Shown here one piece after another: positions 1 to 45,549 of a DNA stretch of 45,549 nt. Each line of letters opens with the position of its first letter. Positions within the stretch are counted from its first letter, which is position 1. The position numbers were made by a program, and so were the translations under genes. Below the pieces are notes generated by a model. It saw nothing but the letters and a program-made list of their open reading frames with translations. It was not told where the DNA came from and made no database searches. Origin of the DNA: Rhodospirillaceae bacterium (GTDB lineage Bacteria > Pseudomonadota > Alphaproteobacteria > TMED109); contig CACHHO010000007.1 in the NCBI GenBank assembly GCA_902579545.1, positions 1-45,549 on the forward strand, read 5' to 3'.

Positions 1-411
1 CAAATCAACTGAAAAGCCACCTTTTACTCTAGAAAATATGTTACCTTTTACTTGATCTTTATTTTTTAGTGCTTTTTCCATAACTGCCCAGGCTGTTTCT
101 CTTTTTGCCCTCTCTCTTGATAAAACCGCATCTCCAAATTTATTCTCTGCATTTTCAAAAAAAACTTCTACTTCATCACCCAATTCAGGCTTTTTGTCTG
201 GAGGAGTAAATTCTTTAATAGGCACCCTACCTTCTGATTTATAGCCAATATCAATAATTACAGAGTCTTTTTCTATTGCGACTACTTTTCCTTTCACCAA
301 ACTTCCAACTTTTTTAAATTCTTTTTCAAAAGATTTTTCTAATAACTCCTTAAAGTTTTCGTTTGTAGTTTTCACTTTGTTGGCTTTACTGGTAGCTAAA
401 GCTTTATCCAT
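1..411 (-). CDS. rpsA: 30S ribosomal protein S1, N-terminal part (gene runs off the window)
   Basis: The reverse strand reads an open frame of 137 codons from ATG at 411 to the window edge with no stop. It begins MDKALATSKANKVKTTNENF and continues into a first S1/OB-fold domain (GSLVKGKVVAIEKDSVIIDIGY, then KSEGRVPIKEF). Ribosomal protein S1 binds mRNA leaders on the 30S subunit and helps initiation. An AGGA-like Shine-Dalgarno lies just upstream. It follows cmk by 26 nt, the usual alphaproteobacterial order aroA-cmk-rpsA. The C-terminal S1 repeats lie outside the window. Confidence 0.93.
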   Translation of the reverse strand, partial: MDKALATSKANKVKTTNENFKELLEKSFEKEFKKVGSLVKGKVVAIEKDSVIIDIGYKSEGRVPIKEFTPPDKKPELGDEVEVFFENAENKFGDAVLSRERAKRETAWAVMEKALKNKDQVKGNIFSRVKGGFSVDL

Positions 412-437
412 ATTTTCCTGCTTTCAATAACAATTTT

Positions 438-1109
438 TTAAATATTAATTTTCAAAGTAGGTATTTTACTAAAAATAATATTTTTTACAATATTTATCGT
501 CTCTAAAAAACTATATTCTGTATTATCTAATAAAAAAGCGTCCTCTGCTTTTTTTAACGGGGAAAGTTTTCTTTCTGTGTCTCTTGAGTCTCTTATAGAT
601 AAATCATTCATTACACTTTCTAAGCTTATTTTTTTACTTTTTTTATTAAGTTGCTCGAACCTTCTTTTTGCTCGAACATATAAGTCAGCTGTTAAAAATA
701 TTTTTATATCTGCATTAGGAGCAATAACCGTTCCACAATCTCTTCCCTCTAGTATAACTCCTCTATATTGACTTGGAAATGTCTTTAGATATTGTTTCTG
801 TATTTTCGCAACAAACTTTCTTACAATTGCTTTTTTTGCTAAATTTGATGCAAGTTCTGATATTTCATTTGTATAAAAATTTTCTATGTTTCTCAACTTT
901 TTATCAATTTTTTCTTTCTTTAATTTAGATATAACCTGCGAGAGTTGTTTAACATTGTGATCTTGTCCCAACATTTCTTTGGCAAATATTCTATAAAAAA
1001 TACCTGTTTCGAGATAATACAAATTTAAATCCTGGGCTAATACTTTAGACAAAGAACCTTTGCCAGATGCTGCTGGGCCATCTATGGTAATTATGACCTT
1101 TTCATCCAT
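438..1109 (-). CDS. cmk: Cytidylate kinase
   Basis: CMP/dCMP kinase (223 aa) phosphorylates CMP to CDP in pyrimidine salvage. The N-terminus MDEKVIITIDGPAASGKGS holds the P-loop (GPAASGKGS), followed by the YLETGIFYR segment equivalent to the usual LDTGAMYR. GVILEGRDCGTVIAPNADIKIFLTA is the conserved GRDIGTVVFP-type segment, and SIRDSRDTERKLSPL is the conserved lid/substrate segment. A longer frame opens at 1145, but ATG 1109 fits the family start. It also overlaps the aroA stop as ATGGATGA, which suggests translational coupling. It is the middle gene of aroA-cmk-rpsA. Confidence 0.95.
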   Translation of the reverse strand: MDEKVIITIDGPAASGKGSLSKVLAQDLNLYYLETGIFYRIFAKEMLGQDHNVKQLSQVISKLKKEKIDKKLRNIENFYTNEISELASNLAKKAIVRKFVAKIQKQYLKTFPSQYRGVILEGRDCGTVIAPNADIKIFLTADLYVRAKRRFEQLNKKSKKISLESVMNDLSIRDSRDTERKLSPLKKAEDAFLLDNTEYSFLETINIVKNIIFSKIPTLKINI

Positions 1110-2457
1110 TGTTTTTTTTCTTACCAAGTTTTTTGAATAATTCAAAAAAATTTGGAAAACTAGTTAATATTGCTTTATTTCCCAAAATTTTTATAGGTTC
1201 TTCAGAAATTAGGTTTAGTATGTTAAAAGACATTGCAACTCTGTGATCTTGTTCAGCATTTATTACGCATCCTCCTTTAATTAAATTACTGCCAAATATT
1301 TCCATATCATTTCCTTTTGAATTCACTTTAACTCCACACTTTATTAATCCCTCTTTAATGGCTAAAAACCTATCACTCTCTTTGTATCTTAGTTCTTCTA
1401 AACCTTTCATTTTCATAATACCTTTGCCAGATGCTGCAGCAATCGATAATATGAGGTATTCATCAATTAGTGCGGTAGAGTCCTTCTTTTCAACTGTTAT
1501 ATTTTTTAGCTTTGAGTATTGGATAATAATATCGCAAAGATATTTATTTTTTTTAATAATTTTAATATTTCCTTTCATTTTTTTTAATATTTTAAATATT
1601 TTTAGTCTAAAAGGATCATTAAGAACATTTTTAATAATTATTTTGCTACCTTTAGTAATTAGACATGCAATACCAATAAAAGCCGCAGATGAGGGGTCTC
1701 CTGGAACATTAATATCACAGTTCTTTAAAAAAGGAAGACCTGAAATATTTATTTTGTTTTTACCTGATTTGTTAATTGAATTATTTATATGCACACCTCT
1801 TTCTTTCAGCATTTTTTCTGTGTAGTTTCTACTAACTGATGGTTCTGTAATAGAAGATTTGCCTCTAGCAGTTAATGCTGCCAGCAATATAGCAGATTTT
1901 ACTTGAGCAGAAGATACAGAAATATTGTATTTAATTGGAAATGTAAACCCTCTTTTTCCTGCTCCTATTACTGTAATTGGGAGTCTAATATTATCATTAA
2001 AAATAAACTTTGCACCCATTCTTGCTAAAGGCCTAATAATACGTTCCATTGGCCTTTTACTCAAAGAAGAGTCTCCATAAAAGGTAACTTTAGCGTTTGA
2101 ACCAGCTACTAGTCCAATTAAGAGTCTTGTTCCCGTTCCACTATTTCCCATGTAAATGGGCTTATTAGGTGATTTATAATTACCCAGGCCTACCCCAACT
2201 ATATTTAATATATTTTTAGTAATTTTAATTCTAGCACCTAAAGACTCAACAGCTTTAAGTGTATGATATACATCTTCGCTATCTAAAACACCTTCTATTT
2301 TTGTAGTGCCAATGGAAATTAAGCCCATAATAATTGCCCTTTGTGATATTGACTTATCTCCTGGAATATAACAATTACCATTTAAAATATTTTTATTTAA
2401 GGATACTTTGTCTAAATTATTAAAAAGCATCTTTGATTTTTTTTTAAATATGAACAT
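1102..2457 (-). CDS. aroA: 3-phosphoshikimate 1-carboxyvinyltransferase (EPSP synthase)
   Basis: EPSP synthase (451 aa) joins PEP to shikimate-3-phosphate in chorismate synthesis. Visible motifs are GDKSISQRA near the N-terminus, GNSGTGTRL (PEP/glyphosate site), KRPMERIIRPL, GDPSSAAF, EELRYKESDR and DHRVAMSF. The layout resembles class II enzymes such as CP4, but the site occupied by Ala in CP4 (GNAATG) is Gly here (GNSGTG). The start is uncertain: ATG 2457 gives an extra Lys-rich MFIFKKKSK, and ATG 2430 (MLFNNLDK) is equally possible. Neither has a clear Shine-Dalgarno. It overlaps cmk by 8 nt and heads the aroA-cmk-rpsA operon. Confidence 0.95.
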   Translation of the reverse strand: MFIFKKKSKMLFNNLDKVSLNKNILNGNCYIPGDKSISQRAIIMGLISIGTTKIEGVLDSEDVYHTLKAVESLGARIKITKNILNIVGVGLGNYKSPNKPIYMGNSGTGTRLLIGLVAGSNAKVTFYGDSSLSKRPMERIIRPLARMGAKFIFNDNIRLPITVIGAGKRGFTFPIKYNISVSSAQVKSAILLAALTARGKSSITEPSVSRNYTEKMLKERGVHINNSINKSGKNKINISGLPFLKNCDINVPGDPSSAAFIGIACLITKGSKIIIKNVLNDPFRLKIFKILKKMKGNIKIIKKNKYLCDIIIQYSKLKNITVEKKDSTALIDEYLILSIAAASGKGIMKMKGLEELRYKESDRFLAIKEGLIKCGVKVNSKGNDMEIFGSNLIKGGCVINAEQDHRVAMSFNILNLISEEPIKILGNKAILTSFPNFFELFKKLGKKKNNG

Positions 2458-2549
2458 AAATATTTGTTGAAATAAATTAATTTTAAAAATATTTTTAATT
2501 TAACATATTTGTTTATGTAAATTAACACCCTAATTAAGGAGTGATGAAA

Positions 2550-2819
2550 ATGAACTTTGACTTAAGAGGTAGCAAACATACTTGTGCAAATTGTGGTGCA
2601 AAATTTTTTGACCTTAATAAAGATAAAGTTATATGCCCAAAATGCGGCAAAGAACAGATTAATAAAGATACTCCCTTAAATACAGAAACCTCAAAGACTA
2701 AAAAAAGTATTCCTATAAATTCTAAAGATAAATTGGAGGAAGATATTAATTTTGATGATGATATAGATGAAAGTGTAGCAGAAGATGTTTTACTGGATGA
2801 TGATATAGAGGACGAATAA
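2550..2819 (+). CDS. TIGR02300 / FYDLN-acid family zinc-ribbon protein
   Basis: This 89-aa protein starts [36 protein letters not shown]. Two CxxC pairs form a predicted zinc ribbon around an FFDLN signature. The tail is low-complexity and very acidic ([21 protein letters not shown]). This matches the alphaproteobacterial TIGR02300/FYDLN-acid family, whose function is unknown, and in alphaproteobacteria it typically sits beside aroA/cmk and tRNA-Ala as here. GTG 2541 and ATG 2544 are in frame, but AAGGAG at 2536-2541 is best spaced for ATG 2550. Confidence 0.88.
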
Positions 2820-2831
2820 ATATTTTAAATT

Positions 2832-2907
2832 GGGGCCGTAGCTCAGTTGGGAGAGCGCGTGGATGGCATTCACGAGGTCAGGGGTTCGATCCCCCTCGGC
2901 TCCACCA
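2832..2907 (+). tRNA. tRNA-Ala (anticodon GGC)
   Basis: A 76-nt cloverleaf. The acceptor stem GGGGCCG pairs with CGGCTCC (one G-U). The D arm is GCTC/GAGC. The anticodon stem CGTGG/TCACG carries loop ATGGCAT with anticodon GGC. The T arm is AGGGG-TTCGATC-CCCCT, followed by discriminator A and an encoded CCA. It reads Ala GCC and GCU codons and lies 12 nt after the TIGR02300 gene, a common alphaproteobacterial arrangement. Confidence 0.97.
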
Positions 2908-2953
2908 CAATTTTCTTTTAATAGTAATTACTGTTATGTTATAAATTAGACTT

Positions 2954-4051
2954 ATGAAAAATAGCTTTTATTTTGTTTTATTTTTAGCATTAGTAATATT
3001 TTTATTTACTGTTATTTTTGCATGGAAAAAACTATCTAAATATGAGACTACAGATAATGCCTACGTAAGAGGTTCGATTACAAATATATCCTCTAGAATT
3101 GATGGCTATGTGTCTGAAGTTCCTGGGGTCTTAAATACAAAAGTTAAAAAAGGTGATATGTTAGTTAAATTTGATGAAGCACCATTTTTATCAAAAGTTA
3201 TTACGGCTAGAGCAGAACTTAGAGCCGCTTTAGCTAAAATTAAGGAGTTAGAAGCTATAAGATTAGCGGAAGAATTAAAAATAGAAGAACAAGTTTTAAA
3301 AAGAAATTTAGCTAAAACTAAAGTTGAGAGTGCTACATATAAAAAAGCATCAGAAAATTCTAATCTAATAATGTTAGAAAAAGAAAAAATAAGAATTAAA
3401 AAGTTATTAGATACCAACAATGCAACTAAATCAAAATACGAGAAAACAATTGCTAAATACGAGGTAAGTTTAAATAAAGTTGATCAATATGAGTCTGACA
3501 TACAATCAGCTAAAATTGCATTTAAAGTAATAAAAAAAGAAATAAAAAAACTTGAAATTAATTTAAATAAGCTGGAAGCAGAAAAGTCTAGGTATATTGC
3601 CAAAAAAGAGTCCCTTGAAGGCCAATTAGAAACTAGCAAAATAAATCTAGAATCCACTAACATAAGATCTCCCATAGATGGAATTATAGCGAATAGAATA
3701 GTAGAGCCCGGGGTGTACATGAAGAATGGATGGCCTCTTATGTCTATAGTTCCTGTAAACGATGTTTGGGTTATAGCAAATTTTAAAGAAACTCAAATTA
3801 GAAATATGGAGATAGGATCTAAGGCAGAAATAAAAATTGATGCATTTTCAAATTTTAAAATTAAAGGTGAAGTCTTATCTTTTTCACCAGCTTCAGCTTC
3901 TTCATTTAGTTTAATACCTCCTCAAAATGCTTCTGGTAACTTTGTAAAAGTGGTTCAAAGAATTCCAGTAAAAATCGTTTTTTCATTGCCTTCTGAACTT
4001 ATAGGTAAGGTTGTTCCTGGTATGTCAGTCAATGTTAAAGTTTTTAATTAA
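2954..4051 (+). CDS. HlyD/EmrA-type membrane fusion protein without a partner transporter
   Basis: 365 aa. One N-terminal membrane anchor (about residues 5-24) is followed by ETTDNAYVRGSITNISSRIDGYV, the usual HlyD_D23/EmrA-like biotinyl-lipoyl start. A long Lys/Glu-rich coiled coil spans roughly residues 90-225. The second lipoyl half follows (STNIRSPIDGIIANRIVEPGVYM), then a beta-barrel (VWVIANFKETQIRNMEIGSKAEIKIDAF). Such proteins bridge an inner-membrane exporter (MFS or ABC) to an outer-membrane channel. No transporter or TolC-like gene is adjacent, so the partner must be elsewhere. Its 3' end overlaps the convergent cyclic-nucleotide-binding gene by 8 nt. Confidence 0.87.
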   Translation: MKNSFYFVLFLALVIFLFTVIFAWKKLSKYETTDNAYVRGSITNISSRIDGYVSEVPGVLNTKVKKGDMLVKFDEAPFLSKVITARAELRAALAKIKELEAIRLAEELKIEEQVLKRNLAKTKVESATYKKASENSNLIMLEKEKIRIKKLLDTNNATKSKYEKTIAKYEVSLNKVDQYESDIQSAKIAFKVIKKEIKKLEINLNKLEAEKSRYIAKKESLEGQLETSKINLESTNIRSPIDGIIANRIVEPGVYMKNGWPLMSIVPVNDVWVIANFKETQIRNMEIGSKAEIKIDAFSNFKIKGEVLSFSPASASSFSLIPPQNASGNFVKVVQRIPVKIVFSLPSELIGKVVPGMSVNVKVFN

Positions 4052-4403
4052 TCTTATCTTTTAAACTTTTGATTTCAGAATCACATTGAGCAAGTCTATA
4101 GGATAACTGCTTGACCATTGATTTAACCACAGGTGGAGACTTTTCTAATAAATCATTTAAAATTTTTTTATCTATAGGCAATACTATAGAGGGCTTTAAA
4201 ACTCTAATACTTGCCGACCTGGGCTTATTTAAAATTAGTGACATTTCTCCAAAGATTTCCATTTCTGATATTTCAGAAACTTTTTTTCCATTAACTTCTA
4301 TTGCTATTCTACCATCTAAAAGCAAGTATGCTTTATCTCCTTTTTCTCCTTGTTCAAAAATATACTCATCTGGTAAAAATTTTTGTTTTAATTTATCATC
4401 CAT
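4044..4403 (-). CDS. Cyclic nucleotide-binding domain protein, stand-alone
   Basis: 119 aa, almost entirely one cNMP-binding beta-barrel: PDEYIFEQGEKGDKAYLLLDGRIAI, then the phosphate-binding-cassette-like FGEMSLILNKPRSASIRVLKPS, then a C-terminal helix (SYRLAQCDSEIKSLKDKIN). No DNA-binding HTH follows, so it is not a CRP/FNR regulator. It lies 15 nt downstream of the MBL-fold hydrolase on the same strand. It is probably a regulatory partner, as these two domains can occur in one polypeptide (inference). Ligand specificity (cAMP, cGMP or none) cannot be read from the sequence. Confidence 0.85.
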   Translation of the reverse strand: MDDKLKQKFLPDEYIFEQGEKGDKAYLLLDGRIAIEVNGKKVSEISEMEIFGEMSLILNKPRSASIRVLKPSIVLPIDKKILNDLLEKSPPVVKSMVKQLSYRLAQCDSEIKSLKDKIN

Positions 4404-4418
4404 ATTTTAAACACATTA

Positions 4419-5237
4419 CTAAGTTAATTTAAAAAACATATCTTCCTGAGCAACAATATATCTCTCATTTATATTACTACATTTTGATTGAATTGCATCT
4501 AAAACTTTATCATTATTCTCTGGGTTGTGATGAAAAATAAATAAATTTTTTATTTTACAAGCTTGTGCTAGTCTTGTTGCTTCTTGCCACGTAGAGTGCC
4601 CCCAGCCAATATAATCTTTAAAGTTATTATCATCATAGGTTGAATCATAAATTAAAACATCACTCTTCCAAAGAAAGCTCATAAGTTTTTCATTTTTTTT
4701 ACTTAATTCATGTTCGTGATCGGTGATATAGCATACTGATTTGTTTTTATTTTCTATTCTGTATCCTGTTGCTCCATCTGGGTGATTTAATGAAATAGTT
4801 TTTACTTTAATATTATCTTGTATTAAAAATTCCTTTTCTATTTCAAAATCATCATAAATAATATTTGCCATAAACTTATCAATAGTTATAGGAAACGAGG
4901 GGCTGCTAATTTGTTTTTTTAATACATCTAATGTTTTTTTTCTATTTTTAGATAGTCCTGACCTTATTGAAAAACTAAATTCTTTATTGTATGCAGGCAT
5001 AAAAAAAGGTAATCCGCAAGTATGGTCATAATGAAAATGTGAAACTAGTATATCAAAATTTTTTATATTTTTTTTAATTAAGTAAGTCCCTAAATTTACT
5101 AGCCCTGATCCCATATCTAAAATAATGGTATTTTTACCAGCATTTATTTCTACACACGAAGTATTCCCTCCATATTTTACAAAACTCTTTCCTGGTGTAG
5201 GTATGCTGCCTCTGACACCCCAAAATCTTATGTTCAT
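4419..5237 (-). CDS. MBL-fold metal-dependent hydrolase
   Basis: 272 aa. The start MNIRFWGVRGSIPTPGKSFVKYGGNTSCVEI is typical of the RNase Z/phosphodiesterase-like MBL subgroup. The zinc motif is SHFHYDH (H67, H69, D71, H72), with D41 in ILDMGSG. Later ligand regions include CYITDHEHE, LIYDSTYDD, GWGHSTWQEA and IFHHNPENND. The substrate cannot be assigned; cyclic nucleotides or phosphodiesters are possible from subgroup relatives. It is cotranscribed with the downstream cyclic-nucleotide-binding protein (15-nt gap). Confidence 0.87.
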   Translation of the reverse strand: MNIRFWGVRGSIPTPGKSFVKYGGNTSCVEINAGKNTIILDMGSGLVNLGTYLIKKNIKNFDILVSHFHYDHTCGLPFFMPAYNKEFSFSIRSGLSKNRKKTLDVLKKQISSPSFPITIDKFMANIIYDDFEIEKEFLIQDNIKVKTISLNHPDGATGYRIENKNKSVCYITDHEHELSKKNEKLMSFLWKSDVLIYDSTYDDNNFKDYIGWGHSTWQEATRLAQACKIKNLFIFHHNPENNDKVLDAIQSKCSNINERYIVAQEDMFFKLT

Positions 5238-5273
5238 ATTATGCCTTCATTTTTTTATATATTATCTTATTAT

Positions 5274-6242
5274 TTATAAATTTTGAAAGTTTTTTATAAA
5301 ATCAGGAGTCTCTTTTATATTAGGCAATGTTAATTTTGTTCCTGCTAACTTTAGACTATCAGTAAAACTTTTGGAAGGTTCAACATTTTCATACTGCTTT
5401 GGTGTTAATGATACTAGACTTCTATCTAAAAGGTTTGTCTTATATAAATTAACGTCGTATGACCGATTTGATCCAACAACTGCTGTTAAAGCAGGTAACG
5501 CCACTACTCCTAACTCTGCTTCCACCATCGAAAGAGCAACTTCATATGATCTTGTAAAAGCTATTGTTTTAGTTGTTTCTAAATTTTTTTTGAACCAATC
5601 ATCTATTCTTTTTTTGTGCTGACTACCAAACTCAAACATAATAATAGATGACAGTATTTTTTTATAACTTATATTTAAATCTTCTTTCTTTTTAATATTT
5701 TCTAATTTTACGGTTTTTGGAGTTGCTAAAACATAAGGATCAGAAAATATTTTTTTCTTAGCAAATGAAAGGTTAGAGGCAGCTAAGGAGTCTTCTGCAA
5801 CTACTGCTACATTTAATTGTCTTGCGTAAAGTAAATCAATTGCCTCAGCTGGAGCAACCTCAAGAACATTAATTTCTATATTTGGAAAATTATGTGAAAA
5901 AATTTTCATAGTAGTAGGCAATATATTTCTTGCTACAGAAGACAACATACCAACTTTTAATGTACCTCTTGTATTATCAGAAAAGTCTTTTAAGCCTTGC
6001 TCTGTTTCTTCTATTCCAGCTATTATCTGTTCTGCTTTAGAGCTTAAAAACTTTCCAGCATCTGTAAGACTAATTTTACTAAAACCTCTATTAAATAATC
6101 TAGCACCTACTTCATCTTCTAACTTTGAAATTTGTTGCGATAAAGAAGGTTGGGCTAACCCTAACATTTTAGATGCTTTGGTATAGGATTTAGCCTGGGC
6201 AACTGCCCAAAAAATTTTTAATTGATGAATTGTCATTGCCAT
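5274..6242 (-). CDS. LysR-family transcriptional regulator
   Basis: 322 aa. The N-terminal winged HTH is IHQLKIFWAVAQAKSYTKASKMLGLAQPSLSQQISKLEDEVGARLFNRG. A linker helix and a periplasmic-binding-like effector domain follow (from about residue 93, GTLKVGMLSSVARNILP). ATG 6242 is chosen because a GAG-rich Shine-Dalgarno lies 7 nt upstream; ATG 6236 is also in frame. A 14-bp perfect palindrome sits 31-44 nt upstream and may be an autoregulatory operator. The target and effector are unknown. The nearest genes on either side (MBL hydrolase, ahp operon) run in the same direction rather than divergently, so there is no clear divergent target. Confidence 0.92.
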   Translation of the reverse strand: MAMTIHQLKIFWAVAQAKSYTKASKMLGLAQPSLSQQISKLEDEVGARLFNRGFSKISLTDAGKFLSSKAEQIIAGIEETEQGLKDFSDNTRGTLKVGMLSSVARNILPTTMKIFSHNFPNIEINVLEVAPAEAIDLLYARQLNVAVVAEDSLAASNLSFAKKKIFSDPYVLATPKTVKLENIKKKEDLNISYKKILSSIIMFEFGSQHKKRIDDWFKKNLETTKTIAFTRSYEVALSMVEAELGVVALPALTAVVGSNRSYDVNLYKTNLLDRSLVSLTPKQYENVEPSKSFTDSLKLAGTKLTLPNIKETPDFIKNFQNL

Positions 6243-6272
6243 AAGTTTTCTCTTTATACTTTATAGTCATCT

Positions 6273-6286
6273 ACTTACTAGTAAGT
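6273..6286. promoter_or_regulatory. Perfect 14-bp palindrome upstream of the LysR gene (candidate operator)
   Basis: ACTTACTAGTAAGT is a perfect inverted repeat in the LysR leader, 31 nt before the start codon. LysR regulators often bind T-N11-A dyads and repress themselves. The site fits that general picture, but its identity as an operator is inference. Confidence 0.4.
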
Positions 6287-6406
6287 CTTTTAAATATTTA
6301 AGAATGTTACTTTTTAATTCTTTTATTTTCAATAAAAATTAAATAAAACTATTTTCAGCGTTTTACCTTTTTGCTTTTTTATTAAGTTATTATAATTGAT
6401 ATTAAA

Positions 6407-6583
6407 CTAGTCTATCCAATTTGCGTCAGGAGAGATTGCATCAGTACTATTATTTTTTTTCTTATCAAAAATGATTATATTATTTTTGTTTTGTTTATAA
6501 TTACCAAGACGTTTGCCTAAAATAAATGCCACGACTAAAAAAGTAAAAAAGAAAGCAATACCCATTATAGGATGATAACTCAA
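6407..6583 (-). CDS. Small single-pass membrane protein translationally coupled to ahpD
   Basis: 58 aa read directly from the sequence: MSYHPIMGIAFFFTFLVVAF, then ILGKRLGNYKQNKNN, then a polar tail ending in SPDANWID. There is one strong transmembrane helix (about residues 5-23) and a Lys/Asn-rich cytoplasmic-type tail. The start is TTG 6583, which overlaps the ahpD stop as TTGA and has GGAGGT six bases upstream, inside ahpD. An ATG at codon 7 is a weaker alternative. The position at the end of the ahpC-ahpD operon suggests a role in peroxide or redox defence. No family is recognised. Confidence 0.72.
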   Translation of the reverse strand: MSYHPIMGIAFFFTFLVVAFILGKRLGNYKQNKNNIIIFDKKKNNSTDAISPDANWID

Positions 6584-7101
6584 CTTTTAACCTCCAATAT
6601 ATTTGCCATTGAGTTTATTATAGAGACTATCCTGGCTACGGTTTGTATTTTAATATTTTCTACATTATTTTCCCTTAATACTGCTTCATGAGCATTTATA
6701 CATTTTCCGCATCCCATAAGAATTGCTACTGCTAAACATAACAATTCAAAATCACTTTTAGATATTTTATGTTTACTCATATATTGCATTCTTAAATTCG
6801 CAGGCATGCTTGAGTAACTCTGTTCGTTTGTTAAGTGCGTAAATCTATAATATATAGCATTCATAGACATTATCGCATAAGCGCCTTTTATGTCTTGTAT
6901 AATCTCTTCGGTAACATAACTTTTGGACTCTTCATAAGCAGCATTTATGAGAACATCACATTTAGTAGCAATACTACTTATTAAAATTACTGAGTAAAGC
7001 AATGAACTTTCAAGTATACCTTCATTGAGTATTTTGGAATAATTAAGCTTTATATCTTTAGCAAATTCAGGAAAGTTGCTTATAGTTTCTGTTATATTCA
7101 T
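6580..7101 (-). CDS. ahpD: Alkyl hydroperoxide reductase AhpD-like (carboxymuconolactone decarboxylase fold)
   Basis: 173 aa. The catalytic motif GCGKCINAHE gives C131-x2-C134-x3-H138, with E119 upstream. This matches the E118/C130/C133/H137 relay of Mycobacterium AhpD. AhpD is a thioredoxin-like disulfide reductase that recycles oxidised AhpC using electrons passed through lipoamide carriers. It follows ahpC by only 7 nt, and its stop overlaps the next small gene. The pairing with ahpC and the complete motif make this call firm. Confidence 0.92.
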   Translation of the reverse strand: MNITETISNFPEFAKDIKLNYSKILNEGILESSLLYSVILISSIATKCDVLINAAYEESKSYVTEEIIQDIKGAYAIMSMNAIYYRFTHLTNEQSYSSMPANLRMQYMSKHKISKSDFELLCLAVAILMGCGKCINAHEAVLRENNVENIKIQTVARIVSIINSMANILEVKS

Positions 7102-7108
7102 ATTTTAT

Positions 7109-7654
7109 TTATATGGTTTCACCCCCAACAGGCCTATTACAGGGACACAACTCATCTGTTTGAAGCCCATCTAATATTCTAAGTGTTTCACTTGGGTTTC
7201 TTCCTACGTTTAAATTATTAACACTAACGTGCTGTATAATATTGTGTGGATCAACTATATAAGTTGCCCTTAATGCAACACCTTCTTCTGATCTTATACC
7301 TAAAGCATCTACCAAAGTGCCTTCTGTGTCTGAAAATGACCATTGGTCTAATTTATTTAAATCTTTATGCTCTCTTCTCCATGCTAATTTACAGTGTTCA
7401 TTGTCAGTGCTTCCTCCTAAAACAATACAATCTCTATCCAGAAACTCTTGATTTAGTTTAGCATACTCTACAATTTCTGTAGGACATATAAATGTAAAAT
7501 CCTTGGGATAAAAAAATATAACTTTCCATTTATCAGCAAAAGAATTTTTGTTTATTGTTTCGAAAGCACTTTCTCCATTCTCCTCATGATTTTCAAATTT
7601 CGGTTTCACTCCTACTACATTAAAATCTAATAACTCTTGTCCTACTCCCAGCAT
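7109..7654 (-). CDS. ahpC: Peroxiredoxin AhpC (typical 2-Cys)
   Basis: 181 aa. The peroxidatic cysteine lies in FYPKDFTFICPTE (C57), with the resolving region near the C-terminus in DELCPCNRPVGG (C170, C172). It reduces H2O2, organic peroxides and possibly peroxynitrite. The extra CPC-type C-terminus and the adjacent ahpD resemble the actinobacterial AhpC/AhpD system rather than enteric AhpC/AhpF. A good Shine-Dalgarno (AAGGAG) precedes ATG 7654. It is the second gene of an operon starting at 8130 with a Fur-type box upstream. Confidence 0.95.
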   Translation of the reverse strand: MLGVGQELLDFNVVGVKPKFENHEENGESAFETINKNSFADKWKVIFFYPKDFTFICPTEIVEYAKLNQEFLDRDCIVLGGSTDNEHCKLAWRREHKDLNKLDQWSFSDTEGTLVDALGIRSEEGVALRATYIVDPHNIIQHVSVNNLNVGRNPSETLRILDGLQTDELCPCNRPVGGETI

Positions 7655-7668
7655 TTCTTTATTCTCCT

Positions 7669-8130
7669 TTAGTGTAAAGTTTTCACATTTTCTGATTTTT
7701 TGATATGATGAACATTGTCATAGCTTGAAGCAATACTAGTATTTAAGTTAGCTTTTTTAAATGACTCTCCTAGATTGCTTCCAAAAAACATAAATTCATC
7801 TAATTCTTGATCTAAACTCCATAAATTAATGAAATACTTTTTGTTCAATTCTTTATATTTGAATGCATCCACACACTGAATAAGATCTATTTCTGGGTCA
7901 ATCAAATATCTTTTACACATAGGCTGTATTTTGAAATTTTCTTTATTTTTAAGCAATGACAAGAATGGTTTCAATAATGAGCTCCCATTATAAATACCAA
8001 CTTTTTCAAATGCTTTATTAACAAAATCATATTTGTTTGGTTTGGTTCTACAACTACCATAAAGAGATATTCTGCTAGTCCAAATGAGTAACTGACCTCC
8101 AAAAGGTATTTTAAAATAATCTATAAGCAT
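7669..8130 (-). CDS. Protein of unknown function, first gene of the ahpC-ahpD operon
   Basis: 153 aa; no family recognised. It has no signal peptide or obvious transmembrane helix. Four cysteines are present: one in GSCRTKPNK, one in QPMCKRYLIDPEIDLIQC (two), and none elsewhere apart from scattered polar sequence, so a compact redox motif is not evident. The N-terminus MLIDYFKIPFGGQLLIWTSR is mildly hydrophobic. It ends 14 nt before ahpC. The Fur-type box at 8161-8179 lies just upstream of its start, so it is probably co-expressed with ahpC-ahpD. A role in peroxide or iron handling is inferred from position only. Confidence 0.8.
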   Translation of the reverse strand: MLIDYFKIPFGGQLLIWTSRISLYGSCRTKPNKYDFVNKAFEKVGIYNGSSLLKPFLSLLKNKENFKIQPMCKRYLIDPEIDLIQCVDAFKYKELNKKYFINLWSLDQELDEFMFFGSNLGESFKKANLNTSIASSYDNVHHIKKSENVKTLH

Positions 8131-8160
8131 AATATATATATATCACTTAAATTATAAATT

Positions 8161-8179
8161 GCAAATGATTATCATTACC
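8161..8179 (-). promoter_or_regulatory. Fur-type box over the promoter of the ahpC operon
   Basis: The 19-mer GCAAATGATTATCATTACC contains the whole 13-bp core AATGATTATCATT of the classical Fur consensus and matches it at 16 of 19 positions by eye. It lies 31-49 nt upstream of the first gene of the operon. A TATAAT-like -10 on the minus strand (8156-8151) would place the box over the -35. Fur or a Fur-family protein (Mur, PerR-like) could bind; which one cannot be told. Confidence 0.7.
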
Positions 8180-8313
8180 AGTAATAATAATTCTCATAAA
8201 TTATGGCAACTTTACATTCTTAAGAATTTCTTTTACTTATTTCTTGCATATAATAAAGGGATAAATATGCTTTTGTGTTTACCTACTTATTCCTTTGATA
8301 TATTTTTATATAG

Positions 8314-8389
8314 CCCCTTATAGTGAAACAGTATATCACGCAAACCTCCTAAGTTTGAATTCTAGGTTAGAGTCCTAGTAAGGGGGCCA
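8314..8389 (+). tRNA. tRNA-Arg (anticodon CCT), with unusual D and T loops
   Basis: The cloverleaf is complete. Acceptor CCCCTTA pairs with TAAGGGG, with discriminator G and encoded CCA. The D arm is GTGA/TCAC with loop AACAGTATA. The anticodon stem CAAAC/GTTTG has loop CTCCTAA. The variable loop is AATT. The T stem CTAGG/CCTAG has loop TTAGAGT. The D loop lacks the GG pair and the T loop has A instead of C at position 56. However, the D loop reads G18-U19, so U19 can pair with A56, and A15 with U48 is kept. It decodes AGG, which is used in these genes. It could be scored low or missed by standard search tools. Confidence 0.82.
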
Positions 8390-8513
8390 TTAGATTGCAC
8401 CTCTCTGCAGAACATTGAATCAATGGTAAAAAATTGTTAAAAGCTTTAATTAAAGTACATTGCATGGTAAATAGTTTTCGTTTACTGTAGTCACTATATA
8501 ATTGTTGTTATTT

Positions 8514-8801
8514 ATGAGCGTTAAGTATTATAAAATTTTTTTCACTATAACTTTTACTTATAAAATAGGCCCCAAGAAAAAAGTAGCTAAGTCTTTTAAA
8601 AGTGATGTTGATATAAACTCTAATAGTTTTGATAACAAAATAAACGATGAGATTGTCAAAGAAAAATGGACTCATTTTGCTTTGAAAAAATCAGTTAATT
8701 TATTAAACCCTCCGTCTAATTTTGATGATGATAAAATAAGTGAAAAAAAAATTATCATACATAGAATAGTAAATTTAACAAATTTAACTGAAGTTTTTTA
8801 A
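8514..8801 (+). CDS. Hypothetical protein, doubtful
   Basis: A frame of 95 codons from ATG 8514 (MSVKYYKIFFTITFTYKIGPKKK...) to a stop at 8801. The sequence is Lys/Asn/Ser-rich with a hydrophobic N-terminus and no recognisable family. There is no good Shine-Dalgarno, and the last 18 nt overlap the 3' end of the convergent membrane protein gene. It may be a small real gene or a chance frame in AT-rich DNA. Confidence 0.3.
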   Translation: MSVKYYKIFFTITFTYKIGPKKKVAKSFKSDVDINSNSFDNKINDEIVKEKWTHFALKKSVNLLNPPSNFDDDKISEKKIIIHRIVNLTNLTEVF

Positions 8802-10499
8802 GCCTCGTTTATTAAACAATAAGTAATATGAAATAAAACAAATAATATTTATACTTATCCACCAAGGTTGCCAAAATCCATAGCTAATTTGTCCTATTAA
8901 AAAAAACTGTATTAGTGAAATAAATGCAAAAGCTGAATTTAAAAAGTTTAACTTAGATTCTTTATAAATTCTATTAATAAGTAGAGCCAATAATATAGAA
9001 AAAAGTACTACACCTACTAAGCCTAACTCCATCCATAATTGCATAGTTGCATTATGCGGGTGAAGTGGTATTGCATTAATTTTTGCATTGTTCAAATTTT
9101 TTATTTGATAGCTTTCACCAATTTTACCTGAAGTAAAAAAACCGTGACCAAATAATGGTTTCTCTAATATTTTTTCTTTTACAAAACTCCATATGGTTAA
9201 TCTATGGATTATTTTTGAGGCCAGATAATATGCTTGAAACTCAAATATTTCAATTGGATCATTGATATGTGCTTTTGCGAAATAAAAACTTATTAAGTTA
9301 AAACTACAATTCAGCGGAATATATCTTATACCATGGACTTTAATTTTATTCTTATGGCCTGAATTTAGTTCTTTAATTTTTACATTTTCCTTTGAAATTA
9401 TAAAATTTATTTCGTTGTGATCACTAATTTTTAGTAATGGAACTAATACATATACTGGACTTTCACCTTTTTTAAGAAAAAAGTTCTGAACATTTTTTGC
9501 TGCATTATTGATCTCATCAATTGATACTGTCTTACCAATTAACTCTTTATTTAAATTTTCTATTTGAGATTTATTAAAGTATTTAAATTCTTTCTTTAAG
9601 ACCATCTCACATTTTGTATGTCTATATTTATCGCTAAAATATTTTAATTTATTATTTATGGAAGTTTCATAATGATAAAAGTTTTTATAATCTAAAAAGC
9701 CCAATAAAGCAGGAGCACTCATCATATAAGTTAGTATAATAAAAATAAAAGTTTTTCTATAAAACTTTTTTGTAAAAAAAAATAATGTAGCTAGAATAAA
9801 AGACACTATAACACTTAAAAATACAGCTAAGTTATTTAGTGACAAAACTAAAACTAAAACTAAAATAATTGTAATTAAGAGAATTTTTAGTTTTTTAATT
9901 TTTAAATTAAGACATAGACAGGTAATAGGCATAACAAGAATTGTAAGTGCTGCAATGCCTCTGTCATAAGAGTTATTTAGGTAGCTTTGTATAGAATAAA
10001 AATATTCATTTCTGAAACTTTTTAAACTAACCCATTCCTTGACAGAATAAAAATTTTCAAAGTTATTGAAATCAAGGTTTTTAGATAACCACAGTTTTAT
10101 TCCAAAACTACCATAGATATCTATTAACATTAATATAGAACTTACTATAAAAGAAATAGTAAAAAGGATTGTAAAACCTTTAAATCTTTTTTTATATAAA
10201 GATGCTTTGCATAATAAAAAGCCAGATAGTGTAATAATAATAAGTTCTATTAGTTTAATTATTTGTCCTGAACTTTTAAAATTTAATACTATACTTATTA
10301 ATAACCAAAATAAAAAACAAAATAAGATTAGTAAAAATTTATGATGGGGAGTATTTTGATAAAAATTTTTTGAAAAATACACTATCAATATACTACTTAA
10401 CACTAAAGGAATCCAAGTTCCCATAGGAGCAAAAACACAAATTGAAGGTATTAGTAAAGCTATTATAAAAAAACTGCAATTAATAAAACTGTATTTCAT
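8784..10499 (-). CDS. O-antigen ligase / polymerase-like (WaaL/Wzy) membrane protein
   Basis: 571 aa with many transmembrane helices at both ends and a large hydrophilic loop (about residues 275-430). The signature of the O-antigen ligase domain follows the loop: KPLFGHGFF..., then PLHPHNATMQLWMELGLVGVVLF. WaaL proteins transfer undecaprenyl-linked polysaccharide to lipid A-core, and Wzy polymerases join repeat units; both share this motif. The gene stands alone, with no glycosyltransferase or flippase next to it, so the substrate cannot be inferred. It starts at ATG 10499 with no strong Shine-Dalgarno. Confidence 0.8.
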   Translation of the reverse strand: MKYSFINCSFFIIALLIPSICVFAPMGTWIPLVLSSILIVYFSKNFYQNTPHHKFLLILFCFLFWLLISIVLNFKSSGQIIKLIELIIITLSGFLLCKASLYKKRFKGFTILFTISFIVSSILMLIDIYGSFGIKLWLSKNLDFNNFENFYSVKEWVSLKSFRNEYFYSIQSYLNNSYDRGIAALTILVMPITCLCLNLKIKKLKILLITIILVLVLVLSLNNLAVFLSVIVSFILATLFFFTKKFYRKTFIFIILTYMMSAPALLGFLDYKNFYHYETSINNKLKYFSDKYRHTKCEMVLKKEFKYFNKSQIENLNKELIGKTVSIDEINNAAKNVQNFFLKKGESPVYVLVPLLKISDHNEINFIISKENVKIKELNSGHKNKIKVHGIRYIPLNCSFNLISFYFAKAHINDPIEIFEFQAYYLASKIIHRLTIWSFVKEKILEKPLFGHGFFTSGKIGESYQIKNLNNAKINAIPLHPHNATMQLWMELGLVGVVLFSILLALLINRIYKESKLNFLNSAFAFISLIQFFLIGQISYGFWQPWWISINIICFISYYLLFNKRGLKNFS

Positions 10500-10754
10500 A
10501 TTATTCAGGCAACAATTCCTAATGTTGAGAATTTAGGATTCTACAATCATATTCTAAAAAGCTTATTAAGAAAGAAGTAGTTTCTATCAAAACTAGTAAG
10601 ATTTTCTTAATCTTTCTAAACTTTAAGAATATGTTATAAATTCTCTATTTTTTCTTCTTTATCTAATTTAAACTTGTCTTTTCGATATTTTCTTTCCAAG
10701 TACATGCTTTTACTTTATATTATTGTTTGAAAAAAACAAGTTACTCGATATCAA

Positions 10755-11357
10755 ATGAAAAGAAAAAAAAATGTAGGAATTTTTGTTTTTGATGCTGTTG
10801 AAATATTAGATTTTGCTGGACCTTACGAAGTATTTAGCTCAGCTCGATTGATAAAAGAAAGCAAATCAAATATCCATGATTTTCCTAACCCCTTCAAAGT
10901 GTTTACAGTATCAGAAAAGAGAAAAAATATAAAAGCTAACGGAAACCTTTTAATAAAAAGCAATTATACTTTCAAAGATGTTCCTAAACTAAATGTACTA
11001 ATAATTCCAGGGGGAATAGGAACAAGAGAACTTATAAAAAATAAAAATGTTATTAACTGGATAAATGCTAATAAAAATATAGAAATACTTGCTTCTGTTT
11101 GTACAGGAGCCTTGCTTTTGGGACAAGCTGGGCTATTAATAAATAAAAAAGCAACAACACATTGGGGAGCTTTAGCATTGTTAAAAGCAATATCACCCTC
11201 TACTAAAATTATTGAAAATAAAAAATTTGTTTTTGATACTTATTATACATCGGCCGGGGTTTCTGCAGGTATAGCTATGTCTCTAAATATAGTTGAGTAT
11301 TTTTTAGGAAAAATTATAGCTAAAAATACGGCTAAATTTATGGAATATAATTATTAA
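10755..11357 (+). CDS. DJ-1/PfpI (GATase1-like) family protein
   Basis: 200 aa. The frame begins KKNVGIFVFDAVEILDFAGPYEVFSSARL. It contains the nucleophile elbow ILASVCTGALLLGQAGLL and the following KKATTHWGAL segment, as in isonitrile hydratases and the N-terminal domain of GlxA/FtrA-like AraC regulators. No HTH is attached, so it is an enzyme-like or chaperone-like stand-alone domain. Isonitrile hydratase is one option, but the exact reaction is not decided. The 3' end overlaps the convergent 91-aa gene by 4 nt. Confidence 0.85.
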   Translation: MKRKKNVGIFVFDAVEILDFAGPYEVFSSARLIKESKSNIHDFPNPFKVFTVSEKRKNIKANGNLLIKSNYTFKDVPKLNVLIIPGGIGTRELIKNKNVINWINANKNIEILASVCTGALLLGQAGLLINKKATTHWGALALLKAISPSTKIIENKKFVFDTYYTSAGVSAGIAMSLNIVEYFLGKIIAKNTAKFMEYNY

Positions 11358-11629
11358 ATATCCTTAAGACTAATACCTTTATTCTGACCCTGTTTTAATT
11401 TTTCAGCATCAAACCATTTTGAACAGCTCAATATAGATCCATTCGATGAAAACTCACAAGCTCTTAGTAAATTATTTTTTTTTTGAATAAAACCAGCAAA
11501 GCCACCATTAGAATTATAGTAAGCGCTAAATGAATTCATTTCATTTTTTTTATTTGTATATAATAGAATAGAAAATAATGCGCAGGTAATTAATAAACAT
11601 AAAAAAATAAACCTGAATATATGATTCAT
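11354..11629 (-). CDS. Small membrane-anchored protein, unknown function
   Basis: 91 aa. An N-terminal hydrophobic helix (about residues 5-24, IFRFIFLCLLITCALFSILLY) is followed by a short soluble domain with two cysteines (RACEFSSNGSILSCSKW), which could form a disulfide in the periplasm. No family recognised. It ends against the DJ-1 gene. Confidence 0.6.
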   Translation of the reverse strand: MNHIFRFIFLCLLITCALFSILLYTNKKNEMNSFSAYYNSNGGFAGFIQKKNNLLRACEFSSNGSILSCSKWFDAEKLKQGQNKGISLKDI

Positions 11630-11672
11630 GTTTTGAAATTACAATAAATCTGTTAAACTGGAAAGCATTAAA

Positions 11673-11888
11673 ATGAGATATTTAATTAACTATCAAATCA
11701 AGATTAGTAATGACCAGGATGCTAATGAGGTAATTAGATCTTCTTATACTATTTTAGAAGAGGAAGTAAAAAAATTTGATTTATCTATTACACAAAAAGT
11801 AGAAAACTGGTTTGAAGGTCTTTTTGAAGAAAAACCATTAGACTTATTTATAGATCAAAGAAAGGCCAAGTTTGGCTATGAAAATTGA
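11673..11888 (+). CDS. Small hypothetical protein upstream of fadJ
   Basis: 71 aa: MRYLINYQIKISNDQDANEVIRSS..., acidic, soluble, no recognised family. A GGAAAG sequence lies about 8 nt upstream of the ATG. It ends 51 nt before the FadJ-like gene on the same strand and may be cotranscribed. Confidence 0.55.
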   Translation: MRYLINYQIKISNDQDANEVIRSSYTILEEEVKKFDLSITQKVENWFEGLFEEKPLDLFIDQRKAKFGYEN

Positions 11889-11939
11889 AAGGACAACTAA
11901 TTCAATGTCCGGAGAATATAAAACTTTTTAGGAGAATTT

Positions 11940-14033
11940 ATGAGTGAAAATAATGCTATAGAATATGAAATAATTGATAACATAGGAATAATAAAAGGAA
12001 TGCATCCTCCAGTTAATGCTCTTTCTCATTCTGTTAGATCTGGTTTAGTAGATAGCCTAAAAGAATTATCTGAAAATGAAGATATTGAAGGTATTGTATT
12101 AATAGGGGACGGTAGGACATTTTTTGCTGGTGCTGATATTTCAGAATTTGGTAAACCAATGCAAGAGCCTGACCTTAATCAAGTAATCAAAACTTTTGAG
12201 AATAGCAAAAAGCCTATAGTTGCTGCTTTGCACGGCACACCTTTGGGGGGTGGACTAGAATTAGCTATGGGTTGCAACTACAGAGTGGCCCTTGCTTCTA
12301 CTAGATTGGGATTACCAGAGGTAAAATTAGGCATTATTCCAGGAGCAGGAGGCACACAGAGGCTTCCAAGATTAGTAGGGATAGAAAAGGCTTTATCTAT
12401 GATAACTTCTGGAAATCCTATTAATGCTAGTGATGCTTTAAAGTCTGGTATAATTGAAGAGATTTATGAAGATAGTCTTATTGCAAATGCGATAAATTTT
12501 ATAAAAAGTAAACTAGAACTGGAAATTCATCCCATTGTTAGCGAACTTAATGAAAAAATTTCCAGTGTTAATGATGAGGTATTTGAAATTTTTTCTAAAA
12601 AAATGGAAAAAAAATATAGAGGCAGAAAGTCTCCACTTTATGCAATTGAAGCAATAAAAGAAACAACGAATTTAAATTTTGCCGATGGACTAGCAAAAGA
12701 AAGAGAGTTATTTAAAATCTGTCATGATTCAAATGAAAGTTCTTCATTGATTCACATGTTCTTTGCTGAAAGACAAGCCCTTAAAATACCTGATATTTCA
12801 AAAGAAACAAAAACTTTACCTATTAACACCGCAGCAGTGATAGGTTGCGGAACAATGGGCGGAGGCATTGCAATGAATTTTGCAAATGTTGGTATTCCTG
12901 TTACTGTTATTGAGAATAGTCAAGATTCACTAGATAAAGGTCTGCAAATAATAGAAAAAAATTATGCTAGTACGGTATCTAAAGGACGCATGAGCGAAAA
13001 TGATTTTAAAAAGAAAATGTCGTTAATAAAAGGTGCTACTAGTCTTGAACAAATTTCTAATGCTGATGTTATAGTGGAAGCAGTATTTGAAGAAATGAGT
13101 CTTAAAAAAACTATGTTTAGTAGAATTGATAAAATAGCTAAAGAAAATTGTATTTTAGCGACTAATACTTCTACTCTAGATATTGATCAGATTGCTGAAG
13201 CCACAAATAGACCTGAATATGTAATTGGAACTCATTTTTTTAGTCCAGCTAACGTTATGAAACTCCTTGAAATAGTAAGAGGAAAGCATACAAGCAAGGA
13301 AGTAATATCTAGTACTATGAAACTAGCAAAAGGCATAAATAAAATTCCTGTTCTTGCAGGAAATTGCGATGGATTTATTGGTAACAGAATGTTTCATGAA
13401 TATGTAAGGCAAGCTCATGCACTGGCTGAAGAGGGTGCCAAGGTTGCCGACATAGATAGAGTAATCTATGAATTTGGATGGGCTATGGGACCATTTGCTG
13501 TTAATGATTTGGCTGGTAATGATGTAGGATGGAGAATTAGAAAGAGACATAAACAAGAGGGGAAATACGATAACTTAAGATATACATCTTCTGTTGCTGA
13601 TCAATTGTGTGAATTAGGTAGATATGGCCAAAAAACTAATAGAGGTTTTTATATTTATGACCCTCAAACAAGAAAAAAACAAATAGACCCTGAAGTAGAT
13701 ATGATGTTTGAAAAGGTTGCCAAAGAAAAAGGTATAACTAGAAGAAATATTGATGATAAAGAAATTCTTAATAGATTAAGCTGGGCCCTTGTAAACACAG
13801 GTTGTATGATACTTGAAGAGGGTTTTGCATTAAGAGCCTCTGATATAGATGTAACATATGCTTATGGTTATGGATACCCACATTGGAGAGGTGGTCCTAT
13901 GAAATATGCTGAAGAATATGGCCTTGAAAAAGTTTTAGAAGAGATTGAAAGTTTTAGAAAAGAAAATAGTGATATGTGGCCTAAGTGTAGCTTTTTAGAG
14001 CAATTAGTAAAAGAAAACAAAAAATTTAATTAG
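11940..14033 (+). CDS. fadJ: Bifunctional enoyl-CoA hydratase / 3-hydroxyacyl-CoA dehydrogenase (FadJ/FadB-like)
   Basis: 697 aa. The N-terminal crotonase domain (about 1-190) has TFFAGADISEF, the oxyanion region HGTPLGGGLELAMGCNYRVA and the catalytic-Glu loop LGLPEVKLGIIPGAGGTQRLPR. A central Rossmann domain begins AAVIGCGTMGGGIAMNFANVGIPV (about residue 298). The C-terminal 3HCDH domains contain FFSPANVMKLLEIVRG and GNRMFHEY. It performs the hydration and NAD-dependent oxidation steps of beta-oxidation. Thiolase follows 9 nt downstream. No acyl-CoA dehydrogenase or ligase is nearby. It has a good Shine-Dalgarno (AGGAG). Confidence 0.95.
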   Translation: MSENNAIEYEIIDNIGIIKGMHPPVNALSHSVRSGLVDSLKELSENEDIEGIVLIGDGRTFFAGADISEFGKPMQEPDLNQVIKTFENSKKPIVAALHGTPLGGGLELAMGCNYRVALASTRLGLPEVKLGIIPGAGGTQRLPRLVGIEKALSMITSGNPINASDALKSGIIEEIYEDSLIANAINFIKSKLELEIHPIVSELNEKISSVNDEVFEIFSKKMEKKYRGRKSPLYAIEAIKETTNLNFADGLAKERELFKICHDSNESSSLIHMFFAERQALKIPDISKETKTLPINTAAVIGCGTMGGGIAMNFANVGIPVTVIENSQDSLDKGLQIIEKNYASTVSKGRMSENDFKKKMSLIKGATSLEQISNADVIVEAVFEEMSLKKTMFSRIDKIAKENCILATNTSTLDIDQIAEATNRPEYVIGTHFFSPANVMKLLEIVRGKHTSKEVISSTMKLAKGINKIPVLAGNCDGFIGNRMFHEYVRQAHALAEEGAKVADIDRVIYEFGWAMGPFAVNDLAGNDVGWRIRKRHKQEGKYDNLRYTSSVADQLCELGRYGQKTNRGFYIYDPQTRKKQIDPEVDMMFEKVAKEKGITRRNIDDKEILNRLSWALVNTGCMILEEGFALRASDIDVTYAYGYGYPHWRGGPMKYAEEYGLEKVLEEIESFRKENSDMWPKCSFLEQLVKENKKFN

Positions 14034-14042
14034 GAGTTAATT

Positions 14043-15227
14043 ATGAATGAAGCAGTAATAGTATCAACAGCAAGAACACCTATAGGTAAAGCATATAAAG
14101 GTGCGTTTAATAACACACATGGTGCTACACTTGCTGGACATGCCGTAAGAAAAGTAATAGAACTAGCAAATTTAGATCCCCATGAAGTAGAAGATTGCCT
14201 TATGGGGTGTGCTATGCCAGAGGGAGCTACTGGGGGAAATATAGCTAGACAAATTGCAATCAGAGGAGGACTTCCTGTAACTACTGCTGGCGCAACTATT
14301 AATAGATTTTGTTCCTCAGGTATGCAAGCTATCACTATGGCAGCACAAAGAATTATGTCAAATGAATTAGATATTTGCGTAGCAGGAGGATTAGAATCTA
14401 TTAGCCTAGTTCAAAATGAACACCAAAATAATTTTATGGCAAAAGAAGATTGGATTAATCAACATAAACCTGAATTATATTATACTATGATACAAACAGC
14501 AGAAGTAGTTGCTAAAAGATATAATATTTCTAGGGAAGATCAAGATGAATATGGGCTTCAAAGCCAGATAAGAATGGCCAATGCTCAAAAGTCTGGCTAT
14601 TTAGACAAAGAAATATTTCCATTAGAAACAACTAAGTTAATAAAAAATAAAGATACAGAAGAAATAACACAAGAAAAAGTGTGTTTACAAAAGGATGAAG
14701 GCAATAGACCTGATACTTCTATTGATGGATTAAAATCCCTTTCACCTGTGATGGGTCCAAATGCTTATATTACCGCAGGAAATGCAAGTCAATTATCAGA
14801 CGGGGCTTCTGCATGCTTGGTTATGAACTCAAAAAAAGCTGAAAGTTTAAATCTAAATCCTTTAGGTGCATTTAGAGGTATGGCTGTATCAGGACTAGAG
14901 CCTGATGAGATGGGAATAGGACCTATTTATGCCATACCAAAACTGCTTAACAAAAATAACCTTAAAATAGATGATATTGACTTATGGGAATTAAATGAAG
15001 CATTCGCTGTTCAAGTAATATACTGCAGGGATAAACTTGGAATTTCAAATGATATTCTGAATGTTAACGGCGGATCAATAGCAATTGGTCATCCTTATGG
15101 TATGACTGGATCTAGATTAGTAGGCCATGCACTCATAGAAGGAAAAAGAAGAAAGGCAAAAAATGTTGTAGTTACTATGTGTATTGGTGGTGGACAAGGT
15201 GCTGCAGCACTTTTTGAAGTATACTAA
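14043..15227 (+). CDS. fadA: Acetyl-CoA acyltransferase (thiolase)
   Basis: 394 aa. The active-site nucleophile is C90 in [10 protein letters not shown]. The later motifs are [29 protein letters not shown] (catalytic His) and [18 protein letters not shown] (second Cys). It cleaves 3-ketoacyl-CoA to acetyl-CoA, completing the cycle begun by the upstream FadJ-like protein. fadJ and this gene form an operon (9-nt gap, with a GGAG Shine-Dalgarno). A biosynthetic acetoacetyl-CoA thiolase cannot be excluded by sequence alone, but the neighbour favours beta-oxidation. Confidence 0.94.
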
Positions 15228-15299
15228 ATTATATTAACTATAAATATGAACTAATAATAATTAAACTTTTTTATTATAAAAATTTAAGGAAAAACCTTT

Positions 15300-15653
15300 A
15301 TGAAAAAGGAAATTAAAATTTTTAAGCTACTAGTGGCACTCAATGCTTTAACCTCTATTTTAATAACATATTTAATTTTTCTATATAATATAGAATATTT
15401 TGACGTGAAATTAATTTTTATTTTACTCTATGCCTGTGTTTGGTTTTTTTCACTCTATAAAATATATAACTTTTCAAAATTAGGTTTAAATATTTACATG
15501 TCATTAGTGATACTAGGCTTTCTATTAAATTTGTTTTCCGACTTTAAAGTTCTTGGAAAAGCTTATTATGTAACAAGCTTACTGGAACATCTGGTAATAG
15601 GAGGAATAATATCTTTTTCGTTTTATACAAAAATAAAAAGTAAATTTTTATAA
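15300..15653 (+). CDS. Small polytopic membrane protein, unknown function
   Basis: 117 aa with four predicted transmembrane helices (about 9-28, 36-54, 63-81 and 93-110) and short Lys-rich loops. No family recognised. An AAGGA Shine-Dalgarno precedes ATG 15300. It stands 72 nt after the thiolase gene. Confidence 0.62.
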   Translation: MKKEIKIFKLLVALNALTSILITYLIFLYNIEYFDVKLIFILLYACVWFFSLYKIYNFSKLGLNIYMSLVILGFLLNLFSDFKVLGKAYYVTSLLEHLVIGGIISFSFYTKIKSKFL

Positions 15654-15711
15654 AAAGGCGGAGTAAATTTACAATAATGTGCTCCTTCAATTAAAAAGAT
15701 GAATTTTCTGG

Positions 15712-15740
15712 TTTCCAAAATTTATAAATTTTAATATAAT
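15712..15740 (+). promoter_or_regulatory. Candidate sigma-70 promoter for the leader ORF
   Basis: TTTCCA (15712-15717) and TATAAT (15735-15740) are separated by 17 nt and lie just upstream of the very strong ribosome-binding site at 15752-15760. The -10 is a consensus match and the -35 is moderate. Confidence 0.45.
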
Positions 15741-15765
15741 AAAATTTTACGAAAGGAGGTGGTCT

Positions 15766-15819
15766 ATGTCTAAAATTTTAGATCTAGTCACTTTCTATCT
15801 CCGTATAGAAAGTAAATAG
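15766..15819 (+). CDS. 17-aa leader peptide or microprotein with a perfect Shine-Dalgarno
   Basis: The frame ATG...TAG encodes MSKILDLVTFYLRIESK. AAAGGAGGT (15752-15760), fully complementary to the usual 16S rRNA 3' end, sits 5 nt upstream, which is far stronger than at most genes here. The second half of the ORF lies inside a 9-bp hairpin (15790-15798 with 15805-15813), and a factor-independent terminator follows at 15829-15860. The peptide is amphipathic with no runs of one amino acid. It could be a regulatory leader for the downstream gene or a stand-alone microprotein. Confidence 0.6.
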   Translation: MSKILDLVTFYLRIESK

Positions 15820-15828
15820 ATTAATTTG

Positions 15829-15860
15829 AGTGAGAGGACAAAAATATCCTCTCACTTTTT
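15829..15860 (+). terminator. Rho-independent terminator between the leader ORF and the 77-aa gene
   Basis: A perfect 10-bp stem AGTGAGAGGA/TCCTCTCACT with an 8-nt loop, followed by a T run. It lies after the 17-codon ORF and before the Shine-Dalgarno (AAAGGAG) of the next gene. The next gene therefore either needs read-through (attenuation) or its own promoter. Confidence 0.8.
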
Positions 15861-15873
15861 AAAGGAGTATAAT

Positions 15874-16107
15874 ATGAAAAAAATAATTTTAATTACTTTA
15901 AGCCTATCTTTTTTAGTATCGAACGTATTCGCAGGTTGCATGAAAAGTGAAATTAAGCAACTAGATGCAAAGTTGTCAAATACAGAGTTAAGTGAAACTA
16001 AAAAAGCTGAAGTTAAAAAGCTAAGAGATCTTGTTGTTGCTAACGAACATAAAAATTCAGAATTGGCTTTTGAAAGCTATGAAAAGGCTTTAAGCTTATT
16101 AAATTAA
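15874..16107 (+). CDS. Small exported protein, unknown function
   Basis: 77 aa. A clear signal peptide, MKKIILITLSLSFLVSNVFA, is followed by GCMKSE and a helical, charged mature part (KQLDAKLSNTELSETKKAEVKKLRDLV...). Cleavage after FA or lipidation at the adjacent Cys are both possible. A longer frame opens at TTG 15826, but it would run through the terminator, so ATG 15874 with its AAAGGAG site is chosen. No family recognised. Confidence 0.75.
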   Translation: MKKIILITLSLSFLVSNVFAGCMKSEIKQLDAKLSNTELSETKKAEVKKLRDLVVANEHKNSELAFESYEKALSLLN

Positions 16108-16115
16108 ATATATAA

Positions 16116-16145
16116 TTTAGAGTAGGTGTATAAACCTACTCTAAA
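16116..16145. terminator. Bidirectional terminator between convergent genes
   Basis: A 12-bp perfect stem TTTAGAGTAGGT/ACCTACTCTAAA with a 6-nt loop. It overlaps the stop codon of the symporter gene on the other strand. It can end transcription from both the 77-aa gene and the symporter operon. Confidence 0.7.
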
Positions 16146-17610
16146 TATCATTAAATTCGTTTGCTTTTAAAATTTCACCTTTTCTCTGTTTAACTATGCA
16201 GCTAAATACAAACACTGCAATTATATTAAAAGCTAAACCTATTAATCCAGCATGTAGATCATAAAGAGTATTGTCCGAGAAATATTGATAATAAATGGTA
16301 ATGCTCACTCCTAAAATCAAACCAATTATAATTGATAAAGCACTTGCTTTACGGAAAAATAATGAAGCATAAACTGCAGGAGCCAATTGAGCTATTGGTC
16401 CATAGGCACCTAGTAAAAGCTGAATAAGCCCTTCGCTGCCAAAAATAGCTATTAAATACGCTACTGCACCAACTCCAAATACTGCTCCTCTCATAATCCA
16501 TAATTCTATATTTTCAGGAATCTTTGAGTATATAGCTTTACATATATCTCTGCCAAAAGATACTGAGGCTCCATGTGTTATGGCATCAGATGAAGACATG
16601 GCAGCTGCCAATGCTCCAGCGCCAACTATGCCATATAGTAATCCTGACTCTGTAAGATAATTAGTAATCAAATATGGTAAAATTTGTCCAGAGTTTTCTA
16701 TCTGATCATTGCTCACAATACCATATCCCGAAAAACCTATAAATAAAACTGGTAATAAAAACAAAGCAAATATAGGATATACAGCCACCGTAGTCTTAAT
16801 TCTTTTTTCGGTAGTAGTATATGACTTAGTAAATAAATGTGGCCACATTACAAAACCTATCATTGAAATTATAATATTACTACTATACCTAGCTTTAGAC
16901 ATAGACGAGCCTTCTTTTCCAATTATAAGAAAATCATTATTACTGTTATTGATAGTTTCAAACATATTTCCAATTCCTCCATGCAATTTTTGCACAAAAT
17001 ACATGCCTAAAATCCATGCTATAACTAACATCAAAATTGCCTGAAATACATCACTCCAAGCTGCTCCTCTTACTCCGCTAGTCGCAACATATATAACTAC
17101 AATTCCAAAAGATATAAAAGCACCAAACCAATAAGGTATATTATCGTAGGTGAGCACATTAAAAATATAGGCCATACCTTTAATTTGCAATGTAAGATAA
17201 GGTATAAATGCCAATATTGCTACTATTCCTACTATAATTGTTAAAATTTTTGACTGAAACCTATCACCCAGAAAATCTCCCATTGTTATATAATTATTCT
17301 TTTTTCCAATCTTGGCTACTTTAGGACCTATTACATACCAAGGCATTAAACCCAAAGTACAGTAAACTAGAATATAAAAAGAAGCAGCACCTTTTGAATA
17401 AGCCCACCCAGGACCTCCCAGAAAAGCAAAAGCTGAAAATATTGTTCCTCCCATTAAAAACCACATTACAAATAAATTGAAAGACCTATCACCTACTGCA
17501 TACTCGGACAAAGAAAAAAAAGACTTTCCCTTTCCTGCCATGATCCCAATTAAAAATGCCAAAACTAAGTAAATAGAAATAGCTATTAAGGCTATATGCC
17601 ATCTTTCCAT
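16141..17610 (-). CDS. Sodium:solute symporter (SSS family)
   Basis: 489 aa with about 13 transmembrane helices. The sequence is typical of SSS/PutP-type carriers: LSEYAVGDRSFNLFVMWFLMGGTIFSAFAFLGGPGWAYSKG, GVRGAAWSDVFQAILML, and GAGALAAAMSSSDAITHGASVSFGRDI, where Ser residues of the Na2 site are expected. The substrate is not readable; monocarboxylates are carried by some relatives. It follows the DUF3311 gene with one base between stop and start (TAATATG). It is the last gene of gloA-DUF3311-SSS. Confidence 0.92.
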   Translation of the reverse strand: MERWHIALIAISIYLVLAFLIGIMAGKGKSFFSLSEYAVGDRSFNLFVMWFLMGGTIFSAFAFLGGPGWAYSKGAASFYILVYCTLGLMPWYVIGPKVAKIGKKNNYITMGDFLGDRFQSKILTIIVGIVAILAFIPYLTLQIKGMAYIFNVLTYDNIPYWFGAFISFGIVVIYVATSGVRGAAWSDVFQAILMLVIAWILGMYFVQKLHGGIGNMFETINNSNNDFLIIGKEGSSMSKARYSSNIIISMIGFVMWPHLFTKSYTTTEKRIKTTVAVYPIFALFLLPVLFIGFSGYGIVSNDQIENSGQILPYLITNYLTESGLLYGIVGAGALAAAMSSSDAITHGASVSFGRDICKAIYSKIPENIELWIMRGAVFGVGAVAYLIAIFGSEGLIQLLLGAYGPIAQLAPAVYASLFFRKASALSIIIGLILGVSITIYYQYFSDNTLYDLHAGLIGLAFNIIAVFVFSCIVKQRKGEILKANEFNDI

Positions 17611-17611
17611 A

Positions 17612-17821
17612 TTATGGTTCCTCTTTATCTATAAACAAGAAAAAAAGTATTCCTACAAACTGGATCAAAATACAACTGACAATCCAGAACAATGAAAAAG
17701 GTATTCCAAATATAAATGGATCTACTCTGTTACCAATACTATAAATAGGGAATATTAATAAAGCTAAAATAAGTATGCTAAACAAAAAAAAATAAAAATT
17801 TATTTTATCTTTTCTTTTCAT
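17612..17821 (-). CDS. DUF3311 small membrane protein, symporter partner
   Basis: 69 aa with two transmembrane helices. The core IGNRVDPFIFGIPFSLFWIVSCILIQF matches the DUF3311 pattern (RvdP...GiPfslfw). Members are usually encoded directly before an SSS symporter, as here, and are thought to be accessory subunits. It starts 2 nt after the glyoxalase stop codon. The symporter Shine-Dalgarno lies within its last codons. Confidence 0.85.
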   Translation of the reverse strand: MKRKDKINFYFFLFSILILALLIFPIYSIGNRVDPFIFGIPFSLFWIVSCILIQFVGILFFLFIDKEEP

Positions 17822-17823
17822 AA

Positions 17824-18366
17824 CTAAACTGAGTTTTTTTCTATCATATTTGCTTGTAAAATTTCTATCCAGTACCCATCAGGATCTTCAATAAAAGCTA
17901 GCCCCTTCATTTTTCCATCGTCTGGTTTTTTAACAAATTTAACACCTAACTTTTCAAAACGTTCTGCAGCAGCATACACATCAGGTACACTGAAACCAAT
18001 ATGACCAAAGCCTTGAGGGTCTGAGTTTCCATTATGGTATGCAAAGTCGCTGTCATTTTCTGTACCCCAATTATGTGTAAGCTCTAACATAGCCCTTTGG
18101 CTAAATGTCCATGTTGTTCTTTTGTTATCATCATCTGGTACGTTATTGTCGTCAACATCTCCTGCCATTCCTAAAAAATATAATGTAAATTTCATATTTG
18201 GAAAATCAAGTTTTCTGTAAAGCTTCATACCTAAAACTCTAGTATAAAAATCTAACGAAATTTTTGGATCTTTTATCCTTAACATTGTTTGGTTAAATAC
18301 GTAGCTTTGGGTTTCCTCATCTACGTCTTTGTGCAAGCCATCAGAAACTTCATAATGTCTACTCAT
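17824..18366 (-). CDS. gloA: Lactoylglutathione lyase (glyoxalase I)
   Basis: 180 aa. It converts the methylglyoxal-glutathione hemithioacetal to S-lactoylglutathione. The metal ligands of the family are visible: Gln in [11 protein letters not shown], Glu in MLELTHNWG, His in GFGHIGFSV and Glu in PDGYWIEIL. The length and the N-terminal extension are like the eukaryotic/proteobacterial long form. It heads an operon with the DUF3311 and symporter genes (2-nt gap). It is divergent from the GMC module, sharing the 166-nt intergenic region with two Fur boxes. Confidence 0.93.
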
Positions 18367-18475
18367 ATTAATATCCTTATTTAATAATTATATGATACTA
18401 GAAAAAAAAAAAATTGCAGTTTTAATTTTTAATTATATAAAGCTTGAATATTAAAATAAATATATTAAAGTAATT

Positions 18476-18494
18476 GTTAATGAGAATCATTAAC
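18476..18494 (+). promoter_or_regulatory. Fur-type box 1 upstream of the GMC dehydrogenase operon
   Basis: GTTAATGAGAATCATTAAC is a perfect 8-3-8 inverted repeat and matches the classical 19-bp Fur consensus at 15 of 19 positions by eye. It overlaps a possible -35 (TTGTTA, 18474-18479). Confidence 0.7.
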
Positions 18495-18497
18495 ATT

Positions 18498-18516
18498 GAT
18501 AATAATTATTATTATC
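18498..18516 (+). promoter_or_regulatory. Fur-type box 2 upstream of the GMC dehydrogenase operon
   Basis: GATAATAATTATTATTATC is a perfect palindrome around one central base and matches the Fur consensus at 17 of 19 positions. It begins 3 nt after box 1, covers a possible -10 (GATAAT 18498-18503, 18 nt from TTGTTA), and ends 4 nt before the GGGAGGA ribosome-binding site. This is a strong layout for iron-dependent repression. Confidence 0.78.
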
Positions 18517-18532
18517 ACAAGGGAGGAATAAT

Positions 18533-19114
18533 ATGAGTATATCTAGAAGATCTTTTTTAGTTGGAGCATTTGCTACAACTGTTTATGCTTCTTTATGGAG
18601 TATAGATAAGTCTCAAGCTAAAATTTCTGCAGGTTCTAAAAAAGAAGATAAGGAAATTCTTATGAAAATGGTGCGTACCTTGTATCCACATGATAGGTTT
18701 CCAAGTGGACCTTATGATAGGACCACTGAAGATGTTATAAAAAAAGGTAACTCAAGTCCAGACAATGCGGTCATGCTGCAAGAAGGAATTGACAAACTAA
18801 AAGCTGATGGTTTTGATAAATTAAATTTTGAAAAATCTACTGAATATCTTGAAAATATGGGAAGAACAAAGTTTTTTGAACATGTTAGAGGCACAAGTAC
18901 CGTAACACTCTACAATGATAAAGAAGTTTGGGAACTTTTAGGCTATGAAGGCTATAGCTCTGATAAAGGCGGATACATAAATAGGGGGTTCAATGATTTG
19001 GATTGGTTGCCAGAACCCAGAATTGAAGAGCATCCTGATTTAGCTGCATTTTTGAGCGAATCACCTAAAAGATATGCAGAAATTAAAAATATGATAGCCA
19101 AAGAACTAAATTAG
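18533..19114 (+). CDS. Gluconate 2-dehydrogenase subunit 3-like protein, Tat signal (module 1)
   Basis: 193 aa. The Tat signal SISRRSFLVGAFATTVYASLW is followed by EDKEILMKMVRTLYPHDRFPSGPY, typical of the small (gamma) subunit of membrane-type FAD dehydrogenases. That subunit is needed for maturation and co-export of the folded catalytic subunit, which usually has no signal of its own. The GMC gene follows 10 nt later. The paralogue at 22818-23375 shares the ...MRGE/VRG...W...GWEG..YDKGGY-RGF pattern (here YEGYSSDKGGYINRGF). Two Fur boxes lie directly upstream. Confidence 0.87.
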   Translation: MSISRRSFLVGAFATTVYASLWSIDKSQAKISAGSKKEDKEILMKMVRTLYPHDRFPSGPYDRTTEDVIKKGNSSPDNAVMLQEGIDKLKADGFDKLNFEKSTEYLENMGRTKFFEHVRGTSTVTLYNDKEVWELLGYEGYSSDKGGYINRGFNDLDWLPEPRIEEHPDLAAFLSESPKRYAEIKNMIAKELN

Positions 19115-19124
19115 GGAGAAAAAT

Positions 19125-20690
19125 ATGAAAAAAATTGATCAAAAAGAAAGCGCTGTAGTAGTTATTGGTTCCGGTGCTGGAGGTGGTACAATGGTTTATG
19201 AACTTACAAAAGCAGGAATTCCTTGCGTTTGTTTAGAAGCTGGACCTTTTCTTAAACCAGAAGATTATACCAATGATGAGTGGGGAGCTTTTGGACAAAT
19301 GGCATGGTTAGACAAAAGAACTACTAGTGGAAACTGGAGAGTTGCTAAAGACTTCCCAGGTCTGCCAACCTGGCTGGTTAAAGCAGTAGGAGGAACTACA
19401 ACTCATTGGGCGGGAGCTACTCCTAGATTTTTAGAATATGAATTTAAAACTAAATCAACCTACGGAGACATTAAAGGTGCAAGCCTTATGGACTGGCCTA
19501 TATCCTTGAAAGATATGGAACCTTATTATACTAAAGCTGAAAATGCTATTGGATCAACCCATAGAGGTGGTAGGGCAGCTTTGCCAGCTAATAATAATTA
19601 TAAAGTTTTCGCTAATGGAGCTAAAAATGTTGGATATAAATTTTATGCAACTGGCCCTTATGGAACTAATGCTGAGCCTTATGATGGGCGTCCTGGCTCT
19701 ATACAAGATGGTTTTAATTTCCAAGGAGACAAAAATGGTTCTAAGTGGAGCACTGCTAAAAGAGAGATTCCAAGGGCTTTAGATACAGGGCTATTGGATT
19801 TAAGAACACATGCTCATGTAATAAAAATTACGCATGACAAAGAAGGCAATGCTGACGGGGTATTATATATGGACAAAGATAATAATCTTCAAAAGCAAGC
19901 CGCTAAAGTAGTTATAGTGTCAGGTAACTCTATAGAATCGCCAAGACTCTTAATGTTAAGCGAGTCATCTATGTATCCTGATGGATTAGCTAATAGCTCA
20001 GGTCAAGTAGGAAGAAACTACATGAGGCATATGACTGGTTCAATGTATGCTAGGTTTGAAAAGCCTGTTAACTTCTATAGAGGTGAAACCATGGCAGGAT
20101 TTTGTGCCGATGAAGTAAAACATAATCCTAACAGAGGATTTGCTGGAGGCTATTATATGGAAACCTTAGCACTAGGGCCTGCATTTATGGGAGCCTTTTT
20201 AGAACCAGGAGGTTGGGGCAGAGAGTTTACTAATATGATGGATGGATACCAAAACCTAGCAGGAATGTGGTTAGTAGGTGAGGATATGCCTCAGTCAAAT
20301 AATAGAATTACTCTTTCTAAAACCGAAAAGGATCAATATGGATTACCTGTGCCTAATGTACATTTTGATGATCATCCTAATGATGTTGCAATGAGAGAGT
20401 ATGCTTATGAAAAAGCAGAGGCACTATATAAGTCGGTGGGTGCAGTTCAAACATGGAGAACTCCTCCGTATCCATCAACTCATAACTTAGGCACAAACAG
20501 AATGAGTGCAAAAGCTAAAGACGGAGTAGTTGATAAGTGGGGAAGATCTCATGATATTAAAAACTTATTTGTAGCTGATGGATCTGTAATGACAACGGGA
20601 GCGGCAGCTAATCCTACTCTTACGATTACTGCACTTGCTATAAGAACTGGTGAGTATTTAGCTTCTGAGCTGAAAAAAAATAATATATAA
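19125..20690 (+). CDS. GMC-family FAD-dependent dehydrogenase lacking the Fe-S cysteines (module 1)
   Basis: 521 aa. The FAD Rossmann motif VVIGSGAGGGTMVYEL is followed by HWAGATPRF, GNSIESPRLL and the C-terminal His/Asn active-site segments STHNLGTNRM and GAAANPTLTITALA. It is about as long as paralogue 2 and aligns without gaps across the cluster region. Where paralogue 2 has C194, C200 and C204, this protein has S192, N198 and D202, and the GTCRM cysteine is also replaced (GTNRM). It should oxidise a sugar, sugar acid or alcohol in the periplasm together with the Tat subunit. The substrate is unknown. Confidence 0.9.
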   Translation: MKKIDQKESAVVVIGSGAGGGTMVYELTKAGIPCVCLEAGPFLKPEDYTNDEWGAFGQMAWLDKRTTSGNWRVAKDFPGLPTWLVKAVGGTTTHWAGATPRFLEYEFKTKSTYGDIKGASLMDWPISLKDMEPYYTKAENAIGSTHRGGRAALPANNNYKVFANGAKNVGYKFYATGPYGTNAEPYDGRPGSIQDGFNFQGDKNGSKWSTAKREIPRALDTGLLDLRTHAHVIKITHDKEGNADGVLYMDKDNNLQKQAAKVVIVSGNSIESPRLLMLSESSMYPDGLANSSGQVGRNYMRHMTGSMYARFEKPVNFYRGETMAGFCADEVKHNPNRGFAGGYYMETLALGPAFMGAFLEPGGWGREFTNMMDGYQNLAGMWLVGEDMPQSNNRITLSKTEKDQYGLPVPNVHFDDHPNDVAMREYAYEKAEALYKSVGAVQTWRTPPYPSTHNLGTNRMSAKAKDGVVDKWGRSHDIKNLFVADGSVMTTGAAANPTLTITALAIRTGEYLASELKKNNI

Positions 20691-20716
20691 TTGGTTAAAT
20701 ATTAACTCCATAAAGT

Positions 20717-20748
20717 AGAACGAGTAAGAATTTTATCTTACTCGTTCT
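20717..20748 (+). terminator. 13-bp hairpin between GMC gene 1 and the cytochrome gene
   Basis: AGAACGAGTAAGA pairs perfectly with TCTTACTCGTTCT around a 6-nt loop, 27 nt after the GMC stop. There is no T run after it, so it may be a weak terminator, a processing site or an mRNA 3' stabiliser. A TATAAT follows immediately (20750-20755), so the cytochrome gene could have its own promoter. Confidence 0.6.
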
Positions 20749-20795
20749 GTATAATAAGAATACAAAATTTAATTTAACACTCTCGATATTTAAAA

Positions 20796-21172
20796 ATGAT
20801 TAAAAAGAAATTTCTTACTAATTATTCATTAATAACACTAACTTTTTTTACATTTTTTTTTTTACTAAAGTTTACTCTTTAAATCCACTATCTAAAGATC
20901 AAAAATCAATTATTATTGGAAAAGAGCTTTACAAAAATATCTGTGCTAATTGTCATGGGGATAATGCGCAAGGAAAAGATAACGGCTTTTTCTTATCTCC
21001 AAACTTAAGAGTTTTTGATAAAGGGTATAAAGGTTTTATAAATATTTTAACAAACGGCTATGGAAGAATGCCGGCTTGGGGTGGGAGATCAAAGTTAAGC
21101 GTGGAACAACTAAATCAATTGGCAGCTTACATAGAAAAAATTTCATTAGATAGATCATACTGGGAAAAGTAG
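20796..21172 (+). pseudogene. Small exported cytochrome c, reading frame broken at an 11-T run
   Basis: ATG 20796 encodes a signal peptide (MIKKKFLTNYSLITLTFFTF) but its frame stops at 20880-20882. A second frame, ending at TAG 21170-21172, encodes SLNPLSKDQKSIIIGKELYK, then CANCHG (heme-binding CxxCH), GDNAQGKDNGFFLSPNLR, and GRMPAWGGRSKLS, with Met as likely axial ligand. It has no start codon of its own before the heme site. Adding one T to the T11 tract (20853-20863) joins the two parts into a normal class I cytochrome c of about 125 aa with a signal peptide ending VYS. It may be a sequencing error, a recent mutation or slippage-dependent expression. It probably takes electrons from the GMC dehydrogenases. 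Confidence 0.8.
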
Positions 21173-21179
21173 TACTAAA

Positions 21180-21207
21180 AAGGCTCATCTAAAAAAAGAT
21201 GAGCCTT
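21180..21207. terminator. Bidirectional terminator between the two GMC modules
   Basis: A perfect 11-bp stem AAGGCTCATCT/AGATGAGCCTT with a 6-A loop. For minus-strand transcripts from GMC gene 2 the stem is followed by a run of Ts (AGCCTTTTTAG). It sits 8 nt after the cytochrome stop and 14 nt from the GMC 2 stop. Confidence 0.8.
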
Positions 21208-21220
21208 GATAGATATTTAC

Positions 21221-22798
21221 TTATATAGTACCTTTTGCCATTTCCTTTGCAATGTGCTCTGCTTGTCTTATAGCAAGTGATACTATAGTAAGTGTTGGGT
21301 TTTCAGCTGCTCCTGTTGTAAATTGACTTCCATCAGATATAAACAAATTAGCAATATCATGTGATTTGCCATTCTTATCACACACACCATCTCTTGGTTT
21401 AGCACTCATTCTACATGTACCTAAATTATGTGTGGAAGGATACGGTGGAGTTTCAAAAACATCCAATGCTCCCGCAGCCTTATAAACATCTGTGCCTTTA
21501 CCAAATGCATGTTTTCTCATTTTTAAATCATTTTCATGATCATCAAAATGAACATTAGGAACCGGCATACCATTTTGGTCTTTTTCACTAGTATTCAAAG
21601 TTACTCTATTAGACTCCTGAGGCATATCTTCTCCTACAATCCACATGCCAGCCATATGGTCATAATTGTCTAAAAATTTACCCATTTTAGGACCATATCC
21701 TGTTGTACCAGGAACTAAAAAAGCCGCCATAAATGGTAAACCTAAAGATAATGTTTCCATCTCATATCCACCTACAAAACCTCTGGAAGGATCATTTCTT
21801 GACTCATCTGTAATAATTCCAGCCATTGTTGTTCCTCTGTGCATATTAACTGGTTTATCCATTAAAGCATAAACGGAAGCAGTAAGATGTCTCATATAAT
21901 TTTTTCCAACTTGTCCAGCAGAGTTAGATAATCCATCTGGGTACATAGATGTATTCGACATAAGAAGTAGTCTTGGTGTTTCTATTGAGTTTCCTGCAAC
22001 AGCAACAATTCTAGCTTTTTGCTTTTGCTGGTTACCATCTTTATCTACATAAACCACTCCGTCAATCTTACCACTCTTATTATGTGTAATTTGAATAACA
22101 TGAGCTTGGGTTCTTAACTCAAAGTTACCAGTTTTTTCTGCTTTGGGAATCTCCGTATATCCAGCTGACCACTTTGCTCCAGACTTACATCCTTGAAAAC
22201 AAAAACCTAGTTGTAAACAGGCATTTCTACCATCTCTAGGCATGCTGTTAATACCCATTCTACCAGTATGACAGTCTTTATAACCCATTTTTTGAGCTCC
22301 GTCATAAAGAACTTTAAAGTTATTATTTCCTGGCAAACCAGGTATTCCATGTGTTCTTGTTACACCTATTTTGTCTTCAGCTTTGTCATAATATGGTTCC
22401 ATTTCTTTAAGAGAAATAGGCCAGTCTAGTAGGTTTGCTCCTGCAATATCACCATATTCTGTTTTTACTTTAAATTCATGCTCTTGAAACCTTAAAGAAG
22501 CACCAGCCCAGTGTAATGTAGAGCCACCCACACTCTTAACTATCCAAGATGGAAGCCCTGGAAAATCTGTAGCAACCCTCCAGCTACCTGAAGTGGTTCT
22601 TTTGTCTAGCCAAGCTGTTTGTAGAAATGCAGCCCACTCATCATTAACAAAATCATCCGTTGTATACCTTTTTCCTGCTTCTAGACATACAACATTAATT
22701 CCTTTTTGAGCCAACTCATTAGAAAGAGTTCCTCCACCTGCTCCAGAGCCTATAACTACTGCAACAGTATCATCATTTAAATCAAATTTTTTTGCCAT
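21221..22798 (-). CDS. GMC-family FAD-dependent dehydrogenase with Fe-S cysteine motif (module 2)
   Basis: 525 aa from ATG 22798 (MAKKFDLNDD), chosen because GGGAGAAA precedes it; a longer frame opens at 22873 inside the upstream gene. It has the FAD motif VVIGSGAGGGTLSNEL, HWAGASLRF, and active-site segments STHNLGTCRM and GAAENPTLTI. The motif C194-x5-C200-x3-C204 (in NACLQLGFCFQGCKSGAKW) matches the position of the [3Fe-4S] cluster in gluconate, glucose and fructose FAD dehydrogenases, which passes electrons from FAD to a cytochrome. It is highly similar to the plus-strand paralogue. It is cotranscribed with its Tat subunit (19-nt gap). Confidence 0.9.
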   Translation of the reverse strand: MAKKFDLNDDTVAVVIGSGAGGGTLSNELAQKGINVVCLEAGKRYTTDDFVNDEWAAFLQTAWLDKRTTSGSWRVATDFPGLPSWIVKSVGGSTLHWAGASLRFQEHEFKVKTEYGDIAGANLLDWPISLKEMEPYYDKAEDKIGVTRTHGIPGLPGNNNFKVLYDGAQKMGYKDCHTGRMGINSMPRDGRNACLQLGFCFQGCKSGAKWSAGYTEIPKAEKTGNFELRTQAHVIQITHNKSGKIDGVVYVDKDGNQQKQKARIVAVAGNSIETPRLLLMSNTSMYPDGLSNSAGQVGKNYMRHLTASVYALMDKPVNMHRGTTMAGIITDESRNDPSRGFVGGYEMETLSLGLPFMAAFLVPGTTGYGPKMGKFLDNYDHMAGMWIVGEDMPQESNRVTLNTSEKDQNGMPVPNVHFDDHENDLKMRKHAFGKGTDVYKAAGALDVFETPPYPSTHNLGTCRMSAKPRDGVCDKNGKSHDIANLFISDGSQFTTGAAENPTLTIVSLAIRQAEHIAKEMAKGTI

Positions 22799-22817
22799 TT
22801 TTAATTTCTCCCTATGT

Positions 22818-23375
22818 TTATTCCCACCAGCCTTTTGGACTAGCTTCTTCTGATGGTTGTGGCCAGTCTGCATCCTGGAAACCTCTTAAATAATAACCGC
22901 CTTTGTCATAAGCGGCACCTTCCCAGCCTGCAACATCCCAGACTCTTTTATTGTTAAAAAAGACATTTACCATCTCTCCTCTCATGGTATTAAAAAAATT
23001 ATTTCCTTCCATTGACTTGAGAACATTCATTCTTTTTTTGATAGAGGCTTCAGTATATTTTCCGCCAGCTGCTTTATCAAATTCTGCTACTCCTTTTACT
23101 AAAGCAGACTTAACTGATTCGTCTTTTAATGCTTTACCATCAAGAGAATCTACAGCTATCATATATAAATCGTCTGTAAACCTTTTACCTGGAAACATAT
23201 CTTTTCCAACTAACAACATAGTTTTGGCAACGTGATTATCAATAGCGCTCTTCTTTGCAGCCCAAGCATTAAAAGAACTTAACTGAACAGCTCCTCCTGC
23301 TAAAACCACAAACCCTGAAGTCTTTCCTGCTTTCTGCAGAAAAGATCTTCGGCTTATATTTACATTATTCTTCAT
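22818..23375 (-). CDS. Gluconate 2-dehydrogenase subunit 3-like protein, Tat signal (module 2)
   Basis: 185 aa. The Tat signal ISRRSFLQKAGKTSGFVVLAG ends at about NAWA-A. The mature part has KTMLLVGKDMFPGKRFTDDLY and the C-terminal GWEGAAYDKGGYYLRGFQDADW. It is the partner of the downstream Cys-containing GMC dehydrogenase, serving as export and maturation subunit. A strong GGAGGAG Shine-Dalgarno precedes ATG 23375. No Fur-like box is visible in the 96-nt region upstream, in contrast to module 1. Confidence 0.88.
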   Translation of the reverse strand: MKNNVNISRRSFLQKAGKTSGFVVLAGGAVQLSSFNAWAAKKSAIDNHVAKTMLLVGKDMFPGKRFTDDLYMIAVDSLDGKALKDESVKSALVKGVAEFDKAAGGKYTEASIKKRMNVLKSMEGNNFFNTMRGEMVNVFFNNKRVWDVAGWEGAAYDKGGYYLRGFQDADWPQPSEEASPKGWWE

Positions 23376-23471
23376 ATCTCCTCCCGTGTAATATTAGAAC
23401 TTAAATATAACTACCACTATAGTACATACTTAAATGTAATTTACAATAGCAATACAAAAATATTTTGTTAA

Positions 23472-23915
23472 TTAATCAATAGTATAACAATATCCATGAG
23501 CAATGTGGACATAATCTACTTCATTCCCTTTTCCATTTATCCAATAATCTGTAATTAATGTTTTTCTATACCTTAATGAAACTAGAGAGAATTTAATATT
23601 GTAAGTATTATTCTTGTCCACAGGACTACATTGAATTAAATTTAATTCTTTATTTTTTTTACAATCGAATTTATATTTTGCTTCAAACTTTTTTTCTCTA
23701 GTACTTTCCTTTTCAGTTAAAAGAGAAAATTGCTTGTTAAAATTAAATACAGTTTTATGAGGAAAAAACTCTGTCTCTTTCAAAAATTTACGTTGAAATT
23801 GAAATAACCCGCTAACTCTTGTTTCTGTTAAACATTCAAAATTATTTTCTGCCTGGCCCTCTATACTTAAAATGAAACTAATAAAAATATATAAAAATAA
23901 TTTTAACTTTATCAT
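23472..23915 (-). CDS. Exported protein of unknown function
   Basis: 147 aa with a signal peptide (MIKLKLFLYIFISFILSIEG, cleavage near QA-E) and a mature domain with four cysteines (FECLTET, FDCKK, IQCSPV, GYCYTID) that could form two disulfides. No family recognised. It begins 4 nt after the SDR stop on the same strand, so it probably belongs to that transcript. Confidence 0.7.
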   Translation of the reverse strand: MIKLKLFLYIFISFILSIEGQAENNFECLTETRVSGLFQFQRKFLKETEFFPHKTVFNFNKQFSLLTEKESTREKKFEAKYKFDCKKNKELNLIQCSPVDKNNTYNIKFSLVSLRYRKTLITDYWINGKGNEVDYVHIAHGYCYTID

Positions 23916-23919
23916 ATAT

Positions 23920-24693
23920 TTATCCTCTGCCAGCTATCGTTATTCCGCCGTCCATAGTTATAACTTGTCCTGTAATAAATGCTCCTGGATCAGAAGCTAA
24001 TAATATTGCTGCTCCTGCAACTTCATCAGTATTACCTATTCTTTTAAGAGGTGCATAATTTTCAATATTTTTTAAAATTTTTGGGTTTTCCCAGAGTGCT
24101 CTAGCAAAGTCAGTTTTAATGATTCCAGGACACAACCCATTTACAGTTATATTAAATTCTCCTAGCTCTACTGCTAAGCTTCTTATTAATCCTATATCAG
24201 CTGTTTTAGATACTGAGTAAGCTCCCAAATTTTTTACTCCTTGTAATCCAGCAATTGAAGAAACTACTATAATAGATGCTTTTTTCTGTTTTTTCATATG
24301 AGGAATTGAGCTCTTACATAACCATAAATTTGACTTAACATTATTATTCATAATTTTATCAAAACTCTCATCTGGTATGTCAGATAAATTACCATAATAT
24401 GGATTGCTAGCTGCATTACACACTAAGATATCTAATTTGCCATATTTATTTATTGCAAACTCTACTAACTTTTCACAAGACTTTTTATTAGATATATTGC
24501 ATTCAAATGAAGAAGCCTCTCCATTGCCACTAACTATCTCATTTGCAATTAATTTACAAGCGTCTAAATTTCTCGATGATACAATTACACTTGCTCCTAG
24601 CTCTGCATACCTTATTGCTATTGCCTTACCGATGCCTCTTGAGGAACCTGTAATTATAGCTACTTTATTTTTCAAACTAAAAAAATCATTCAT
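23920..24693 (-). CDS. Short-chain dehydrogenase/reductase (SDR)
   Basis: 257 aa classical SDR. The cofactor motif is AIITGSSRGIGKAIA (TGxxxGxG), with NNAG-like CNAASNPYY, the catalytic Ser in IIVVSSIAG, and YSVSK (Tyr/Lys). PGIIKTDFARALWENP and a C-terminal GAFITGQVITMDGG complete the fold. Arg after the first strand (SSRN) suggests NADP(H). The substrate is not assignable. ATG 24693 is chosen, as AGGAG lies 5 nt upstream; GTG 24699 is in frame. It is divergent from the class II aldolase. Confidence 0.9.
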   Translation of the reverse strand: MNDFFSLKNKVAIITGSSRGIGKAIAIRYAELGASVIVSSRNLDACKLIANEIVSGNGEASSFECNISNKKSCEKLVEFAINKYGKLDILVCNAASNPYYGNLSDIPDESFDKIMNNNVKSNLWLCKSSIPHMKKQKKASIIVVSSIAGLQGVKNLGAYSVSKTADIGLIRSLAVELGEFNITVNGLCPGIIKTDFARALWENPKILKNIENYAPLKRIGNTDEVAGAAILLASDPGAFITGQVITMDGGITIAGRG

Positions 24694-24777
24694 GCTCACT
24701 CCTAAAATATGCTTAGCATAAATGTTTTTACAAATTAAGTCGAATGTATTAATGTATAAATAAATTTAGGAGAAATT

Positions 24778-25569
24778 ATGTCTGAGCATGATGCAAAAGT
24801 AAAAACTAATCATCTGGAGATAGAAAAGTCATGTATGAAGTCTTATGAAGAGCTTACTGAACAAGAATTAAGAATTCAACTTGCTGCATCTTATAGGCTA
24901 GTTGAACAGTTAGGCTGGTCATTTTTAATATTTGGACATCTAACTGCAAGAGTACCGGGCCCGGAAAAGCATTTTCTCATTAATCCTTATGGATTAATGT
25001 ATGATGAAGTAACAGCATCTAATCTAGTTAAAATAGATTTAGAAGGAAATATAGTAGAGCCGACAGAATGGGAAGTAAATCCTGCAGGTTTTATTATTCA
25101 TTCAGCTGTACATTCTACCAAAACTAATGCTCACTGTGTGATGCATACACATACAAATGCTGGAATGGCAATGGCAGGGCTAAAACAAGGTATCATTAAT
25201 ATTGATTTTAGCGGATCTGCTTTTCATAATAAAGTAGCTTATCATGATTTCGAAGGAGTTACACTTAGAAGTGATGAGTGTAAGAGAATTGCTGATGACC
25301 TAGGTGATAAAAGTATTATGATATTAAGAAACCATGGTTTACTTACAACAGGCTCTACGGTAGCAGAAGCATTTATGAAGCTATATACATTAGAAAGCGC
25401 TTGTCAAGTACAACTAATGGCTCGTGCCTGTAATGAAAAACTTGAATATGTATCAGAAGATGTCTTAAATAGACATGCTAAAGATTTAAAAGATGCTGGA
25501 AGCTACAAGCTTGCCTTCAGAGCACTGGTAAGAAGAATGTTGAAAAAAGACGCAAGTTTTATTTTATAA
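24778..25569 (+). CDS. Class II aldolase/adducin family protein
   Basis: 263 aa. Zinc ligands of the class II aldolase fold are H123 and H125 in MHTHTNAG and H186 in LRNHGLLT; the substrate loop has GHLTARVPG and [14 protein letters not shown]. Relatives include fuculose- and rhamnulose-phosphate aldolases, but most members annotated as class II aldolase/adducin without a sugar operon are uncharacterised. A good AGGAG precedes ATG 24778. The divergent SDR, with only 84 nt between them, may share a regulator. Confidence 0.88.
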
Positions 25570-25597
25570 TGTATCAATATCAATAAGGAGAATTTTT

Positions 25598-25732
25598 GTG
25601 AAAAGAACTTTTCAACCTAGTAAATTAGTTAGAAAAAGAAGGCACGGTTTTAGAGCAAGAATGGCAACAAAGGCAGGAAGGTTAGTTTTATCAAGAAGAA
25701 GAGCTAAAGGCCGTCAAAGACTATCTGCTTAG
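25598..25732 (+). CDS. rpmH: 50S ribosomal protein L34
   Basis: 44 aa read directly: [20 protein letters not shown] followed by [24 protein letters not shown]. This is the complete, invariant L34 sequence type. It uses a GTG start (25598) with AAGGAG upstream. It begins the conserved rpmH-rnpA-yidC-engB series. Confidence 0.97.
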
Positions 25733-25741
25733 TCATATTAA

Positions 25742-26092
25742 ATGCTTTATAATAAATTAAAGAAAAAAGATGATTATGCATCCGTTTTCAGATCTGGTAA
25801 ATACTTCAAACTTGATTCAGTAGTAATACAACATAATGAAAGAAAGAATTCAGAGTTATTTAATGAACCTAGATATGGAATTATAGCAAGCAAAAAAATT
25901 GGAAATTCGGCTAAAAGAAATTATGCTAAAAGAAGGCTTAGAACACTAATTGATAAAATTGCTTGCTATGGAGAAAAAAACTCAGATTACATTTTTGTAG
26001 CAAAAAAAAAATTGCTTAGTGAAAAATTTAGTATACTAATCTTAGATTTAAAAAATGGTTTAAATAAAATTAAAGAAAAAAACAATGAATGA
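25742..26092 (+). CDS. rnpA: Ribonuclease P protein component
   Basis: 116 aa. The RNR motif segment RYGIIASKKIGNSAKRNYAKRRLRTLI is diagnostic. It binds the RNase P RNA that matures tRNA 5' ends. It starts 9 nt after rpmH. Its stop overlaps the yidC start by 8 nt (ATGAATGA). No yidD lies between rnpA and yidC. Confidence 0.95.
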   Translation: MLYNKLKKKDDYASVFRSGKYFKLDSVVIQHNERKNSELFNEPRYGIIASKKIGNSAKRNYAKRRLRTLIDKIACYGEKNSDYIFVAKKKLLSEKFSILILDLKNGLNKIKEKNNE

Positions 26093-27743
26093 ACAAAAGA
26101 ATTTACTATTAGCTATTGTAGCATCATTAATTATATTATTAATTTTTCAATATCTATTTCCAACTGAAAGAAAAATTGTTAACGATAATAATAGCAAAAC
26201 CTTAGAAAATCAAAAAGTTGAACAAAACATACCTGTTTTAAAAAGAGAAGAAATAATAAATAATACTGATAGAATAAGTTTTTCCTTAAAATCTAGATTA
26301 ATTGGCTCCATTCCTTTAAAAGGATTAAGGTTTGATGACATTATATTAAATGATTATAAAGAAACAATACTTTCTGATTCAGAAAAAGTAAAACTACTAT
26401 CACCTAATAAAACTAATAATCCTTATTTTATTGAACTCGGATGGATGTCTCAGGAAAATGTTTATTTGCCTCAAAAGGACAGTGTTTGGGAGTTGATTGA
26501 GGGAAAGGAATTAGGCCCTGAAAGCCCTGTTACACTTAAATGGTCCTCTCCAGACGGACTAGAGTTTATTAGAAAAATTTCCTTAGATGAAAACTTTCTC
26601 TTTAATATAGAGCAAAGAGTAATTAATAAGTCTGAAAAAAAATATAATCTTACACAATATGGAAGAATAAATAGATCAGGAACACCTAAAACATCAGGAT
26701 TTTACATTTTACATGAAGGGCCTATTGCTGTGCTCAACGACAGACTCATAGAAATAGATTATGATGATCTTATTGAAGATGGTCCATCAAGTAATATTAG
26801 TAAAGGGGGTTGGATAGGAATAACAGATAAATATTGGTTAACCGCTCTAATACCTAATCAGAAATTTAATATTGAAGCAGGATTTAAAGCAACCTTAAAT
26901 AAAACTGAGAGGTATCAAGTACAATATACTAGTGCTCAAATAGAACTTGAACCAGGAGATGAAACATTAATAATCTCTAATGTTTTTGTTGGAGCAAAAG
27001 AAGTTGATCTATTAGACAAATATTCCAAAATACTTAATTTAAATATGTTTGACAGGGCAGTTGATTTTGGTTGGTTTTATATAATTACTAAACCTCTCTT
27101 TTTAATCTTACACAAATTTTCATCTATTTTTGGAAATGTTGGATTATCAATTCTAGCTTTAACTGTTTTAATAAGAATTTTTTTGTTTCCACTTGCAAAT
27201 AAATCTTTTAAGTCAATGAGTAAAATGAAAATTCTTACTCCAAAAATGACAGAAATAAGAGAGAGATATAAGAATGACAAATTAAAGATGCAACAGGAAA
27301 TTATGGCTTTATATAAAGCTGAAAAAGTAAATCCTTTATCAGGGTGTCTTCCTATTTTAATTCAAATTCCAATTTTTTTCGCACTTTACAAAGTATTGTT
27401 TGTTACATTAGAGACTAGGCATGCTCCTTTTTATGGATGGGTAAAAGATTTATCAGCTCCTGATCCTACCACAATATTTAATCTATTTGGAATTTTAAAT
27501 TTTTCTCCACCCTCATTTTTAATGATAGGAGCATGGCCACTACTTATGGCCTTAACTATGTATTTACAACAAAAACTTAATCCTGCTCCTCCAGACCCTC
27601 TACAAGCAAAAATAATGTCTTTTTTGCCATTAATGTTTTTATTTTTATTTGCCACGTTTCCTGCAGGCTTAGTAATTTATTGGACTTGGAATAATGTTCT
27701 ATCAATAGGACAACAATGGATTATTATGAAAAAAACTAAATAA
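26085..27743 (+). CDS. yidC: Membrane protein insertase YidC
   Basis: 552 aa. An N-terminal transmembrane anchor (LLLAIVASLIILLIFQYLFP) is followed by a periplasmic domain (about 60-330) and the conserved five-helix insertase core from GWFYIITKPLFLILHKFSSIFGNVGLSILALTVLIRIFLFPL. The core includes the Lys-rich cytoplasmic loop, LSGCLPILIQIPIFFALYKVL, and MSFLPLMFLFLFATFPAGLVIYWTWNNVLSI. It inserts inner-membrane proteins with or without SecYEG. Length is typical of Gram-negative YidC. Confidence 0.97.
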   Translation: MNEQKNLLLAIVASLIILLIFQYLFPTERKIVNDNNSKTLENQKVEQNIPVLKREEIINNTDRISFSLKSRLIGSIPLKGLRFDDIILNDYKETILSDSEKVKLLSPNKTNNPYFIELGWMSQENVYLPQKDSVWELIEGKELGPESPVTLKWSSPDGLEFIRKISLDENFLFNIEQRVINKSEKKYNLTQYGRINRSGTPKTSGFYILHEGPIAVLNDRLIEIDYDDLIEDGPSSNISKGGWIGITDKYWLTALIPNQKFNIEAGFKATLNKTERYQVQYTSAQIELEPGDETLIISNVFVGAKEVDLLDKYSKILNLNMFDRAVDFGWFYIITKPLFLILHKFSSIFGNVGLSILALTVLIRIFLFPLANKSFKSMSKMKILTPKMTEIRERYKNDKLKMQQEIMALYKAEKVNPLSGCLPILIQIPIFFALYKVLFVTLETRHAPFYGWVKDLSAPDPTTIFNLFGILNFSPPSFLMIGAWPLLMALTMYLQQKLNPAPPDPLQAKIMSFLPLMFLFLFATFPAGLVIYWTWNNVLSIGQQWIIMKKTK

Positions 27744-27747
27744 TATT

Positions 27748-28338
27748 ATGAAAACCTACAATTTTAATGCTGTTGGAGCTAAATTTAGTTTTAAAAGCTA
27801 TAAAGAATTAAATTCTTTTGGACTTCCCGAAGTATGTTTTACTGGAAGGTCTAATGTTGGAAAATCATCACTAATAAATGCCATTACAAATAGAAAGACA
27901 ATTGCTACTACTTCTAATAAACCTGGACATACAAAAAAAATATTTTTTTTTAAGATAGATAAAAAATTTATACTAGTTGATTTACCAGGATATGGGTTTG
28001 CAAAAGTCTCAAAGAGGAAAACTCAAGAAATGTCTAGCTTGCTTGATTCATATTTAACAAAAAGGACATTTTTAAAAAAGGCCTTCATATTGATAGATGC
28101 AAGAAGAGGCCTCAAAGAAATTGATATAAACTTTTTAGAATTTTTGTTTAAAAACAAAGTTCCTTTTCAAATTGTTCTAACTAAAATTGACAAGTTAAGC
28201 AAACAAGACGAAAATGATTTACTACAAGGTTTCAATCTACATAAATTAATTATTGACTCAGTTCCTATTTTTACTAGTGCTAAAACTAAACTAGGGATTA
28301 AAGATATCAGAAAAAATATAATTAATTCTATAATTTAG
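27748..28338 (+). CDS. engB: Ribosome biogenesis GTP-binding protein EngB (YsxC/YihA)
   Basis: 196 aa TRAFAC GTPase. G1 is GRSNVGKSSLINAI, G2 lies around TTSNKPGHTKKIFFF, G3 is DLPGYGFAKV and G4 is TKIDKL. It assists late 50S assembly. It is 4 nt after yidC and separated by one base from argB, part of a conserved alphaproteobacterial string. Confidence 0.96.
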   Translation: MKTYNFNAVGAKFSFKSYKELNSFGLPEVCFTGRSNVGKSSLINAITNRKTIATTSNKPGHTKKIFFFKIDKKFILVDLPGYGFAKVSKRKTQEMSSLLDSYLTKRTFLKKAFILIDARRGLKEIDINFLEFLFKNKVPFQIVLTKIDKLSKQDENDLLQGFNLHKLIIDSVPIFTSAKTKLGIKDIRKNIINSII

Positions 28339-28339
28339 T

Positions 28340-29215
28340 ATGCAAAATTTAATAAAGAAAATTTCAAAATTAATACCTGCTTCAGAAAAAGAAGTAAAAT
28401 CAAATTTAAAAAAATATATTGGAGAAACGGTTGTTATAAAATATGGAGGAAGTGCCATGGTTGATCCTAATCTTTCAAATGACTTTTCAATAAATATAAA
28501 ATTTTTAGTTGATTTAGGAATAAAACCAATAATAGTGCATGGTGGAGGGCCTCAAATAAATGAAATGCTAAACAAATTAAAAATTAAACATAATTTCTTT
28601 AATGGAATGAGAATAACAAATAAGGAAACCTTTAGAATAGTTGAAATGGTGCTATGTGGTTTTATTAATAAAAATATATCACATAACCTTTCTAAAAAAG
28701 GAGTAAACTCAATCGGCTTATCAGGATTAGATTCTAATACTATAATAGTCAACAAATATAAAAAGAAGAGAACCTCAGACCCAGATTTAGGGTTAGTAGG
28801 AGTACCCAGAAAAATTAATAAAGGTTTTTTAAATAGTTTAATCTCTAAAAAGCTAGTCCCGGTTATTGCTCCGATAGGGTCAAATAATAATGGCATAAAA
28901 TATAATATTAATGCTGATCTTACTGCAGGATTTATAGCAGCTGAAATGAGATCAAGAAGATTGCTTATGCTAACAGATGTAAAAGGAGTAATAGACAATA
29001 ATCAAAATCTTATAAGTGAGTTAAAATTAAGTGAAGTTAATTCATTAATTTCTAATAACGTAATTTATGGCGGGATGATACCTAAAGTTAAAACATGTAT
29101 AGATGCCGTGAAAAGAGGCATTAGGGCATCAGTAATAATAGATGGAAGAGTTAAAAATGTAATTATAAAAGAATTATTAAGTGACAAAGGAATAGGAACA
29201 CTATTTAGAAAATAA
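28340..29215 (+). CDS. argB: Acetylglutamate kinase
   Basis: 291 aa. Motifs are VVIKYGGSAMVD (phosphate binding), PIIVHGGGPQIN, the Arg-containing FFNGMRITN, and NINADLTAGFIAAEM with LLMLTDVKGV. It phosphorylates N-acetylglutamate in arginine synthesis. One base separates it from engB. An N-terminal helical extension is present but the length is typical. Confidence 0.96.
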   Translation: MQNLIKKISKLIPASEKEVKSNLKKYIGETVVIKYGGSAMVDPNLSNDFSINIKFLVDLGIKPIIVHGGGPQINEMLNKLKIKHNFFNGMRITNKETFRIVEMVLCGFINKNISHNLSKKGVNSIGLSGLDSNTIIVNKYKKKRTSDPDLGLVGVPRKINKGFLNSLISKKLVPVIAPIGSNNNGIKYNINADLTAGFIAAEMRSRRLLMLTDVKGVIDNNQNLISELKLSEVNSLISNNVIYGGMIPKVKTCIDAVKRGIRASVIIDGRVKNVIIKELLSDKGIGTLFRK

Positions 29216-29221
29216 TTAATT

Positions 29222-29860
29222 ATGAAAAATTTACTAATTGATTTGGACAATACTGTTTATCCTGAAGATTCTCAAATATTTCAGCAGATAGACTTAAAAA
29301 TGAAAAGTTTTATATCTGAAAATTTAAATGTAACCATTAAAGATGCCTATAAAATTCAAAAACAATATTTTATTGAGCACGGCACCACTCTGAGAGGATT
29401 AATGTTATATCATAAAATTGATCCTGATTTATTTTTAGACTATGTACATAAAATAGATTTAAGCAGTATTAATAAAAATGAAACCCTCTTAAACCTTTTA
29501 AAAAGCTATAAAGGTAAAAAAATTATATTTACTAATGGATCCCTTAACCATGCAATTAAAATATTAGAAAAAGTAGGGATCCAGAGTTATATTGATAATA
29601 TCTTTGATATAAAAGATGCTGACTATATACCTAAACCTAATCTTATTACATATACAAAAGTTTTAAATAAATTTAATTTAAAGGCTTCTAAAACCATTAT
29701 GATTGATGACTTACCTATCAACCTTAAATCAGCTAAAGATTTAGGCATCAAAACAGTTCTAATTAAAAAAAATATTGATAATAAAGCCTATGATTATATA
29801 GATCTTGTAAGTGAAGATTTGGTCGATACACTAATAAAAATAAATAATGAGGATTTATAA
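29222..29860 (+). CDS. HAD-family hydrolase, pyrimidine 5'-nucleotidase type
   Basis: 212 aa. HAD motifs are [11 protein letters not shown] (nucleophile Asp and DxD), [11 protein letters not shown] (Thr/Ser), KPN (Lys) and [18 protein letters not shown] (acidic pair). The insert and the motif DNTVYP match the SDT1/pyrimidine 5'-nucleotidase subgroup, which dephosphorylates UMP and CMP in yeast. The position between argB and dapD is frequent in alphaproteobacteria. Its stop shares a base with the dapD start (TAATG). Confidence 0.87.
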
Positions 29861-30690
29861 TGAGCATAATAAAACTAGAAAAAGAAATTAACAAGCTATG
29901 GTTAGATCGAAATAATTTAAATGCAAAATCTGGTAAAAAGAAAATAAAATGTATTAATGATACAATTAATTTAATTGATTCAGGAAAAGTAAGAGTTGCG
30001 GAAAAAAAGAAAAATGATTGGCAAGTTAATCAGTGGATAAAAAAAGCAATTTTATTATCATTTAAAATTAATAATGAAAAAACTATTGCAGGTGGACCAG
30101 ATAAAAGTTTCTGGTGGGATAAAGTTCCCTCTAAATTTAAATATTGGCAGAAAAGAGATTTTAAAAAAGCAGGTTTTAGAGTAGTTCCAAGTGCAATTGT
30201 GAGAAAAGGTACTTATATTCAAAGTAATGCCGTTTTAATGCCATCGTTTATAAATATAGGGGCTTTTGTAGGAGCGGGAACTATGATTGATACCTGGGCA
30301 ACTGTTGGTAGTTGTGCTCAGATAGGAAAAAATTGTCATATTTCTGGTGGAGCCGGAATTGGAGGGGTGTTAGAACCTTTACAGGCCTCACCTGTTATAA
30401 TAGAAGATAACTGTTTTGTAGGAGCTAGATCTGAAATAGCAGAAGGTGTTATTGTAGAGGAAGGAAGTGTAATTTCAATGGGAGTTTATATTGGTGCCTC
30501 AACAAAAATAATTAATAGATCAACAGGAAAAGTTTCTTATGGACGGATTCCTAAATTCTCAGTAGTTGTTCCTGGGTCAGTCAAAAGCAACAAAAACTCT
30601 AATGTAAACTTATATTGCGCTGTTATAGTAAAAACAGTGGATGCAAAGACAAGATCTAAAACATCTATAAATGATTTATTAAGAAGTTAG
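29860..30690 (+). CDS. dapD: 2,3,4,5-tetrahydropyridine-2,6-dicarboxylate N-succinyltransferase
   Basis: 276 aa. The family-specific segments [69 protein letters not shown], and [26 protein letters not shown] form the left-handed beta-helix of hexapeptide repeats. It succinylates tetrahydrodipicolinate on the way to diaminopimelate and lysine. Translation is coupled to the HAD gene. It ends directly against the convergent gpsA, with no spacer. Confidence 0.97.
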
Positions 30691-31692
30691 TTATTCGCTT
30701 TTTGATGGTCTAGATAAGAGATTACTAACAATTTTTTTAATTGGATAATTCTTTACCAGTACTTTGTGTACTGCATCCAAAATAGGAGTTTCCAGTCCGT
30801 GCTTCATTTTTATTCTGTTAAGGGCTCTACAGTTTTCAACTCCTTCTGTAATCGTTAATTTATTTTTTAAAATCTCATTTGCAGAGTGTCCTTTTCCAAT
30901 TAATTTTCCAAAATAGTAGTTTCTTGAGGTCACTGAAGTACAAGTTAATAATATATCTCCAATACCCGATAAGCCTAAAGTTGATCTTTTCTTTCCTCCT
31001 AAAGCTATGGATACTTTTTCTATTTCTTTTATACCTCTACTTATAATAGCAGCTCTTGCATTTTCTCCATAACCTAGACCATCTGTAATACCAGATGCTA
31101 TAGCTAAAATATTTTTTATAGCTCCAAATACTTGAACACCTATCTTGTCATTATTCAGGTAAACTCGAAAATTGCTATTGGCAAGCAACACTTTAATCTC
31201 TTTTGCTATTTTTATATCACTATAAGCCAAAGTTACTGCTGTAGGTTTATTCTTTGCTACCAAATCTGCGAAAGAGGGGCCACTAATAATTAAAATATTT
31301 TTCTTGAGACATATATTTTCTATAGCCTCACTTAGTAACTGTTTTCTATATAAATCAAATCCTTTTGAGCATAAAATAACATAAGTCTTTAATACTTTCT
31401 CTTTTGATAAAGTCTTAAAATAGCTTTCGAGTATAAGTCTGACATGTTGAGATGGGACAGCAACGAATATATATTTAGCTTTACTTTTTTTAAAATTATT
31501 GATTGCTATTATAGAATTGTGTAATTTAACTTTTGGTAAAAATATAGAATTTTTCCTCTTTTTATTGATTTCGTTAAATACTTTTTTTTCATAAGCCCAT
31601 ATTGATACTTGTTCACCTGTATTATTTGCAATTAAGTTTGCTATTGCTGTGCCCCATGCACCTGCTCCTAATACCAATACATTATTTTTCAT
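30691..31692 (-). CDS. gpsA: Glycerol-3-phosphate dehydrogenase [NAD(P)+]
   Basis: 333 aa. The N-terminal Rossmann motif is VLGAGAWGTAIA, then FVAVPSQHVR, ILCSKGFD, LIISGPSFADLVAKNKPTAV, the catalytic-Lys region GAIKNILAIASGITDGLGYGENARAAIISRGIKEI, and LSGIGDILLTCTS-TSRNYYFG. It supplies sn-glycerol-3-phosphate for phospholipids. Its start overlaps the tsaD stop by 4 nt, giving a tsaD-gpsA operon. Confidence 0.97.
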   Translation of the reverse strand: MKNNVLVLGAGAWGTAIANLIANNTGEQVSIWAYEKKVFNEINKKRKNSIFLPKVKLHNSIIAINNFKKSKAKYIFVAVPSQHVRLILESYFKTLSKEKVLKTYVILCSKGFDLYRKQLLSEAIENICLKKNILIISGPSFADLVAKNKPTAVTLAYSDIKIAKEIKVLLANSNFRVYLNNDKIGVQVFGAIKNILAIASGITDGLGYGENARAAIISRGIKEIEKVSIALGGKKRSTLGLSGIGDILLTCTSVTSRNYYFGKLIGKGHSANEILKNKLTITEGVENCRALNRIKMKHGLETPILDAVHKVLVKNYPIKKIVSNLLSRPSKSE

Positions 31693-32720
31693 TTTCTACT
31701 CCTAATTTCTTCCAATGGCCATCTTGGCCTTGCCTTTAAATTTAATTTACTTCTTATACCTTTTTTATAAAGTTCATAGCCTGCCCATGCTATCATTGCA
31801 CCATTATCAGTACACATATTTGGTGGAGGAAAATATATATTTTTTCCGTTTCTTTCTACAATTTTATTAATTTTAAATCTTAAATATTTATTTGAAGCTA
31901 CTCCACCAGATATAACGACATTTCTGAAAGGAGAAATACTGTTATCACAAAAATTTATAGCCTTATTAATTTTACTACACAAAATATCTGAAACTGCTTC
32001 TTGAAAGCTTGCAGCAATATCTGCTGAAGAATACTTATCCCTATAAAATTTATCTTTAGTTTTATTTATTACTGCTGTTTTTAAACCTGAGAAAGACATA
32101 TCTAAGGTATCTTTTTTAATAAGTGGTCTTGGCAAATCTACTAAATTCTCTGTTCCTTTTTTTGCAAGTTCTTCTAACAGAGGGCCTCCAGGAAAACCTA
32201 AATTTAACAGTTTGGCCACTTTATCAAAAGCTTCTCCTAATGCATCATCTAAAGTACCCCCTAGAAACTTATATTTATTAGAATCTGAAACAAAATAAAA
32301 ACTGGTATGGCCACCTGATATTAGTAAAAGTAAAAATGGAAACTCTGTATCATCAGTTAATCTTGTAGTTAATGCATGCCCTTCTAAATGATTTACTCCT
32401 ATAAATGGGATATTATTAAATTGTGCTAATGTCTTTGCAAAAGTTAAACCTACTAATAACCCTCCAATTAAACCAGGCCCTGCAGTTGCAGATATCAAAT
32501 TGATATGTTTCATATCTAGTTTTTTTTCAATTAAAATTTTTTCTAATATTTTATCTATAAATAAAACATGATTTCTAGCTGCTAACTCTGGAACTATACC
32601 ATTAAAATTCTTATGTATGTTATTTTGTGACAATACTTCATTAGCTATTATGGTCTTACTACTATCTATTATACTTATAGATGTATCATCACAACTGCAT
32701 TCTATTCCTAATATTTTCAT
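31689..32720 (-). CDS. tsaD: tRNA N6-adenosine threonylcarbamoyltransferase TsaD
   Basis: 343 aa. It starts MKILGIECSCDDTSISIID. The metal-binding motif is VNHLEGHALT, with ATAGPGLIGGLLVG, LLLISGGHTSF, and the C-terminal VISGGVASNKYLR and MCTDNGAMIAWAGYE. It transfers threonylcarbamoyl to A37 of ANN-decoding tRNAs together with TsaB and TsaE (not in this window). It is divergent from hemC, with 35 nt between starts. Confidence 0.97.
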   Translation of the reverse strand: MKILGIECSCDDTSISIIDSSKTIIANEVLSQNNIHKNFNGIVPELAARNHVLFIDKILEKILIEKKLDMKHINLISATAGPGLIGGLLVGLTFAKTLAQFNNIPFIGVNHLEGHALTTRLTDDTEFPFLLLLISGGHTSFYFVSDSNKYKFLGGTLDDALGEAFDKVAKLLNLGFPGGPLLEELAKKGTENLVDLPRPLIKKDTLDMSFSGLKTAVINKTKDKFYRDKYSSADIAASFQEAVSDILCSKINKAINFCDNSISPFRNVVISGGVASNKYLRFKINKIVERNGKNIYFPPPNMCTDNGAMIAWAGYELYKKGIRSKLNLKARPRWPLEEIRSRK

Positions 32721-32755
32721 ATAATTAATTTATAATATATTTTACAATAGTTTAC

Positions 32756-33667
32756 ATGATATTTAATAGAGAAATAATAATTGGCTCAAGGAGCAGTACT
32801 TTAGCTAGGAAGCAAACTGAAATTTTTGTTTCTAAATTAAAGAAAGTTGGTGTTAATAAAGTAAAAACACTTTTAATTAAATCTAAAGGAGACAATGTTG
32901 GTTATACTGAATTTAAAAGGCTAGGAGGAAAAGGTTTATTTACAAAGGAAATTGATGACTTAGTAATTAGTAAAAAAATAGACTTTGCAGTGCATTCTGC
33001 TAAAGATATCCCTGCTTATATTGATAATAGATTAGAAATTGGAGCCTACCTTAAAAGAGAGGATGTAAGGGATGTGCTGATTACAAAAGACTTAGATATC
33101 AATAATATACATGAATTACCACAAAACTCTACTTTAGGAACCTCTAGCCCAAGAAGAGTGGCATATATAAAAATGCTAAAGCCTGATATTAAGGTTGTTT
33201 CATTAAGAGGAAACATAACGTCTAGAATTGCTAAAGTAGAAAAAGGAAAAGTCTTTTCTATAATAATTGCCAAGGCAGGAATAAATAGATTAAAAATAAA
33301 AAATCTTAATATTAATATTAGACCGATTTCTCTATCAAAAATTCTGCCCTCTCCAGGTCAAGGAGCTATTGCAATAGTATATAAAAAAAATAATTTGCTT
33401 AATAAAAAGTTATTAAAACAGATAGATAATCTAGATACAAGAATAGCTCTATCAGCAGAAAGAGCTTTGATTAAAAAAATAAATGGTGACTGCTTTACAC
33501 CCTTGGCAGCCTTAGCAAAAATAAAAAGAAATCAAATTAATATTAAGGCTAAACTATTTTCTAATAGTGGAGACAAATATGTAGACGAGGAAATAATAGG
33601 ACCTGTTAATAGTGCAAATAAAGTAGGTAAACAATGTGCTATAAATCTTTTAAAATATTTATGTTAA
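32756..33667 (+). CDS. hemC: Porphobilinogen deaminase (hydroxymethylbilane synthase)
   Basis: 303 aa. Motifs are IIGSRSSTLARKQTE, GKGLFTKEIDDL, DFAVHSAKDIP, LGTSSPRRVA and LPSPGQGAIAI, with the dipyrromethane cofactor Cys in INGDCFTPLAA. It condenses four porphobilinogens. It is the first gene of hemC-hemD-mitofilin-hemY, divergent from tsaD as in many alphaproteobacteria. Confidence 0.97.
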   Translation: MIFNREIIIGSRSSTLARKQTEIFVSKLKKVGVNKVKTLLIKSKGDNVGYTEFKRLGGKGLFTKEIDDLVISKKIDFAVHSAKDIPAYIDNRLEIGAYLKREDVRDVLITKDLDINNIHELPQNSTLGTSSPRRVAYIKMLKPDIKVVSLRGNITSRIAKVEKGKVFSIIIAKAGINRLKIKNLNINIRPISLSKILPSPGQGAIAIVYKKNNLLNKKLLKQIDNLDTRIALSAERALIKKINGDCFTPLAALAKIKRNQINIKAKLFSNSGDKYVDEEIIGPVNSANKVGKQCAINLLKYLC

Positions 33668-33671
33668 AAAT

Positions 33672-34424
33672 ATGAAACTTAAAAATAATATTATTATTTT
33701 AAGAGCTAAGGGCCCAATCCAAAATAATTACCTTAAAAATATGTTATCTGATTTAAATTATAATATACTAAGTTTTCCAATTTTAGAAATAAAAAGTATA
33801 TACAATAAAAATATTAACATCAGTAAGGATGCTTTAGTATTCACTACTTCCTATTATGGAATTTATTTTTTATCTAAACTATGTAAGGAAAAAAATTTTA
33901 GTTTATTTACTTTAGGAGAAGCATCAAAAAAATTAGCGATCAAGCTAAAGTATAAAAATATAATTGAATGTAGCGAAGATAGTGCTAACATGTTAGAAGT
34001 TTTTTTAAAAAATAAAAATAACTTTTTAAAAAATGAAAAGGGGGAGATTATTTACGCGGGTGCAAAAAATATATCATTTAACCTTCCAGGAAAAATTTCA
34101 GAACTTGGATATAAAGTAAAAAGATATAAATTATACAAAGCTGATAGCATTGAAAACCTTAATTTAAAGTTTTTAAATTTAGTTAAAAAAAACAGAGTAT
34201 CCTGGATCATTCTTCTTTCCACAAAAGGGGCAAAAAACTTTAGTTTGCTATCGAAGAAAAATTTTAGCAACAAAGATATATCTCACATTAAGTTTTTATG
34301 TATAAGCAATAAAGTAGCTAAAGTTTTAGATAAAAATAAATATACAAGATTTTTTCCTGAATTTTCTGGTGTGGATAATATAAAAAAAATAATTTTAAAT
34401 AATGGAGGAAAGCATGGTAGCTAA
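33672..34424 (+). CDS. hemD: Uroporphyrinogen-III synthase
   Basis: 250 aa. The family is poorly conserved, but the frame shows the paired-domain pattern: IILRAKGPIQNNYLKNMLSDL, DALVFTTSYYGIYFL, EIIYAGAKNISFNLPGKISELGYKVKRYKLYKA and VSWIILLSTKGAKNFSLL. Its place 4 nt after hemC and before the HemX/HemY-like genes is decisive. It closes hydroxymethylbilane to uroporphyrinogen III. Its last 11 nt overlap the next gene. Confidence 0.88.
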   Translation: MKLKNNIIILRAKGPIQNNYLKNMLSDLNYNILSFPILEIKSIYNKNINISKDALVFTTSYYGIYFLSKLCKEKNFSLFTLGEASKKLAIKLKYKNIIECSEDSANMLEVFLKNKNNFLKNEKGEIIYAGAKNISFNLPGKISELGYKVKRYKLYKADSIENLNLKFLNLVKKNRVSWIILLSTKGAKNFSLLSKKNFSNKDISHIKFLCISNKVAKVLDKNKYTRFFPEFSGVDNIKKIILNNGGKHGS

Positions 34425-35580
34425 AAGAAAAAAGTTAAGAAAATTGAAAACTAAATCAGCCTCTGTAGCTTCTAAAAGGAATAAAAAAATAGTTATTAAA
34501 AAAAGTCTGGATTTTAGTAACCTTCAAAGATTTTTACTGATGCTTATTAAAGCACCTTTTTTATTCATAAATTTTATTTCTCTTAACCTTTATATTTTTG
34601 TTAAAAGTACTTTTATTCATTTAATTAAAATTTTAACTAACATTCTTAAACTATCTGCTGGCATCAAAGAAGCTATATTTGGTATAGTTTTTGGTTTTTT
34701 ATCTGGTGCAATAGGTGCCGTAATTATTTTATCTTATTTAGACTTAAATTCCAAAGATAAGGACGAGGCTGTTACTGAAAAACTAATTATGGAAAGCCAA
34801 ACTTTTTCTGATTTAAATTTAAAATTAGATAATACAATATTGATGTTAGAAAAATATAATAATGCTATAGAGTATATTAATAATAAACTAATAGATTTAG
34901 ATAATCTAAATAATAATAATCTAAGAGACATTAGTGAAAAAATAGAAGATTTAGTCAATAAAGCAAATTTAAATGATGAACAGCATTTGCAATTTAAAAA
35001 TGAAACAATGGATAAGTTTTCTAATGTAGAAAATAGAATTGAACAAGCCTCAAAATTAATGCTTTCATCAAGTAAAACAGAACTTTCCAATAGACTCTAC
35101 CTAGCACAAAGTTTAGTAGATAGGCTAAAATCAGGGGTACCTTATGCTCCTCAGCTAATAGCATTAGGAAAGGAAGGACTTGATCCTGCCTTGCTTAGGT
35201 TTGCCAAAGGAGGAGCACCTACATTATCAGACCTTACTGCAAGACTTAGTGTTAGAGCTGGTGAACTTAGAGATGCTTATAAAACTATAGGCGATACAAC
35301 CTGGAAGGATAATTTAAAAAATGAAATTTCTAAACTTGTTACAGTTAAGCCTACTGATAGTTCTAAAGTTAAAGGAATGGAGGGTGTTCTTTTAAGAGCT
35401 GAAGAAGCTATTTCAAAAGGTGATCTAGAAAAAGCAATAGCAGAAATTGATTCCTTAGAAGTGAGCGCAAGAGGAGTTTTAGGTGCATGGTTACTTGAAG
35501 CTAAAGCAAAACAAAATGCTAGTATTGCTGCGGAGAATCTATTAGCTAAAACGACTGCTGCTTTAAGAAAAAGAAATTAA
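34414..35580 (+). CDS. Mitofilin/Mic60-like inner-membrane protein (COG4223)
   Basis: 388 aa from ATG 34414, chosen because GGAGGA lies 5 nt upstream; ATG 34402 is also in frame. A basic N-terminus (VAKRKKLRKLKTKSASVASKRNKK) is followed by hydrophobic segments, with a clear Gly-rich transmembrane helix at about residues 89-112 (IFGIVFGFLSGAIGAVIILSYL). A coiled coil spans about 120-220. The C-terminal mitofilin-like domain is LSSSKTELSNRLYLAQSLVDRLKSGVPYAPQL and EEAISKGDLEKAIAEIDSL. In alphaproteobacteria Mic60 sits in the heme operon before hemY and shapes intracytoplasmic or outer-inner membrane contacts. Confidence 0.85.
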   Translation: MVAKRKKLRKLKTKSASVASKRNKKIVIKKSLDFSNLQRFLLMLIKAPFLFINFISLNLYIFVKSTFIHLIKILTNILKLSAGIKEAIFGIVFGFLSGAIGAVIILSYLDLNSKDKDEAVTEKLIMESQTFSDLNLKLDNTILMLEKYNNAIEYINNKLIDLDNLNNNNLRDISEKIEDLVNKANLNDEQHLQFKNETMDKFSNVENRIEQASKLMLSSSKTELSNRLYLAQSLVDRLKSGVPYAPQLIALGKEGLDPALLRFAKGGAPTLSDLTARLSVRAGELRDAYKTIGDTTWKDNLKNEISKLVTVKPTDSSKVKGMEGVLLRAEEAISKGDLEKAIAEIDSLEVSARGVLGAWLLEAKAKQNASIAAENLLAKTTAALRKRN

Positions 35581-35581
35581 T

Positions 35582-36916
35582 TTGATCAAATTACTGTTTA
35601 CTATAACCCTTATGGCTTTAGTAAGCACTGTAGCCATGTGGTTGAGTAGATATGATGGAAAAATAATTATAGAGTGGTTTGGGTGGGAAATCAAATCTAC
35701 GCCCGCATTTTTTTTATTAGTTCTGTCTTCATTAATATTTTTTTTATATCTTATTTTTAATTTAATATCTTATGTTATAAACTACCCTAAAAATACATTG
35801 AGAAAAATAAAAAAAATTAGATTAAATAGTGCAAAAGAAGCATTGCAATCAGGAATAATAGCATCTTATTATGGTAATGAAAAAGAAGTAACTAACAGTC
35901 TGAATAAATCTAAGAAATATTTTCGAAATAATCCTCTCTTGTTACTATTAGAGTTACAAAGTTCTATTTTTCAGAACAATGATAAATCTTCCTTTTTAAT
36001 CTTAACTAAAATGCTAGAGATAGAGATTTTAAAACCAATAGCAATTAAAGGGCTTATATCTTATGCTATAAAAAAAAAGGATACGCAATTATTTAAAAAC
36101 ATATTGAATAAGTCAGTAAATAAAAAGTTTAATTTTTCTTGGATTAAACAGGAAGTTTTTAAATTTTCTATAGAAAATAATTACTGGAAGGTTTTAGCAG
36201 ATTTTTTAGAAACTCAAAACCTGCCTAATAAAAAAGAGAATAAATTAATACTAAGTTCCGTATACTTTCAGGTTGCGTTAAACTATTATGATAAAGATAA
36301 TTATATAAAATCAAAAGAGTTTTTAAGTAAAGCCTTACGAATAAAAAAATTTTTTCCGCCCTACATTGAACTGCATTGCCAACTTGAAAAAGATAAAAAT
36401 AAAAGAGAGTTAGTTAAAACCTTAAAATCTTATTGGATAAAAAATCCAAACCCAAATATTGAAAACTGTGTAAACTTTGCTTTTGCAAAAGAAGATAGCA
36501 TCTCTAAGTTAAAAATTTTAACAAATATATTAAGCAAATATAATGATACTTATTATAAATATTTAATTTTAGGAAAATTCAAATATGATGCTAAACTATG
36601 GGGAGCTTCTAAAACAGCTCTTAAAAAATCTCTTAGCTACAGACCATCTAAAGAAGCTTATTATTATTTATATAAAATTGATGAAAGTGTTACAAAAGAT
36701 ACGATTTCCTCAATGAGATGGTATAAACTTTATAAAAGCAGTGAAGAAAATCATCACTGGAATTGTACAGTTTGTGGAAAAAGTAGTTTGAAATGGAATT
36801 CTTTTTGTAGATATTGTAAAAATTTTAATTGTATAAAACCAGCTTCAAATAATATAAATATTAAAAAAAATAAAAATGAAATTTTTACAGAAAAAAATTT
36901 ATTAAATAAATTCTAA
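35582..36916 (+). CDS. hemY: HemY-like TPR membrane protein with C-terminal zinc ribbon
   Basis: 444 aa. Two N-terminal transmembrane helices enclose the HemY_N signature (WLSRYDGKIIIEWFGWEIKSTPAFFLLVLSSL). TPR-like helical repeats follow (LLLLELQSSIF..., KALRIKKFFPPYIELHC, GASKTALKKSLSYRPSKEAYYYL). The C-terminal module HHWNCTVCGKSSLKWNSFCRYCKNFNCI carries two CxxC pairs, a predicted zinc ribbon common in alphaproteobacterial HemY. Its function in heme synthesis is inferred from context. The start appears to be TTG 35582, 1 nt after the previous stop, with no clear Shine-Dalgarno. Confidence 0.86.
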   Translation: MIKLLFTITLMALVSTVAMWLSRYDGKIIIEWFGWEIKSTPAFFLLVLSSLIFFLYLIFNLISYVINYPKNTLRKIKKIRLNSAKEALQSGIIASYYGNEKEVTNSLNKSKKYFRNNPLLLLLELQSSIFQNNDKSSFLILTKMLEIEILKPIAIKGLISYAIKKKDTQLFKNILNKSVNKKFNFSWIKQEVFKFSIENNYWKVLADFLETQNLPNKKENKLILSSVYFQVALNYYDKDNYIKSKEFLSKALRIKKFFPPYIELHCQLEKDKNKRELVKTLKSYWIKNPNPNIENCVNFAFAKEDSISKLKILTNILSKYNDTYYKYLILGKFKYDAKLWGASKTALKKSLSYRPSKEAYYYLYKIDESVTKDTISSMRWYKLYKSSEENHHWNCTVCGKSSLKWNSFCRYCKNFNCIKPASNNINIKKNKNEIFTEKNLLNKF

Positions 36917-36917
36917 T

Positions 36918-37403
36918 ATGAAAAAAATTACTATACTAACTTTTATTCTAATTATATTCTCTAAAGCTCTTTTAGCTAATAAGGTAGATTTTATAATAGT
37001 TAATAAAGAAGATAGAAATATTATTTTATTTAATAATGGAAAAGAACTAAAAAAATTTTCAATTTCTTTAGGCTTTGAACCACTAGGAACAAAAATTAAA
37101 AAAGGAGATGGTAAAACTCCTGAAGGATTATATCACATAGAAGAAAAACTAAACAAAAGCTCATTTTATCTAGCTTTAAAGATTTCATATCCTAATCCTT
37201 GGGATATTAGAAGAGCATTAAACCTTAACCTTCACCCTGGAGGACAAATTATGATACATGGCTTACCTAATGCTGATTACGATCTTAAATACCATAATAA
37301 ATTAAATGATTGGACAGAGGGATGTATAGCAGTATCAAATAAAGAAATGCTATACTTATGGAAAAATATAGAAAAAGGAGTGCCTATATTGATTAGAAGA
37401 TAA
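36918..37403 (+). CDS. L,D-transpeptidase (YkuD) family protein
   Basis: 161 aa with a signal peptide (MKKITILTFILIIFSKALLA). The catalytic domain shows IIVNKEDRNIILFNNGKEL, GDGKTPEGLYHIEEK and the active-site region QIMIHGLPN...DWTEGCIAVSNKEM, with His and Cys and Thr in place of the usual Ser in SxGC. Relatives make 3-3 peptidoglycan cross-links or attach lipoproteins; this short form is often called a murein L,D-transpeptidase-like (ErfK/YafK) protein. It starts 1 nt after hemY. Confidence 0.88.
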   Translation: MKKITILTFILIIFSKALLANKVDFIIVNKEDRNIILFNNGKELKKFSISLGFEPLGTKIKKGDGKTPEGLYHIEEKLNKSSFYLALKISYPNPWDIRRALNLNLHPGGQIMIHGLPNADYDLKYHNKLNDWTEGCIAVSNKEMLYLWKNIEKGVPILIRR

Positions 37404-37406
37404 TAA

Positions 37407-39134
37407 TTAAATTTTTTTAATAATTCTTTTAAATATCTTAAGTGGTAGTGTTGATCCATATATATTAGCCATACTTTTATCATCGTCTCTTCCATTCCAA
37501 ACTCCTATTACATAACCCTTTGCACACCCTATAAACCAAGCATCTCTACTATTTTGCGATGTTCCTGTTTTTCCATATATTTTAAATGGCATTTTAGATA
37601 ACTTTACACCTGTACCCTCTTTTATTACAGCATTTAATAGTTTTTTTATTTTATTTTGTGTTTGTGTATCAATAACTTTTTTTCTATTAGGTGTAGTTCT
37701 TTTCCAATAACTTGTACCATTTCTTAGTATGATTTCTTTTATACCATATGGAATTATAGCTTTTCCTTTTCCGCATATTGCCCCGAAAGAACCTACAACT
37801 TCTAATAATGACATAGAAGAGACGCCTAAAGGCATCGATGGTTTATTAGGTATGTGTGAAGTAATACCTAGCCTTTGGGCTTTCTTTATTATAAAGTCTC
37901 TTCCTACCTCTTCAGATATTCTTACAGCTGCTACATTTGATGATTTAGCAAAGGCCCTTTTGATTGTAATTTTTCCTTCATACTTGTTTCCAAAATTTTT
38001 AGGTGACCAGCCTTGGTTATTTATAGGATCATCACTTACATAATCGTTTATCGAAAAACCAAAATCGAAAGCCGTTAAATAAACATAGGTTTTAAAAATA
38101 GATCCTATTTGTCTTTTAGATTGTGTAGCTCTGTTATATTTACTAATATTCCAGTTTTTTCCTCCTTTCATAGCAAGAACTGAACCTTCATGGTCCATTA
38201 CTACCACTGAAACCTGTATGTTAGGATCAACATTCTTTATTTCTAATTCTACAGATTTATTGACTATTTCTTGTATTTTAGTATTTAAGGTGGACCTAAT
38301 TAATAAGTCCTTTTTAGACCTTAATACTTCATCTGGGGTTTGTGAGTATATCCAATCTATAAAATATCTGGAATTTGTAGATATAAAATCATTATCTTTC
38401 TTATTATTGTTTTCTAATTCAATGTATGCAGCTGACCTTTGACTACTATCAATCATATTATTTTTATACATCATTGAAACAACAAGTTTAGCTCTATCAA
38501 TACTAGCTTTTTTATTTACTAAAGGAGATAGTCTGCTAGGAGCTTTTAGTACCCCAGCTAAAATTGCTGACTGTGCTATACTTAAATTACCTGGCTCTAC
38601 AGAGAAGTACCTTCTAGCTCCTGCCTTTACACCATAAAGTCCTGAACCAAAATATGCTCTATTTAAATATAGAGAAAGAATTTCTTTCTTAGTATATTTA
38701 TATTCTAGATAGAATGAAATCATAAGCTCTCTTACTTTTCTTGATAAATTTTTGTTAGCATCTAAAAATATTAGTTTAGATAGTTGTTGAGTAATTGTAG
38801 ATGCACCCTGTGCATACCTTCTTTCTTTTAAATTGAAGATAATTGCTCTTATTAATCCTTTAAAGTCAATACCATAATGCGAATAAAACTTTTTATCCTC
38901 TGTAACCAAAACAGCATTTATTAGGCTATCAGATACTTCTGATATGTTGATACTGCCTGCATAAACATCTCCAAGAGAACCGGCTATGTTTTCATTTTCA
39001 TCTAGAAGGCTAATTGATGGCTTTCTTGTTTTATTCCCTAAGCCCTCAATATCAGGAAGTGTAATGAAACAATAGAGCAACCATGTAAATAAAAAAAAGA
39101 AGCTTATAATTGCAATAGCTCTGAACAGTTTCAT
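37407..39134 (-). CDS. Penicillin-binding protein 1 (class A, transglycosylase/transpeptidase)
   Basis: 575 aa. An N-terminal transmembrane helix precedes the GT51 domain: VLVTEDKKFYSHYGIDFKGLIRAI, RRYAQGASTITQQLSKL, KEILSLYLNRAYFG and GVKAGARRYF. The transpeptidase domain has SIFK (SxxK), AKSSNVAA (SxN) and IYGKTGTSQNSRDAWFIGC (KTGT). It polymerises glycan strands and cross-links peptides. It is shorter than enterobacterial PBP1a/1b (about 800-850 aa) and lacks the OB insert and long tail, closer to a PBP1C/PbpF-like compact form. It is followed by gyrB on the same strand with an 11-nt gap. Confidence 0.93.
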   Translation of the reverse strand: MKLFRAIAIISFFFLFTWLLYCFITLPDIEGLGNKTRKPSISLLDENENIAGSLGDVYAGSINISEVSDSLINAVLVTEDKKFYSHYGIDFKGLIRAIIFNLKERRYAQGASTITQQLSKLIFLDANKNLSRKVRELMISFYLEYKYTKKEILSLYLNRAYFGSGLYGVKAGARRYFSVEPGNLSIAQSAILAGVLKAPSRLSPLVNKKASIDRAKLVVSMMYKNNMIDSSQRSAAYIELENNNKKDNDFISTNSRYFIDWIYSQTPDEVLRSKKDLLIRSTLNTKIQEIVNKSVELEIKNVDPNIQVSVVVMDHEGSVLAMKGGKNWNISKYNRATQSKRQIGSIFKTYVYLTAFDFGFSINDYVSDDPINNQGWSPKNFGNKYEGKITIKRAFAKSSNVAAVRISEEVGRDFIIKKAQRLGITSHIPNKPSMPLGVSSMSLLEVVGSFGAICGKGKAIIPYGIKEIILRNGTSYWKRTTPNRKKVIDTQTQNKIKKLLNAVIKEGTGVKLSKMPFKIYGKTGTSQNSRDAWFIGCAKGYVIGVWNGRDDDKSMANIYGSTLPLKIFKRIIKKI

Positions 39135-39145
39135 TATGAAAGTTG

Positions 39146-42698
<3,553 letters not shown>

Positions 42699-42712
42699 TA
42701 TTTAGTAGTCTA

Positions 42713-43828
42713 TTAAATATGCATAGGCATTAATAAATAAAGGGCTTGTTTATCATCTTCATCAAAAATTAAAGTTGGGGATAATTTATCTGATAATAAA
42801 AATTTTATATTGGCACCACTAACTTGCTTAGCAATATCTAATAGATATCTAGAGTTAAATCCAATTTCTAAATCGTCTCCTGTGTAATGAACATTTATAT
42901 TTTCTTTAGCACTACCTTGATCAGGGTTTTCAGCACTGATTTCTAAAGACTTATTTTTAAGTTCAAATTTTATTGCTCTAGTTTTATCTGAGGATAAAGT
43001 AGATACTCTGTCTACTGCATCAATAAACTCCTTTGTATCTATAATTAGCTCTTTTTTATTATTATTAGGAATTACTCTTTCGTAGTCAGGAAAAGCTCCA
43101 TCTAAAAGCTTAGAAGTGATAGTAATATTATCTATAATGAATTTTATTTTATTTTTTGAGGTTTGTACTTTTACCATGCCTTCTTTACTATCAAGTATTT
43201 TTCTTAATTCTATAACTGTTTTTCTTGGTATGATAACTCCTTCTAGGTTACTTACATTATTAGGTAGTTCTGAGCTCAATCTAGACAACCTATGCCCGTC
43301 AGTAGCAACAACTCTGAATACCTCTTCTTCTCCATCTTTAACAGAATGTATATAAATACCATTTAAATAATATCTAGTCTCCTCTGTTGAAACTGAAAAT
43401 AGCGTTTTATCTATTAGTTTTGCTAGTTTTTCTGCCTCTACTTCAAATCCATCTGGGAAATCACCAGAATGAACATCTGGAAAATCTTTAGGGCTTAAGC
43501 ACATTAAAGAAAAAGAAATTTTATCAGTTTTAATATTTAACTTTTTACCTTCTGTACTCTCTAATTCTATTACAGATGTTTCTGGAAGTTTTCTAACTAT
43601 ATCATGTAGGACATGTGCTGGTGTAGTAATAGAACCGCTTTGTTCAACTCTACAAGAAATATTTTGTAATTCTGCTATTTCCATATCCGTAGCAGCAAGA
43701 GACAATGTATTATCCTTAGCTTCCAGTAGTACGTTACCCAATATTGGTATAGTGTTTCTTTTTTCAACTACCCCGTGAAGGTGGGCAAGAGACTGCATTA
43801 ACTTCTTTTTTTCTATCGTAGCTTTCAT
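42713..43828 (-). CDS. dnaN: DNA polymerase III subunit beta (sliding clamp)
   Basis: 371 aa, three clamp domains. It starts MKATIEKKKLMQSLAHLHGVVEKRNTIPILGNVLLEA, with RVVATDGHRLS in the second domain, PDYERVIPNN, and the C-terminal LIFDEDDKQALYLLMPMHI. It lies 100 nt downstream of dnaA; that gap is AT-rich and shows no DnaA boxes. Confidence 0.97.
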   Translation of the reverse strand: MKATIEKKKLMQSLAHLHGVVEKRNTIPILGNVLLEAKDNTLSLAATDMEIAELQNISCRVEQSGSITTPAHVLHDIVRKLPETSVIELESTEGKKLNIKTDKISFSLMCLSPKDFPDVHSGDFPDGFEVEAEKLAKLIDKTLFSVSTEETRYYLNGIYIHSVKDGEEEVFRVVATDGHRLSRLSSELPNNVSNLEGVIIPRKTVIELRKILDSKEGMVKVQTSKNKIKFIIDNITITSKLLDGAFPDYERVIPNNNKKELIIDTKEFIDAVDRVSTLSSDKTRAIKFELKNKSLEISAENPDQGSAKENINVHYTGDDLEIGFNSRYLLDIAKQVSGANIKFLLSDKLSPTLIFDEDDKQALYLLMPMHI

Positions 43829-43928
43829 GCATAATACCTATTTTTAATATGACATTGTGTTATAAAAAAATATATACACTATATATAGTATCATAAAGTG
43901 GTTGTAAATAAAATCCTATAATATACCT

Positions 43929-45314
43929 CTATAAACCTAAGGATCTTTTTAAAACTTTTATATGCTCATAAAATGCAATATCAATTTCACAAAGCTGTTC
44001 TACTTTTTTAACGGCATGTATTACAGTTGTGTGGTCTCTTCCACCAAATAGTTTACCTATTTCAGGAAGAGATTTTGGAGTACTAGTTTTAGACAAATAC
44101 ATTGCTACCTGTCTTGGCCTTGCAACAACTCTTGATCTTCTTATTGAAACCATATCACTTAATTTAATATTAAAATATTCAGATACTTTTTTTTGTATTT
44201 CCTCCACTGTAACTCTTCTATCATTAGCTCTTAATATATCATGAAGCAATTGCTTAGCTATATCTATATTAATTGGGCTATTTACTAGCTCTACATGAGC
44301 GCATAACCTTCTAAAGGCACCCTCTAACTCTCTTACATTAGAAGTAATTTTTTTAGCTAATAATTCTATAATTTCTTTACCTATTTTTATTTTTTTATTT
44401 GCTTCTGCTTTTGTCTTCAGTATGCTTAACCTTAACTCGTAATCTGCCTTATGAATTTCCCCCACTATACCAAAACTTAATCTAGATCTAAGTCTTTCTT
44501 CCACTCCATCTAGCTCTGAAGGAGGTCGGTCACCACTTATGATTATTTGTTTATTTTGATCAACTAAGGCATTAAATGTGTGAAAAAATTCCTCTTGAGT
44601 ACTATCCTTTCCAGCTATAAATTGTATATCATCTATCATCAAAACGTCTACTGATCTAAATTTATCCTTAAATGTCATAGTATCTTTATGTCTTAATGAT
44701 TTCACAAACTCATACATGAATTTTTCAGCTGACAAATATACAACTTTTCTTTTGGGGGTTCTTTCTTGAATATCCCAAGCCACAGAATGCATTAGGTGTG
44801 TCTTACCTAATCCCACACCTCCAAATAGATAAAGAGGATTAAAAAAAACTTTATTATTTTCAGCTACTTTTTTTGCTGCAGCAAATGCAAACTCATTTGA
44901 TTTTCCGACTACAAAATTTTTAAAATTAAACCTAGGATCAATAGGTGACAACAAACTACTCTTAATATTTGATTTGTCAGTCAGTTTTGAAAAGTCTGCA
45001 AAATCCTCTGATACAGCGTCTATTCCTGAGCCATCAACCACTATTTTTATTTTTTTAATATTTTTAAAAAATTTTCTACTAATAGACTCTATTTTGCTAC
45101 TGTAGTGGGGAATTACCCAGTCAGCAAGAAAAGGAGAGGGCAAGGAAAAATATAAAACACCATTTTTTAATTTTAAAATACTAAGTCTTGACAGCCAACT
45201 TTTAAATGCTAATTGCCCTATCTCTTGCACTAGACAAGATTGAACTTCAAAAAAAAGCTTTTTTAAATGTGTTATTTCTTCTTTCTTTAACTTAGCAACC
45301 TCAAAATCTTCCAC
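43929..45314 (-). CDS. dnaA: Chromosomal replication initiator protein DnaA
   Basis: About 461 aa from GTG 45314. Domain I: VQEIGQLAFKSWLSRLSIL. AAA+ domain: FNPLYLFGGVGLGKTHLMHSV (Walker A), VDVLMIDDIQFIAGK (Walker B) and LRSRLSFGIV. Domain IV: RRSRVVARPRQVAMYLSK and the DnaA-box-binding GGRDHTTVIHAVKKVE. An ATG at 45341 extends the frame by nine residues but has no ribosome-binding site. GTG 45314 has GGGAG six bases upstream and is preferred. A 26-bp palindrome covers the upstream ATG. The gene order rpsT-dnaA-dnaN-recF-gyrB is intact. Confidence 0.95.
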   Translation of the reverse strand: MEDFEVAKLKKEEITHLKKLFFEVQSCLVQEIGQLAFKSWLSRLSILKLKNGVLYFSLPSPFLADWVIPHYSSKIESISRKFFKNIKKIKIVVDGSGIDAVSEDFADFSKLTDKSNIKSSLLSPIDPRFNFKNFVVGKSNEFAFAAAKKVAENNKVFFNPLYLFGGVGLGKTHLMHSVAWDIQERTPKRKVVYLSAEKFMYEFVKSLRHKDTMTFKDKFRSVDVLMIDDIQFIAGKDSTQEEFFHTFNALVDQNKQIIISGDRPPSELDGVEERLRSRLSFGIVGEIHKADYELRLSILKTKAEANKKIKIGKEIIELLAKKITSNVRELEGAFRRLCAHVELVNSPINIDIAKQLLHDILRANDRRVTVEEIQKKVSEYFNIKLSDMVSIRRSRVVARPRQVAMYLSKTSTPKSLPEIGKLFGGRDHTTVIHAVKKVEQLCEIDIAFYEHIKVLKRSLGL

Positions 45315-45327
45315 AAAGCTCTCCCAT

Positions 45328-45353
45328 ACACAAAAAAACATGTTTTTTTGTGT
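45328..45353. promoter_or_regulatory. Perfect 26-bp palindrome in the dnaA leader
   Basis: The half-site ACACAAAAAAACA is followed at once by its exact reverse complement. The centre CATG contains the upstream in-frame ATG of dnaA (45341), and the ribosome-binding site for GTG 45314 starts 3 nt downstream on the minus strand. It could be an operator, or an mRNA hairpin controlling which start is used. Confidence 0.6.
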
Positions 45354-45422
45354 TAAAACAATAAATTTTTATTATGTAATAAAGATATAGATTAGATAAA
45401 AGTTTAAAAGATAAAATTTAAA

Positions 45423-45549
45423 TTATTTTTTTTTTAACTGTACAATCCTTGAATTCAGTCTTTTTTGTATTCTAGAAATTTTTGCTTTGGATAAAATGTT
45501 TTTATTTTTAGAAGCTTGTAATTTTGGATCCACTTTTTTAAGTAATTCT
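45423..45549 (-). CDS. rpsT: 30S ribosomal protein S20, C-terminal part (gene runs off the window)
   Basis: The minus strand reads 41 codons ending ...NKNILSKAKISRIQKRLNSR followed by IVQLKKK and a TAA at 45425-45423. This is the basic C-terminal helix of S20, with the usual K-x-N-x(3)-KAKISR pattern. rpsT next to dnaA is the common alphaproteobacterial arrangement. The N-terminus lies outside the window. 81 nt separate it from the dnaA upstream ATG. Confidence 0.85.
   Translation of the reverse strand, partial: ELLKKVDPKLQASKNKNILSKAKISRIQKRLNSRIVQLKKK

Follow-up and report, generated by a model that had tools for sequence, protein, structure and literature searches.

A cytochrome c gene divided at a run of eleven Ts in a draft marine alphaproteobacterial genome, probably through a homopolymer length error of the assembly

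Genes interrupted at long homopolymers have been described in several bacteria. In Citrobacter rodentium, an A11 run in tssM1 gives about 20% frameshifting, with transcripts containing 10-15 A (PMC4256274). In Blochmannia vafer, eight genes are frameshifted within polyA/T tracts and may be rescued (PMC3017870). The frequent long runs in the coding sequences of some AT-rich genomes were taken by Baranov et al. as a case of suppressed slippage (PMC1088944). The locus considered here lies in a contig of 45,549 nucleotides, the whole of which was analysed and is called the window. As with tssM1 (PMC4256274), an 11-base homopolymer stands ahead of a premature stop and the continuing frame is conserved. 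However, slippage in tssM1 was shown by mass spectrometry of the mRNA and by protein, whereas the window locus is known from sequence alone and an assembly error is well supported. As with B. vafer (PMC3017870), the genome is AT-rich, long A/T runs are numerous within genes, and the split genes include essential ones. The Blochmannia frameshifts in polyA/T tracts belong to a finished genome, while several of those found here sit at runs of 6-8, cluster on one draft contig, and affect genes that are unsplit in relatives.

The interrupted gene encodes a recognizable type of protein. Like other class I monoheme cytochromes c of the PF13442 family, its product, once the two frames are joined, would have an N-terminal CxxCH site, a distal Met in MPAW, a signal peptide and a mature protein of about 100 residues, but it differs in fitting no named NCBIfam subfamily above the cut-off. 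Cytochrome subunits of FAD-dependent GMC dehydrogenases, such as those of fructose dehydrogenase (7w2j) and FAD glucose dehydrogenase (6a2u), are likewise encoded beside the GMC large subunit. The fructose dehydrogenase cytochrome subunit is, however, a protein of 486 residues, whereas that of the window is small, carries a single heme and matches it weakly (8.8e-6). The features of the locus are as follows.

18533-19114, forward strand: small subunit-like protein carrying an RR signal (SRRSFL) and lying upstream of GMC1 as its partner; Pfam gave no match above threshold
19125-20690, forward strand: GMC1, FAD dehydrogenase large subunit (glucose/fructose dehydrogenase-like), from domain and structural-database matches
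20718-20752, no strand assigned: perfect inverted repeat AGAACGAGTAAGA..TCTTACTCGTTCT, a terminator-like hairpin between GMC1 and the cytochrome gene
20796-20882, forward strand: ATG frame, with the signal-peptide n-region MIKKK and hydrophobic core, then an early TAA
20822-21172, forward strand: heme frame, with the end of the signal peptide (KVYS/LNPLS, the slash marking that end), CANCH heme site, MPAW distal Met and TAG; class I monoheme cytochrome c
20843-20849, forward strand: T7 run, within the overlap of both frames; alternative indel site
20853-20863, forward strand: T11 run, where the length discrepancy most probably lies
21221-22873, reverse strand: GMC2, convergent paralogue of GMC1 with 62% identity to it
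22818-23375, reverse strand: small subunit-like protein, the partner of GMC2, with 31% identity to the protein at 18533-19114; Gluconate_2-dh3 match at 0.058, below threshold

The original prediction described a signal-peptide frame and a CANCHG frame that are out of register between 20796 and 21172, and the sequence matches this description. Read directly, the ATG at 20796 opens a frame encoding MIKKKFLTNYSLITLTFFTFFFLLKFTL that ends at the TAA at 20880-20882; when the 100 nt upstream were shuffled, a signal-like ATG frame running into the tract arose in 22 of 5000 cases. The heme frame is open from 20822 to 21169, ends with the TAG at 21170-21172 and reads ...TKVYSLNPLS..CANCHG..MPAWGG..YWEK, also written ...TKVYSLNPLSKDQ..CANCHG..RMPAWGG..YWEK. 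None of 5000 dinucleotide shuffles kept its 102 codons free of stops, indicating that the frame did not arise by chance. As had been stated, it lacks an ordinary start codon: ATG, GTG and TTG are all absent upstream of the internal M of MPAW (21068). A non-AUG start within the heme frame was considered and rejected, since the frame has no start codon and no n-region charges and the orthologues use ATG. The indel had been placed in the T11 run. Because the stretch 20822-20882 is shared by the two frames and spans both T runs, the indel could also sit in T7; T11 is the likelier site, being more error-prone, but it is not the sole candidate. The core of the signal peptide is written partly in these T runs, as Phe codons.

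The heme frame matches PF13442 (Cytochrome_CBB3, CcoP heme-domain-like) at 1.9e-15, with 57.4 bits against a cut-off of 27, while in NCBIfam it falls below the cut-off of every named subfamily, leaving a generic assignment. In an alignment of seven sequences the cysteines and histidine of CANCH, which form the CxxCH site of a class I cytochrome c, are invariant, and RMPAWGG, with the C-terminal axial Met, is common to all full-length homologues aligned. Compared with the syntenic orthologue from the same genus, the heme frame is 64% identical, with a dN of 0.27 and a dS of 1.34. The resulting dN/dS of about 0.2 indicates that the frame has been selected as a protein, and on this sequence evidence the heme frame belongs to a genuine gene.

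Among whole genomes from the same family, some carry a homologue of the cytochrome and others do not. Syntenic loci were collected with the adjacent GMC gene as the query; a scan of genome contigs with the cytochrome as a single protein query gave no relative, and a search of viral contigs for this locus, allowing T runs of any length, found nothing. Each of the close homologues (L003, L004, L005, L006, L013 and L016) is a single frame with an ATG and a signal peptide, although the C-terminal half of L013 is missing. An NPLS or NPIS motif follows the signal in all of them but L003 and aligns with the LNPLS of the window. In MED606, of the same genus (L003/L078), an intact cytochrome gene occupies the identical syntenic position between two GMC genes. 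These results bear out the earlier view that the two frames together form a single cytochrome c gene that includes a signal peptide, and they indicate that a division into two frames is not the natural structure of this gene. The suggestion that orthologues might start inside the heme frame failed, as they instead have one uninterrupted frame with its own ATG and signal peptide, and export in one continuous frame is thus seen in the orthologues, while in the window the signal peptide sits in the other frame. The T tract is absent at the corresponding place in the same-genus orthologue and in the other homologues; it is therefore not a conserved device.

The cytochrome gene is missing from the syntenic spot in AG-390-K05 (L098) and SP3058 (L079), and so it is accessory, or dispensable. 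From the gene content of these two relatives, the locus is gained and lost among close relatives. SP3058 also lacks GMC2 and its partner. A split gene in the same SP3058 record lies within an N-rich stretch and in all likelihood reflects faulty assembly of that record, and a TGA counted inside another orthologue (G005) proved to be its regular stop, located where the match ends, and not an interruption. In two larger-genome relatives (L007 and L008), the open frame that holds the cytochrome homologue spans about 385 residues and has a long, apparently fused C-terminal region. Another relative, L084 (PAYS01000045.1), has two cytochrome homologues separated by about 6 kb, and one of them heads a small-subunit/GMC operon.

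The placement of the gene between two dehydrogenase modules was likewise confirmed, as it is flanked by two GMC oxidoreductases sharing 62% identity with each other, each paired with a small partner bearing an RR signal. The best structural-database matches of GMC1 are FAD glucose dehydrogenase (FAD-GDH) and fructose dehydrogenase. In L084 and L100, the cytochrome, small subunit and GMC genes follow in that order on one strand. This arrangement, together with the FAD-GDH and fructose dehydrogenase relatives of GMC1, makes it reasonable to suppose that the cytochrome serves as the electron acceptor of the neighbouring GMC enzyme. The inverted repeat at 20718-20752 was seen by direct reading and was not listed by a simple terminator scan; the same-genus orthologue has a different hairpin at the equivalent place.

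In a clean assembly, a split at T11 would call for a biological explanation, but this assembly proved not to be clean. As a control on it, a 465-kb sample of the same genome was taken as stretches. Breaks were identified by coding potential and by eye, so that the list gives a minimum and cannot serve as an unbiased rate; a first frameshift Viterbi search gave mostly overlapping gene boundaries, and its breaks were left out. In this sample, A/T runs of 6-11 coincide with or adjoin a further 13 frame breaks, in ispD, pncC (two), pyrG, trpE, ntrX (two), ntrY (two), a TPR gene, rplU, atpA and a class II DAHP synthase gene. Several of these genes (pyrG, rplU, atpA, ispD and trpE) are single-copy or essential. 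The profile matches of the two halves abut in pyrG, rplU, trpE, pncC, atpA, ispD and the class II DAHP synthase gene. An A6 lies beside the ispD junction, yet no run of at least 5 was counted between the two marker peptides. Searches of the genome itself found rplU and pyrG only as two pieces each. By contrast, pyrG is unsplit in all 22 other family genomes that gave a match (including two partial matches, of which one begins 28 bases from the end of its contig), rplU is unsplit in 21 of 21, and the pncC orthologues in other assemblies are also unsplit.

The breaks are unevenly distributed. One contig, C10, makes up 8% of the sample and holds 9 of the 14 breaks, which under uniformity has a p of about 2e-7. 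Its two stretches (L193, positions 1-20000, and L194, positions 20001-36985) contain at least 9 homopolymer-linked breaks, all with an offset of 1, in ispD, pncC (two), pyrG, trpE, ntrX (two) and ntrY (two). The quality of contig C10 is poor, and such clustering is expected from a locally poor assembly. On contig C12 (L196), rplU is split at an A8 at about 11397 and atpA at an A6 at about 731. Taken together, the interruption of pyrG, rplU and atpA at runs of 6-8, the clustering on C10 and the lack of splits in relatives indicate that the assembly contains errors in homopolymer length.

Long A/T runs are also ordinary coding sequence in this organism. Across the 465 kb, A/T runs of at least 8 are mostly in frame within coding ORFs. 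Runs of 11-17, including an A16 and a T15, are common in intact coding genes, with little sign of coding avoidance. A T14 lies in frame within the signal peptide MLIKIILIFFFFIKTNLS of another secreted protein (L043 1464-1823; C2 near 57652). Signal-peptide cores written in T runs are normal in this genome.

Among the three options offered by the original prediction, assembly error has emerged as the best supported, because this assembly interrupts essential genes, too, at homopolymers, while phase variation and slippage have gained nothing. Both essential single-copy genes broken at homopolymers and unsplit orthologues (of pyrG, rplU, pncC and the cytochrome gene itself) were found, and it is probable that the split of the cytochrome is an artefact of the draft assembly caused by a homopolymer length error. 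That this particular run is one of the assembly's errors is nonetheless an extrapolation from the other genes. Counting against it, the frame offset is 2 at the cytochrome break and 1 in all 13 others, indicating that the break is not the same insertion-type error; agreement in sign would have been supporting evidence and not a defining property. In addition, the contig of the cytochrome is otherwise clean, with 46 A/T runs of at least 8 in 45.5 kb and no second break found, and the gene is dispensable in relatives. These same observations speak for a real tract length, the gene then carrying a recent or still polymorphic inactivating indel as an accessory cytochrome on its way to loss, without any recoding. 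The patchy occurrence of the gene at the locus, intact in MED606 and absent from AG-390-K05 and SP3058, means that such a lesion would be tolerable, and the cytochrome evolves faster than most of its neighbours (64% identity against mostly 80-95%). A genuine lesion is a serious alternative, ranking second to assembly error, but it seems unlikely, as no second lesion has accumulated over the 102 codons, the heme, Met and C-terminal motifs are all retained, and homopolymer miscalls are well supported in the same assembly.

The remaining explanations would have the cell bridge or exploit the tract. If T11 is real, RNA polymerase slippage could restore the frame in a fraction of the transcripts and so yield an exported cytochrome. 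Runs of 11 bases are slippery enough elsewhere, as the A11 of C. rodentium tssM1 demonstrates, B. vafer provides a precedent for frameshifted polyA/T genes that are possibly rescued, the heme frame is under constraint, and a homopolymer of at least 9 bases does lie at the frame junction. But the run is not conserved among the orthologues, even in that of the same genus, distinct A/T runs of at least 11 elsewhere in this genome are mostly in frame inside intact genes, a pattern of the kind from which Baranov et al. concluded that slippage is suppressed (PMC1088944), and any real T11 would slip somewhat, so that slippage does not explain the split itself; this account is quite improbable. Its stricter form is more doubtful again: with a T11 that is real and also fixed, this free-living marine alphaproteobacterium with an AT-rich genome would produce the periplasmic cytochrome solely by RNA polymerase slippage within the signal-peptide core and would export a fraction of the product; if true, a slippage-only cytochrome would extend endosymbiont-style rescue to free-living plankton. 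A feature absent from the original prediction is the heptamer U UUU UUA at 20858-20864, formed by the 0-frame codons TTT TTT TTA CTA. It is an X XXY YYZ sequence in the proper phase, with the heme frame in the -1 register, as programmed -1 ribosomal frameshifting would demand. Joining of the frames by the ribosome is still very hard to credit: the downstream sequence forms no stimulatory structure (z of -0.5, with 58 of 200 shuffles folding as well), no purine-rich stretch resembling a Shine-Dalgarno sequence lies just 5' of the site, the heptamer is missing in the orthologues, and it arises from any T run of that phase before an A. Equally implausible is a contingency switch in which the phase-variable T tract turns export of the cytochrome on or off. 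The tract is a mononucleotide run close to the 5' end of a gene for a secreted protein, but it is not conserved, the product is a soluble electron carrier and not a surface antigen, and dozens of similar runs lie in the housekeeping genes of this genome.

The identity of the gene as one for a class I monoheme cytochrome c is confirmed. Based on the assembly control and the orthologues, it would be one ordinary gene whose secreted product accepts electrons from the GMC-type FAD dehydrogenase encoded next to it. Through a homopolymer miscall of the draft assembly, one T run, most likely T11, would have been given a length that departs from that of the true molecule, and in the cell the frame would be continuous, with nothing special at the tract. 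The draft breaks pyrG, rplU, atpA and ispD at A/T runs, which calls for caution: given those breaks, split genes in this assembly should not be taken for pseudogenes, phase variation or recoding unless the reads are consulted. The underlying biology is ordinary: among AT-rich marine alphaproteobacteria, a small cytochrome is kept patchily next to a sugar-type dehydrogenase of the GMC family.
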